Assembly (NCBI GenBank): GCA_029204225.1
Contig: CM055094.1
Location: 20,623,407 to 20,687,406 of the forward strand
Reading direction: 5' to 3'
Length of the DNA stretch: 64,000 nt
Origin: Diphasiastrum complanatum
Taxonomy: Eukaryota > Streptophyta > Lycopodiopsida > Lycopodiales > Lycopodiaceae
A program made the translations under genes and the position numbers. Numbering within the stretch: the stretch's first letter is position 1; each line of letters starts with the position of its first letter. This document shows positions 1-64,000 of the stretch, piece after piece. A model generated the notes under the pieces. The model did no database searches. It had not been told where the DNA came from and saw nothing but the letters and a program-made list of their open reading frames with translations.

Positions 1-590
1 CAATGGTTTGAAGTTAAAGGCAATATTCTAGGGAAAGACATGAGTATAATGTTTGATTTTGGAGGTACTCACAACTTTTTGAATGTGCGGCTTGTATAGA
101 AGCTTCGGGTGCCCACCATGGCCAGTGATCAACATTATGTGGTCCTCTAGCCTCAGGGTCAGACACAGAAGTTTGGGATGTGAAAGTCCCTAATTTGGAG
201 GTTCGGATGCAAGATCATGTTGAGCGGCTTGAATTCCATGTTGTGAATCTTGATAGAACTTATGTAATCCTAGGATATGAATGGTTTTTTGATAAATCAG
301 ATTCGTTGAAAATAGATTTTAAAAACCATACTATTGTATTTAAAGATAAGTTTGACCAGATAGTCTCTATTTATGGGGAGACTAATGTACTTCCATCACC
401 GATGGTTTCCTCGGCGGAAGTTATGGAAAAACTACATAATTCTAAGTATGAGCTTTTTCATCTTGTTTTGAAATCTCGTATGCATTGTGATGTGAATGTG
501 TTAACATGCTTTAACACCAAAAATTAGCATCAAGAACAGCTTTTAATGCAAGATTTAAAACAAGAGTTCAATGATGTTTTTCCTAAATAG
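1..590 (+). mobile_element. Ty3/gypsy protease-region fragment, family A copy 1
   Basis: Remnant of the aspartic-protease part of a Ty3/gypsy pol gene. Two family signs are visible: a flap-side DFGGTHNF at about 57-80 that resembles the DSGATHNF active site, and TYVILGYEWF with a following IDFKNHTIVF at about 262-345 that resembles the ILGMDWL...DCKN block of plant gypsy proteases. Reverse transcriptase, RNase H and integrase are absent and no LTR flanks it, so it is an old, broken piece. It enters from outside the window. Other copies start near 11,606, 21,206 and 50,460; the last gives the best view of its left side. It always runs into repeat B. Confidence 0.75.
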
Positions 591-1756
591 CTAAGATTTT
601 CTGAGGTACATACTTCTAATTATATTGCAGTCCGTTGTTAGAACATAATCAATTTTTTCTGAAATGAAATCTTTGAAATGTTTTAGAAAAGAGCAAGAAC
701 ATAAAGATAGATTTTCAATTCCAAAATTGCAGAAAACATCAAACATAAAGTACCATTCACTTTTGATGTTAGATAAGTATGAGAAAGCAAACACAATATT
801 ATGGAAGGACTTGTGTATATAAGGCCAAAGATTGTAATAAAATACGAGTGTAAAAGTGTCTTACATGAATGGTCTCAAACATTCTATTACAGTAGCGTAA
901 ATGTAAAAATATCTTTGCCTTGCCCTTGCGCGTGCTGAGCTGTAGTCGATCCACCGTATTCCTAGTGAGAGTTCTTCTATGCAGATCCTCGTCATCCTGC
1001 GAGCTAGTTAATACCTGTAAAAGTTCAGTCTTTTAGCCAGTAAGTCTTCTTTTTCACCAATGCCTTGTCCTTCCTTTCCTTTATATCATGTATACTTCTT
1101 TCTTTTTCCCATATTTTGTCCATACACCACCAAACTAGGGTTGTTTAGGTTGAAAGAACCAGGCCTTTCATTTGAGTTTTGGAAGAATTTATCTTGGACA
1201 GTGAAAAAACGTGGTCTTTTGAGGAGGCATTCAATCTCTCTGATGTTTTCAGCATCTCCTAAGTTGGCAAGGAGTTTAGCAGAAGGGTTTACAGCAAATC
1301 AATCATGTGCTGGTGTAAAAAGAGAAAAGTATGTGTGACTTAACAATATCTCTGGCGAGCTTGTGTAGCCAAAGAAAAAAGCCATTCATCTAATTTTGGA
1401 AGGATGCACCAGGGAAGAATTTACTAAGATTGTTCATAATAAAACACGATGATCCCAAAAAAAATAAATGACATGGAGACAAAAAAAAATTTTAATTTTA
1501 TAAAAAAAATATCCATATTTAAAATGCTTCAAATAAAGATATTGTAATGCTAAAAAAAAAATTTATTAATCTTTGCACATCACCTTATATGAAATAATAA
1601 TACTATTCAAAATAAAATCATTGGACACAACCATGAGAATAACTAAAAAAAACTTTTTGCTTATTAAAAAAAAAGTTTTTAATTTTTGTTTTAAAATTTG
1701 AAAAGTGTTTTAAATCACAATTCTTGTATCAAGAAAAATATTTTTTAAATTACGAC
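591..1756 (+). repeat. AT-rich dispersed repeat B, copy 1
   Basis: Family B follows every gypsy fragment A. It starts with a block reading GAGCAAGAACATAAAGATAG, passes a predicted 99-nt intron (1,040-1,138), then a short open exon and a long A/T homopolymer-rich tail from about 1,450. Longer copies lie at 11,876-13,887 and 21,501-23,471; a 5' piece lies at 51,001-51,478. The tail contains no convincing ORF. Here the copy is cut at about 1,757 by a short piece of copia leader. It may be an untranslated or LTR-proximal part of the gypsy element, but no LTR ends are visible. Confidence 0.6.
1139..1338 (+). pseudogene. Conserved short exon after a 99-nt predicted intron (RLKEPG exon), copy 1
   Basis: Open frame of about 65 codons reading GLFRLKEPGLSFEFW and ending at a stop at 1,336-1,338. 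It has no ATG at its start. Instead it follows a credible intron: donor GTAAGT at 1,040, acceptor CTAG ending at 1,138. The same donor, acceptor and 99-nt length occur at 12,316-12,414 and 21,952-22,050, and the peptide differs by only a few residues in each. This looks like the last coding exon of a gene carried inside repeat B. No upstream exon in a matching frame could be supported. The peptide belongs to no family I recognise. Confidence 0.4.
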
Positions 1757-1848
1757 CTAACCTGAACCAAAAGGAATCATATGCACATAAATATGCCTCT
1801 TCAAATCATTCCTACAAGATCAGTTGAATCATCATGCAATAATCATCG
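1757..1848 (-). mobile_element. Short copia leader fragment
   Basis: This stretch matches the block beginning CCTAACCTGAACCAAAAGG that lies just 5' of the copia gag on the minus strand at 19,535, 24,917 and 43,380. It is therefore a detached piece of the same copia family, left between repeat B and the GCCGAG minisatellite. It has no coding content and no intact ends. Confidence 0.6.
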
Positions 1849-2138
1849 TTTCCACATCCTATCAGAGCAACATTGCTCCAAAGTTTTCCACAAATTTCTA
1901 GTCTCCATACACTGTCGAGCAATACTCTACATACACTACTCAGAGAGCCTAGGCCCCATGCTCTGCAATCACTGTGGACTGAGCCGAGCGTCCATACTCT
2001 GCATTCACTGTGGACTGAGCTGAGCGTCCATACTCTACATATAAAGTTGACTGAGCCGAGTCCATCAAAAGTCGACTGATCCGAAGCCCTCCACAGTCGA
2101 TCGAGCCGAGACTCCACTTGTCTGTTACCAGAGCCGAA
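1845..2138 (+). repeat. GCCGAG/CATACTCTGCA minisatellite at the head of family C, copy 1
   Basis: Imperfect tandem units of roughly 30-40 bp built on GAGCCGAGCGTCCATACTC and TGCATTCACTGTGGACTGAG. The array lies between the conserved block TTTCCACATCCTATCAGAG and the coding-like part of family C. Unit number differs between copies (17,125; 20,925; 40,975; 45,485), so the array is variable. Several overlapping short ORFs arise here on both strands because the unit lacks stops; none looks like a real protein. It may be a 5' untranslated or promoter-proximal part of C. Confidence 0.65.
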
Positions 2139-2189
2139 CCTTCAACAGAGTCATCAGCCGAGTCCAGAACCTGTCTGCCACAACACCTT

Positions 2190-2800
2190 CCAGTTCTGAT
2201 GACCCAACTCAAGACAGAATTGACATCACCATGGAAAGCCTCGATATCTCTGAGATGAATACTTGTTACCAAGAGGCACACTAATTCTCGAGCCACATAG
2301 AGTTCCAACTTCCTCTTTTCATCAGTGGCTATCAGAGCCCGTTTTGATTGCACATTGCTTATAACCACACCATCAGATTTTCCAGTTCATGTTACCTCCT
2401 AACCAAAATTGTGTTTATATTATCCCTATTTCTGGAGCTGACCTCAATACATTTGTCTTCCCTACGGGACCAAACACAGTCAATAGGACCCTCAAAAAGA
2501 TTGATTCCAAAACATACTTCAAATACATAGACCCCTCAGTGGACAAATGGGAAAAAAAAGATGGTTACCTTATCGAGGTCATAAATGATAAGCCCTTAGC
2601 TGCTTTGTGCGCCTATCTAACGAAATATACATAGGGCTATAGGTCCAAGGTCACGCGTATCCCCATGAAACTATTTCACATGATGGCTGATTCTAAACTA
2701 CACGATCAGAACCTTTATGACTGGGCCCAGTTTGCTTCCAACTGCCTCCATGACTATATCAAGAACAAGCAAACCTCCAGTTATTGGGCTATCTTCTGAT
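2190..2800 (+). pseudogene. Unknown gene family C, 5' coding part, copy 1 (broken)
   Basis: Coding-like stretch with a start context MSATTSSS near 2,175 in homologous copies, a block SDDPT/DRIDITMESLDI, and downstream PISGADLNTF, KYIDPS and MKLFHMMADS. The same peptides recur with mostly conservative differences at 17,400-18,008, 41,285-41,877 and 45,820-46,420, which argues that this was a real protein. No copy is cleanly open from start to end. I recognise no domain. There is no signal peptide or membrane segment, and the part seen here is soluble-looking and mixed-charge. It precedes the second C part at 2,850. It may be a host gene carried by a mobile cassette or a transposon protein of unknown class. 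Confidence 0.45.
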
Positions 2801-2849
2801 AGATGTCACTTTGCAGCAGTTGAGCCACTGACCTCGATTTTGAGACCAC

Positions 2850-3343
2850 TTGATGCTAGCAGATAAAAGCTTGGGAGACTCCCTCAAAACCAGCCAAGAA
2901 TACCAACTCTACTTCTAGGCCTATTCAACAGATTCCACGCAAGCGGCTTCTCAAAAGAGAAAGAGTTCCTTCTCTCCACAAGGGCCAACTGCAAAGCACC
3001 AAACGGTCGGCCTAGTGAAGCTTACATCGAGAAAGACACCCATGTCCTCTATGTCACGGATGACGGATCGATACAAGCGAAGTGTCATGCTTCATCAGAT
3101 GAAACAGACTCAAATGATATGGAGTTTACATTCGAGGTGTTCCATGGCCCAAAAGGGCTGTCTAAGAAATGCCATGTAAGAGAGAGAAAATCGTCGAATT
3201 TCAAAACTCCGATCGAGTTTTTGGTCTGCCCGCACAACTCCAATGACTTGACCTCACTAGTAACATATGTAGTGAACTGGAAGTTGGGTAGCCGCAACGC
3301 GTGGGGTCCATACTTCAAGATTCTATTTTCTACCATTAACTAA
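2850..3343 (+). pseudogene. Unknown gene family C, 3' coding part, copy 1 (broken)
   Basis: Continuation of C. Conserved blocks are MLADKSLGDSL, YQLYFQAYCN, HASGFSKEKEF and NGRPSEAYIEKDT, then an acidic/basic linker (AKRHASSDETDSNDME) and an end block FHGPKGLSKKCHVRERKS up to LTSLVTYVVN. The linker with KRH next to DETDSND could be a nuclear-localisation and acidic patch, but that is inference only. Better-preserved versions are 143-codon ORFs at 55,833-56,264 (+) and 55,354-54,923 (-). The 46,477-46,870 copy has a different linker containing QPPPTQQSRQRTKIRAK. Function unknown. Confidence 0.45.
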
Positions 3344-3806
3344 CATGACTTCTCATGTAAATGCAAATCGTATTGCACATCAAAGTTTTCTTTCCATCTA
3401 CAAAAGTGTTCACATCAAAGAAAAATAGTCTTATCGATCTGCAAATCATGGCAAGAAACTTTGAGATCACAATGAGCGCCAACGTGAATCTAAATTTTTG
3501 AAATTCTGAAAATATGGAGTGTGTTGGATCAAATGGAACGGCAAGGTTATCTCAAACTCTTGCAATTCAAAATTTGCAATTTCAACACACATCTATTGAA
3601 AAAATATTTTGCTTACTTTGCTCATAACTGCAAAGCTTTGATTTTGCATATAAGGCAAGAAACATGGAGTGTGATGGATCAAAAAGAGTGCCAAGGTCAT
3701 TTCAAACTTTTACAATTATTTTTTAATATAATTAAGACGAGTTTTAATAGCTTACAAGATATATAACATGTGGGGTTTCTACTAGATTAATCTATCGATT
3801 ATTAAG
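3344..3806 (+). repeat. Spacer repeat E between C and F, copy 1
   Basis: Non-coding block containing AACTTCTCATGTAAATGC, a purine/pyrimidine-mixed middle, an internal imperfect duplication of GGAGTGTGTTGGATCAAATG / GGAGTGTGATGGATCAAAAA, and TCTATCGATTATTAAGATG just before the F start codon. It always joins C to F: copies are at 32,990-33,505, 46,890-47,403, 54,387-54,900 (-) and 56,290-56,799. Its constant place makes it the likely 5' flank or promoter of F. I see no clear TATA box. Confidence 0.55.
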
Positions 3807-4735
3807 ATGTCTAAATATCATCTCCATATTGATCTTCCCATAGAATATGCTCCACTGTCGAGAAAAAATCTGAAAGGATCCACCTTACCAGCTCACCGAA
3901 GGACGAAGGACAGGAAACATCATGGTCTATGGGTTGATGGATGTTTGTATCCAATCGATCCAAGCTCAATGCAACATCCAAATTTTAGATCGGTCACACA
4001 ACTCATACCGTTTTTGTGTGAAGGACACAATAGTCTATTGGGTTATTGTGAACGATTGAAAAGTTATGGCATTAGTTATTCAATGAAGAAAATCCACTGT
4101 TTGGAAAATATGTTGAATGATTTGCTTACTGACTACTGAGAAAAATAAACCTTTTTTTTTGCAAACAAAAGAAGAAAATGAAATCTTGAAGATAGATAAT
4201 TCTCGTTTGCAAGATATTATATTAAATCCCAACCAAGAAACTGACAATATGAAACTAATTGTACAAACATTAAGCAAAAAAGAGTTATTTTAAAAACTAT
4301 TGATGAGCTCTCAACAAGTGGGGGTCAACGGAAAAAAAGAATATATGCTTTCAAGTAGGATTATGTTTTAAACTATTCATGTGTTTTGTTTCATCTAGCA
4401 CATCAATGGTTGTGAATTGTTTTTTTCTAAATCTTATTTTTATTTTGCAGAGCAGCTTTAGTCACCAATGAAAATCCGAAAGACAAGGACATGATTGGAA
4501 AGTCTTTGAGTGCAGTACTTACAGCCAAGTCAACGACGAGTCTACTTGGAAATCAACGATATTCTTGAATCAAGCCCAAGATTGCAGAGGCGCTTATGGG
4601 TGAAGTCGGCAAGATCATTGACCGAAAATTGATACAAGGATCATGTGATTATTTTGGTATTAGCAGGGATGCATATGACACAATGTTTGAAATTATCAAA
4701 GAGGCATTTGGACAAGTACATATAAAACAATTTCC
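3807..4735 (+). pseudogene. Unknown coiled-coil gene F, copy 1 (3'-truncated, broken)
   Basis: Starts at MSKYHLHIDLPIEYAPLSRK, which is the same start in five copies. An N-terminal globular part (about residues 1-110, with LWVDGCLYPIDPSSMQ and CEGHNSLLGYCERL) is followed by a lysine/glutamate-rich probable coiled coil. A predicted 96-nt intron (4,355-4,450, GTAGGA...TTTTGCAG) joins in frame to an exon reading AALVTNENPKDKDM...KSTTSLLGNQ and EALMGEVGKIIDRK. Homology ends at KQFP (about 4,735), where the leader of the CENH3-like gene begins, so the F 3' half is missing here. The copy is interrupted. I recognise no family. Its best-preserved relatives are at 56,800 (+) and 54,386 (-). Confidence 0.5.
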
Positions 4736-5278
4736 TGCCCCTCCCCGCCTGTCTTTGCCACTCTCTCGCGTTGTGGCGATATCACCCTTAGAGTTCTCAG
4801 TGTCGCCATTACGCGAGATAATTTAACTCTCTCTTGTGTTGTATCTCTGTCCTCGCATGGTATAGATATCTGGCCTTAATGGCTCGGACGAAGCAAACTG
4901 CTAGGCTTACCCATTTTGTTCAACCGTCCCGTCTCCAGACATCTGAACCCATACGTCCGCAAAGACGCGGAAGACCTCGCCGTCCATGGTTGAGGGACAT
5001 CAGGGCCTTGCAGAGGTACACCAAACTTGTGATCCTGAAAGCAGCCTTGTATCGGGCTGTGAGGGAGGTTACACAAGATATGACAACCCATCTGCCCTAT
5101 GCAGTGAGGTGGAATATCGCTGCATTGGAGGCCCTCCATATTGCATACGAGGACTTCTAGACAAAATTGTTTGAGGATTCGATGCTGTGTTCCATTCATG
5201 GCAAGAGGGTAACACTGATGCCCAAGGACATGCTTCTTGTCATGAGATTTCGAAACACCTGTGACAGTGATATGTCAC
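4736..5278 (+). pseudogene. CENH3: CENH3-like histone H3 variant, copy 1 (nonsense-interrupted)
   Basis: Intronless histone-fold ORF. ATG at 4,879 opens MARTKQTAR, identical to the start of histone H3, then a divergent tail, an alpha-N-like block LRDIRALQRYTKLVI, and VREVTQDM. Loop 1 contains VRW followed by ALEAL, where canonical H3 has the shorter RFQSSAVAAL; a longer loop 1 with RW is typical of plant centromeric H3. A TAG at 5,158-5,160 stops translation inside the alpha-2 helix (Q in the other copy), but homology continues in frame through [20 protein letters not shown] to about 5,265. About 143 bp of the leader shared with the copy at 51,877 is present. Most differences between the two copies in the tail change the amino acid, as expected of a decaying copy. 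The minisatellite M follows directly. Confidence 0.8.
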
Positions 5279-6327
<1,049 letters not shown>

Positions 6328-6382
6328 GTGAGTGAGGAGTCACACATGAACTACTTCCCTTTGGTATGGCCTAGCATCAACG

Positions 6383-6592
6383 TTGAAAAAAATATCTGAT
6401 GGAGATAAGAAGGGTCCCAAGCAAATTTCAAATGAGAATCTTGCAGAGAAAGTATCAAAACCACAGTTGGCGAGGGATCCCAAAGAATCGAACTTGAGTG
6501 TACAAGCCCAACAAAAGTGCATACACCAACTCACCACACATGGGAAGATCGTTAAATTTGAATTTGAAGAAAAATCATTAAAATTTTTGTAG
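6383..6592 (+). CDS. Unrecognised 69-codon ORF (ISDGDKK ORF), copy 1
   Basis: Short open frame with KKISDGDKKGPKQISNEN, then ARDPKESNLSVQAQQK and THGKIVKFEFEEKS. Copies at 14,564-14,773 and 35,033-35,242 keep the same length and stop, with only a few substitutions. The second half is encoded by the left inverted arm of element K, and the right arm encodes nearly the same peptide on the other strand. It is lysine-rich and has no membrane segment. It could be a tiny real protein, the exon of a longer one, or chance. No family recognised. Confidence 0.3.
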   Translation: MKKISDGDKKGPKQISNENLAEKVSKPQLARDPKESNLSVQAQQKCIHQLTTHGKIVKFEFEEKSLKFL

Positions 6593-8105
6593 ATCGATGT
6601 TTAACAAAATCATATATATTATAATCGTCACACGTGTGGAATCAAGATCTACAAGAAAATCAACATTCTACACATAGAAAACCAAGATAGAGAAAATCAC
6701 ATGAGATGGACATAAGAGATGAATTCTCCACAAAGAAAGAAACTTTGATGATTATTTCTCCACTTAGGTACAACTATTTATAGCTTCCAAAATGTCATTT
6801 GGCCACTTGCCCCAAACTTGACCTAATATGGAAACTTCTAGATACTTTATCAAAAACCTAGAAAATCTAGTCTAGATGCAATGTACCAAAATTAGCCAAT
6901 TAGAATGGGTCCAAACTCGACCTCATCCACTGATCTACTTGCCAGAGGTAGTTAAACCACTATTTAGGCCCTTATTAACAAATATGAAACTAACTCGAAG
7001 TTGAGATTCATTTTGGCCTCCAAAATTGCCAAATGAAAAACCAAACTAGTTGACAATTTTTCACACCATGTCCTCTAGACATCTCCATTGATGAATACAA
7101 TTTATAAGTTTTTGAAATCAATGTACCAAAATTTAGCCAATTAGAATGGGTCCAAACTCGACCTCATCCACTTATCTACTTGCCAGAGGTAGTTAAACCA
7201 CTATTTAGGCCCTTATTAACAAATATGAAACTAACTCGAAGTTGAGATTCATTTTGGCCTCCAAAATTGCCAAATAAAAAACCAAACTAGTTGACAATTT
7301 TTCACACCATGTCCTCTAGACATCTCCATTGATGAATACAATTTATAAGTTTTTGAAAGCAATTCCGAATGCAATCAAGGTCATGTTTTAGCTCAATGAT
7401 CTCTCTTTCACATTACAAAAGTTTTTAAAATACATCGTTCTAGGATTCGAGAATGGATTTTGGAATGAATTATATTTCATTGAAGTTTGAACGAGCTTGG
7501 AAATTTGAAGATTGAATGAAGCTGTAATCTAGGATTTTCAAAACTCAAAGTTGTTCATGCCAATTAAGTCATTTTTGTTAATATATTAAAATGTTGTAAT
7601 CTAGGGTTTCCAAAAACAAATTGAAAATTTGTTAAAAAAAATGCTTATTCCTTGTTACACGACTAAATAACATATAGTTAAAAAGCATATAATGAATCTA
7701 TGCTATGTTCCAAACATATGCAAGTTACATTGCATTCATTCACACTTCACAAATCATTGGAATTCGAATTTGAACGAAATCATTGAAATTAGTAGATCAA
7801 TGTTTAAATGAAGCGATAAATATTATAATCTTCCCATTTAATTCAATTATATTTATATATTATTGGTGCATTAATAGGATAAAAACTCGTTATTATTATT
7901 TTCTTTGTTTCTATTGATTCAAGCAAGCACAGCTCGTCTAGATGATGACCACAATGCCTCTAAGGAGAAAGAGTTTTTCATTTTTTTTTAGTTTTGATTT
8001 TTCTTCAAATTCAAATTTAATGATCTTCCCATGTGTGGTGAGTTGGTGTCTGCACTTGAGTTGGGCTTGTACACTCAAGTTTGATTCTTTGCAATCCCCC
8101 CAAAT
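6476..8105. mobile_element. Element K copy 1: about 100-bp inverted arms around an AT-rich body holding a reversed copia-type LTR
   Basis: Left arm 6,476-6,575 and right arm about 7,990-8,095 are reverse complements of each other over the block AAGAATCAAACTTGAGTGT through TTAAATTTGAATTTGAAG. Between them, about 6,600-7,000 reads on the minus strand like a copia LTR related to the one at 60,105-60,750. Shared pieces are AAGTGGCCAAAT, CTATAAATAG (TATA box), CTATGTGTAGAATG and TCCACACGTGTGA in the same order. No transposase is present. Copies: 14,657-15,640 (right part lost) and 35,127-36,505. It could be a foldback-type element, or an LTR element whose ends were turned into inverted orientation. 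Confidence 0.5.
6879..7359. repeat. 240-bp tandem duplication inside element K
   Basis: The segment from ATGTACCAAAATTAGCC to ATTTATAAGTTTTTGAAA occurs twice, head to tail, at 6,879-7,118 and 7,119-7,359, with only a couple of differences. The K copy at 35,530-35,770 has it once, so the duplication happened after the copies separated. Confidence 0.9.
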
Positions 8106-8698
8106 TAATATAACCAGTAACATTATTCTCAAAGCATGTACTATGAGCTAAAAACAACACTTGGAGAGTAAAGAGTTAGGAATATGTCAAACACTTTTAC
8201 ACCTAGTATTTGGCAAGATCGGATTCTTTGCGATAACCCCCCCCCCCCAATTCTTAATATAACTTCTCAAAGCATCTAGTATGAGCTACAAACAACACTT
8301 GGTAAGTCTTAAGACTTGGAGAGTAAAGAGTTATGCATTTGTCAAATACTTTTACACCTAGCATTTGGCAAGTTAGACGCAATGGTAGTAATTATAAGAA
8401 TGAGTTAGACAAGCTTGTGAAGCCATCTAGAGGTGATTTGTTGTTTAGTTGCCTAGCTACATATCAAGCTACCCCAAGTTACCAAACAGTTTACTATTAT
8501 TTTGAGTGACAACCATGAAGCTATCATGATTTGAAATGACATCAATATATTAAGCTACTCCCAAGTTGACCCTTTCCCAGGAAGCTTCTCTCTTGAAACT
8601 ATAGCAAAAAGCTCTTATTCAAAGGAACAGTCAAGGGTCGAGTACTTACCATACGAGATGAAGACCAACAAGTAGGGCAAGGAAAGAAGATGTACGGT
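8106..8698. repeat. Repeat J copy 1, with a C12 homopolymer
   Basis: Non-coding block with an internal imperfect duplication: the text AACAACACTTGGAGAGTAAAG...TTTACACCTAGTATTTGGCAAG at 8,150-8,212 recurs in altered form at 8,291-8,370. A run of 12 C sits at 8,237-8,248. Copies at 32,142-32,700 (reverse), 36,506-37,105, 49,594-49,860 and 61,480-61,730 carry homopolymers of different length at the same kind of site. No ORF of interest. Confidence 0.65.
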
Positions 8699-8911
8699 TT
8701 ACTTTGCTATGTGCTTGGAGGTATGCTGAGCATGCTTGGAATATGAAGAACATGTGTTTTCCAAAAATATTAGTAGTCTCACAAAAAGGCTTGGAGTAAC
8801 ATTAGAATTTGGAAGTGGTGCACCTACTTTGGATGGATGATCACTAACAAACAATTTCTGTCTAGTCCTTTTGCCGTGATATGTTCCCTCTTGTCGATAT
8901 GATATTTTCAT
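8699..8911 (-). CDS. Unrecognised 70-codon ORF (MKISYRQE), copy 1
   Basis: Starts MKISYRQEGTYHGKRTRQK and ends QHTSKHIAK. Four copies (8,911-8,699; 28,213-28,425; 31,929-32,141; 37,318-37,106) are all exactly 70 codons, open from ATG to stop, with a handful of substitutions. It always lies downstream of gene D on the same strand, about 330 bp after it, past an AT-rich stretch. It is basic, with several HTSKH-like repeats at the C-terminus. No family recognised; it could be a 3' exon of D or an independent small protein. Confidence 0.4.
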   Translation of the reverse strand: MKISYRQEGTYHGKRTRQKLFVSDHPSKVGAPLPNSNVTPSLFVRLLIFLENTCSSYSKHAQHTSKHIAK

Positions 8912-9243
8912 TGTGTGTCTAAATATTTTTTGAACAGAATATGTGTAACCTAATTATTGTTGATTTTGATTTAATGAGCATTCAATGTTCATTTAATACA
9001 TTAAATCAAATATCAACGATGAGAACATATATATATACACAACGAGAAGAAGGATCATAGATTATGAACTAAAGTGGACATTTCAAAAGCAGTGGAGAGA
9101 TAGATTAGCAGTCGAGTGCCATATACATTGGCCCTAGATGACTATAATGGTCAATCTTAAAAGCTCCAATCAACAAATGTTGATGCTTTCAATGTACTCA
9201 ATTCAAAAAATTGCGCCTAAAGGATTTTCTTCATAACATTTGT
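8912..9243 (-). repeat. Non-coding link between D and the 70-codon ORF
   Basis: AT-rich stretch with an imperfect hairpin (TTTAATGAGCATTCAATGTT / AACATTGAATGC... in the copies) around 8,970-9,010 and a short (TA)n at 9,030-9,039. The same link is found in all D copies: 28,061-28,212, 31,590-31,928 and 37,319-37,659. No coding sequence seen. Confidence 0.55.
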
Positions 9244-10500
9244 TCAGGAATAGTGGGCATCATGATTATGATATTGCTCGCGCAGCCACTTGGAGCAGGT
9301 TCGAGTCAGCATTTGTCTTCGACCAGCAAATGCTTTTGATCTTTGGGTGTAAGCCTTATCAGCATTGATGATAAAGCCTGAAGTGCACATCTCTTCAAAG
9401 ATTTGTATGGAGTCTGCAGGAAAGTATTGTATCCGTAAATAGATCCTGGTATCCTCCATGTGAAGCGCCGGTTTGTTGGGATTGATGAAAAATTGTGGAT
9501 CCTGCTCAAACCTTCGGCTCATGACAGTCATCAGAAACTGGCAGAACTTGTGTTGTAGCTTGATTGTAGGATCGTCAGAATCGGAAGTTAATTTGCAAAA
9601 ATTCTTGATGGATGTATGACATTCCTTCCGAGAAGAGAACGAGCCATCTATTATCGGAAAGTTTCCAGGATATGCTGATATGTTGTCTTCCGATCTCCAT
9701 GCTAGCGCTCGTCTTTTACGAAAACTTGGGTCAAAAGAAGGATCTTTCTGGATTTGCTTTGGTGATTGAAAGACGTACGTATCTTTCATAGACGTACGTA
9801 TCTTTGAGGAATGGAGCTCTCCAACCGGTCGACGAAATTAAATCTGGCTGAGAAGAGCTCCCGATCGAATTAGATGCCGTCGTTGGAACTGACTTGTCCC
9901 CGTCTTTTCGTCCTATCAGACTTACTGGCATGCTTATGATTTTGCTCACGTAGCCAGTTGAAGCAGTTTCGAGTCAGTATTTGTCTTCGACCAGTAAATG
10001 CTTTTGATCTCTGGGTGTACATGTAACCCTCATCAGCATTGATAATAAATCCTGAAGTGCACATCTCTTCGAAGATATGTATGGAGTCTGCAGGAAAGTA
10101 TTGAATCCGTAAATAGATCCTGGTATCCTCCATGTGAAGGACCGCTTTGTTGGGATTGATGGACAATTATGGATCTTGCTCAAACCTTTGGCCCATGACA
10201 GTCATCAGAAACTGACAGAACTTGTGTTGTAGCTGGATTGTAGGATCGCAAGAATCGGAACTCAGTTCCTAGAAATTATTGATTGATGTATGACATTCCT
10301 TCTGAGAAAAGAACGAGCCATCTATTATGGCAAAGTTGCAAGGATATGCTGATATGTTGTCTTCCGATCTCCATGCTCGTCTTCTACGAAATCTTGGGTC
10401 GAAAGAAGGATCATTCTGGACTTGCTTTGGTGCTTGCTCAAGCCTTTAATTCACGTGCGTATCTTTGAGGACTGGAGATCTCCAACCGGTAGACGCCATT
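9244..10500 (-). pseudogene. Unknown duplicated-domain gene D, copy 1 (interrupted)
   Basis: Reading right to left, two tandem repeats of one domain of about 200 residues. Repeat 1 covers about 10,490-9,905 and repeat 2 covers 9,789-9,244. Each contains DKSVPTTASNSIGSSSQP, GWRAP.LKDT, SEDNISAYP.NF.IIDGSF, KECHTSI.NF, LQHKFCQFLMTVM, RFEQDPQF.INPN, LHMEDTRIYLRIQYFPADSI, EEMCTSGFIINAD and GRRQ.LTR. The N-terminal membrane-plus-coiled-coil part seen at 26,820 and 30,020 is missing here. Repeat 2 is open from start to stop at 9,244; repeat 1 is interrupted. Domain conservation across all copies, including many synonymous-looking differences, argues for past protein function. I do not recognise the domain. 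Confidence 0.55.
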
Positions 10501-11605
10501 AATTCTGAAAGTAGATTAATATTGATGTGTGATGTCCCTTTGTGTGAATATTTTCTGGATCCAAACATCTACTGTGTGGCTGTTAGGCTAGAGATAGCAT
10601 GATATATTAATCTCAACATCCATTGGAACGAGCTTTCGATCCAGTTGAACAAAAACTTACAAGACTATTTGCTTCATGATGTAAATGTGAATCCAACTTA
10701 TCAACCATTATAGAAAATTTGAGCACAAAAGGGGCCTTTCAAAAGCATACCTTTTATTTTTTTCTTAAAAGTTTCTTCCACATGGTCCAATCAAAACAAT
10801 CAAATTTGAAATCTACGTAACGTAGCTCCTTCAAATTGATTTTTTTTTTTTTTTAAAAGAACTGTAATTTTGCATCGGGGCAGCCCGTAAATAAGCCATT
10901 TTATTTGTTGTATAGTATGCAACTCAGCAAAAATACAGTGTAACTTTTGAACCGCAACTCAAATAGAGACGATTACGGTGCCATTAGAAAGCCCTCAACG
11001 AGAGCTTTTTCAACGACACCCAACATGACCCAGTTTCGAGCTATGGTGAAGATGTTATGGCCAGTAAGGGAGTAGCATTATGGTGCATTTAAGAGTAAAG
11101 GATCAAGCAAATACTTATAAAACTGGTATATGGCAAGTTAGACACAATGATAAATTCATGAGAATAAGTTAGTGAAGCTCAAAAAGTCATTTGGAGTGAG
11201 TTCTTGCCGAGTCCCAATTTGTTACCTTGTTATTTGTGAACTTGCCCCAAGATAAGGTGAAAAAAAACTTTTAATATTACGAATGAAAACCACGAAGCTA
11301 TCATAGTTTCAATCAACATCGATATAATTAAACAACAAAAATCATCACATACATGGAAACATTACAAAAAATCACAATATCACGCTTTACTGCCATGCTG
11401 CCATGCATGCTTTTTAGGAAATGAAAACAAACTCTGATGGGAGAAGATTTGATGCTGGCACTTCCTTCTTCAGGCATGGAAATGAAATTCAGAAGCATTG
11501 AAAAGCTATAACTTCAAAGGATCGATTCTCCATCTTTTAGTGGCGATCTATCATTCGCTACGACAGTGCTTGATTACTCCTTCGCATCCTTGGACACCAT
11601 CTACA
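10501..11605. repeat. Dispersed repeat H, copy 1
   Basis: Long repeat starting TTAATATTGATGTGTGATGT, passing a T-rich hairpin region, CGGGGCAGCCCGTAAATAAG, AAGCCCTCAACGAGAGCTTT and GCATTATGGTGCATTTAAG, and ending near the block CGCTACGACAGTGCTT. Copies: 15,826-16,925; 39,690-40,768; reversed 28,453-29,540; partial at 19,841, 25,216 and 43,691. Its right end carries antisense pieces of the gene described at 20,040-20,620 (SASIKSSPIR exon). No open frame of its own. Confidence 0.65.
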
Positions 11606-11875
11606 TACTATGATATTTAAAAATAAGTTTGACCAGATAGTCTCAATTTATGGGGAGACTAATGTACTCCCATCATCGATGGTTTGCTCGACGGAAGTTA
11701 TGGAAAAACTACATGATTCTAAGTATGAGCTTTTTTATCTTGTTTTGAAATCTCGTATGCATTGTGATGTGAATGTGTTAACATGCTTTAAGCCCAAAAA
11801 TTAGCATCAAGAACAGCTTTCAATGCAAGATTTAAAACAAGAATTCAATGATGTTTTTCCTAAATAGGTAAGATT
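11606..11875 (+). mobile_element. Ty3/gypsy protease-region fragment, family A copy 2
   Basis: 3' part of fragment A: KNKFDQIVSIYGETNVLPSS and VMEKLHDSKYELFYL. It joins repeat H directly, so its 5' part has been lost. Broken fossil; no other gypsy domain nearby. Repeat B follows. Confidence 0.65.
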
Positions 11876-13887
11876 TTCTGAGGTACATACTTCTAATTAT
11901 ATTGCAGTCCGTTTTAAGCACATAATCAAATTTTTCCAAAATGAAATCTTTGAAATATTTCACAAAAGAGCAAGAACATAAAGATAGATTTTCAATTTCA
12001 AAATTGCAGAAAACATCAAACAACAAGTACCATTCACTTTTGATGTTAGGTAAGTATGACCAAGCAAACACTATCATGGAAGGACTTGTGTATGTAAGGC
12101 CAAAGATCTGCAATAAAATACAAGTGTAAAAGTGTCTCACATGAATGGTCTCAAACATTCTATTACAGTAGCGCAAATGTAAAAATATATTTGCCTTGTC
12201 ATTCTGCGTGTTGAGTTGTAGTCGATCCACCGTATTCCTAGTGAGAGTTCTTCTATGTAGATCCTCAACATCCTGCGAGCCAGTTAATCCCTGTAAAAGT
12301 TTAGTCTTTTAGCCGGTAAGTCTTCTTTTGCACCACTCCCTTGTCCTTTCTTTCCTTTACATCATGTATACTTCTTTCTTTTTCCCATATTTTGTCCAAA
12401 AACCACCGAACTAGAGTTGTTTAGGTTGAAAGAACCAGGTCTTTTATTTGAGTTTTGGAAGAATTTATCTTGGATAGCGAAAAAATTTGGTCTTTTGAGG
12501 AGGCGTTCAATCTCTCTGATGTTTTCAGCATCTTCTAAGTTGGCAAGGAGTTTAGCAGAAGGGTTTGCAGCAAATCAATCATGTGTTGGCGTAAAAAGAG
12601 AAAAGTAGGTGTGACTTGACAACATCTCTGGCGAGCTTGTGTAGCCAAAGAAAAAAAACCATTCATCTGATTTTGGAAGGATGCACCAAGGAAGAATTTA
12701 CTAAGATTGTTCATCATGAAACACGATGATCCGAAAAAAAAGAAACGACATGGAGGCCCTTTTTTTTTGTCGTTTTTTTTTAATTTTATAAAAAAATATC
12801 CATATTTAAAATGCTTCAAATAAAGATATTGTAATGATAAAAAAAATGTTGTATTTTGCAAGAAAATTAATCAACCTACTAAAATTTTGTTAATAGATTT
12901 TTGTTAATAATTGTAAATTAGCTTATATGAAATAATAATACTATTCAAAATGAAATCATTGGACACAACCATTTGAATAACTAAAAAAAATCTTTTTGCT
13001 TGTTAAAACAAAAGTTTTCAATGTTTTTTTAAGAATTTTAAAAGTATTTTAAATTACAATTCTTGTATCAAGAAAAATATTTTTTAAATTATGACAAAAT
13101 TTTAATCAGTATTTAAATCTTTACTTATATTTAAACACTAAATGATTGCAAATGAAATTATTTCTAAAAACTTTTTATAAAAACACAACGAAAAATTAAA
13201 ATATTAAAAACCTGACAGTTCATTGCAATTTTAGTTTTGCTAATATTTAAATCATTAAAAAACTGCTAAATCTATATTTTTAATACAAACAAATTTAAAA
13301 ACATTAAATTAATCAAAAAGATTTCAATACACAATATTTCAAGAAATATAAACGCAATTGTTTTCTAAAATAAAAGAGAATTTATTACTCCCAGAAATCA
13401 TCAAGATCATTTACATTTTTTATTTTTTTTAAGGAGCCATTGTAGTGTCAATTGGCACCTCTTCCACAATTTCCTTGACAACTGTAACCACATTTATCCT
13501 GAACTAGGACATCAGCAAACTCCCCTTTATCACCCACTTTTCCACTAGTAGGAGGTTGGGGTTCCTTTTGATAAAAATACAGCAAAATAAACCCATTTGA
13601 TTCTAGAAATGATGGAGAAAGCACCTATTTAAAATCCAAACAAGATCTAGAAGCTAGATTACTAATCAATGCATTGATTACTAGTTTATCTTGGCTTGAA
13701 CTCCATGAATTATCTCCAAAACTCTTCACACATGTGGATGTACGGCTTGCTGCTGCCTGCGTATTGTACGTACAACTCCAATCTCATTCAATGATCATAA
13801 AAAATCATAAGCCAATAGCATTCATCAGTCAAATCATAGACTCAAACTAGTCAAGCAGGAAAATCTCAATTTTGCTCATAATTAGAG
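11876..13887 (+). repeat. AT-rich dispersed repeat B, copy 2 (long form)
   Basis: Full-looking copy of B. Its predicted intron is 12,316-12,414 (99 nt), and the RLKEPG exon runs 12,415-12,608 to a stop. After a poly-A/T region (12,720-13,400) comes TTGTAGTGTCAATTGGCACC, a block shared with 22,985-23,471. The right end TTTTGCTCATAATT meets minisatellite M here, but at 23,471 the same end runs on into a copia LTR. The last 500 bp may therefore be the downstream part of that LTR. No other ORF stands out. Confidence 0.6.
12415..12608 (+). pseudogene. RLKEPG exon, copy 2
   Basis: Conserved open exon after the 99-nt predicted intron, reading FRLKEPGLLFEFWKN, RRRSISLMFSAS and ARSLAEGFAANQS. It is nearly identical in peptide to the exons at 1,139 and 22,051. 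No ATG at its start, consistent with an internal or last exon. Confidence 0.4.
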
Positions 13888-14508
<621 letters not shown>

Positions 14509-14563
14509 CTGAGTGAGGAGTCACACATGAACTACTTCCCTATGGTATGGCCTAGCATCAACG

Positions 14564-14773
14564 TTGAAAAAAATATCTGATGGAGATAAGAAGGGTCCCA
14601 AGCAAATTTCAAATGAGAATCTTGCAGAGAAAATATTGAAACCACAGTTGGCGAGGGATCCCAAAGAATCAAACTTGAGTGTACAAGCCCAACAAAAGCG
14701 CACACATCAACTCAACACACATGGGAAGATCGTTAAATTTGAATTTGAAAAAAAATCGTTGAAATGTTTGTAG
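14564..14773 (+). CDS. Unrecognised 69-codon ORF (ISDGDKK ORF), copy 2
   Basis: Same length and stop as the ORF at 6,383. Differences are scattered (for example IHQL versus HQLN, EEKS versus EKKS). Function unknown; it may not be translated. Confidence 0.3.
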   Translation: MKKISDGDKKGPKQISNENLAEKILKPQLARDPKESNLSVQAQQKRTHQLNTHGKIVKFEFEKKSLKCL

Positions 14774-15640
14774 ATCGATGTTTAACAAAATCATATATAT
14801 TATAATCTTCATACGTGTGGAATCAAGATCTAAAAGAAAATCAACATTCTACACATAGAAAACCAAGATAGAGAAAATCACATGAGATGGACATAAGAGA
14901 TGAATTCTCCACAAAGAAAGAAAGTTTGATGATTATTTCTCCACTTAGGTACAACTATTTATAGCTTCCAAAATGTCATTTGGCCACTTGCCCCAAACTT
15001 GACCTAATTTGGAAACTTCTAGATACTTTATCAAAAACCTAGAAAATCTTGTCTAGATGCAATGTACCAAAATTAGCCAATCAGAATGGGTCTCCATTGA
15101 TAAATACAATTTATAAGTTTTTGAAAGCAATTCCGAATGCAATCAGGGTCATGTTTTAGCTCAGTGATCTCTCTTTCACATTACAAAAGTTTTTAAAATA
15201 CATCGTTCTAGGATTCGAGAATGGATTTTGGAATGAATTATATTTCATTGAAGTTTGAACGAGCTTGGAAATGTGAAGATTGAATGAAGCTGTAATCTAG
15301 GATTTTCAAAACTCAAAGTTGTTCATGTAAATTAAGTCAGTTTTGTTAATATATTAAAATGTTGTAATCTAGGGTTTCCAAAAACAAATTGAAAAATTGT
15401 TAAAAAAAATGCTTATTCCTTGTTACACGACTAAATAACATATAGTTAAAAAGCATATAATGAATCAATGCTATGTTGCAAACATATGCAAGTTACATTG
15501 CATTTATTCACACTTCACAAATCATTGGAATTTGAATTTGAACGAAAAAATTGTAATGAGTAGATCAATGTTTAAATGAAGCGATAAATATTATAATCTT
15601 CCCATTTAATTCAATTATATTTATATATTATTGGTGCATC
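14657..15640. mobile_element. Element K copy 2, internally deleted and lacking the right arm
   Basis: Left inverted arm at 14,657-14,757, the reversed copia-type LTR (TATA-like CTATTTATAG on the plus strand near 14,955), then a jump that removes the block duplicated at 6,879. The body continues to TATATTATTGGTGCAT at about 15,640, where repeat H begins. The right arm is absent. Confidence 0.5.
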
Positions 15641-16925
15641 TTGTCAAAGAATAGGAGAAAGATAAGCATAAGAAAAGGTCACAATTGTATCACATTTTAG
15701 TTGCCCAAGACAAAGGTAGTGCATGAGAAATTAAGGCAACAGGAAAGGCACATTCACAGGTTTGTTTGAAGGGAGCTTTTCATGTCGCATAAGCACGAAG
15801 AGATGTGACGAAATAAAAGGTGAAAGTAGATTAATATTGATGTGTGATGTCCCTTTGTGTGAATATTTTCTGGATCCAAACATCTAGTGTGTGGATGTTA
15901 GGCTAGAGATAGCATGATATATTAATCTCAACATCCATTGGAGCGAGCTTCCGATCCACTTGAACACAAAACTTACAAGACTATTTGCTTCATGATGTAA
16001 ATGTAAATCCAACTTATCAACCATTACAGAAAATTTGAGCACAAAAGGGGCCTTTCAAAACATACCTTTTATTTTTTTTCTCAAAAGTTTCTTCCACATG
16101 GTCCAATCAAAACACTCAAATTTGAAATCTACGTAACGTAGCTCCTTCAAATTGATTTTCTTTTCTTTTTAAAAGAACTGTAATTTTGCGTCGGGGCAGC
16201 CCGTAAATAAGCCATTTTATTTGTAGTATAGTATGCAACTCAGCAAAAAAACAGTGTAACTTTTGAACGGCAACTCAAATAGAGATGATTACGGTGCCAT
16301 TAGAAAGCCCTCGACGAGAGCTTTTTCAACGACACCCAACATGACCCAGTTCTGAACTACGGTGAAGAGGTTGTGGCCAGTAAGGGAGTAGCATTATGGT
16401 GCATTTAAGAGTAAAGTATCAAGCAAATACTTATAAAACTGGTATATGGCAAGTTAGACACAATGATAAATTCATGAGAATAAGTTAGTGAAGCTCAAAA
16501 AGTCATTTGGAGTAAGTTCTTGCCGACTCCCAATTTGTTACCTTGCTATTTGTGAACTTGCCCCAAGATAAGGTGAAAAAAAAACTTTTAATATTATGAA
16601 TGACAACCATGAAGCTATCATAGTTTCAATCAACATCGATATAATTAAACAACAAAAATCATGACATACATGGGAACATTACAAAAAAGCACAATATCAC
16701 GCTTTCTAGCCATGCTGCCATGCATGCTTTTTAGAAAATGAAAACAAACTCTGATGGGAGAAGATTTGATACTGGCACTTCCTTCTTCAGGCATGGAATT
16801 GAAATTCAGAAGTCTTGAAAAGCTATAACCTCAAAGGATCGATTTTCCATCTTTTAGTGGCGAGCTATCATTCGCTACGACAGTGCTTCATTACTCCTTT
16901 CGCATCCTTGGACACCATCTACATA
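15641..16925. repeat. Dispersed repeat H, copy 2, start of a 4.5-kb direct duplication
   Basis: Begins AAGAATAGGAGAAAGATAAG, a left extension also present at 39,497 and, reversed, ending near 29,715. It then follows H to the CGCTACGACAGTGCTT end. From 15,645 to 20,165 the sequence parallels 39,497-44,010. No ORF. Confidence 0.65.
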
Positions 16926-17345
16926 CATCCACCACGGATCCGGAGTGCCATCATCATCCATTTTCAAAAACCCTAAGCTGCCGAGATCTGCTACATTACA
17001 CAAAATTCGTCACATCTAGCACGAGCCAAATGCTGAGCGGTAGTGCTCCTGAAGCTTGTCAAAACCCCACATTCAACACCGATTTCGGTTGAAAGCTCGC
17101 TACTAGTACGTTACTACGAAGAAACATCAAACGACATTGCTCCAAATTTTTCCACAAATTTCTAGTCTCCGTACACTGCCGAGCAATACTCTACATACAC
17201 TGCTCAAAGAGCCGAGTCCCCATACTCTGCATTCACTATGGACCGAGCTAAGCGTCCATACTCTGCATACAAAGTTCACCGAGACGAGTCCATCAAAAGT
17301 CGACCGATCCGAAGCCCTCCACAGTCGACCGAGCCGAGACTCCAC
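16926..17345 (+). repeat. Head of family C, copy 2: conserved block plus GCCGAG minisatellite
   Basis: Starts with TACATCCACCACGGATCC, and on the minus strand carries the short start MDDDGTPDPWWMYVDG that opens the antisense gene seen at 20,613. The GCCGAG/CATACTCTGCA array fills 17,125-17,345, with fewer units than at 1,930. Not coding for anything convincing. Confidence 0.55.
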
Positions 17346-18118
17346 TTGTCTGTTACTAGAGCCGAACCTTCAACATCGTCCTCAGCCAAGTCCATAACAT
17401 GTCTGCCACAACATCTTCCAGTTTTGATGACCCAACTCTAGACAGAATTGACATCACCATGAAAGCCTCGATATCTATGGGATGAACACTTGGTACTAGG
17501 AGGCACACTAGTTCATGAGCCACATAGAGTTCCAACTTCCTCTTTTGATCAGTGGCTATCACAGCCCATTTTGATTGCATATTGGTTATAACCCCACCGA
17601 CAGATTTTCCAGTTCATGTTACCTCCTAACCAAAATTTTGTTTATACTATCCCTATCTCTGGAGCTGACCTCAATACATTTGGCTTCCCTAGGGGACCAA
17701 ACACAGTTAGTGGGACCCTCAAAAAAATTGATCCCATAGCATACTTCAAATACATAGACCCCTCAGCGGACAAATGGAAAAAAAAGATGGTTACCGTATT
17801 GAGGTCATAAATGATAAGCCCTTAGCTGCTCCATGTGCCTATCTAGCCAAATATACACAGCGCTATAGGTCCAAGATCACGCGTATCCCCATGAAACTAT
17901 TCCACATGATGGCTGATTCTAGACTACACAATCAGAACCTTTATGACTGGGCCCAGTTTGCTTCCAACTGCCTCCATGACTATATCAAGAACAAGCAAAC
18001 CTATTAGGCTATCTTTTGATAGATGTCACTTTGCAGCAGTTGAGCCACCGACCTCGAGTTCGAGACCAGTTGATACTAGCAGATAAAAGCTTGGGAGACT
18101 CCCTCGGAACCATTGATC
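17346..18118 (+). pseudogene. Unknown gene family C, 5' coding part, copy 2 (broken, joined to copia)
   Basis: Blocks MLPPNQNFVYTIPISGADL, YFKYIDPSADKW and KDGYRIEVINDKPLAAPCAY through MKLFHMMADSRLHNQNLYDW match copy 1. The 77-codon frame 17,774-18,007 is one piece. After LADKSLGDSL (about 18,085-18,108) homology stops and the minus-strand copia gag begins. The same junction occurs at about 41,985, so the copia fusion predates the duplication of this region. Confidence 0.45.
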
Positions 18119-19840
18119 CACTATTCTCACCTTGAGTGTGAGGCTTTTGCTGTTGCTGCTGCACTTGATTCTTGCCCTTGGAATAGTCTTTCTTCTTGGT
18201 GTACAGGGCCATGGATTTGTCTTTGATGGACAGGCCGTTGGTCTTTCTTCGCATTTCTTCCTGAAGAAGATGATCGATCAGCTTTTGAAGAGTGAGGCCG
18301 GGTTGTGTGTAGATCATCACCCCTTTAGCAATGATCTTGCCATCCTTTTTGATGTTACATGTATTTGTGGCGAACTCCACAATCAAACCATTGTCAGGCA
18401 AATGCCCTACACTAAGCAAGTTCTTAGTGATACTGAAAATGTAAAGCACTCCATCAATCTTGATTTTCCTTGAAGATCCCAAGCATAAAGGTATGGATCC
18501 TGTTCCTTCTATCTTATAAGCATAATTATTTGCTGTAAAAATTTACGTGATAGATCCTTCATAGGTAGATAAGGTTGAAAAATACTCCCTCTTACTTGTC
18601 ATGTGGGAGGTAGCCCCACTATCTATCCACCAAGGGTCTTCACCTCTTATGCTTGAAGATGGGAAACTTGACATCATGACAAAATCTTCATGAGAGCTCT
18701 CCTCTTCCTCTTGACCAAGGTTTTCTTGACTTAGAGTTTGCTTCTTCTTGAAGCACTCGGAGGCATAGTGCCCCGTCTTGCCACTACTTATCCTTCTTTG
18801 ATCTTCGACTTATCCTTCTTTGGCTTGCTCAAGCTTTGACTTGGTTCTTCTTGAATGCAACACCTTTGGCTTTGTATTTTCTCTTGATCTTGATGAAAAG
18901 AGCCTTGTCATCTCCATCATTGAGAGAGAGCTTCTCCATCCTTGACTTGATGTGAGTTCTCCTACTCTCCTCAACCATGAGGAATCCTTGGAGATCTTCA
19001 AGTGAAGGCAACTTGCCCATGATTGCATAGCCTTGCACCAAGTTAGCAAAATCCATACTTAAACCATTCAAGATTGGTTGAACAAATTCACTTTCCTTAA
19101 TGGAATCTCCTATGTAAGCAAGCTCTTTGTTTAAGTCCTTGACTCTCAACACATATGGATTTGATTCTTCAAGGATATCAACCTTGAAGTATTCTTGGAT
19201 TCATATATCTTCTGAAGAGTTTCCCATGATTCTTGAGCCAAGATGCAAGCACCTACCTCCTTAAGAAGCTCATGAGCTACATTCATTTTATACAATGGAG
19301 AGCAACCTTGGACCTCCTTTTGTATTTTGTAGCTTCTTGATGGTGAATAGGCTCATCCTCTTTGCCACTCACTATATCCATTAGATCTTGTAAAATAAGC
19401 ATTGATTCCATTCTTAGCTTCCAAATTGAATAATTATAAGCATTCAATCTATCATGTAAATCCAAAAGATATGCATTCATTGATCTCGACTGCCTCCTCC
19501 TTGATCTCGACTTCACAAGGATATAGGATTCACCTAACCTGAACCAAAAGGAATCATAGGCACATAAATATGCCTCTTCAAATCATTCCTACAAGATCAG
19601 TTGAATCATCATGCAATAATCAATCCAAATATCTCACAAATCAAGCAAAATTGAACACAATCTTGACTAGAATTGCATTCACTTGATGAGCACTTGTCAA
19701 AAACTTTGGGCTGACCCTAAAATTTAATTTCTAGGATCTCAATAAGTCTAAGAACTAACTATTATAGTACCAAAGATAAGGATCTACCTTCCTTTTGATT
19801 GATTGAAAACTACGTGGCAGACCTACGTGGTAGCCCTATG
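18119..19840 (-). mobile_element. Ty1/copia gag-pol remnant, copy 1 (internally rearranged)
   Basis: Right to left: leader (19,840-19,540), gag N-part with SIWKLRMESMLILQDLMD, gag middle (KELAYIGDSIKESEFVQPIL; IKSRMEKLSLNDGDD), zinc-knuckle zone (about 18,790-18,720), protease with WWIDSGATSHMTS (about 18,640), and KIDGVLYIFSITKNLLSVG. The left end then jumps back to a gag block TLQKLIDHLLQEEMRRKT. Integrase, reverse transcriptase, RNase H and LTRs are missing. Fossil copy, broken in several places, with an internal rearrangement shared with 41,986-43,690. Confidence 0.8.
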
Positions 19841-20047
19841 TCCCTTTGTGTGAATATTTTCTGGATCCAAACATCTAGTGTGTGGCTATTAGGCTAGAGA
19901 TAGCATGATATATTAATCTCAACATCAATTGGAGCGAGCTTCCGATCCACTTGAACACGAAACTTACAAGACTATTTGCTTCATGATGTAAATGTGAATC
20001 CAACTTATCAACAATGTGATTCCCTAGTGCACAATGTATCACTATCA
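19841..20047. repeat. Fragment of repeat H
   Basis: Begins TGTCCCTTTGTGTGAATATT and matches the first 200 bp of H (10,530-10,700), ending in TTCATGATGTAAATGTGAATC. It joins copia leader on the left and the antisense gene fragment on the right. Equivalent joins are at 25,216 and 43,691. Confidence 0.6.
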
Positions 20048-20308
20048 TCACGTGGCAGAAAGTGATTCACTTTTGTGCATATGTTCCATAGAGATGTGAG
20101 ACACTTTACCGCAAATAGGCTTGAAAAAATTGGAAGGTAATTTGGTTGTACAAGAAGCAGGCGTTGAAGATTGTGCTCTCAAACCAATAATATCACAAGC
20201 TACATTCAAATGTGCTAAGATAACACGAAAGTGCAGCACAATTTGCTTATAATAGGCTACTTGCAAATGATCATAATCATGGTGAGCAGCAAACTCGATC
20301 TTTGCCAT
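20048..20308 (-). pseudogene. Unrecognised gene fragment, second part (MAKIEFAAHHDYDHLQ)
   Basis: Open frame of 86 codons, MAKIEFAAHHDYDHLQVAYY, then VILAHLNVACDIIGLRAQS and a serine-rich end, stopping at 20,048. A partial counterpart exists at about 44,760-44,860, and its 3' part recurs at 25,420-25,550. Soluble, histidine-rich start; no domain recognised. It lies about 100 bp downstream of the SASIKSSPIR frame on the same strand and may be the next exon of that gene. Confidence 0.35.
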
Positions 20309-20415
20309 TACAAATTAGCCTACACTTGGTACAAATAGCATCATTTTCACCAAAAAGAAACTTTCAGAGGAAGTTGATTTGTAGAAAAACTAGAATTTCA
20401 ACCTCATAAAACTCT

Positions 20416-20613
20416 TTAAGAATCTAGGTCCTTAATTTTCTCATTTGGTGTAGCTATGTATGTAAGCAAATGTTGCAGAACATTACAAAAAGTCACAATA
20501 TCATGCTTTATTGCCATGCTGCCATGCATGCTTTTTAGGAAATGCAAACAAACTCTGATGGGAGAAGATTTGATGCTGGCACTTCCTTCTTTATGCATGG
20601 AAATGGAATTCAA
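20416..20613 (-). pseudogene. Unrecognised gene fragment, first part (EGSASIKSSPIR)
   Basis: 65-codon frame with EGSASIKSSPIRVCLHFLKS, HGSMAIKHDIVTFCNVLQHL and a stop after EKIKDLDS. The copy at 45,168-44,971 has the same length and only conservative changes (for example SMHGNMAVKRDIV). Upstream on the minus strand (about 20,760-20,700), after TTAGGGTTTTTGAGA, the copies share a start MDDDGALDPWWMYVDG. All H copies contain parts of this gene. It may be a captured host gene; function unknown. Confidence 0.35.
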
Positions 20614-20924
20614 AAGCTTTGAAAAGCTATAGCTTCAGAGGATTGATTTTCCATCTTTTAGTGGCAATCTATCATTTGCTACGACCCTGCTTGATTACTC
20701 CTTCTCATCCTTGGACACCATCTACATACATCCACCATGGATCCAGAGCGCCATCATCATCCATTCTCAAAAACCCTAAGCTGCCGAGATCTGCTACATT
20801 ACACAAAAATCATCACATCTAGCATGAGCCAAATGCTGAGGGGTAGTGCTACTGGAGCTTGTCAGAACCACACATTCAACACCGATTTGGGTTGAAAGCT
20901 CTCTACTAGTACGTTATCGTGAAG
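20614..20924. repeat. Shared block between the antisense gene and family C
   Basis: Contains TTTTAGTGGCAATCTATCAT, TCCACCATGGATCCAGAG, CCTAAGCTGCCGAGATCTGC and ACCGATTTGGGTTGAAAGC. The same text occurs before C at 16,860-17,120, 40,690-40,970 and 45,180-45,480. Plus-strand ORFs here (KSYSFRGLIFHLL) are shadows. Confidence 0.5.
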
Positions 20925-21205
20925 AAACATCATCGTTTCCACATCCTATCAGAGCGACATTGCTTCAAATTTTTCCACAAATTTCTAGTCTCCATACACT
21001 GCCGAGCAATACTCTACATACACTGCTCATAGAGCCGAGCCCCCATACTCTGCAATCACCATGGACCGAGCCGAACGTCCATACTATGCATTCACTGTGG
21101 ACCAAGCTGAGCGTCCATACTCTACATACAAAGTTGACTGAGCCGATTCCATCAAAAGTTGACCGATCCGAAGCCCTCCACAGTCGTTTTAGCCGAGACT
21201 CCACT
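20925..21205 (+). repeat. Head of family C, copy 3 (truncated after the minisatellite)
   Basis: Only the TTTCCACATCCTATCAGAG block and the GCCGAG array are present. At about 21,205 it is replaced by gypsy fragment A (TAGATTTTAAAAACCATACT). No coding part of C remains. Confidence 0.65.
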
Positions 21206-21500
21206 TGTAAATAGATTTTAAAAACCATACTCTGGTATTTAAATATAAGTTTGACCAGATACTCTCTATTTATGGGGAGACTAATGTACTCCCATCATCG
21301 ATGGTTTGCTCGGCGGAAGTTATGGAAAAACTACATGATTCTAAGTATGAGCTTTTTCATCTTGTTTTGAAATCTCATATTCATTGTGATGTGAATGATG
21401 ATGTGAATGTGTTAATATGCTTTAACACCAAAAATTAGCATCAAGAACAGCTTTCAATGCAAGATTTAAAACAAGACTTCAATGACGTTTTTCCTAAATA
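21206..21500 (+). mobile_element. Ty3/gypsy protease-region fragment, family A copy 3
   Basis: Starts inside the IDFKNHT block and runs through IYGETNVLPSS and VMEKLHDSKYELFHLV. Broken fossil; repeat B follows as in the other copies. Confidence 0.65.
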
Positions 21501-23471
21501 GGTAAGATTTTTTGAGGTACATACTTCTAATTATATTGCAGTCCATTTTAAGCACATAATCAAATTTCTCCGAAATGAAATCTTTGAAATGTTTCAGAAA
21601 AGAGCAAGAACATAAAGATAGATTTTCAATTTCAAACTTGTAGAAAACATCAAACAGAAAGTACCATTCACTTTTGATGTTAGGTAAGTATAACCAAGCA
21701 AACACAATATCATGGAAGGACTTGTGTATATAAGGCCAAAGATCTGTAGTAAAATACAAGTGTAAAAGTGTCTCACATGAATGGTCTCAAACATTCTTTT
21801 ACAGTAGTGTAAATGTAAAAATATCTTTGCCTTGTCCTTGTGCGTGTTGAGTTGTAGTCGATCCACCGTATTCCTAGTGAGAGTTCTTCTATGCAGATCC
21901 TCAACATCCTGCGAGCCAGTTAATCCCTGTAAAAGTTTAGTCTTTTAGCCGGTAAGTCTTCTTTTGCACCACTCCCTTGTCCTTTCTTTCTTTTACATCA
22001 TGTATACTTCTTTCTTTTTCCCATATTTTGTCCAGAAACCACCAAACTAGGGTTGTTTAGGTTGAAAGAACCAGGCCTTTCATTTGAGTTTTGGAAGAAT
22101 TTATTTTGGATAGCAAAAAAATTTGGTCTTTTGAGGAGGCGTTCAATCTCTCTGATGTTTTCAGCATCTCCTAAGTTGGCTAGGAGTTTAGCAGAAGGGT
22201 TTGTAGCAAATCAATCATGTGCTGGCGTAAAAAGAGAAAAGTAGGTGTGACTTGACAACATCTCTGGCGAGCTTGTGTAGCCAAAGAAAAAAGCCATTCA
22301 TCTGTTTTTGGAAGAATGCACCAGGGAAGAATTTACTAAGATTGTTCATCATGAAACACGATGACCCAAAAAAAACAGGGAGACCCATTTTTTTTTTGTC
22401 GTTTTTTTTTTTTTAATTTCATAAAAAAAATATCCATATTCAAAATGCTTCAAATAAAGATATTGTAATGATAAAAAAAATGTTGTATTTTGCAAGAAAA
22501 TTAATCAACCTACTAAAATTTTGTTAATAGATTTTTGTTAATAATTGTGAATTAGCTTATATGAAATAATAATACTATTCAAAATAAAATCATTGGACAC
22601 AACCATTAGAATAACTAAAATTTTTTTTTAAAAGTGTTTTAAATTACAATTCTTGTATCAAGAAAAATATTTTTTAAATTATGACAAAATTTTATTCAGT
22701 ATTTAAATCTTTACTTATATTTAAACATTAAATGATTGCAAATGAAATTATTTCTAAAAACTTCTTATAAAAACACAACGAAAAATTAAAATATTAAAAA
22801 CCTGACAGTTCATTGCAATTTTAGTTTTGCTAATATTTAAATCATTAAAAAACTGCTAAATCTATATTTTTAATACAAACAAATTTAAAAACATTAAATT
22901 AATCAAAAAGATTTCAATACACAATATTTCAAGAAATATAAACGCAATTGTTTTCTAAAATAAAAGAGAATTTATTACTCCAGAAATCATCAAGATCATT
23001 TACATTTTTTGTTTTTTTTAAGGAGCCATTGCAGTGTCAATTGGCACCTCTTCCACAATTTCCTTGACAACTGTAACCACATTTATCCTGAACTAGGACA
23101 TCAGCAAACTCCTCTTTATCACCCACTTTTCCACTAGTAGGAGGTTGGGGTTCCTTTTGATAAAAATACAGCAAAATAAACCCATTTGATTCTAGAAATG
23201 ATGGAGAAAGCACCTACTTAAAATCCAAACAAGATCTAGAAGCTAGATTACTAATCAATGCATTGATTCCTAGTTTATCTTGGCTTGAACTCCATGAATT
23301 ATCTCCAAAACTGTTCACACATGTGGATATACGGCTTGCTTTTGCCTGCGTACTGTACCTGCAACTCCAATCTCATTCAATGATCATAAAAAATCATAAG
23401 CCAATAGCATTCATGAGTCAAATCATAGACTCAAACTAGTCAAGAAGAAAAATCTCAATTTTGCTCATAAT
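21501..23471 (+). repeat. AT-rich dispersed repeat B, copy 3
   Basis: Long-form B, with the 99-nt predicted intron at 21,952-22,050 and the RLKEPG exon at 22,051-22,244. The A/T homopolymer zone covers 22,370-22,640, and the conserved right part (AAGGAGCCATTGCAGTGTC onward) covers 23,020-23,471. Unlike copy 2, the right end continues without a break into a minus-strand copia LTR. Confidence 0.6.
22051..22244 (+). pseudogene. RLKEPG exon, copy 3
   Basis: Third copy of the short conserved exon, FRLKEPGLSFEFWKNLFWIA through NQSCAGVKREK. Same stop and same preceding 99-nt intron as at 1,139 and 12,415. Confidence 0.4.
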
Positions 23472-23836
23472 TGGATGGAAGTCCCATCACATATTTATAC
23501 ATGTAGAGCTCGAATTTGAGCGTATTACGGCTTCTATGTAATCATCACAACCTAACCCTAACATCCAACCTAAAGATCCAGTTGATCCACCCTATTTAGG
23601 GTCGATACCTCGAGATCCAAAAACAATGCAAAAACTGTTATTTTAAGCTCCTACTTTTTTTCTACCTTATCTATGCTCTCTTTGGACACATTCCAAAGGT
23701 ACCATTCCAAAGCTAGGTTAATAATTTGACTTAGAATAAGGTATCCTATGCTTTTGGCATGTGTGACATCCCACATCATGGCCTCAAAGTCATTTACAAG
23801 TGGAATTTATGCAAACTAGCTTGTGTAAATTTAACA
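23472..23836 (-). mobile_element. Copia LTR, U3 part
   Basis: On the minus strand a polypurine stretch (GTGAGGAGGAGTG) is followed at 23,836 by TGTTAAATTTACACAAGC, a normal LTR start with TG. A TATA-like TATAAATATG lies near 23,490-23,500. The LTR may extend further left into what is here called repeat B; its far end could not be fixed. It belongs to the copia copy to its right and is its 3' LTR. Confidence 0.6.
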
Positions 23837-25215
23837 CTCCTCCTCACAACTAGTTTGAAGATAACATAGAATTGCTATCAACCCTAGGGCTGACCTTAAC
23901 TTCACAAATGCAGCTCTTTGAAGTGGTTTAGTGAGGATATCAGCAACACATTCACTACTTGCCACATGCTCCAAAGATATCTCCTTAGATTGCACCTCCT
24001 CTGACACAAAATGATGAGAGATCTCGATATGTTTTGGTCTTGCATGGAAGATTGGGTTGGTTGCAAGGTGTTGGACTGAAATGTTGTCATTGTAGAGAGT
24101 TGGAACATCATGTAAACTTTGCTAAGGATCTTGGAAGTCCTAAGGCAAGCTCCTCCTTGCACATGATCTACATGGATTTTGAGTTGATGTGGCCAAGTCT
24201 TTTGTGCCATAGAATATGGTTGGATAGCTTGGTCTCCCCATCTATTTTGAACAATCTTCCAAACCTTATGCCTTTAGCAATGATCTTGCCATCCTTCTCG
24301 ATGTTACATGTATTTGTGGCGAACTCCACAATCAAACCATTGTAAAGCAATTGTCCCACACTAAGCAAGTTCTTAGTGATACTAGAAATGTAAAGTACTC
24401 CATCAATCTTGATTTTCCTTGAAAATCCCAAGCATAAAGGTATGGATCCTATTCCTTCGATCTTACGAGCATAATTATTTGATGTAAAAATTGACTTGAT
24501 AGGTCCTTCATAGGTAGATAAGGTTGAAAAATACTCCCTCTTACTTGTCATGTGGGAGCTAGTCCCACTATCTATCCACCAAGGGTCTTCACCTCTTATG
24601 CTTGAAGAAGAGAAACTTGGCATCATGACCGAATCTTCATGAGAGCTCTCCTCTTCCTCTTGACCAAGATTTGCTGGACTTTGAGTTTGCTTTTTCTTGA
24701 ATAGATGCAAAATAGAAATGATTAAAAGACTAGATATCCCACTACCTAGGGACTTGATAAAGCTCAAAACTCGACCTCTCAATAAGATCCTACCCGATCT
24801 TAAGCCAAATCATATCTATTAATGTTAACAAGAATGGAAACTAGCTTGAATTTCCATAAAAATTGGATGTAGAACTGTCTCCTCCTTGATCTCGACTTCA
24901 CAAGGATATAGGATTCACCTAACCTGAACCAAAAGGAATCATATGCACATAAATATGCCTCTTCAAATAATTCCTACAAGATCAGTTGAATCATCAAGCA
25001 ATAATCAATCCAAACTATGTCACAAATCAAGCAAAATTGAACACAATCTTGACTAGAATTGCATTCACTTGATGAGCAATTGGCAAGAACTTTGGGCTGA
25101 CCCTAAAATTTAATTTCTAAGATCTCAATAAGTCTAAGAACTAACTATCACAGTACCAAAGATAAGGATCTACCTTCCTTTTGATTGATTGAAAACTACG
25201 TGGCAGACCTACGTG
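23837..25215 (-). mobile_element. Ty1/copia gag-pol remnant, copy 2 (internally deleted, with 3' LTR)
   Basis: Right to left: leader (25,215-24,890), protease zone with WWIDSGTSSHMTS (about 24,590-24,550), KIDGVLYISSITKNLLSVGQ, the GAG-pre-integrase block LWHKRLGHINSK (about 24,210-24,170), then directly the end of RNase H (VADILTKPLQR near 23,930) and the 3' LTR. Gag is mostly absent, and integrase and reverse transcriptase are missing. Broken, non-autonomous fossil of the same family as the copies at 18,119 and 41,986. Confidence 0.8.
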
Positions 25216-26480
25216 GTAGACCTGTGTCCCTTTGTGTGAATATTTTCTAGATCCAAACATCTAGTGTGTGGCTATTAGGCTAGAGATAGCATGATATATT
25301 AATCTCAACATCCATTGGAGTGAGCTTCCGATCCACTTGAACACAAAACTTACAAGACTATTTGCTTCATGATGTAAATCTGAATCCAACTTATCAACAA
25401 TGTGATTCCCTAGTGCACAATGTATCACTATCATCACGTGGCAGAAAGTGATTCACTTTTGTGCATATGTTCCATAGAGATGTGAGACACTTTACCGCGA
25501 ATAGGCTTGAAAAAATTGGAAGGTAATTTGGTTGTACAAGAAGCAAGCGTTAAAAAATGAAAGGGCCTAGACAAAATTTTTCAAGGCTATGTCCTTGGAG
25601 ATGGCCAATAATCAACTCCAAGCATCTACGATGAACTACAACAACACTTGGCTTAACACACAAGCTTCAAACTTTCAAGACTTCTTCAGGAACTACAAAG
25701 AACATGTTTAAGCTTAAAGACAAGTGGATGCAAAAACATCAGTATGTCTTGAAAACCTCCATACATGTGTATACATTGTTAATTTTAGAGCCACATGCAA
25801 AGGGGGGTACCATTATGGTGCATTTTAGAGTAAGGGATCAAGCAAATACCTATAAAACTGGTATAGGGCAAGTTAGACACAATGATAAATTCATGAGAAC
25901 AAGTTAATGAAGCTTAAAAAGTCATTTGGGGTGAGATCTTGCCGAGTCCCAATTTGTTACCTTGCTATTTGTGAACTTGCCCCAAGATAAGGTGAAAAAA
26001 AACTTTTAATATTACGAATGACAACCACGAAGCTATCATAGTTTCAATCGACATCGATATAATTAAACAACAAAAATCATCACATACATGCAAACAAGAT
26101 GGCAAACACTCATCAATTTTTCTGTGCATGATTCGAGCCGGAGTGTCTTCATGCCCAAATTCCTAGAAATTGGAGATACCGGAACAACAAATTTACATTT
26201 TTCTAGAACCTATTGCATCATTATTTGATTGTGCTCTCTTTCTCTTACCTTAAATGGTGCGAAAAAGCTACTAGAATATCGAACCAATAATATCACAAGC
26301 TACATTCAAATGTGCTAAGATAACACTGGTCCAACCACCACCAACACAACAATCCAGGCAAAGGACCAAGACACGAGCGAAGCGTCATGCTTCATCAGAT
26401 GAAACAGACTCAGATGATATGGAGCTTGACCTCACTAGTAACGTATTTGATTGTTGTAAGGGGGGTGGGTGTATATAATA
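25216..26480. repeat. Composite of H fragments and the 25,548-26,330 block
   Basis: 25,216-25,548 is the start of H plus the end of the antisense gene. 25,548-25,800 starts AAAGGGCCTAGACAAA and recurs at 44,020-44,270. 25,800-26,100 is H again (CCATTATGGTGCATTTTAGAG). 26,100-26,330 (AAACACTCATCAATTTTTCT) recurs at 44,580-44,790. 26,330-26,450 is a piece of C (AACCACCACCAACACAACAA; CATCAGATGAAACAGACTC). No complete gene. Confidence 0.55.
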
Positions 26481-26665
26481 TATGGCTATGAGTGTGAAAG
26501 GGGCATGGATTATTCTTGACTTTGAAATGAATGGAGGGCGGGCTTATTCAAGTCACCTAGAGAATGGTCACAAGTTCTCCTTTAAGGATGGGATGCTCTA
26601 TACATATGACTACAATGCCTCAACGTCTAACCCGAAATAGTACAAATAGAATGCAATGCATGGAA

Positions 26666-26818
<153 letters not shown>

Positions 26819-28060
26819 GCATTATCGATGTTCTCTGTCCTTCTGATTTCACCTCTTATTTTCGTCATTTACAGGAGGCTGAAGAGTCTCAAAAAAGGAT
26901 TGTTGATCCAACATCGGCTTAGGAAGATGGAGCAGGACCTAGAAATGAACATAGTATCGGCGCCTGAGAAAATCCGTTTGGCCAAAATATCAGAAACTAC
27001 GAAAGCTATATGCGGAAGAGATTTGGAGGCACATGATATCAGTAATTGGATTCTGGTATGACGCAAAGACGCGGACAAGTCAGTTCCAACGACGGCATCT
27101 AATTTGATCGGGAGCTCTTCTCAGCCACAATTAATGGCGTCTGCCGGTTGGAGAGCTCCAGTCCTCAAAGATACGCACGTGAATGAAAGGCTTGAGCAAG
27201 CACCAAAGCAAGTCCAGAACGATCCTTCTTTCAACCCAAGATTTCGTAGAAAACGAGCATGGAGATCGGAAGACAACATATCAGCATATCCTTGCAACTT
27301 TGCGATAATAGATTGCTCGTTCTCTTCTCAGAAGGAATGTCATACATCAATCAATAATTTCTGGGAACTGAGTTCCGATTCTCGCGATCCTACAATCCAG
27401 CTACAACACAAGTTCTGCCAGTTTCTGATGACTGTCATGGGACAAAGGTTTGAGCAAGATCCACAATTTTCCATCAATCCCAACAAAGCGGTCCTTCACA
27501 TGGAGGATACCAGGATCTATTTATGGATTCAATACTTTCCTGCAGACTCCATACATATCTTCGAAGAGATGTGCACTTCAGGATTTATCATCAATGCCGA
27601 TGAGGGTTACATGTACACCCAGAGATCAAAAGCATTTACTGGTCGAAGACAAATACTGACTCGAAACTGTTTCAACTGGCTACGTGAGCAAAATCATAAG
27701 CATGCCAGTAAGTCGACTCTGATAGGACGAATAGACGGGGACAAGTCAGTTCCAACGACGACATCTAATTCGATCAGGAGCTCTTCTCAGCCAGATTTAA
27801 TTGCGTCGACCGGTTGGAGAGCTCCATTCCTCAAATATACGTACGTCTATGAAATGCTTGATCAATCACCAAAGCAAATTCAGAATGATCCTTCTTTGAG
27901 ATCGGAAGAGAACATATCAGCATATCCTTGCAACTTTGCGATAATAGATGGCTCGTTCTCTTCTCAGAAGATATGTCATACATCCATCAAGAATTTTTGC
28001 AAATTAACTTCCGATTCTTCCACTGCTTTTGAAATGTCCACTTTAGTTCATAATCTATGA
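26819..28060 (+). pseudogene. Unknown duplicated-domain gene D, copy 2
   Basis: N-terminal part at about 26,826-27,061: a hydrophobic segment MFSVLLISPLIFVIY (likely membrane anchor), basic residues RRLKSLKKG, and a probable coiled coil LRKMEQDLEMNIVSA...KIRLAKISETTK. A 318-codon frame (27,104-28,060) then holds one full D domain (to about 27,700) and, in the same frame, a second one shortened inside its first half. It shows LQHKFCQFLMTVM, RFEQDPQFSINPN, HMEDTRIYLWIQYFPADSI and EEMCTSGFIINAD. A (CT)n tract and TTACAG precede it, so the N-part may be intronic or exonic. Function unknown. Confidence 0.5.
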
Positions 28061-28212
28061 TCTAGATATACCTTCTTCTCGTTGTGTATATATATATGTT
28101 CTCGTCGTTGATATTTGATCTAATGTATTAAATGAACATTGAATGCTCATTAAATCAAAATCAACAATAATTAGGTTGCACATGTTCTGTTCAAAAAATA
28201 TTTAGACAAACA

Positions 28213-28425
28213 ATGAAAATATCATATCGACAAGAGGGAACATATCACGGCAAAAGGACTAGACAGAAATTGTTTGTTAGTGATCATCCATCCAAAGTAG
28301 GTGCACCACTTCCAAATTCAACTGTTACTCCAAGCCTTTTTGTGAGACTACTAATATTTTTGAAAAACACATGTTCTTCATATTCCAAGCATGCTCAGCA
28401 TACCTCCAAGCACATAGCAAAGTAA
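28213..28425 (+). CDS. Unrecognised 70-codon ORF (MKISYRQE), copy 2
   Basis: Same length, start and stop as at 8,911-8,699. The few changes are conservative or scattered. It lies downstream of D copy 2 on the same strand. Confidence 0.4.
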   Translation: MKISYRQEGTYHGKRTRQKLFVSDHPSKVGAPLPNSTVTPSLFVRLLIFLKNTCSSYSKHAQHTSKHIAK

Positions 28426-28452
28426 ACCGTACGTCTTTTTTCCTTGCCCAAG

Positions 28453-29730
28453 GATGGTCTCCAAGGATGCGAAGGAGTAATGAAGCACTGTCGTAGCGAA
28501 TGATAGATCGCCACTAAAAGATGGAAAATCGATCCTTTGAAGTTATAGCTTTTCAAGGCTTCTGAATTTCATTTCCATGCCTGAAGAAGGAAGTGCCAGC
28601 ATCAAATCTTCTCCCATCAGAGTTTGTTTTCATTTCCTAAAAAGCATGCATGGCAGCATGGCAGTAAAGCGTGATATTGTGATTTTTTGTAATGTTCCCA
28701 TGTATGTGAGGATTTTTGTTGTTTAATTATATCGATGTTGATTGAAACTATGATAGCTTCGTGGTTGTCATTCGTAATATTAAAAGTTTTTTTTCACCTT
28801 ATCTTGGGGCAAGTTCACAAATAGCAAGGTAACAAATTGGGACTCGGCAAGAACTCACTCCAAATGACTTTTTGAGCTTCACTAAGTATTCTCATGAATT
28901 TATCATTGTGTCTAACTTGCCATATACCAGTTTTATAAGTATTTGCTTGATCCTTTACTCTTAAATGCACCATAATGCTACTCCTTTACTGGCCATAACC
29001 TCTTCACCGTAGCTCGGAACTGGGTCATGTTGAGTGTCGTTGAAAAAGCTCTCATCGAGGACTTTCTAATGGCACTGTAATCGTTTCTATTTGAGTTGCC
29101 GTTCAAAAGTTACACTGTTTTTTTGCTGAGTTGCATACTATACTACAAATAAAATGGCTTATTTACGGGCTGCCCTGACGCAAAATTACAGTTCTTTTAA
29201 AAAGAAAAGAAAATCAATTTGAAGGAGCTACGTTACGTAGATTTCAAATTTGAGTGTTTTCATTGGACCATGTGGAAGAAACTTTTGAGAAAAAAAATAA
29301 AAGGTATGTTTCTGAAAGGCCTCTTTTGTGCTCAAATTTTTTGTAACGGTTGATAAGTTGGATTCACATTTACATCATGAAGCAAATAGTCTTGTAAGTT
29401 TTGTGTTCAAGTGGATCGGAAGCTCGCTCCAATGGATGTTGAGATTAATATATCATGCTATCTCTAGCCTAACAGCCACACACTAGATGTTTGGATAAAT
29501 ATTCACACAAAGGGACATCACACATCAATATTAATCTCCTTTCACCTTTTATTTCGTCACATCTCTTCGTGCTTATGCGACATGAAAAGCTCCCTTCAAA
29601 CAAACCTATGAATGTGCCTTTCCTGTTGGCTTAATTTCATACGCACTACCTTTGTCTTGGGCAACCAAAATGTGATACAATTGTGACCTTTTCTCATGCT
29701 TATCTTTCTCCTATTCTTGGACAAGTAAAA
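28453..29730. repeat. Dispersed repeat H, reversed copy
   Basis: Full H in reverse orientation, from CGAAGGAGTAATGAAGCAC to CTTTCTCCTATTCTTGG at about 29,713. It carries on its plus strand part of the EGSASIKSSPIR exon (about 28,585-28,640). No complete gene. Confidence 0.65.
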
Positions 29731-29948
29731 TTTGATTGTTGTAAGGGGGGGGTGTATAGTATAGATGGCTATGAGTGTGAAAGGGGCATGGATTATTCTT
29801 GACTTCTAAATGAATGGAGGGCGGGCTTATTCAAGTCACCTAGAGAATGGTCACAAGTTCTCCTTTAAGGATGGGATGCTCTATACATATGACTACAATG
29901 CCTCAACGTCTAACTCGAAATAGTACAAATAGAATGCAATGCATGGAA

Positions 29949-29991
<43 letters not shown>

Positions 29992-31589
29992 CTCTCTCTC
30001 TCTTTCTCTCTCTGCATTATCGATGTTCTCTGTCCTTCTGATTTCACCTCTTATTTTCGTCATTTACAGGAGGCTGAAGAGTCTCAGAAAAGGATTGTTG
30101 ATCCAACATCGGCTTAGGAAGATGGAGCAGGACCTAGAAATAAACATAGTATCGGCGGCTGAGAAAATCCGTTTGGCCAAAATATCAGAAACTACGAAAT
30201 CTATATGCGGAAGAGATTTGGAGGCACATGATATCAGTAATTAGATTCTGGTAGGACGCAAAGACGCGGACAAGTCAGTTGCAACGACGGCATCTAATTT
30301 GATCGGGAGCTCATCTCAGCCAAAATCAATTGCGTCTACCAATTGGAGAGCTCCAGTCCTCAAAGATACGCACGTGAATGAAAGGCTTGAGCAAGCCCCA
30401 AAGCAAGTCCAGAATGATCCTTCTTTCGACCCAAGATTTCGTAGAAAACGAGCATGGAGTTCGGAAGACAACATATCAGCATATCCTTGCAACTTTGCTA
30501 TAATAGATTGCTCGTTCTCTTCTCAGAAGGAATGTCATACATCAATCAATAATTTCTGGGAACTGAGTTCCGATTCTCGCGATCCTACAATCCAGCTACA
30601 ACACAAGTTCTGCCAGTTTCTGATGACTGTCATGGGCCAATGGTTTGAGCAAGATCCACAATTTTCCATCAATCCCAACCAAGCGGTCCTTCACATGGAG
30701 GATACTAGGATCTATTTACGGATACAATACTTTCCTGCAGACTCCATACATATCTTCGAAGAGATGTGCACTTCAGGATTTATCATCAATGTCGATGAGG
30801 GTTACATGTACACCCAGAGATCAAAAGCATTTACTGGTCGAAGACAAATACTGACTCGAAACTGTTTCAACTGGCTACGTGAGCAAAATCATAAGCATGC
30901 CAGTAAGTCGATTGTGATAGGACGAATAGACGGGGACAAGTCAGTTCCAACGACGGCATCTAATTCGATCGGGAGCTCTTCTCAGCCAGATTTAATTGCG
31001 TCGACCGGTTGGAGAGCTCCATTCCTCAAAGATACGTACGTCTATGAAAGATACGTACGTCTTTCAATCACCAAAGCAAATCCAGAAAGATCCTTCTTTT
31101 GACCCAAGTTTTCGTAAAAGACGAGCGCTAGCATGGAGATCGGAAGACAACATATCAGCATATCCTGGAAACTTTCCGATAATAGATGGCTCGTTCTCTT
31201 CTCGGAAGGAATGTCATACATCCATCAAGAATTTTTGCAAATTAACTTCCGATTCTGACGATTCTACAATCAAGCTACAACACAAGTTCTGCCAGTTTCT
31301 GATGACTGTCATGAGCCGAAGGTTTGAGCAGGATCCACAATTTTTCATCAATCCCAACAAACCGGCGCTTCACATGGAGGATACCAGGATCTATTTACGG
31401 ATACAATACTTTCCTGCAGACTCCATACAAATCTTTGAAGAGATGTGCACTTCAGGCTTTATCATCAATGCTGATAAGGCTTACACCCAGAGATCAAAAG
31501 CATTTGCTGGTCGAAGACAAATGCTGACTCGAACCTGCTCCAAGTGGCTGCGCGAGCAATATCATAAGCATGATGCCCACTATTCCTGA
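29731..31589 (+). pseudogene. Unknown duplicated-domain gene D, copy 3 (both domains full length)
   Basis: The most complete D copy. (CT)n at 29,951-30,014, acceptor-like TTTACAG at about 30,068, membrane segment MFSVLLISPLIFVIY and coiled coil (30,020-30,243), then domain 1 (30,250-30,915) and domain 2 (30,920-31,589, stop). Domain 2 has LQHKFCQFLMTVMSRRFEQD, HMEDTRIYLRIQYFPADSI, EEMCTSGFIINADKAYTQRS and KWLREQYHKHDAHYS at the C-terminus. The two domains lie in different frames in this copy, near a short duplication of GATACGTACGTCT at about 31,032-31,064, so it is not translated whole as it stands. The arm copy at 37,660-38,950 shares this structure. Confidence 0.5.
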
Positions 31590-31928
31590 ACAAATGTTAT
31601 GAAGAAAATCCTTTAGGCGCAATTTTTTGAATTGAGTACATTGAAAACATCAACATTTGTTGATTGGAGCTTTTAAGATTGACCATTATAGTCATCTAGG
31701 GCCAATGTATATGGCACTCGACTGCTAATCTATCTCTCCACTGCTTTTGAAATGTCCACTTTAGTTCATAATCTATGATCTAGATATACCTTCTTCTCGT
31801 TGTGTATATATATATGTTCTCATCGTTGATATTTGATTTAATGTATTAAATGAACATTGAATGCGCATTAAATCAAAATCAACAATAATTAGGTTACACA
31901 TATTCTGTTCAAAAAATATTTAGACACA

Positions 31929-32141
31929 ATGAAAATATCATATCGACAAGAGGAAACATATCACGACAAAAGGACTAGACAGAAATTGTTTGTTAGTGAT
32001 CATCCATCCAAAGTAGGCGCACCACTTCCAAATTCTAATGTTACTCCAAGCCTTTTTGTGAGACTACTAATATTTTTGGAAAACACATGTTCTTCATATT
32101 CCAAGCATGTTCAGCATACCTCCAAGCACATAGCAAAGTAA
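31929..32141 (+). CDS. Unrecognised 70-codon ORF (MKISYRQE), copy 3
   Basis: Open 70-codon copy with EETYHDKRTRQK in place of EGTYHGKRTRQK. Same position relative to D as in the other copies. Confidence 0.4.
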   Translation: MKISYRQEETYHDKRTRQKLFVSDHPSKVGAPLPNSNVTPSLFVRLLIFLENTCSSYSKHVQHTSKHIAK

Positions 32142-32961
32142 ACTGTACATCTTCTTTCCTTGCCCTACTTGTTGGTCTTCATCTCGTATGGTAAGTACTC
32201 GACCCTTGACTATTCCTTTGAATAAGAGCTTTTTGCTATAGTTTCAAGAGAGAAGCTTCCTGGGAAAGGGTCAACTTGGGAGTAGCTTAATATATTGATG
32301 TCATTTCAAATCATGATAGCTTCATGGTTGTCACTCAAAATAATAGTAAACTGTTTGGTAACTTGGGGTAGCTTGATATGTAGCTAGGCAACTAAACAAC
32401 AAATCACCTCTAGATGGCTTCACAAGCTTGTCTAACTCATTCTTATAATTACTACCATTGCGTCTAACTTGCCAAATGCTAGGTGTAAAAGTATTTGACA
32501 AATGCATAACTCTTTACTCTCCAAGTCTTAAGACTTACCAAGTGTTGTTTGTAGCTCATACTAGATGCTTTGAGAAGTTCTATTAAGAATTGTGGGGGGG
32601 GGGGGGGGGGGGTGGGGGTTATCGCAAAGAATCCGATCTTGCCAAATACTAGGTGTAAAAGTGTTTGACATATTCCTAACTCTTTACTCTCCAAGTGTTG
32701 TTTTTAGCTCATAGTACATGCTTTGAGAATAATGTTACTGGTTATATTAATTTGGGGGGATTGCAAAGAATCAAACTTGAGTGTACAAGCCCAACTCAAG
32801 TGCAGACACCAAATCACCACACATGGAAAGATCATGAAATTTGAATTTGAAGAAAAATCAAAGTTAAAAAAAAATGAAAAACTATTTCTCCTTGCATTGT
32901 GGTCATCATCTAGATGAGCTGTGCTTGCTTGAATCAATAGAAACAAAGAAAATAATAATAA
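32142..32961. repeat. Repeat J and right arm of K, reversed copy, with a G19 homopolymer
   Basis: Reverse of 8,106-8,698 and 7,925-8,105. A run of 19 G lies at 32,594-32,612, where the matching site in the other palindrome arm (about 36,648) has only CCCTCCCCC. The K right arm follows at 32,760-32,875. No gene seen. Confidence 0.65.
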
Positions 32962-33505
32962 CATGTAGTTAATTGGAAGTTGGATAGCCGCAACGCGTGG
33001 GGTCCATACTTCAAGTTTCTATTTTCTACCATTAACTAACATAACTTCTCATGTAAATGCAAATCGTATTGCACATCAAAGTTTTCTTTCCATCTACTCA
33101 AAGCGTTCACATCAAAGAAAAACAGTCTTATCGATCTGAAAATCATAGCAAGAAACTTTGAATATTTTGGACCACAATGAGCGCCAACGTGAATCTTGAA
33201 ATTCAGAAAATACGGAGTGTGTTGGATCAAATGTAGCGGCAAGTTTATTTCAGACTTTTGCAATTCAAAAATTTGCAATTTCAACACACATCTATTGAAA
33301 TAATATTTTGCTTATTTTGCTCATAACAACAAACCTTTGATTTTGCATATAAAGCAAGAAACTTGGAGTAAGATGGATCAAAAAGAGCGCCAAGGTCATT
33401 TCAAACTTTTCCAATGAATTTTTTTTATAATTAAGACGAGTTTTAATAGCTGACAAGATATATAACAAGTTGGTTTTCTACAAGATTAATCTATCGATTA
33501 TTAAG
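32962..33505 (+). repeat. Spacer repeat E, copy 2 (start of palindrome 1 spacer)
   Basis: Begins in the end of C (GTAGTTAATTGGAAGTTGG; AACGCGTGGGGTCC) and runs to TCTATCGATTATTAAGATG before the F start. Same layout as at 3,280-3,806. Confidence 0.55.
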
Positions 33506-33616
33506 ATGTCTAGATATCATCTCCATATTGATCTTCCCACAGAATATGCTCCACTATCAAGAAAAAATCTGAAAGGATCCACCTTACCAGCTCACCAAAG
33601 GACGAAAGACAGGAAA
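33506..33616 (+). pseudogene. Gene F, first codons only, fused to promoter G
   Basis: MSRYHLHIDLPTEYAPLSRK through AHQRTKDRKQ, about 37 codons, then an abrupt switch to the CACGTG-rich sequence at about 33,617. The 212-codon frame continuing to 34,108 is an accident of stop-poor promoter and minisatellite sequence. Similar cuts after RTKDRK are found at 47,516 and 63,890, but there F resumes at its last exon. Confidence 0.6.
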
Positions 33617-33990
33617 CAATCTGCCATTCGGCTACGTGCCCACACGTGCGAGCTAACACATGCCAGAACACACGTCACCAAACCATTCGACCACATGGCC
33701 ACATGTGCAAGTTTCACACATGCGGATACAAAAGTGTTGTCCCACACGTCAGGTACTGATGGGGCACGTGACCACACGTGCGAGCCTATACGTGCAAGAA
33801 CACATGTCGCTGATCCATTCGGCCACGTGTCCCCATGTGGGATCCCACACGTGTTGATCCAGACGTGCAGTTTCACACATGCGTATACAAACGCGTGGTT
33901 TCACATGTCAGCTACTGACTGGGCCACGTGTCGCTGGGATTCACACGTGCCAACTTTTTTCTCCTATATAAGTCCATTCCCGGGGATTGT
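33617..33990 (+). promoter_or_regulatory. Promoter G copy 1: dense CACGTG (G-box/ABRE-like) array with TATA box
   Basis: About 340 bp with many ACACGTG/CACGTGTC hexamers spaced roughly every 20-40 bp, ending in a TATA box CTATATAAG at 33,964-33,972 and a likely start region at about 33,995-34,005. CACGTG is the plant G-box core bound by bZIP and bHLH factors, and ACACGTG matches ABRE. Downstream is minisatellite M, not an ORF. The sequence belongs to the repeated cassette, with copies at 47,800, 52,605 (-) and 63,600 (-). Confidence 0.65.
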
Positions 33991-34560
33991 ACAATGGCCG
34001 GTGATTCCAGGGATTTCAGAAAGGTCAACATACGACGAGTTGAGGCTTCAACTACAACCACATAGTCCTACCATAGGCTTGTGTGGTTTACCACATGGCC
34101 TACCATAGACTTCTGTAGCAAGCCACATAGGCCTGCGATTGACCAAGGCTGTCATAGGTGCCTACGTGTCAAGTCACGTATGACTGCCATGTGGCAAATC
34201 ATGCAGGCTTGGGGCTAGCGATGTGTCAAGCCATGTAGGCCCATTATAGGCTGGCAAGCTAACCAGGCTCTGCCTACGTGGTCTGCTATTTGCGAAGCCT
34301 ATCGCACACTACCACATGGCAAGCCACGTAGGTCTACCACATGGCAAATCATGCAGGCTTGAGGGTTGCCATGTGGCAAGCCATGTAGGCCTACCATAAC
34401 CCTGTATGTCAAGTCAACTGGGCCCTGTGCCACGTAGGCTTGAGTGGACCTAGAGATCTATATATATATATAGGTGGGCTCAAATCTCTTGCCATAAAAA
34501 TCAGCCAAGAAGATAAACTTTTGTATGCTTGAGTGGAGCTAGAGAGAGAGAGCTGGGGCT
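33991..34560 (+). repeat. Minisatellite M, copy 3
   Basis: After GTTGAGGCTTCAACTACAACC the M units begin (ACCATAGGCTTGTGTGG; CCATGTGGCAAATCATGCAG), with a short (TA)n at 34,457-34,472 followed by GGTGGGCTCAAATCTCTTG. Units are more diverged than at 5,279. Confidence 0.75.
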
Positions 34561-34810
34561 CCCAAGTTGTCATGTGGCAAGCCATGTAGGCATGTCATGA
34601 GATAAACCACACAGGCTGGGGACTTGCCATGTGGCAAGACACGTAGGCCTATCATAGGCTTGCGTGGTAGGTCATATAGGCATGACATAGGCTTGATGCT
34701 AGTATGTTCATGCTGGTATGTTGCAGTCTGCCATATAGGCTTGACATAGGCTTGTATGGCAAGCCAACTGAGCGATACCACGTGGGTTTGCCATGTAGGT
34801 TTGGGTGGAA
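34561..34810 (+). repeat. Minisatellite M continuation before the (GA)n tract
   Basis: Units matching 5,880-6,125 (CATAGGCTTGATGCTAGTAT; CCACGTGGGTTTGCCATG). It joins the first M block at about 34,520 via TATGCTTGAGTGGAGC. Confidence 0.75.
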
Positions 34811-34989
<179 letters not shown>

Positions 34990-35032
34990 TCACACATGAA
35001 GTACTTCCCTGTGGTATGGCCTAGCATCAACA

Positions 35033-35242
35033 TTGAAAAAAATATCTGATGGAGATAAGAAGGTTCCCAAGCAAATTTCAAATGAGAATCTTGCAGAGAA
35101 AGTATTGAAACCACAGTTTGCGAGGGATCCCAAAGAATCGAACTTGAGTGTACAAGCCCAACAAAAGCGCATACACCAACTCACCACACATGGGAAGATC
35201 GTTAAATTTGAATTTGAAGAAAGATCATTGAAATGTTTGTAG
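35033..35242 (+). CDS. Unrecognised 69-codon ORF (ISDGDKK ORF), copy 3
   Basis: Third open copy, same length and stop as at 6,383 and 14,564, with GDKKVPKQ and EERSLKCL as variants. Not recognised. Confidence 0.3.
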   Translation: MKKISDGDKKVPKQISNENLAEKVLKPQFARDPKESNLSVQAQQKRIHQLTTHGKIVKFEFEERSLKCL

Positions 35243-36505
35243 ATCGATGTTTAACAAAATCATATATATTATAATCTTCACACGTGTGGAATCAAGATCT
35301 ACAAGAAAATCAACATTCTACACATAGAAAACCAAGATAGAGAAAATCACATGAGATGGACATAAGAGATGAATTCTCCACAAAGAAAGAAACTTTGATG
35401 ATTATTTCTCCACTTAGGTACAACTATTTATAGCTTCCAAAATGTCATTTGGCCACTTGCCCCAAACTTGACCTAATTTGGAAAATTATAGATACTCTAT
35501 CAAAAAACTAGAAAATCTAGTCTAGATGCAATGTACCAAAATTAGCCCATTAGAATGGGTCCAAAGTCGACCTCATCCACTGATCTACTTGCCAGAGGTA
35601 GTTAAACCACTATTTAGGCCTTTATTAACAAATATGAAACTAACTCGAAGTTGAGATTCATTTTGGCCTCCAAAATTGCCAAATAAAAAACCAAACTAGT
35701 TGACAATTTTTCACACCATGTCCTCTAGACATCTCCATTGATGAATGCAATTTATAAGGTTTTGAAAGCAATTCCGAATGCAATCAGGGTCATGTTTTAG
35801 CTCAGTGATCTCTCTTTCACATTACAAAAGTTTTTAAAATACATCGTTCTAGGATTCGAGAATGGATTTTGGAATGAATTATATTTCATTGAAGTTTGAA
35901 CGAGCTTGGAAATTTGAAGATTGAATGAAGCTGTAATCTAGGATTTTCAAAACTCAAAGTTGTTCATGCAAATTAAGTCATTTTTGTTAATATATTAAAA
36001 TGTTGTAATCTAGGGTTTCCAAAAACAAATTGAAAATTTGTTAAAAAAAAATGCTTATTCCTTGTTACACGACTAAATAACATATAGTTAAAAAGCATAT
36101 AATGAATCTATGCTATGTTGCAAACATATGCAAGTTACATTGCATTCATTCACACTTCACAAATCATTGGAATTTGAATTTGAACGAAATCATTGAAATG
36201 AGTAGATCAATGTTTAAATGAAGCGGTAAATATTATAATCTTCCCATTTAATTCAATTATATTTATATATTATTGGTGCATTAATAGGATAAAAACTCGT
36301 TATTATTATTTTCTTTGTTTCTATTGATTCAAGCAAGCACAGCTCGTCTAGATGATGACCACAATGCCTCTAAGGAGAAATAGTTTTTCATTTTTTTTTA
36401 ACTTTGATTTTTCTTCAAATTCAAATTTAATGATCTTCCCATGTGTGGTGAGTTGGTGTCTGCACTTGAGTTGGGCTTGTACACTCAAGTTTGATTCTTT
36501 GCAAT
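35127..36505. mobile_element. Element K copy 3
   Basis: Left arm 35,127-35,226 and right arm about 36,400-36,505 form an inverted pair. The body has the reversed copia-type LTR (35,260-35,560) and a single copy of the block that is tandemly doubled at 6,879. It is the most regular K copy. The right arm lies inside palindrome 1. Confidence 0.5.
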
Positions 36506-37105
36506 CCCCCCAAATTAATATAACCAGTAACATTATTCTCAAAGCATGTGCTATGAGCTAAAAACAACACTTGGAGAGTAAAGAGTTAGGAATATGTCAA
36601 ACACTTTTACACCTAGTATTTGGCAAGATCGGATTCTTTGCGATAACCCTCCCCCAATTCTTAATATAACTTCTCAAAGCATCTAGTATGAGCTACAAAC
36701 AACATTTGGTAAGTCTTAAGACTTGGAGAGTAAAGAGTTATGCATTTGTCAAATACTTTTACACCTAGCATTTGGCAAGTTAGACGCAATGGTAGTAATT
36801 ATAAGAATGAGTTAGACAAGCTTGTGAAGCCATCTAGAGGTGATTTGTTGTTTAGTTGCCTAGCTACATATCAAGCTACCCCAAGTTACCAAACAGTTTA
36901 CTATTATTTTGAGTGACAACCATGAAGCTATCATGATTTGAAATGACATCAATATATTAAACTACTCCCAAGTTGACCCTTTCCCAGGAAGCTTCTCTCT
37001 TGAAACTATAGCAAAAAGCTCTTATTCAAAGGAATAGTCAAGGGTCGAGTACTTACCATACGAGATGAAGACCAACAAGTAGGGCAAGGAAAGAAGATGT
37101 ACAGT
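36506..37105. repeat. Repeat J, copy 3
   Basis: Same as 8,106-8,698, but with CCCTCCCCC at 36,647-36,655 in place of the long homopolymer. No ORF. Confidence 0.65.
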
Positions 37106-37318
37106 TTACTTTGCTATGTGCTTGGAGGTATGCTGAGCATGCTTGGAATATGAAGAACATGTGTTTTCCAAAAATATTAGTAGTCTCACAAAAAGGCTTG
37201 GAGTAACATTAGAATTTGGAAGTGGTGCGCCTACTTTGGATGGATGATCACTAACAAACAATTTCTGTCTAGTCCTTTTGTCGTGATATGTTTCCTCTTG
37301 TCGATATGATATTTTCAT
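37106..37318 (-). CDS. Unrecognised 70-codon ORF (MKISYRQE), copy 4
   Basis: Mirror of 31,929-32,141 in the palindrome; open from ATG to stop with one or two residue changes (KHAQHTSKH versus KHVQHTSKH). Confidence 0.4.
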   Translation of the reverse strand: MKISYRQEETYHDKRTRQKLFVSDHPSKVGAPLPNSNVTPSLFVRLLIFLENTCSSYSKHAQHTSKHIAK

Positions 37319-37659
37319 TGTGTGTCTAAATATTTTTTGAACAGAATATGTGTAACCTAATTATTGTTGATTTTGATTTAATGCGCATTCAATGTTCATT
37401 TAATACATTAAATCAAATATCAACGATGAGAACATATATATATACACAACGAGAAGAAGGTATATCTAGATCATAGATTATGAACTAAAGTGGACATTTC
37501 AAAAGCAGTGGAGAGATAGATTAGCAGTTGAGTGCCATATACATTGGCCCTAGATGACTATAATGGTCAATCTTAAAAGCTCCAATAAACAAATGTTGAT
37601 GTTTTCAATGTACTCAATTCAAAAAATTGCGCCTAAAGGATTTTCTTCATTACATTTGT

Positions 37660-39231
37660 TCAGGAATAGTGGGCATCATGCTTATGATATTGCTCGCGCA
37701 GCCACTTGGAGCAGGTTCGAGTCAGCATTTGTCTTCGACCAGCAAATGCTTTTGATCTCTGGGTGTAAGCCTTATCAGCATTGATGATAAAGCCTGAAGT
37801 GCACATCTCTTCAAAGATTTGTATGGAGTCTGCAGGAAAGTATTGTATCCGTAAATAGATCCTGGTATCCTCCATGTGAAGCGCCGGTTTGTTGGGATTG
37901 ATGAAAAATTGTGGATCCTGCTCAAACCTTCGGCTCATGACAGTCATCAGAAATTGGCAGAACTTGTGTTGTAGCTTGATTGTAGAATCGTCAGAATCGG
38001 AAGTTAATTTGCAAAAATTCTTGATGGATGTATGACATTCCTTCTGAGAAGAGAACGAGCCATCTATTATCGGAAAGTTTCCAGGATATACTGATATGTT
38101 GTCTTCCGATCTCCATGCTAGCGCTCGTCTTTTACGAAAACTTGGGTCAAAAGAAGGATCTTTCTGGATTTGCTTTGGTGATTGAAAGACGTACGTATCT
38201 TTCATAGATGTACGTATCTTTGAGGAATGGAGCTCTCCAACCGGTCGACGCAATTAAATCTGGCTGAGAAGAGCTCCCGATCGAATTAGATGCCGTCGTT
38301 GGAACTGACTTGTCCCCGTCTATTCGTCCTATCACAATCGACTTACTGGCATGCTTATGATTTTGCTCACGTAGCCAGTTGAAGCAGTTTTGAGTCAGTA
38401 TTTGTCTTCGACCAGTAAATGCTTTTGATCTCTGGGTGTACATGTAACCCTCATCGACATTGATGATAAATCCTGAAGTGCACATCTCTTCGAAGATATG
38501 TATGGAGTCTGCAGGAAAGTATTGAATCCGTAAATAGATCCTAGTATCCTCCATGTGAAGGACCGCTTGGTTGGGATTGATGGAAAATTGTGGATCTTGC
38601 TCAAACCTTGGGCCCATGACAGTCATCAGAAACTGGCAGAACTTGTGTTGTAGCTGGATTGTAGGATCGCGAGAATCGGAACTCAGTTCCCAGAAATTAT
38701 TGATTGATGTATGACATTCCTTCTGAGAAGAGAACGAGCAATCTATTATCGCAAAGTTGCAAGGATATGCTGATATGTTGTCTTCCGAACTCCATGCTCG
38801 TTTTCTACGAAATCTTGGGTCGAAAGAAGGATCATTCTGGACTTGCTTTGGGGCTTGCTCAAGCCTTTCATTCACGTGCGTATCTTTGAGGACTGGAGCT
38901 CTCCAACCGGTAGACGCAATTGATTTTGGCTGAAATGAGCTCCCGATCAAATTAGATGTCGTCGTTGCAACTGACTTGTCCGCGTCTTTGCGTCCTACCA
39001 GAATCTAATTACTGATATCATGTGCCTCCAAATCTCTTTCGCATATAGATTTCGTAGTTTCTGATATTTTGGCCAAACGGATTTTCTCAGCCGCCGATAC
39101 TATGTTTATTTCTAGGTCCTGCTCCATCTTCCTAAGCCGATGTTGGATCAATAATCCTTTTCTGAGACTCTTCAGCCTCTTGTAAATGACGAAAATAAGA
39201 GGTGAAATCAGAAGGACAGAGAACATCGATA

Positions 39232-39237
<6 letters not shown>
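37660..39237 (-). pseudogene. Unknown duplicated-domain gene D, copy 4
   Basis: Mirror of copy 3. The N-part with MFSVLLISPLIFVIY and coiled coil ends at about 39,005; domain 1 frame is 38,950-38,147 and domain 2 frame is 38,253-37,660. The two domain frames overlap and differ in phase, as in copy 3, so the phase break predates the palindrome. Domain residues are otherwise well kept. Function unknown. Confidence 0.5.

Positions 39238-39270
<33 letters not shown>
39238..39270. repeat. (GA)n tract, about 33 bp
   Basis: Reverse-strand equivalent of the (CT)n tracts before D; the shortest of the three, against about 150 bp at 26,669. Confidence 0.95.
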
Positions 39271-39272
<2 letters not shown>

Positions 39273-39496
39273 TTCCATGCATTGCATTCTATTTGTACTA
39301 TTTCGAGTTAGACGTTGAGGCATTGTAGTCATATGTATAGAGCATCCCATCCTTAAAGGAGAACTTGTGACCATTCTCTAGGTGACTTGAATAAGCCCGC
39401 CCTCCATTCATTTCGAAGTCAAGAATAATCCATGCCCCTTTCACACTCATAGCCATCTATACTATACACCCCCCCCTTACAACAATCAAATTTTAC

Positions 39497-40768
39497 TTGT
39501 CCAAGAATAGGAGAAAGATAAGCATGAGAAAAGGTCACAATTGTATCACATTTTAGTTGCCCAAGACAAAGGTAGTGCGTAAGAAATTAAGCCAACAGGA
39601 AAGGCACATTCATAGGTTTGTTTGAAGGGAGCTTTTCATGTCGCATAAGCACGAAGAGATGTGACGAAATAAAAGGTGAAAGGAGATTAATATTGATGTG
39701 TGATGTCCCTTTGTGTGAATATTTATCCAAACATCTAGTGTGTGGCTGTTAGGCTAGAGATAGCATGATATATTAATCTCAACATCCATTGGAGCGAGCT
39801 TCCGATCCACTTGAACACAAAACTTACAAGACTATTTGCTTCATGATGTAAATGTGAATCCAACTTATCAACCATTACAGAAAATTTGAGCACAAAAGGG
39901 GCCTTTCAAAAACATACCTTTTATTTTTTTTCTCAAAAGTTTCTTCCACATGGTCCAATCAAAACACTCAAATTTGAAATCTACGTAACGTAGCCCCTTC
40001 AAATTGATTTTCTTTTCTTTTTAAAAGAACTGTAATTTTGCGTCAGGGCAGCCCGTAAATAAGCCATTTTATTTGTAGTATAGTATGCAACTCAGCAAAA
40101 AAACAGTGTAACTTTTGAACGGCAACTCAAATAGAGACGATTACAGTGCCATTAGAAAGTCCTCGACGAGAGCTTTTTCAACGACACTCAACATGACCCA
40201 GTTCCGAGCTACGGTGAAGAGGTTATGGCCAGTAAAGGAGTAGCATTATGGTGCATTTAAGAGTAAAGGATCAAGCAAATACTTATAAAACTGGTATATG
40301 GCAAGTTAGACACAATGATAAATTCATGAGAATACTTAGTGAAGCTCAAAAAGTCATTTGGAGTGAGTTCTTGCCGAGTCCCAATTTGTTACCTTGCTAT
40401 TTGTGAACTTGCCCCAAGATAAGGTGAAAAAAAACTTTTAATATTACGAATGACAACCACGAAGCTATCATAGTTTCAATCAACATCGATATAATTAAAC
40501 AACAAAAATCCTCACATACATGGGAACATTACAAAAAATCACAATATCACGCTTTACTGCCATGCTGCCATGCATGCTTTTTAGGAAATGAAAACAAACT
40601 CTGATGGGAGAAGATTTGATGCTGGCACTTCCTTCTTCAGGCATGGAAATGAAATTCAGAAGCCTTGAAAAGCTATAACTTCAAAGGATCGATTTTCCAT
40701 CTTTTAGTGACGATCTATCATTCGCTACGACAGTGCTTCATTACTCCTTCGCATCCTTGGAGACCATC
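39497..40768. repeat. Dispersed repeat H, copy 3; start of the second 4.5-kb direct copy
   Basis: Parallels 15,645-16,925 in the same orientation and is also the outer part of palindrome 1. H therefore joins two different duplications. No ORF. Confidence 0.65.
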
Positions 40769-41285
40769 TACATACATCCACCACGGATCCAGAGCGCCAT
40801 CATCATCCATTTTCAAAAACCCTAAGCTGCCGAGATTTGCTACATTACACAAAAAGCGTCACATCTAACACGAGCCAAATGCTGAGGGGTAGTGCTCCTG
40901 AAGCTTGTCAAAACCCCACATTCAACACCGATTTGGGTTGATAGCTCGCTACTAGTACGTTACTACGAAGAAACATCATTGTTTCCACATCCTATCAGAA
41001 TGACATTGCTCCAAATTTTTTCACAAATTTCTAGTCTCCATACACTGCCGAGCAATACTCTACATACACTGCTCATAGAGCCGAGCCCCCATACTCTGCA
41101 GTCACTATGGACCGAGCTGAGCGTCCATACTCTGCATACAAAGTTGATCGAGACGAGTCCATCAAAAGTAGACCAATCCAAAGCCCTCCACAGTCAACCA
41201 AGCCGAGACTCCATTTGTCTGTTACCAGAGCCGAACCTTCAACAGAGTCCTCAGCCGAGTCCAGAACATGTCTGCCACAACATCT
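40769..41285 (+). repeat. Head of family C, copy 4: shared block plus GCCGAG minisatellite
   Basis: TACATCCACCACGGATCC block, then the array from about 41,045 to 41,215 with GAGCCGAGCCCCCATACTC and TGGACCGAGCTGAGCGTCC. ORFs here are unit-driven. Confidence 0.6.
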
Positions 41286-41985
41286 TCCAGTTTTGATGAC
41301 CCAACTCTAGACAGAATTGACATCACCATGGAAAGCCTCGATATCTATGGGATGAACACTTGGTACTAGGAGGCACACTAGTTCCTGAGCCACATAGAGT
41401 TCCAACTTCCTCTTTTGATCAATGGCTATCAGAGCCCATTTTGATTGCATATTGGTTATAACCCCACCGACAGATTTTCCAGTTCATGTTACCTCCTAAC
41501 CAAAATTTTGTTTATATTATCCCTATTTCTGGAGCTGACCTCAATACATTTGGCTTCCCTAGGGGACCAAACACAGTTAGTGGGACCCTCAAAAAAATTG
41601 ATCCCATAGCATACTTCAAATACATAGACCCCTCAGCGGACAAATGGAAAAAAAAGATGGTTACCGTATTGAGGTCATAAATGATAAGCCCTTAGCTGCT
41701 CCATGTGCCTATCTAGCCAAATATACACAGCGTTATAGGTCCAAGATCACGCGTATCCCCATGAAACTATTCCACATGATGGCTGATTCTAGACTACACA
41801 ATCAGAACCTTTATGACTGGGCCCAGTTTGCTTCCAACTGCCTCCATGACTATATCAAGAACAAGCAAACCTATTAGGCTATCTTTTGATAGATGTCACT
41901 TTGCAGTAGTTGAGCCACCGACCTCGAGTTCGAGACCAGTTTATACTAGCAGATAAAAGCTTGGGAGACTCCCTCGGAACCAGCG
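41286..41985 (+). pseudogene. Unknown gene family C, 5' coding part, copy 4 (joined to copia)
   Basis: Nearly identical to 17,400-18,118, including a 64-codon frame MLPPNQNFVYIIPISGADL and a 77-codon frame KDGYRIEVINDKPLAAPCAY. It ends in the same C-copia junction (LADKSLGDSL then GGAACC). Confidence 0.45.
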
Positions 41986-43690
41986 ATCCACTATTCTCAC
42001 CTTGAGTGTGAGGCTTTCGCTGTTGCTGCTGCACTTGATTCTTGCCCTTGGAATAGTCTTCCTTATTGGTGTACAGGGCCATGGATTTGTCTTTGATGGA
42101 CAGGCCGTTAGTCTTTCTTCGCATTTCTTCCTGAAGAAGATGACCGATCACCTTTTGAAGAGTGAGGCCGGGTTGTGTGGAGATCATCACCCCTTTAGAA
42201 ATGATCTTGCCATCCTTCTTGATGTTACATGTATTTGTGGCAAACTCCACAATCAAACCATTGTCAAGCAATTGCCCTACACTAAGAAAGTTCTTAGTGA
42301 TACTGAAAATGTAAAGCACTCCATCAATCTTGATCTTCCTTGAAGATCCCAAGCATAAAGGTATGGATCCTATTCCTTCTATCTTATAAGCATAATTATT
42401 TGCTGTAAAAATTTACGTGATAGGTCCTTCATAGGTAGATAAGGTTGAAAAATACTCCCTCTTACTTGTCATGTGGGAGGTAGCCCCACTATCTATCCAC
42501 CAAGTGTCTTCACCTCTTATGCTTGAAGATGAGAAACTTGACATCATGACGAAATCTTCATGAGAGCTCTCCTCTTCCTCTTGACCAAGCTTTTCTTGAC
42601 TTTGAGTTTGCTTCTTCTTGAAGCACTCCGAGGCATAGTGCCCCGTCTTGCCACAAAAGTAGCATTTGATCTTCGACTTATCCTTCTTTGGCTTGCTCGA
42701 GCTTTGACTTGCTTCTTCATGAATGCAACACCTTTGCCTTTGTATTTTCTCTTGATCTTGATGAAAAGAGCCTTGTCATCTCCATCATTGATGGAGAGCT
42801 TCTCCATCCTTGACTTGATGTGAGTTCTCCTACTCTCCTCGACCATGAGGAATCCTTGGAGATCTTCAAGTGAAGGCAACTTGCCCATGATTGCATAGCC
42901 TTGCACCAAGTTAGCAAAAATCCATACTTAAACCATTCAAGATTGGTTGAACAAGTTCACTTTCCTTAATGGAATCTCCTATGTAAGCAAGCTCTTTGTT
43001 TAAGTCCTTGACTCTCAACACATATGGATTTGATTCTTCAAGGATATCAACCTTGAAGTATTGTTGGATTCTTATATCTTTTGAAGAGTTTCCCATGATT
43101 CTTGAGCCAAGATGCAAGCACCTACCTCCTTAAGAAGCTCATGAGCTACATTCATTTTATACAATGGAGAGCAACCTTGCACCTCCTTTTGTATTTTGTA
43201 GCTTCTTGAGGGTGAATAGGCTCATCCTCTTCGCCACTCGCTATATCCATTAGATCTTGTAAAATAAGGATTGATTCCATTCTTAGCTTCCAAATTGAAT
43301 AATTAGAAGCATTCAATCTATCATGTGAATCCAAAAGATATGCATTCATTGATCTCGACTTCACAAGGATATAGGATTCACCTAACCTGAACCAAAAGGA
43401 ATCATATGCACATAAATATGCCTCTTGAAATCATTCCTACAAGATCAGTTGAATCATCAAGCAATAATCAATCCAAACTATATCACAAATCAAGCAAAAT
43501 TGAACACAATCTTGACTAGAATTGCATTCACTTGATGAGCACTTGTCAAAAACTTTGGGCTGACCCTAAAATTTAATTTCTAAGATCTCAATAAGTCTAA
43601 GAACTAACTATTACAGTACCAAAGATAAGGATCTACCTTCCCTTTGATTGATTGAAAACTACGTGGCAGACCTACGTGGTAGACCTGTGT
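41986..43690 (-). mobile_element. Ty1/copia gag-pol remnant, copy 3 (internally rearranged)
   Basis: Parallel to 18,119-19,840. It shows the family parts best: gag start SIWKLRMESILILQDLMD (about 43,320), gag middle, a CCHC zinc knuckle CYFCGKTGHYASEC at about 42,660-42,620, protease WWIDSGATSHMTS at about 42,500-42,460, then KIDGVLYIFSITKNFLSVGQ. The same back-jump to a gag block (LLQEEMRRKTNGL) follows at its left. LTRs, integrase, reverse transcriptase and RNase H are absent. Broken fossil. Confidence 0.8.
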
Positions 43691-44790
43691 CCCTTTGTGT
43701 GAATATTTTCTAGATCCAAACATCTAGTGTGTGGCTATTAGGCTAGAGATAGCATGATATATTAATCTCAACATCCATTGGAGTGAGCTCCCGATCCACT
43801 TGAACACGAAACTTACAAGACTATTTGCTTCATGATGTAAATGTGAATCCAAATTATCAACAATGTGATTCCCTAGTGCACAATGTATCACTATCATCAC
43901 GTGGCAGAAAGTGATTCACTTTTGTGCATATGTTCCATAGACAAGTGAGACACTTTATCACAAATAGGCTAGAAAAAATTGGAAGGTAATTTGGTTGTAC
44001 ACGAAGCAAGCATTAAAAAATGAAGGGGCCTAGACAAATTTTTTCAAGGCTATGTCCTTGGAGGTGGCCAATAATCAACTCCAATCATCTATGATGAACT
44101 ACAAGAACACTTGGCTTAACACACAAGATTCAAACTTTCAAGACTTCTTCAGGAACTACAAAGAACATGTTTAAGCTTAAAGACAAGTGGATGCAAAAAA
44201 ATCAGTATGTCTTGAAAACTTCCATACATGTGTATACATTGTTAATTTTAGAGCTCTAGAACTATGGCACATGCAAAGGGGGGTACCATTATGGTGCATT
44301 TAAGAGTAAAGGATCAAGCAAATACTTATAAAACTGGTATATGGCAAGTTAGACACAATGATAAATTCATGAGAACAAGTTAGTGAAGCTCAAAAAGTCA
44401 TTTGGAGTGAGTTCTTGCCGAGTCCCAATTTGTTACCTTGCTATTTGTGAACTTGCCCCAAGATAAGGTGAAAAAAAACTTTTAATATTACGAATGACAA
44501 CCACGAAGCTATCATAGTTTCAATCGACATCGATATAATTAAACAACAAAAATCATCACATACATGCAAACAAGATGGCAAACACTCATCAATTTTTCTG
44601 TGCATGATTCGAGCCGGATTGTCTTCATGCCCAAATTCCTAGAAATTGGAGATACCAGACCAACCTATTCCATCATTATCTGATTGTGCTCTCTTTCTCT
44701 TACCTCTAATGGTGCAAAAAAGCTACTAGAATATCGAACCGATAATATCACAAGCTACATTCAAATGTGCTAAGATAACACGAAAGTGCA
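43691..44790. repeat. Composite of H fragments, as at 25,216-26,330
   Basis: H start (43,691-43,870), end of the antisense gene (43,880-44,010), the AAGGGGCCTAGACAAATT block (44,020-44,270), H middle (44,280-44,570), and the AAACACTCATCAATTTTTCT block (44,580-44,740). No complete gene. Confidence 0.55.
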
Positions 44791-45168
44791 GCACAATTTG
44801 GTTATAATAGGCTACTTGCAAATGATCATAATCATGGTGAGCTGTGAACTCGATCTTTGCCATTATAAATTAGCCTACACTTGGTATAAATAGCATCATT
44901 TCCACCAAAAAGAAACTTTCAGAGGAAGTTGATTTGTAGAAAAACTAGAACTTCAACCTCATAAAACTCTTTAAGAATCTAGGTCCTTAATTTTCTCATT
45001 TAGTGTAGCTATGTATGTAAGCAAATGTTGCAGAACATTACAAAAATTCACAATATCACGCTTTACTGCCATGTTGCCATGCATGCTTTTTAGGAAATGA
45101 AAACAAACTCTGATGGGAGAAGATTTGATGCTGGCACTTCCTTCTTCAAGCATGGAAATGGAATTCAT
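44791..45168 (-). pseudogene. Unrecognised antisense gene, copy with the EGSASIKSSPIR frame
   Basis: 65-codon frame 45,168-44,971 with EGSASIKSSPIRVCFHFLKS and HGNMAVKRDIVNFCNVLQHL, and the start of the MAKIEF part (about 44,862, MAKIEFTAHHDYDHLQ). The second part is cut at about 44,745. It corresponds to 20,308-20,613. Function unknown. Confidence 0.35.
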
Positions 45169-45820
45169 AAGCTTTGAAAAGCTATAGCTTCAAAGGATCG
45201 ATTTTCCATCTTTTAGTGGCGATCTATCATTCGCTACGACCGTGCTTGATTACTCCTTCGCATCCTTGGACACCATCTGCATACATCCACCACGGATCCA
45301 GAATGCCATCATCATCCATTTTCAAAAATCCTAAGTTGTCGAGACTTGCTACATTACACAAAAATCGTCACATCTAGCACGAGAATGCTGAGGGGTAGTG
45401 CTACTGGAGCTTGTTAAAACCACACATTCAACACCGATTTGGGTTGAAATCTCTCTACTACTACGTTATCGCGAAGAAACATCATCGTTTCCACATCCTA
45501 TCAGAGCGACATTGCTCCAAATTTTTCCACAAATTTCTATTCTCCATACACTGCCGAGCAATACTCTACATACACTGCTCATAGAGCCGTGCCCCCATAC
45601 TCTACAATCACCGTGGACCGAGCTGAGTGTACATACTCTGCATTCGCTGTGGAACGAGATGAGCGTCCATACTCTACATACAAAGTTGACTGAGCCGAGT
45701 CCATCAAAAGTCGACCGATCCGAAGCCCTCCACAGTCGATCGCGCCGAGACTCCACTTGTCTGTTACCAGAGCCAAACTTTCAATAGAGTCATCAACCGA
45801 GTCCAGAACATGTCTGCCAC
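45169..45820 (+). repeat. Head of family C, copy 5: shared block plus GCCGAG minisatellite
   Basis: Shared block to 45,480, then the array 45,550-45,760 with three to four units (TGGACCGAGCTGAGTGTAC; GGAACGAGATGAGCGTCC). The units are more mutated here than in the other copies. Confidence 0.6.
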
Positions 45821-46880
45821 AACATCTTCCAGTTCTGATGACCCAACTCAAGACATAATTGACATCACCATGGAAAGCCTTGATATCTCTGAGATGAACA
45901 CTTGGTACCAGGAGGCACACTAATTCCTGAGCCACATAGAGTTCCAACTTCCTCTTTTCAGTGGCTATCAGAGCCCATTTCTATTGCATATTGCTTATAA
46001 CCACACCGACAGATTTTCCAGTTCATGTTACCTCCTGACCAAAATTTTGTTTATATTTTCTGGAGCTGACCTCAATACATTTGGCTTCCCTAGGGGACCA
46101 AACACAATCAAAGGATCCTCAAAATAATTGAATCCACAGCATACTTCAAATACATAGACCCCTCAGTGGACAAGTGGAAAAAAAAAGATGGTTACCGTAT
46201 CGAGGTCATAAATGATAAGCCCTTAGCTGCTCCATGCGCCTATCTAACGAAATATACATAGCGCTATAGGTACAAGATCATGCATATCCCCATGAAACTA
46301 TTCCACATGATGGTTGATTCTAGACTACACAATCATAACCTTTATGACTGGGCCCAGTTTGCTTCCAACTGCCTCCATGACTATATCAAGAACAAGCAAA
46401 CCTCCAGTTATTGGGCTATCTTCTGATAGATGTCACTTTGCAGCAGTTGAGCCACTGACCTCGATTTTGAGACCACTTGATGCTAGCAGATAAAAGCTTG
46501 GGAGACTCCCTCAAAACCAGCCAAGAATACCAACTCTACTTCCAGGCCTATTGCAACAGATTCCACGCAAGCGGCTTCTCAAAAGAGAAAGAGTTTATTC
46601 TCTTCACAAGGGCCAACTCCAAAGCACCAAACGGTCGGCCTAGTGAAGCTTACATCGAGAAAGACACCAATGTCCTCTATGTCACAGACAAAGGATCATT
46701 CTACTGAAGAGTCTTTTGCTCAACATGAAGACACCACCACACTAGTCCAACCACCACCAACACAACAATCCAGGCAAAGGACCAAGATACGAGCGAAGCG
46801 TCATGCTTCATCACATGAAACAGACTCAGATGATATGCAGCTTGACCTCACTAGTAACGTATGTAGTTAACTAGAAGTTG
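45821..46880 (+). pseudogene. Unknown gene family C, both coding parts, copy 5
   Basis: This copy keeps both parts in their normal order. Part 1 has SGADLNTFGFP, KDGYRIEVINDKPLAAPCAY and YDWAQFASNCLHDYIKNKQ. Part 2 has MLADKSLGDSLKTSQEYQLY, FHASGFSKEKEFILFTRANS and SEAYIEKDTNVLYVT, then a proline/glutamine-rich linker (QPPPTQQSRQRTKIRAKRHA) not seen in most other copies. The linker is basic and could be a nuclear-localisation signal (inference). The copy ends at about 46,870, without the FHGPKGLSKK block. Interrupted as it stands; function unknown. Confidence 0.45.
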
Positions 46881-47403
46881 GATAGCCACAACGCGTGGGG
46901 TCCATACTTCAAGATTCTATTTTCTACCATTAACTAACATAACTTCTCATGTAGATGCAAATCGTATTGCACATCAAAGTTTTCTTTCCATCTACTCAAA
47001 GCATTCACATCAAAGAAAAATAGTCTTATCGATCTGAAAATCATGGCAAGAAACTTTGAATATTTTGGACCACAATGAGCGCCAACGTGAATCTTGAAAT
47101 TCAGAAAATACGGAGTGTGTTGGATCAAATGGAGTGGCAGGGTTATTTCAAAGTTTTGCAATTCAGGAAATTTGCAATTTCAACACACATCTATTGAAAA
47201 AATATTTTGCTTACTTTGCTGATAACTACAAAGCTTTGGTTTTGCATATAAAGCAAGAAACTTGGAGTGTGATGGATCAAAAAAAGCGCCAAGGTCATTT
47301 CAAACTTTTCCAATTAATTTTTTTTATAATTAAGACGAGTTTTAATAGCTTACAAGATATATAACAAGTTGGTTTTCTACTAGATTAATCTATCGATTAT
47401 TAA
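46881..47403 (+). repeat. Spacer repeat E, copy 3
   Basis: Same order of blocks as at 3,344-3,806, ending ATCGATTATTAAGATG at the F start. From about 47,397 it also begins palindrome 2's left arm. Confidence 0.55.
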
Positions 47404-47720
47404 GATGTCTAAATATCATCTCCATATTGATCTTCCCACAGAATATGCTCCACTGTCGAGAAGAAATCTGAAACGATCCACCTTACCAGCTCACCAAAGG
47501 ACGAAAGACAGGAAACAAGTTTCAAACAAGTTTTAAAGAAGATCATGAAATTCTATTTTGGAAGTTTAGTAAAACAGAATATCCAGAGATACTTAAGAAT
47601 CATATGAGCGACACACCACTCAATGTTCCTAGAATAGGTGATTTTAAGTTGGAATGGCATTTGGTTCACACACCAAGAGCTACAGGGATTGAAAATCCAA
47701 AACTTAGCGAAATGTTTTAA
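47404..47720 (+). pseudogene. Gene F, internally deleted: first codons joined to last exon
   Basis: MSKYHLHIDLPTEYAPLSRR to RTKDRKQ (47,404-47,517) is joined to FKEDHEILFWKFSKTEYPE, HMSDTPLNVPRIGDFKLEWH and PRATGIENPKLSEMF with a stop at 47,720. The middle, including coiled coil and introns, is absent. The same deletion is mirrored at 63,660-63,990. The last exon is shared with 52,962-52,681 (-). Confidence 0.6.
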
Positions 47721-47799
47721 CTGATCAAACAACATTTATATAGCTAGAACCAATAAAACCCAAGTCGTACACTCGTCGATCCAACAACGGATCAGATCT

Positions 47800-48240
47800 A
47801 TGGCGCGTAATACAACCGTCCACACGTGTGACACCACACGTGCTACAATACACGTCAATCTGCCATTCGACCACGTGCCCACACGTGCGAGCTAACACGT
47901 GCCAGAACACACGTCGCCAAACCATTCGACCACATGGCCACATGTGCAAGTTTCACACATGCGGATACAGAAGTGTGGTCCCACACGTCAGGTACTGATT
48001 GGGCCATGTGACCACACGTGCGAGCCGATACGTGCAAGAACACATGTCGCTGATCCATTCGGCCACGTGTCCCCACGTGGGATTCCACACGTGTTGATCC
48101 AGACGTGCAGTTTCACACATGCGTATACAAACATGTGGTTCCACATGTCAGCTACTGACTGGGCCACGTGTCGCTGGGATTGACACGTGCCAACTTTTTT
48201 CTCCTATATAAGTCCATTTCCGAGGATTGTACAATGGCCG
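47800..48240 (+). promoter_or_regulatory. Promoter G copy 2: CACGTG array with TATA box
   Basis: By eye 13 ACGTG cores in about 390 bp, 11 of them palindromic CACGTG, plus three ACACGTC variants. The TATA box CTATATAAG lies at 48,204-48,212. An ATTGTACAATGG start-like region at 48,226-48,237 follows, then minisatellite M and, 500 bp on, reverse transcriptase R. In plants such arrays respond to bZIP/bHLH regulators (abscisic acid, light); whether this one is active is unknown. Confidence 0.65.
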
Positions 48241-48720
48241 CTGATTCCAGGGATTTCAGAAAGGTCAACATACGACGAGTTGAGACTACAACTACAACCA
48301 CATAGTCCTACCATAGGCTTGTGTGGTTTACCACATGGACTACCATAGACTTGTGTAGCAGGCCACATAGGCCTGCGATTGACCAAGGCTGTCATAGGTG
48401 CCCACGTGTCAAGTCACGTATGACTGCCATGTGGCAAATCATGCAGGCTTGGGGCTAGCCACGTGGCAAGCCAGGTGGGCCCATCATAGGCTGGCAAGCC
48501 ATCCAGGCTCTGCCTACGTGGTCTGCTATTTGGGAAGCCTATCGCACACTACCACATGGCAAGCCACGTAGGTCTACCACATGGCAAATCATGCAGGCTT
48601 GAGGGTTGCCATGTAGGCCTACTATAACCTTGTATGTCAAGTCAACTGGGCCCTGTGCCACGTAGGCTTGAGTGGACCTAGAGATCTATATATATATATA
48701 GGTGGGCTCAAATCTCTTGC
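48241..48720 (+). repeat. Minisatellite M, copy 4
   Basis: Units such as CCATAGGCTTGTGTGG, GCCACGTGGCAAGCC and CATGGCAAATCATGCAGG, with a short (TA)n at 48,684-48,699. It forms the leader between promoter G and R. Mirrored at 62,690-63,110. Confidence 0.75.
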
Positions 48721-49593
48721 CATAAAAACCAGCCAAGAAGATAAACTTTTTCAAACCCTAAATGTGCCCTAAAAGACACAAAAAATAGCAAGTATCAAGT
48801 CTAAAAAATCAGCACCAAATTGTGTCGAAACCACACATTAGATGGATGCAGGAACTTGCCCTCCTACAAGCCTTGTGTGCTGAAAATTTCAGCCTAAAAT
48901 TGCATTACAAACTCAAAAAACCAGCAAGCAAATAATTAGGTTAACCCCAAAAAAGCAATATTCCTTTGAACAGGGTTGACGATTTGAAAATATGACTAAA
49001 ATGATTTGTTCGGCATTTAAAATTGCCAAAATCAAATTGCTCAGATACAAACGACTATCTGGAACCAATGATTTTAAATGGGTTTCGAAAAATATAGGTT
49101 CATATGAATGGAGTACTATAGACCGCAAGAATACCTTATGCATTTGGAATTCCTATTTGATAGACAATTGCATTATCAGACTTGGGGATCATACTTGGCG
49201 ACAGGTTGGGGGAATACCAATGGGTTACCAGTGTCTTGTAATTGGTACTTTTATTTTTTGAAAATGCAGTTTATTAAGAGGCTTGCAAGATTAGGGGAAA
49301 TTAAATTTATAAACGACTTCAAATATTCATTCAGGTACATTGACGATATATGCTTTATCAATAATCATACGGTTGGACGTTTCCTAGACAAGACTCAACC
49401 AAGAACACCTGACAATCCTTTTTGGATCTATCCCCTGAAATATCTTGAGATAGACAGAAATGACAGCACATGTAATTTGGTGAACTTTCTGAATATTACA
49501 ATTACCTTTAACCCAATTACCGGTTGTACACATCTGTCCAAATATGATAAAAGGGGAGACCCGTGTTTAACTCATATAATAGATCTGTGGTAA
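48721..49593 (+). mobile_element. Penelope-like reverse transcriptase R, copy 1 (interrupted)
   Basis: Encodes the same protein as 62,627-61,710 (-). Visible blocks: DFKWVSKNIGSYEWSTIDRK, QVGGIPMG (RT motif B), RYIDDICFI (catalytic YIDD-type motif C), NPFWIYPLKYLEIDRND and LVNFLNITI. The 161-codon frame 49,108-49,593 holds part of it. Compared with the other arm, this copy is shortened and shifted just after the IPMG motif. The absence of LTR, protease and integrase and the NFL.TI block after motif C point to a Penelope-like or related non-LTR class, not copia or gypsy. Confidence 0.65.
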
Positions 49594-50071
49594 CTTGGGG
49601 TAGCTTGATATGTATCTAGGCAACTAATAAAACAACAACACACCTCTGGATGGCTTCACAAGCTTCTCTAACTCATTCTTATGATACTATCATTATGTCT
49701 AACTTTCCAAATACTAGATGCAAGAGTATTTGACAGATTCCTAATTCTTTACTCTCCAAGTGTTGTTTGTAGCTCATCGTAGATGCTTTGAGAATAATGT
49801 TACTAGTTATATTAATGGGGCGGGGGGGGGGTGGGGGGGATTTTGGAATTTTTGCTCTTGAATAGGAATTTTGGAAGTTCCTTTATTGCATGTAGGTTTG
49901 CCATTACTTTTTCCCTATTTACTTTTCTGGGTTAAGGCGATTGAAAGCCTTAAAAAAAAAAGCAATTTTTGTTGAGTACCTTGTAGACCTAGCAACCGTA
50001 TCCTTTTAGAGGTGTATGCTATGTTTTTCCATTTGAAAAAGGCTTCTAATAATCACTTTAGGGTCACTTGA
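49594..50071. repeat. Repeat J-like block with G-rich homopolymer
   Basis: TGGGGTAGCTTGATATGTA through TCTCCAAGTGTTGTTTGTAG matches J reversed. A G-rich run (GGGGCGGGGGGGGG) lies at 49,816-49,841. 49,860-50,070 is a unique-looking link (CTTTATTGCATGTAGG; AGGTGTATGCTATGTTTTTC) shared only with 61,260-61,470 and, for about 35 bp, with 57,695. Confidence 0.6.
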
Positions 50072-50359
50072 TTGGAAATTGGCACAGTGGCAATTCATAT
50101 TATGGATTGTCAGCCGATTACCAAAAGGAGTGCAAAGGGAATGTCCTCCATATTGAAAGATGCTATCCGAGTAGCTAAAGCCTACGATAGCACCGTGACT
50201 ACCTCACGGAAGAGTTTGCACAGCCAATCAGCCCAAAAGCCTAAGAATGAAAAGCCAAAAAATAATAAGATAAAAAATCTATTTTTTGATGAACTAGAAG
50301 CTACTGCTTGCCAACAAACTTGGGCATCATGCCAAACAGAGATCCGAGAGGGAAAATAA
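50072..50359 (+). CDS. Unrecognised 95-codon ORF, copy 1
   Basis: Frame with GTVAIHIMDCQPITKRSAKG, DAIRVAKAYDSTVTTSRKSL and a lysine/asparagine-rich stretch KPKNEKPKNNKIKN before DELEATACQQTWAS. Its mirror at 61,251-60,964 is open over the same 95 codons. It precedes the gypsy A fragment by about 100 bp and could be its upstream part (a gag-like end), but no zinc knuckle or other mark is present. Not recognised. Confidence 0.35.
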   Translation: MEIGTVAIHIMDCQPITKRSAKGMSSILKDAIRVAKAYDSTVTTSRKSLHSQSAQKPKNEKPKNNKIKNLFFDELEATACQQTWASCQTEIREGK

Positions 50360-50372
50360 ATCATCAAGTTTC

Positions 50373-51000
50373 ATGGCGATGGATTTACCCACAGGTAAGT
50401 TGAAAGTCGATTTGTTAAATGGTTGTGAATTGAAAGTTGATTTGTTAAATGGTTGTGAATATACTTGTAACTTCAGTACACTTTCTTTCAAGTCTAATCA
50501 ATGGTTTCAAGATAAAGGCAATATTCTAGGGAAAGACATAAGTATAATGTGTGATTTTGGAGGTACTCACAACTTTTTGAATGTGCGGCTTGTATAGAAG
50601 CTTCGGGTGCCCACCATGGCCAGTGATCAACATTATGTGATCCTCTAGCCTCAGGTTCCGACACAGAAGTTTGGGATGTGAAAGTCCCTAATTTGGAGGT
50701 TCGGATGCAAGATCATGTTGAGCGGCTCGACTTCCATGTTGTGAATCTTGATAGAACTTATGTAATCCTAGGATATGAATGGTTTTTTGATAAATCAGAT
50801 TCGTTGAAAATAGATTTTAAAAACCATACTATTGTATTTAAAGATAAGTTTGACCAGATAGTCTCTATTTATGGGGAGACTAATGTACTTCCATCACCGA
50901 TGGTTTCCTCGGCGGAAGTTATGGAAAAACTACATAATTCTAAGTATGAGCTTTTTCATCTTGTTTTGAAATCTCGTATGGATTGTATGTGAATGTGTTA
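50373..51000 (+). mobile_element. Ty3/gypsy protease-region fragment, family A copy 4 (longest)
   Basis: Starts with a duplicated KVDLLNGCE block (50,400-50,460), then EYTCNFSTLSFKSNQWF, the active-site-like DFGGTHNF at about 50,556-50,580, and TYVILGYEWFFDKSDSLKID to IYGETNVLPSPMV. It is the same gene piece as at 1-590 with its left side intact. Other pol domains and LTRs are missing. Broken fossil; repeat B follows. Confidence 0.7.
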
Positions 51001-51478
51001 ACATGCTTTAAAACCAAAAATTAGCATCAAGAACAGCTTTTAATGCAAGATTTAAAGCAAGAGTTCAATGACGTTTTTCCTAAATAGCTAAGATTTTCTG
51101 AGGTACATACTTCTAATTATATTGCAGTCCGTTGTTAGAACATAATCAAATATTTCTGAAATGACATCTTTGAAATGTTTCAGAAAAGAGTAAGAACATA
51201 ACAATAGATTTTCAATTTCAAAATTGCAGAAGACATCAAACATAAAGTACCATTCACTTTTGATGTTAGGTAAGTATGACCAAGCAAACACAATATTATG
51301 GAAGGACTTGTGTATATAAGGCCAAAGATTGTAATAAAATACGAGTGTAAAAGTGTCTCACATGAATGGTCTCAAACATTCTATTACAGTAGCGTAAATG
51401 TAAAAGTATCTTTGCCTTGTCCTTGCGCGTGCTGAGCTGTAGTCGATCCACCGTATTCCTAGTGAGAGTTCTTCTATG
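51001..51478 (+). repeat. Repeat B, 5' piece, copy 4
   Basis: B from AGCATCAAGAACAGC to CTAGTGAGAGTTCTTCTATG, then a switch at about 51,478 to the 3' end of the CENH3-like gene on the other strand. The intron and RLKEPG exon are absent. The B sequence supplies, by chance, the last 60 codons of the CENH3-like ORF. Confidence 0.65.
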
Positions 51479-51877
51479 TGGCATACCGCTGTCATAGGTG
51501 TTTCGAAACCTCATGACAAGAAGCATGTCCTTGGGCATCAGTGTCACCCTCTTGCCATGAATGGAACACAACATCGAATCCTCAAACAATTTTGTCTGGA
51601 AGTCCTCGTATGCAATATGGAGGGCCTCCAATGCAGCGATATTCCACCTCACTCCATAGGGCAGATGCGTGGTCATATCTTGTGTAACCTCCCTCACAGC
51701 CCGATACAAGGCTGCTTTCAGGATCACAAGTTTGGTGTACCTCTGCAAGGCCCTGATGTCCCTCAACCATGGACGGCGAGGTCTTCCATGTCTTTGCAGA
51801 CGTATGGGTTCAGATGTCTGGGGACGGGACAGTTGAAGAAAATGGGTAAGCCTAGCAGTTTGCTTCGTCCGAGCCAT
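51296..51877 (-). CDS. CENH3: CENH3-like (centromeric) histone H3 variant, copy 2, open reading frame
   Basis: Intronless 193-codon ORF; residues 1-127 are histone. MARTKQTAR equals the histone H3 start (K4 kept), followed by a short divergent arginine-rich tail (10-36) without the K9 and K27 contexts. The alpha-N region is PWLRDIRALQRYTKLVI (37-52) and alpha-1 is AVREVTQDM (60-68). A loop 1 about four residues longer than canonical H3 contains VRW (76-78), then alpha-2 (AALEALHIAYEDF) and [20 protein letters not shown] (98-117), close to the SDSMLCAIHARRVTLM of plant CENH3. Longer loop 1 with RW is the usual CENH3 mark. Residues from about 135 derive from repeat B, so the C-terminus is foreign. 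Plant CENH3 genes usually have several introns, so this looks like a processed copy. Promoter G lies upstream. Confidence 0.82.
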   Translation of the reverse strand: MARTKQTARLTHFLQLSRPQTSEPIRLQRHGRPRRPWLRDIRALQRYTKLVILKAALYRAVREVTQDMTTHLPYGVRWNIAALEALHIAYEDFQTKLFEDSMLCSIHGKRVTLMPKDMLLVMRFRNTYDSGMPHRRTLTRNTVDRLQLSTRKDKAKILLHLRYCNRMFETIHVRHFYTRILLQSLALYTQVLP

Positions 51878-52186
51878 TGAGGCCGGATATCTATACCATA
51901 CGAGAACAGAGATACAACAGAAGAGAGAGCTAAATTATATCGCGTAATGGCGACACTGAGAACTCTAAGGGTGATATCGCTACAACGTGAGAGAGTGGCA
52001 AAGACAGGCGGGGAGAGGCAGGGACTTGCATGATGGCGATACTGGGAAAGTCAGGCTAATTTCGCTACGATGTGAGAGGGTGTAAGGAATAGGCCTGGGG
52101 ACGAGGTCGCTCGCATGATGGAGATATCAAGAATGCAGGTCGTATGGAAGCAATCAAACATGATAGCAAATTATGCGAAAACCTAT
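51878..52186 (-). other. 5' leader of the CENH3-like ORF
   Basis: About 310 bp between the promoter G start region and the ATG. It contains repeated motifs of the type GCGATATCACC/GTAGCGAAATTAGCC and TCTCTCACGTTGTAG/CCTCTCACATCGTAG, suggesting small internal duplications. The proximal 143 bp are shared with copy 1 at 4,736-4,878, so the leader travelled with the gene. The junction to promoter G is at about 52,186, where ATTGTA switches to GGTTTTCGC. Confidence 0.6.
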
Positions 52187-52605
52187 ACAATCCCTGGGAA
52201 TGGACTTATATAGGAGAAAAAAGTTGGCACGTGTGAATCCTAGCGACATGTGGCCCAGTCAATGGCTGACATGTGGAACCACACGTTTGTATACGCATGT
52301 GTGAAACTGCATGTCTGGATCAACACGTGTGGGATCCCATGTGGGGACATGTGGCCGAATGGATCAGCGACATGTGTTCTTGCACATCGGCTCGCACGTG
52401 TGGTCACGTGGCCCAATCAGTAACTGACGTGTGGGACCACACTTCTGTATCCGCACGTGTGAAACTTGCACATGTGGCCATGTGGTCGAATGGTTTGGTG
52501 ACGTGTGTTCTGGCACGTGTTAGCTCACACGTGTGGGCACGTGGCCGAATGGCAGATTGACGTGTATGGTAGCACGTGTGGATGGTTGTATTACGCGCCA
52601 TAGAT
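52187..52605 (-). promoter_or_regulatory. Promoter G copy 3, driving the CENH3-like ORF
   Basis: TATA box (CTATATAAG on the minus strand) at 52,213-52,205, preceded by about 370 bp of clustered CACGTG/ACACGTG elements. The predicted start is near 52,180, giving a leader of roughly 300 nt to the ATG at 51,877. In the other three G copies the same promoter is followed by minisatellite M. So CENH3 sits in a repeated promoter context, either ancestrally or by capture. Confidence 0.6.
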
Positions 52606-52680
52606 CTGATCCACTGTTGGATCGACGAGTGTACGGCTTGGGTTTTATTGGTTCTAGCTATATAAATGTTGTTTGATCAG

Positions 52681-54386
52681 TTAAAACATTTCGCTAAGTT
52701 TTGGATTTTCAATCCCTGTAGCTCTTGGTGTGTGAACCAAATGCCATTCCACCTTAAAATCACCTATTCTAGGAACATTGAGTGGTGTGTCGCTCATATG
52801 ATTCTTAAGTATCTCTGGATATTCTGTTTTACTAAACTTCCAAAATAGAATTTCATGATCTTCTTTAAAACCTGTTTGAAACACAAAATCATGAACTATT
52901 TTAAGAGAATTGAACTCAGACCTATAATGACAAAACAATATTAGCTTAAAACACAAAACCATTAATTCTCGAAATGAATTAGTTGCTAGTACTCAATAGA
53001 ATAGATTCAAACCTGGAAAGCTGCCAACCACCAAATATTATTTTTGGATTGCACACTGAAATTAAGACTCTCCGAGTTTATCATATTGCTTAATGTTCCA
53101 TTCATAAGTGTAACACTAACCCTTTCCAGCTTTTGTCCCTTTATTACTTCTGATTCATCTAACTTGGAGAACTAATATCAATTTTTCAACAATTTCATTT
53201 GTGATTCCATAAAACTTTACAATAAATCTCTATAAATGATTCAGATCTACAAACATATTGTTGGTAGAATCAAATGACAAAGTGCCATGTTTTGAGTTAT
53301 AAATTTCATTGATATGGTAAGGAATACCAATGATGTTTTGCAAGCCCCTGTTTTACACATCCCTCTCTAATTTGATTTGAAAGGGCCGGGTGATAGGAAA
53401 TTGTTTTATATGTACTTGTCCAAATGCCTCTTTGATCATTTTAAACATTGTGTCATATGCATCCCTGCTAATACCAGAATAATCACATGCTCCTTGTATC
53501 AATTTTCGATCAATGATCTTGCCGACTTCACCCATAAGGGCCTCTGCAATCTCGGGCTCGATTCGAGAATATCATTGATTTCCAAGTAGACTCGTCGTTG
53601 ACTTGGCTGTAAGTATTGCATCCAAAGACTTTCCAATCATGTCCTTGTCTTTCGGATGTTCATTGGTGACTAAAGCTGCTCTGCAAAATAAAAATAAGAT
53701 TTAGAAAAAAACAATTCACAACCATTGATGTGCTAGATGAAACAAAACACATGAATAGTTTAAAACATAATCCTACATGAAAGCATATATTCTTTTCTTC
53801 CGTTGACCCCCACTTGTTGAGAGCTCGTCAGTACTTTTTAAAATAACCCCTTTTCGCTTATTGTTCAGTATTTTCTTCCGTAGTGTGTTTACTTCTACAT
53901 TTATTTGACAATATGAGGTACACAATGTTTGTACAATTAGTTTCATATTGTCAGTTTCTTGGTTGAGGTTTAATATAATATCTTCCAAACAAGAATTATC
54001 TATCTTCAAGATTTCATTTTCTTCTTTTGTTTGCAAAAAAAAGTTTCTTTTTCTCGGTAGTCAGTAAGCAAACCATTCAACATATTTTCCAAACAGTGGA
54101 TTTTTTTCATTGAATAACTAATGCCATAACTTTTCAATCTTTCACAATAACCCAATAGACTATTGTGTCCTTCACACAAAAACAGTATGAGTTGTGTGAC
54201 CGATCTAAAATTTGGATGTTGCATTGAGCTTGGATCGATTGGATACAAACATCCATCAACCCATAGATGCCAATGTTTCCTGTCTTTCGTCCTTTGGTGA
54301 GATGGTAAGGTGGATCCTTTCAGATTTTTTCTCGACAATGGAGCATATTTTGTGGAAAGATCAATATGGAGATGATATTTAGACAT
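52681..54386 (-). pseudogene. Unknown coiled-coil gene F, copy with all exons (interrupted)
   Basis: Longest F copy. Exon 1 (54,386-53,777): MSKYHLHIDLSTKYAPLSRK, LWVDGCLYPIDPSSMQ, CEGHNSLLGYCERL, then a coiled coil around EENEILKIDNSCLEDIILN and SYCQINVEVNTLRKKIL. A 96-nt intron (53,776-53,681) leads to exon 2 with ALVTNE, EIAEALMGEVGKIIDRK and SRDAYDTMFKMIKEAFGQ. Further coding-like blocks follow: GTLSFDSTNNMF, then KLERVSVTLMNGTLSNM...NNIWWLAAFQ (about 53,150-53,013). A probable 91-nt intron (53,012-52,922) precedes a last exon SEFNSLKIVHDFVFQ through PRATGIENPKLSEMF (stop 52,681). About 480 codons in all. Several interruptions make it a likely pseudogene. No family recognised; no membrane segment. 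Confidence 0.5.
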
Positions 54387-54922
54387 CTTAATAATCGATA
54401 GATTAATCTAGTAGAAAACCCACTTATTATATATCTTGTAAGCTATTAAAGCTCGTCTTAATTATAAAAAAATAATAATTGTAAAAGTTTGAAATGACCT
54501 TGGCGCTCTTTTTGATCCATCACACTCCATGTTTCTTGCTTTATATGCAAAATCAAAGCTTTGTAGTTATGAGCAAAATAAGCAAAATATTTTTTCAATA
54601 GATGTGTGTTGAAACTGCAAATTTTTTAATTGCAAAAGTTTGAGATAACCTTGCCGCTCCATTTGATCCAACACACTCCATATTTTCTGAATTTCAAAAA
54701 TTTAGATTCACGTTGGCGCTCATTGTGATCCAAGATATTCAAAGTTTCTTGCCATGATTTGCAGATCGATAAGACTGTTTTTCTTTGATGTGAACGCTTT
54801 AGTAGATGGAAAGAAAACTTTGATGTGCAATACGATCTGCATTTACATGAGAAGTCATGTTAGTTAATGGTAGAAAATAGAATCTTGAAGTATGGACCCC
54901 ACGCGTTACGGCTACCCAACTT
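54387..54922 (-). repeat. Spacer repeat E, reversed copy
   Basis: Mirror of 56,270-56,799, between C and F on the minus strand, with the internal GGATCAAATGG/GGATCAAAAAG duplication. No ORF. Confidence 0.55.
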
Positions 54923-55354
54923 CTAGTTAACTACATACGTTACTAGTGAGGTCAAGTCATCGGAGTTGTGCAGGCAGACCAAAAACTCGGTCGGAGTTTT
55001 AAAATTCGACGATTTTCTCTCTCTTACATGGCATTTCTTAGACAGCCCTTTTGGGCCATGGAACTCCTCGAATGTAAACTCCATATCATTTGAGTCTGTT
55101 TCATCTGATGAAGCATGACGCTTCGCTTGTATCGATCCTTCGTCTGTGACATAGAGTACATGGGTGTCTTTCTCGATGTAATCTTCACTAGGTCGACCGT
55201 TTGGTGCTTTGCAGTTGGCCCTTGTGGAGAGAAGGAACTCTTTCTCTTTTGAGAAGCTGCTTGCGTGGGATCTGTTGCAATAGGCCTGGAAGTAGAGTTG
55301 GTATTCTTGGCCGGTTCTGAGGGAGTCTCCCAAGCTTTTATCTGCTAGCATCAA
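54923..55354 (-). CDS. Unknown gene family C, 3' part, open 143-codon copy
   Basis: Open from MMLADKSLGDSLRTGQEYQL to LTSLVTYVVN. It includes FQAYCNRSHASSFSKEKEFL, SEDYIEKDTHVLYVTDEGS, AKRHASSDETDSNDMEFTFE and HGPKGLSKKCHVRERKS. The mirrored copy at 55,833-56,264 is open over exactly the same span, and most differences are single residues. The N-terminal part of C is absent on this side. Soluble and charged; function unknown. Confidence 0.4.
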   Translation of the reverse strand: MMLADKSLGDSLRTGQEYQLYFQAYCNRSHASSFSKEKEFLLSTRANCKAPNGRPSEDYIEKDTHVLYVTDEGSIQAKRHASSDETDSNDMEFTFEEFHGPKGLSKKCHVRERKSSNFKTPTEFLVCLHNSDDLTSLVTYVVN

Positions 55355-55460
55355 ATGGTCTCAAAATCGAGGTCAGTGGCTCAACTGTTGCAAAGTGACA
55401 TCTATCAGAAGATAGCCCAATAACTGGAGGTTTGCTTGTTGGAAGCAAACTGGGCCGAGT

Positions 55461-55696
55461 CATAAAGGTTCTACTGGTTTGTTAATGCCCTTGGAAATTC
55501 CCAAAAGAAAGTGGGAAAGCATTTCCATGGACTTTGTGGTTGGGCTATCTCGGACGGGGAAGCAAAATGATGCCATTTGGGTAATAGTTGACAGGTCTAC
55601 TAAAATGGCACAGTTCAACCAACCAAGCAAATTGTCAAAGCTTCTGAACTTGCTCAACTTTTTGTTCAAAAGTTGTTCAAGTTGATATGACTGGTT
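55461..55696 (+). mobile_element. Ty3/gypsy integrase fragment at the centre of palindrome 3
   Basis: Encodes PLEIPKRKWESISMDFVVGL and DAIWVIVDRSTKMAQF, the start of the gypsy integrase core (usual text PLPIPEWKWE.I.MDFI.GLP...D.IWVIVDRLTK.AHF). It is about 200 bp, flanked by palindromic arms, and broken. It is unrelated in position to gypsy A, and may mark the breakpoint or the filler used when the palindrome formed. Confidence 0.8.
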
Positions 55697-55832
55697 TTTT
55701 GACTCGGCCCAGTTTGCTTCCAACTGCCTCCATGACTATATCAAGAACAAGCAAACCTCCAGTTATTGGGCTATCTTCTGATAGATGTCACTTTGCAACA
55801 GTTGAGCCACTGACCTCGATTCTTGAGACCAC

Positions 55833-56264
55833 TTGATGCTAGCAAATAAAAGCTTGGGAGACTCCCTCAGAACCGGCCAAGAATACCAACTCTACTTCCA
55901 GGCCTATTGCAACAGATTCCACGCAAGCGGCTTCTCAAAAGAGAAAGAGTTTATTCTCTCCACAAGGGCCAACTCCAAAGCACCAAACGGTCGGCCTAGT
56001 GAAGCTTACATCGAGAAAGACACCCATGTACTCTATGTCACAGACGAAGGATCGATACAAGCGAAGCGTCATGCTTCATCAGATGAAACAGACTCAAATG
56101 ATATGGAGTTTACATTCGAGGAGTTCCATGGCCAAAAAGGGTTGTCTAAAAAATGCCATGTAAGAGAGAGAAAATCGTCGAATTTTAAAACTCCGACCGA
56201 GTTTTTGGTCTACCCGCACAACTCCAATGACGTGACCTCACTAGTAATGTATGTAGTTAACTAG
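55833..56264 (+). CDS. Unknown gene family C, 3' part, open 143-codon copy (mirror)
   Basis: Open frame mirroring 55,354-54,923: MMLANKSLGDSLRTGQEYQL, CNRFHASGFSKEKEFILS, SEAYIEKDTHVLYVTDEGS and SNDMEFTFEEFHGQKGLSKK. Upstream (55,705-55,780) lies the C block FASNCLHDYIKNKQTSSYW. Function unknown. Confidence 0.4.
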   Translation: MMLANKSLGDSLRTGQEYQLYFQAYCNRFHASGFSKEKEFILSTRANSKAPNGRPSEAYIEKDTHVLYVTDEGSIQAKRHASSDETDSNDMEFTFEEFHGQKGLSKKCHVRERKSSNFKTPTEFLVYPHNSNDVTSLVMYVVN

Positions 56265-56799
56265 AAGTTGGGTAGCCGTAACGCGTGGGGTCCATACTTC
56301 AAGATTCTATTTTCTACCATTAACTAACATGACTTCTCATGTAAATGCAAATCGTATTGCACATCAAAGTTTTCTTTCCATCTACTAAAGCGTTCACATC
56401 AAAGAAAAACAGTCTTATCGATCTGCAAATCATGGCAAGAAACTTTGAATATCTTGGATCACAATGAGTGCCAACGTGACTCTAAATTTTTGAAATTTAG
56501 AAAATATGGAGTGTGTCGGATCAAATGTAGCGGCAAGGTTATCTCAAACTTTTGCAATTCAAAAATTTGCAGTTTCAACACACATCTATTGAAAAAATAT
56601 TTTGCTTATTTTGCTCATAACTGCAAAGCTTTGATTTTGCATATAAAGCAAGAAACATGGAGTGTGATGGATCAAAAAGAGCGCCAAGGTCATTTCAAAC
56701 TTTTACAGTTATTTTTTTTTATAATTAAGACAAGCTTTAATAGCTTACAAGATATATAATAAGTGGGTTTTCTACTAGATTAATCTATCGATTATTAAG
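56265..56799 (+). repeat. Spacer repeat E, copy in palindrome 3 right arm
   Basis: Starts AGTTGGGTAGCCGTAACGCG and ends ATCGATTATTAAGATG at the F start. The 104-codon frame 56,445-56,759 is probably a by-product, as it is not conserved in the other copies. Confidence 0.55.
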
Positions 56800-57690
56800 A
56801 TGTCTAAATATCATCTCCATATTGATCTTCCCATAGAATATGCTCCACTGTCGAGAAAAAATCTGAAAGGATCCACCTTACCATATCACCAAAGGACGAA
56901 AGACAGGAAACATTGGCATCTATGGGTTGATGGATGTTTGTATCCAATCGATCCAAGCTCAATGCAACATCCAAATTTTAGATCGGTCACACAACTCATA
57001 CTGTGTTTGTGTGAAGGACACAATAGTCTATTGGGTTATTGTGAAAGATTGAAAAGTTATGGCATTACTTATTCAATGAAAAAAATCCATTGTTTGGAAA
57101 ATATGTTGAATGGTTTGCTTATTGACTACCGAGAAAAAGAAACGTTTTTTTTGCAAACAAAAGAAGAAAATGAAATCTTGAAGATAGATAATTCTTGTTT
57201 GCAAGATATTATATTAAACATCAACCAAGAAACTGACAATATGAAACTAATTGTACAAACATTGTGTACCTCATATTGTCAAATAAATGTAGAAGTAAAT
57301 ACATTATGGAAGACAATACTGAACAATAAGCGAAAAAGGGTTATTTTAAAAAGTACTGAGAGCTCTCAACAAGTGGGGGTCAACGGAAAAAAAAAATATA
57401 TGTTTTCAAGTAGGATTATGTTTTAAACTATTCATGTGTTTTGTTTCATCTAGCACATCAATGGTTGTGAATTGTTTTTTCCTAAATCTTATTTTTATTT
57501 TGCAGAGCAGCTTTAGTCACCAATGAAAATCCGAAAGACAAGGACATGATTGGAAAGTCTTTGAGTGCAGTACTTACAGCCAAGTCAACGACGAGTCTAC
57601 TTGGAAATCAACGATATTCTCAAATCGAGCCCAAGATTGCAGAGGCCCTTATGGGCGAAGTCGGCAAGATCATTGACCGAAAATTGATAA
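56800..57690 (+). pseudogene. Unknown coiled-coil gene F, copy in palindrome 3 right arm (3'-truncated)
   Basis: Exon 1 is open from MSKYHLHIDLPIEYAPLSRK at 56,800 past the coiled coil (EENEILKIDNSCLQDIILN; SYCQINVEVNTLWKTIL) to the intron donor at 57,410. The 208-codon frame reads into the intron. The 96-nt intron (57,410-57,505, GTAGGA...TTTTGCAG) leads to ALVTNENPKDKDM, KSTTSLLGNQRYSQIEPKIA and EALMGEVGKIIDRK, where the copy is cut at about 57,690. Exon 1 here is the best evidence that F was a translated protein. No recognised family. Confidence 0.5.
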
Positions 57691-60104
57691 AAGGTGTATG
57701 CTATTTTTTTCCATTTGAAAAATATAAAAAATATCTTTACAAAGGGTCTTTTTTGGATTTAGAACTTCTCTAATGTAATGAAAATCTTAGTAGGCAGTTC
57801 CTCCATGTATGCTTTAGAGTATCTAAAAAATAAAGAATCTACATTTATTTCTGATTCAGATAATCGGTTCAAAGAACATCATAGGTGGCCGAGTGCTATT
57901 TTGGATGGAAGGACACCTTTTGAGATGCTATTCAAGAGGAGGCCGAGTGTCAATTTTCTAAGAACCTTTGGATGCACATGCTATGTCAACATTACTCTTG
58001 ATGATAGAACCAAGGAGGATCCATCTTCAAGAAGAGGTATTTTTGTTAGACATAGTGAGGTGAGTAAAGCCTACAAGGTTTACATTCCTTCTACTAACAA
58101 AGTGATTGTCGGTAGAGATGTCATTTTTTATGAGGGAAACATTCCAAAGGTGTCTTCAAGCATGATTTATGGTAAAGTAGATGGATCTAACATTCTTGAT
58201 GTTGATGAGCAGGATCCTACTTTGGATGGTGATGATGATGGACCTTCATCAAGTCAAAAGCCAAGGAGAACATCAAGAGAAAGACAAGTACCTTCAAGGC
58301 TCACATATGATCAAAAGGGTAAGCAAGTAGTTTCTGGAAATTATGTTGCTTTCCTAACCTCTTTGGATGAGCCTACAAGTGTAGATCAAGCAAGGAAAAA
58401 AGAGGAGTGGATCCAAGCAATGGATCTTGAGTATCGATCTCTTATGAAGAGTGGAACATCTTTTGGAGGATCTTCTTGTGTACATGGAGCTATGCAAGTG
58501 GATGGATGTTATCTTGCTGTAAAATCAAGTAATGGATCTGGAAAACAAATTTTGTTCAATGACTTTGATGGTCAAGTTGAAGATCAAGAGGTTGATCTCA
58601 AAGCGCTTCAACTAGTCAAAAGGGAAGTTGGCAATTTGGAGCTAGTCAAGAGCATCAAAGGAGAGGTAATTGGCAAAGGTGTTATGGATCTGTTTTTGCA
58701 GCATATTGAAGACTCAAGTAAGGTTAAAGGAGCAGCAAGGAAGTGTTGTTCAAGTTTACTTTACTTGTTCTGTCTCATGTTTGAGCAATTTCATGTGGAT
58801 GTGTGCAAATTGTCAAGATATGGTAAAACTAGCTACATTGGTGAGCATTGTTTTGATGTTGGATTTGTACTAGCATTTTTGGCTGATTTTGCTGATGAAA
58901 ATGAGGCTATTGGAGGTTCATTATGTCACTCATCCATGGCCAAGTTCTCAAGTGTTGAGCTACTTGGTGCCAATACTTGGAGATTGTCAATTTTTGGTGA
59001 ATTCATGGTCATTTTCTTGTGTCAAGTAGATCTTGAAGATGGAGTAGTGCAAACTACTTGGTTTATGGAGTCATGTGGTGCTGGATTTGCATCATTCATG
59101 TACTCACCTACTCATGGATTTCCAAGGTTTGATGGTTTCTTGTGGCAAGATGAAGATGGAGGCTCATTCATGGAGTATCATGGTGGATACAAGGCAACAA
59201 AGGACACAGAAGGAGGAGACATGCAAGCAAAAGTTGATCACTCACATTTATTGTTTGTTTGTTGTATTTTTCCAGAGAGTTCAGAGTTGGAAGCATGGTG
59301 GAACATTTACATTCTATTTGATTCTTCATGTTCTAGTCACATTTTTACATGTAAAATTGATGTAAGAAATAGTGAAGCATCCCAGGTGGACACTATTCTC
59401 TATATCAATTATGGTTGTTTCTATTTTGAGCATTACATGATCATTGAAAGGAGGTCTATTCTTAGGAAGAAGATCATTCTTATGATGGATCAAAGTTCTA
59501 TTGGCAAAAACTATGCTAGGAGCATTGGAAACTAGGAAAGCGAGTTTTGAGGTACATCATTGGAACTCGAGATTTTGGCATATTGTATGAGGCATCATCA
59601 CCTAATCTTTTTGGATTTTCAGATTCGGACTATGCTGGAGATGTAATGGATTGGAAATCCATTAGTGCTTATTGTATTTTCATAGGTGATGGAGCTATAT
59701 CATGGATTTCAAAGAAACAAGCCACTATCTCATTGTCATCTAGTGAGGCCGAGTACAAAGCTCTTACACATTGCACAAAGGAGATGGTATGGATCAAAAG
59801 GATGATCAAGGATCTTCACTTGCTGGATTTTTCAGAGAGCCCAATCATCTTTTGTGAAAATCAATCAGCCCAAAGAATGTCATCCAATCCTATCTTTCAT
59901 GCTAGGAGCAAGCATATTGAGATACAATATCATTTTGTGAGGGAGCGAGTCATTGCAAAGGAGGTGGAGTTTCAACATGTGTCTTCAAGGGAATGTGTAG
60001 CTGATATCTTCACCAAAGCATTGGGAAAAGACTTGTTCATGAAGCATAGGACTTCACTTGGAGTATTATCAAAGTCTATGCTAAAACTAGTTGAAGAGGG
60101 AGTG
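57691..60104 (+). mobile_element. Non-autonomous Ty1/copia derivative, interior (5'-truncated, RT replaced)
   Basis: The 585-codon frame 57,778-59,535 starts in the C-terminal part of copia integrase (RWPSAILDGRTPFEMLFKR; LRTFGCTCYVNI; FVRHSEVSKAYKVY; VIVGRDVIFYEG) and the acidic pre-RT linker (QDPTLDGDDDGPSSSQKPRR). From about 58,450 to 59,520, where the reverse transcriptase should be, is an open stretch of some 350 codons with none of the RT motifs. A separate frame, 59,547-60,107, is copia RNase H: FSDSDYAGD, SSSEAEYKAL, RSKHIEIQYHFVRE and CVADIFTKALGK. The 5' LTR, gag and protease are absent. The element cannot be autonomous. Confidence 0.85.
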
Positions 60105-60750
60105 TGAAAGATTCAACTAGTTTCATCACATTTTGCAATATTTCCATATTTGGCATATTGAGGCCAAAACTTGTTTTAGACTTAGAGGTTGACTTTTCAA
60201 AGTTCATTAGTCTAAATTTCATTTGAATAAACACTTTTTGAAAGTGTGGGAAAGATAGAATGCGAGTTTCAGTAGATTCAATTTGAATAAGTTGGGTACA
60301 TTGAATCTAGACCCAAAATTGGTAGGGTTAGCATTTTGCTGGGAAAGCCAAGTGGCCAAATAGGGTTTGGACCTGCTATAAAAGGATGTAACGCGTGGAG
60401 GGAGTCATCTTCTCTCTTATCTATCTCATTTCATGCTTATACATGGTTCTCTTGGGTTCTACTATCCATTGGTGCACTATCTTGGTGATTGCTTGCAATT
60501 CTATGTGTAGAATGATCTATATTTGCTATTTTTGGATCCACACGTGTGAAATACAGTAGCTTGCTGGTTTTGTACGGACAACAATAGTACATAATCATTT
60601 CATTCAAGTTTGATCAAGTTCTATTAGTGTTTGCATCTCAAATTGTGTGTAGATGCTGATTTTTCTACATTGGTGAAATTGGTAGTGTATTTCTCTTTCT
60701 AACCAAAGATCATTCAAGTAGATTGGATCTTAAGGATCTGAAATCTTTCA
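60105..60750 (+). mobile_element. 3' LTR of the copia derivative, 646 bp
   Basis: Preceded by the polypurine stretch GAAGAGGGAGTG. The ends are TGAAAGATT...AATCTTTCA, a 9-bp perfect inverted terminus with TG/CA. A TATA box (CTATAAAAGG) lies at about 60,377-60,386, followed by a likely R start near 60,410. TCCACACGTGTGA and CTATGTGTAGAATG are shared, in order, with the reversed LTR-like region in element K. It looks whole; there is no matching 5' LTR in the window, so age cannot be estimated from an LTR pair. The right flank is gypsy A (minus). Confidence 0.85.
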
Positions 60751-60950
60751 CAGTGAGTACCTCCAAAATCAAACATTATACTTATGTCTTTTCCTAGAAT
60801 ATTGCCTTTAACTTGAAACCATTGATTAGACTTGAAAGAAAGTGTACTGAAGTTACAAGTATATTCACAACCATTTAACAAATCAACTTTCAATTCACAA
60901 CCATTTAACAAATCGACTTTCAATTTACTTGTCGGTAAATCCATCGCCAT
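60751..60950 (-). mobile_element. Ty3/gypsy fragment A, 5' tip, copy 5
   Basis: Minus-strand text KVDLLNGCELKVDLLNGCEY, FSTLSFKSNQWFQVKGNIL and the first residues of the active-site-like DFGGTH, cut exactly at the copia LTR end (60,750). The copia derivative therefore sits in, or was joined at, this gypsy fossil. Confidence 0.65.
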
Positions 60951-60963
60951 GAAACTTGATGAT

Positions 60964-61251
60964 TTATTTTCCCTCTCGGATCTCTGTTTGGCATGATGCC
61001 CAAGTTTGTTGGCAAGCAGTAGCTTCTAGTTCATCAAAAAATAGATTTTTTATCTTATTATTTTTTGGCTTTTCATTCTTAGGCTTTTGGGCTGATTGGC
61101 CGTGCATGCTCTTCCATGAGGCAATCACGGTGCTATCATAGGCTTTAGCTATTCGGATAGCATCTTTCAATGTGGAGGACATTCCCTTTGCACTCCTTTT
61201 GGTAATCGGCTGACAATCCATACTATGAATTGCCACTGTGCCAATTTCCAA
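60964..61251 (-). CDS. Unrecognised 95-codon ORF, copy 2
   Basis: Mirror of 50,072-50,359, open over 95 codons (GTVAIHSMDCQPITKRSAKG; KPKNEKPKNNKIKNLFFDEL). A few residue changes. Not recognised. Confidence 0.35.
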   Translation of the reverse strand: MEIGTVAIHSMDCQPITKRSAKGMSSTLKDAIRIAKAYDSTVIASWKSMHGQSAQKPKNEKPKNNKIKNLFFDELEATACQQTWASCQTEIREGK

Positions 61252-61709
61252 TCAAGTGACCCTTAAGTGATTATTAGAAGCCTTTTTCAAATGGAAAAAA
61301 ATAGCATACACCTCTAAAAGGATACAGTTGCTAGGTCTACAAAGTACTCAACAAAAATTGCTTTTTTTTTTAAGGCTTTCAATTGCCTTAACCCAAAAAA
61401 TAAATTGTGAAAAAGTAATGGCAAACCTGAATGCAATAAAGGAACTTCCAAAATCCCTATTCAAGAGCAAAAAACCCAAAATCTTCCTCCCCCCCCCCCC
61501 CCCCCCTCCCCAATTAATATAACTAGTAACATTATTCTCAAAGCATCTACGATGAGCTACAAACAACACTTGGAGAGTAAAGAATTAGGAATCTGTCAAA
61601 TACTCTTGCATCTAGTATTTGGAAAGTTAGACATAATGATAGTATCATAAGAATGAGTTAGAGAAGCTTGTGAAGCCATCCAGAGGTGTGTTGTTGTTTT
61701 ATTAGTTGC
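61252..61709. repeat. Repeat J-like block, mirror, with C19 homopolymer
   Basis: A C run of 19 at 61,488-61,506, against an interrupted G run at 49,816. It is followed by AATTAATATAACTAGTAACA and TACAAACAACACTTGGAGAG. No gene. Confidence 0.6.
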
Positions 61710-62627
61710 CTAGATACATATCAAGCTACCCCAAATAACCACAGATCTATTATATGAGTTAAACACGGGTCTATATGAGGCAAGGTGTATATATTGCAAA
61801 AAGCGAAAAGGAAGGTCTCCCGTTTTATCATATTTGGACAGATGTGTACAACCGGTAATTGGGTTAAAGGTAATTGTAATATTCAGAAAGTTCACCAAAT
61901 TACATGTGTTGTCATTTATGTCTATCTCAAGGTATTCCAGGGGATAGATCCAAAAAGGATTGTCAGGTGTTCTTGGTTGAGTCTTGTCTAGGAAACATCC
62001 AACCGTATGATTATTGATAAAGCATATATCGTCAATGAACCTGAACGAATATTTGAAGTCGTTTTCAAATTTAATTTCCCCTAATCTTGCAAGCCTCTTA
62101 ATAAACTGCATTTTAAAAAAAGAAAGGTACCAATTACAAGACATTGGTGAATATGAAAAACCCATTGGTATTCCCCCGACCTGTTGCCAAGTATGATCCC
62201 CAAGTCTGATAATGCAATTGTCTATCAAATAGGAATTCCAAATGCATAAGGTATTCTTGCGGTCTATAGTACTCCATTCATATGAACCTGTATTTTTCGA
62301 AACCCATTTAAAATCATTGGTTCCAGATATTCGTTTGTATTTGAGCAATTTGATTTTGGCGATTTTAAATGCCGAACAAATCATTTTAGTCATAATAGTT
62401 TTCAAATCGTCAATCCCGTTCAAAGGAATATTGCTTTTTTGAGGGTAACCTAATTCTTTGCTTGCTGGTTTTTTGAGTTTGTAGTGCAATTTCAGGCTGA
62501 AATTTTTAGCACACAAGGCTTGTAGGAGGGCGAGTTCCTGCATCCATCTAATGTGTGGTTTCGACACATTTTGGTGCTGATTTTTTAGATTTGATACTTG
62601 CTGTTTTTTGTGTCTTTTAGGGCACAT
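61710..62627 (-). mobile_element. Penelope-like reverse transcriptase R, copy 2 (open, 305 codons)
   Basis: Open ORF with RT palm motifs: residues 151-163 GGIPMGFSYSPMS (motif B), 195-203 RFIDDICFI (motif C, catalytic DD at 199-200), 244-253 LVNFLNITIT, and an end block FLQYIHLASYRPVFN. The N-terminal fingers (motif A region) are poorly defined, and no endonuclease (GIY-YIG or APE), protease, RNase H or integrase is visible, so it is a partial polymerase of a Penelope-like or related LTR-less class. It begins MCPKRHKKQQVSNLKNQ just downstream of minisatellite M, 570 bp after promoter G on the same strand. The N-terminus resembles no known domain. Confidence 0.65.
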
Positions 62628-63110
62628 TTAGGATTTGAAAAAGTTTATCTTCTTGGCTAGTTTTTATGGCAAGAGATTTGAGCCCACCTATATATATATA
62701 TAGATCTCTAGGTCCACTCAAGCCTACATGGCACAGGGCCCAGTTGACTTGACATACAAGGTTATGGTAGGCCTACATGGCTTGCCACATGGCAACCCTC
62801 AAGCTTGCATGATTTGCCATGTGGTAGAACTGCGTGGCTTGCCATGTGGTAGTGTGCGATAGGCTTCGCAAATATCAGACCATGTAGGCAGAGCCTGGTT
62901 AGCTTGCCAGCCTATGATGGGCCCACCTGGCTTGCCACGTGGCTAGCCCCAAGCCTGCATGATTTGCCACATGGCAGTCATACGTGACTTGACACGTGGG
63001 CACCTATGACAGCCTTGGTCAATCGCAGGCCTATGTGGCCTGCTACACAAGTCTATGGTAGGCCATGTGGTAAATCACACAAGCCTATGGTAGGACTATG
63101 TGGTTGTAGT
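62628..63110 (-). repeat. Minisatellite M, copy 5
   Basis: Mirror of 48,241-48,720: GCCACATGGCAACCC, GCCTATGATGGGCCCACC, GCTTGCCACGTGGC units and a short (TA)n at 62,690-62,702. Leader-position array between promoter G and R. Confidence 0.75.
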
Positions 63111-63610
63111 TGTAGCCTCAACTCGCCGTATGTTGACCTTTCTGAAATCCCTGGAATCACCGGCCATTGTACAATCTCCGGGAATGGACTTATATAGGAG
63201 AAAAAAGTTGGCACGTGTCAATCCCAGCGACACGTGGCCCAGTCAGTAGCTGACATGTGGAACCACACGTTTGTATACGCATGTGTGAAACTGCACGTCT
63301 GGATCAACACGTGTGGGATCCCACGTGGGGACACATGGCCGAATGGATCAGCGACATGTGTTCTTGCAGGTATCGGCTCGCACGTGTGGTCACGTGGCCC
63401 AATCAGTACCTGACGTGTGGGACCACACTTCTGTATCCACATGTGTGAAACTTGCACATGTGGCCATGTGGTCGGATAGTTTGGTGACGTGTGTTCTGGC
63501 ATGTGTTAGCTCGCACATATGGGCATGCGGCCGAATGGCAGATTGACGTATATTGTAGCACGTGTGGTCTCACATGTGTGGACGGTTGTATTACGCGCCA
63601 TAGATCTGAT
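63111..63610 (-). promoter_or_regulatory. Promoter G copy 4: CACGTG array with TATA box
   Basis: TATA box (CTATATAAG, minus) at 63,197-63,189, with clustered CACGTG/ACACGTG upstream to about 63,600. Several cores have decayed to CACATG here. It points toward M and R. Confidence 0.65.
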
Positions 63611-63659
63611 CCGTTGTTGGATCGACGAGTGTACGGCTTGGGTTTTATTGGTTTTAGCT

Positions 63660-64000
63660 ATATAAATGTTGTTTGATCAGTTAAAACATTTCGCTAAGTT
63701 TTGGATTTTCACTCCCTGTAGCTCTTGGTGTGTGAACCAAATGCCATTCCACCTTAAGATCACCTATTGTAGGAACATTGAGTGGTGTGTCGCTCATATG
63801 ATTCCTAATTATCTCTGGATATTCTGTTTTACTAAAAATCCAAAATAGAATTTCATGATCTTCTTTAAAACCTGTTTGAAACTTGTTTCCTGTCTTTCGT
63901 CCTTTGGTGAGCTGGTAAGGTGGATCCGTTCAGATTTTTTCTCGACAGTGGAGCATATTTTGTGGGAAGATCAATATGGAGATGATATTTAGACATTTTA
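63660..64000 (-). pseudogene. Gene F, internally deleted copy (mirror)
   Basis: On the minus strand the F head (YHLHIDLPTKYAPLSRKNL, from the window edge to about 63,892) is joined to the last exon (FKEDHEILFW to LSEMF, stop at about 63,680). Same deletion as at 47,404-47,720, so it predates palindrome 2. Confidence 0.55.

Follow-up and report, generated by a model that had tools for sequence, protein, structure and literature searches.

The window analysed here is a stretch of 64,000 bases from Diphasiastrum complanatum, corresponding to C3:20623407-20687406 of a 1.74 Gb assembly. It contains an open reading frame (ORF) of 193 codons at 51296-51877 on the minus strand, which a sequence-only reading had taken for an intronless retrocopy of a centromeric H3 (CENH3) gene, embedded in repeats. 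Translation confirmed the MARTKQTAR start, the RW dipeptide and a 16-letter motif that this reading had listed, and the claim of a complete histone fold held as well: Pfam Histone (PF00125) matched residues 20-124 with E=3.7e-20, and a PDB search returned H3 chains, the best at 1.6e-19. With these values the match to histones lies far beyond chance. PF00125 also matched five other copies and families, with E-values of 3.6e-15 to 1.4e-25. The family alignment of the window ORF covers codons 1 to ~130 and ends near position 51488, and residues ~131-193 are other repeat DNA, not histone. The features of the window are as follows, with element positions referring to a copy on C8 described below.

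51488..51877, minus strand: histone part of the ORF, codons 1-130, from a family-1 gene; H3-like tail and complete fold, cut off ahead of the protease domain (family alignment; Pfam Histone)
51296..51487, minus strand: non-histone 3′ end of the ORF; a small number of codons common to clustered copies, then unrelated repeat, with the junction near 51476-51480 (repeat comparison)
4879..5267, plus strand: second histone copy, with one in-frame TAG at codon 94 (genome search, family alignment)
51490..55075, minus strand: element copy that contains the ORF and has an internal deletion, so that element 1-2337 runs into 5200-6434 (93.5% and 85.2% identical to the C8 element)
3128..5266, plus strand: second element copy, element 1-1151, 1210-1679 and 5928-6434 (match to the C8 element)
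56112..57708, plus strand: third element copy, 5′ part (element 1-1596); its ORF A is open over 56800-57426 and encodes 208 aa without a Pfam match
46841..48233, plus strand: element fragment with the 2337/5200 deletion junction
63168..64000, minus strand: element fragment with the 2337/5200 deletion junction
32963..33993, plus strand: element fragment (139-800 and 5393-5767)

Both histone copies lie inside amplified repeats, as had been proposed, and matches to the element make up 10,574 of the 64,000 window bases. The copy that bears the ORF keeps the 5′ end of the element and the histone domain, without the protease part. Its 2337/5200 deletion junction recurs in the window at 47664 and 63737, and the repeat at 50825-51479 recurs at 1-981, 11604-12258 and 21205-21893. 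This copy is probably a non-autonomous deletion derivative, amplified together with its surroundings.

Other repeats share the window. ORFs of 181-318 aa with very similar translations are found on both strands (27104-28060, 30299-31102, 30996-31589, 37660-38253, 38147-38950 and 9244-9789), and the two tested, at 27104 and 30299, had no Pfam match. Retrotransposon fragments at 24168-24782 and 57778-59535, which we take to be copia-type, matched Pol_BBD (9.8e-20) and SH3_retrovirus (1e-23). Another repeated ORF (61710-62627, minus strand; 49108-49593, plus strand) had no Pfam match; we presume a resemblance to Penelope-type reverse transcriptase. Long CT microsatellite runs give rise to Ser-Leu ORFs at 26564-27061 and 34539-35114.

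The full gene and its probable mobile element

In dispersed copies the histone exon extends to 357 aa, uninterrupted in the copies L031 and L036, and is made up of a tail, the fold, a linker that is basic and rich in proline, and a C-terminal part that is conserved; 4 of 26 such copies are free of stops and frameshifts in this exon. An apparent stop after IIPYCSK falls inside a likely splice donor, TTCAAA followed by GTAAG. Of 26 copies looked at, the site was located in 21, and 18 of these have GTAAG; a donor also lies at this position in one family-2 copy and one family-3 copy. With splicing read from sequence alone, "intronless" is a fitting description of the histone exon but not of the full gene, which has further exons 3′ of it. 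In family 1 the downstream exons contribute HWSVH, MNSL and QQDDAFSCGW. Because each copy has its own damage, the family-1 string was joined from the exons of two copies; so assembled, it matched Peptidase_C48 (PF02902) at 1.7e-4, with 21.9 bits against a cutoff of 20.7. Exons 1-2 alone had no Pfam match.

As an independent test, downstream DNA was fetched for one copy each of families 2 and 3. The HW, MN and QQ exons are present in both, and PF02902 was the sole Pfam match of their strings, at 2.9e-3 and 1.1e-3 (17.9 and 19.3 bits), below the cutoff. The protease E-values are modest, one of the three family strings (family 1) passing the cutoff. Against PDB, a profile of the three families retrieved SENP2 at 2.6e-4 and a Ulp1-like protease at 0.077, with weaker rows that include the unrelated Ndt80 (0.24). 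HW, QQ and CGW, which we take to be the His, Gln and Cys of the C48 active site, are aligned in the protease part of families 1 and 3; in the single family-2 copy Tyr replaces Cys ([C/Y]GW). At the expected position of the catalytic Asp, placed by eye, Asn was found in 10 of 10 family-1 finds and also in families 2 and 3. AlphaFold, run on 10 sequences, gave an uninformative pLDDT of 37 and was not used. Identity between families is 41-52% in exon 1 and 40-43% in the protease part. The predicted full gene comprises an H3-like domain, a basic linker and a C-terminal ULP1/SENP-type domain over further exons, and this join recurs in two diverged families.

The gene is carried by a repeated unit whose limits we read from copies on C9, C8 and C6. 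On C8 the unit measures 9968 bp between matched ends, which are imperfect inverted repeats of the approximate form CATTA-N-AGGAGTT...CCAAAAGGGC, read by eye; CATTA is absent from one of seven distinct 5′ ends (C14). A 3′ end at 9.5 kb, suggested by both copies first compared, was discarded, since L062 places the end 480 bp further. Such inverted termini are found on dispersed copies with differing flanks, as is characteristic of a TIR transposon. No target-site duplication was seen in four paired insertions (C12, C1, C4 and C8); a fifth insertion, on C16, fell outside this comparison as its 5′ end was not found. Two copies on the same contig, C8:17887394-17897361 and C8:18435507-18445474, have the same length and flanks, lie 548 kb apart and are 99-100% identical at their ends, and represent either a segmental duplication or an assembly duplicate.

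The C8 copy contains, in order, plus-strand ORFs A-D, minus-strand ORFs pointing away from the histone gene, the histone gene itself and more minus-strand ORFs. Neither ORFs A-D nor the other element ORFs scanned had a Pfam match above cutoff, no transposase was recognised among them, and ORF C had no PDB match of note. Viral contigs that were searched yielded no relative. Next to the family-3 histone (L119, L068) are two short ORF A-like pieces and relatives (38-47%) of the minus-strand gene, which are arranged head-to-head with the histone like those of family 1. Upstream of the family-4 histone (L120, L069) are relatives of ORFs A and B (41% and 51%) on the same strand, with B running into the histone frame, and further upstream lies a minus-strand relative (34-36%) head-to-head with a decayed family 2/3-like histone. 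Although gene order in families 3 and 4 is only partly the same, these neighbours indicate that element ORFs and histone recur together in diverged families. The decayed histone, at L120:1542-2075, has family-4 element ORFs next to it, which means that two copies with histone genes are either adjacent or nested there.

On balance we favour the view that the window ORF is a 3′-truncated copy of a gene belonging to ~10 kb mobile elements with inverted termini, and that this gene encodes a fusion of a histone with a deSUMOylase.

Relationship to H3 and CENH3

The tree was built from 18 histone folds over 93 columns; its strength is limited by the short, fast-evolving sequences and by the reference sequences they were set against. 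Families 1-4 formed one group (96/92), apart from H3, CENH3 and family 5. AU tests rejected a union of families 1-4 with canonical H3 (p=0.019) and of family 1 alone with plant CENH3 (p=4e-7), did not reject families 1-4 with plant CENH3 (p=0.091), and gave p=0.031 for families 1-4 with all CENH3/CENP-A, all of these p values being weakened by the naming of groups after the tree had been inspected. The earlier suggestion that the protein is closer to plant CENH3 than to canonical H3 finds partial support in these tests, which reject the union with canonical H3 and also that of family 1 alone with plant CENH3. A deep origin shared by families 1-4 and plant CENH3 is compatible with these alignments (p=0.09). 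The long loop 1 with RW, cited as a CENH3 mark, is present in family 1, but its four additional residues are peculiar to that family among those compared, loop 1 of families 2 and 3 having the length of H3. Family 5 (L063-L066, L070, L071, L073-L075) is a separate multicopy H3-like family with a loop 1 of normal length; the C-terminal extension is absent in most fetched copies, and several have poly-proline upstream.

A search for a separate multi-exon CENH3, which the sequence-only reading had recommended, produced a candidate. The pattern CAIHA[KR]RVT, whose nine codons miss any CENH3 with other letters there, occurs at 29 places. Only one of them has the HARRVT form, a spliced exon at C3:74762854, and the exon after it reads PKDLHLARRLRGASENSFI. 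This gene is a candidate for the native CENH3. Its upstream exons were not found in 5.5 kb (L078, C3:74762000-74767500) or in the next 5.5 kb, so the candidate is only partly described, by its two last exons, and it was too short to enter the tree. Over its 41 known residues, two of them inferred at exon junctions, it is 51% identical to the window protein and 80% identical to the genome's own H3. Two family-5 copies share 68% identity with the same residues.

These comparisons bear on the proposal that the window gene is a retrocopy of the native CENH3 and a possible competitor of it. The CENH3-like motifs, the intronless histone exon and the existence of a separate candidate multi-exon gene all speak for such an origin. 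It is contradicted by the 51% identity to a candidate that is itself 80% like the genome's own H3, by the rejection of family 1 with plant CENH3, and by the protease join, the multi-ORF element context and the copy number. We reject a retrocopy of the host CENH3 as very improbable. What stands of the original description is a divergent H3-like fold with CENH3-like marks; what falls is its status as a lone CENH3 retrocopy.

Copy number, clusters and selection

The gene had been described as present twice, which is correct within the window only. A genome search with the window protein gave 7985 loose candidates, and every one of the 150 scored matched at E <1e-63. For the C-terminal part by itself 3764 candidates were obtained, and the 150 scored matches among them lie on 21 of the contigs C1-C23; for ORF C by itself, 150 scored matches came from 9469 candidates. 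Candidates at this first look are unconfirmed copies, and the counts may include duplicated assembly contigs. A degenerate DNA pattern for the protease Cys exon, allowing up to two mismatches, was found at 1271 places (631 + 640), compared with 0 for the reversed control. The histone, C-terminal and Cys-exon counts are not those of a low-copy host gene such as CENH3.

Among the best 150 of the 7985 histone candidates, 91 fall in three clusters (C3:18.5-21.8, C3:29.9-30.2 and C14:49.4-49.9 Mb) and 59 are dispersed. A rival idea is that the CENH3-like domain docks the element machinery on centromeric chromatin, steering insertion or allowing hitch-hiking; the dense C3 and C14 clusters would then mark the sites. 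The RW and longer loop 1 of family 1, the union of families 1-4 with plant CENH3 that was not rejected and the concentration of histone matches in the cluster ranges are consistent with such targeting. Against this, loop 1 of families 2-3 is of H3 length, no match to the C-terminal part lies in the cluster ranges among its best 150 of 3764 candidates, and in the 30 clustered copies fetched the alignment to the gene stops at ~codon 130. Furthermore, the C14 cluster is less than 3 Mb from a contig end. We consider centromere targeting rather unlikely, although targeting, whether to centromeres or to nucleosomes in general, is the main rival to the anti-silencing role proposed below.

Selection was assessed in copies picked by DNA similarity, of which 12 of 20 held ORF pieces and 10 were kept after near-identical ones had been dropped. 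In these, dN/dS for the whole exon was 0.44 (0.31-0.65). By region, the C-terminal part had 0.37 (0.21-0.63), the fold 0.57 (0.29-1.29), a range that includes 1, and the tail 0.84 (0.39-2.20). Copies picked by protein similarity gave a fold value of 0.26 that is biased by the picking, and we therefore relied on the DNA-picked copies and on neutral simulation. In protein-picked clustered copies the fold value, 0.28, lies below all 60 neutral simulations subjected to the same picking (0.50; 0.37-0.72), whereas the tail (0.70 versus 0.63 simulated) and the frequency of stops (30 of the 91 clustered matches among the best 150 of 7985 candidates, versus 38%) are near neutral. With dN/dS below 1 in the DNA-picked copies and a fold value below neutral simulation, the gene seems, from these substitution patterns, to have been constrained as elements spread; we make no claim for the maintenance of any single copy.

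A host multicopy histone variant, such as an H3 of sperm or gametophytes, carried along by repeats at a later stage, might also explain why truncated clustered copies keep a complete fold, with a dN/dS below all 60 simulations. Stops occur in these copies at near-neutral frequency, however, and the full gene is element-borne, which makes such an origin very improbable. Alternatively, a captured histone gene could have been joined by chance to an element protease and ridden along as a passenger without benefit to the element. Decay is seen in most of the copies fetched, and gene capture by plant transposons is the subject of a review (PMC13317346). But the same donor-site join is found in families as divergent as 41-52% (exon 1) and 40-43% (protease part) identity, and dN/dS falls below 1 in the DNA-picked copies; this reading is already disfavoured, and we think it improbable.

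A possible role against silencing

The tail of the element histone is distinctive. K4, Q5, T6, L9 and T10 are present in all 26 dispersed copies. All 31 distinct sequences from the clusters or the window (32 entries, as the window copy was included twice) likewise keep K4-Q5-T6 and have L9-T10 in place of K9-S10. The DNA-picked copies with tail data have K4, Q5, T6 and L9 in 4 of 4 and T10 in 3 of 4. Family 3 starts with MARTKQTTRPKS and family 4 (L072) with MDRRKQTKREFF, both keeping KQT and not K9. The K9-bearing tail of canonical H3 is thus not that of the element histone.

Transposon silencing in plants proceeds through H3K9me2, and repression has been linked to SUMO conjugation. We tentatively suggest that the fusion protein is an accessory anti-silencing factor, through a mechanism that we infer as follows. 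The histone domain would be incorporated into chromatin, paired with H4. Its tail, which keeps K4 but is without K9 and the K27 region, could then not carry the usual silencing marks, and the attached protease would remove SUMO from chromatin repressors in the vicinity of element copies. A histone unable to take the mark, together with a SUMO-protease-like domain, would fit an anti-silencing factor comparable in role to VANC or to the TET/JBP proteins of transposons.

Histones are known in some viruses, and transposons that counter silencing by means of methylation antagonists are also known; to our knowledge, no mobile element has been found with a core-histone-like protein, nor with a histone joined to a protease. 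No report of a transposon-encoded core histone appeared among the matches listed for the open-access literature, which covers few subscription journals or preprints. Kaonashi-type Mutator-like plant elements carry ULP1-like proteases and in this respect resemble the element described here. In the latter, by contrast, the protease is fused to an H3-like histone, and no transposase of Mutator type could be recognised. The protease part resembles SENP2/Ulp1 (PF02902) in its HW, Gln and Cys motifs and in its profile match, but has Asn for the catalytic Asp and is joined to a histone fold. With CENH3/CENP-A the element histone shares RW in loop 1, an SML-type C-terminal motif and a divergent tail; it differs in forming its own group in the best tree and in its protease join, high copy number and mobile-element context.

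The VANC proteins are not known to be histones or proteases. They are likewise plant transposon proteins that counteract epigenetic silencing of such elements: those encoded by Arabidopsis VANDAL elements are described as sequence-specific anti-silencing proteins (PMC5735166, PMC10398659). In fungi, diverse DNA transposons encode TET/JBP dioxygenases that are thought to aid escape from silencing (Kojima 2025, PMC12730594). The likeness is that of an accessory epigenetic gene carried by DNA transposons, but in that case the product is an enzyme acting on DNA methylation and the carriers belong to recognised superfamilies, whereas here it is a histone and no superfamily was recognised.

For genome annotation, these findings are a caution that CENH3-like matches can be transposon genes. 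More speculatively, and with a doubtful claim to being right, there may be a superfamily of elements that build their own chromatin, each encoding a nucleosome-competent H3 unable to take K9/K27 silencing marks and joined to a SUMO protease, so that their copies would be wrapped in, or flanked by, unsilenceable nucleosomes of their own making; the truncated, histone-only derivatives might then spread, either parasitising the element or modifying host chromatin in a dominant manner. If it is expressed, the element histone would offer a natural means of testing how the supply of histones affects silencing.
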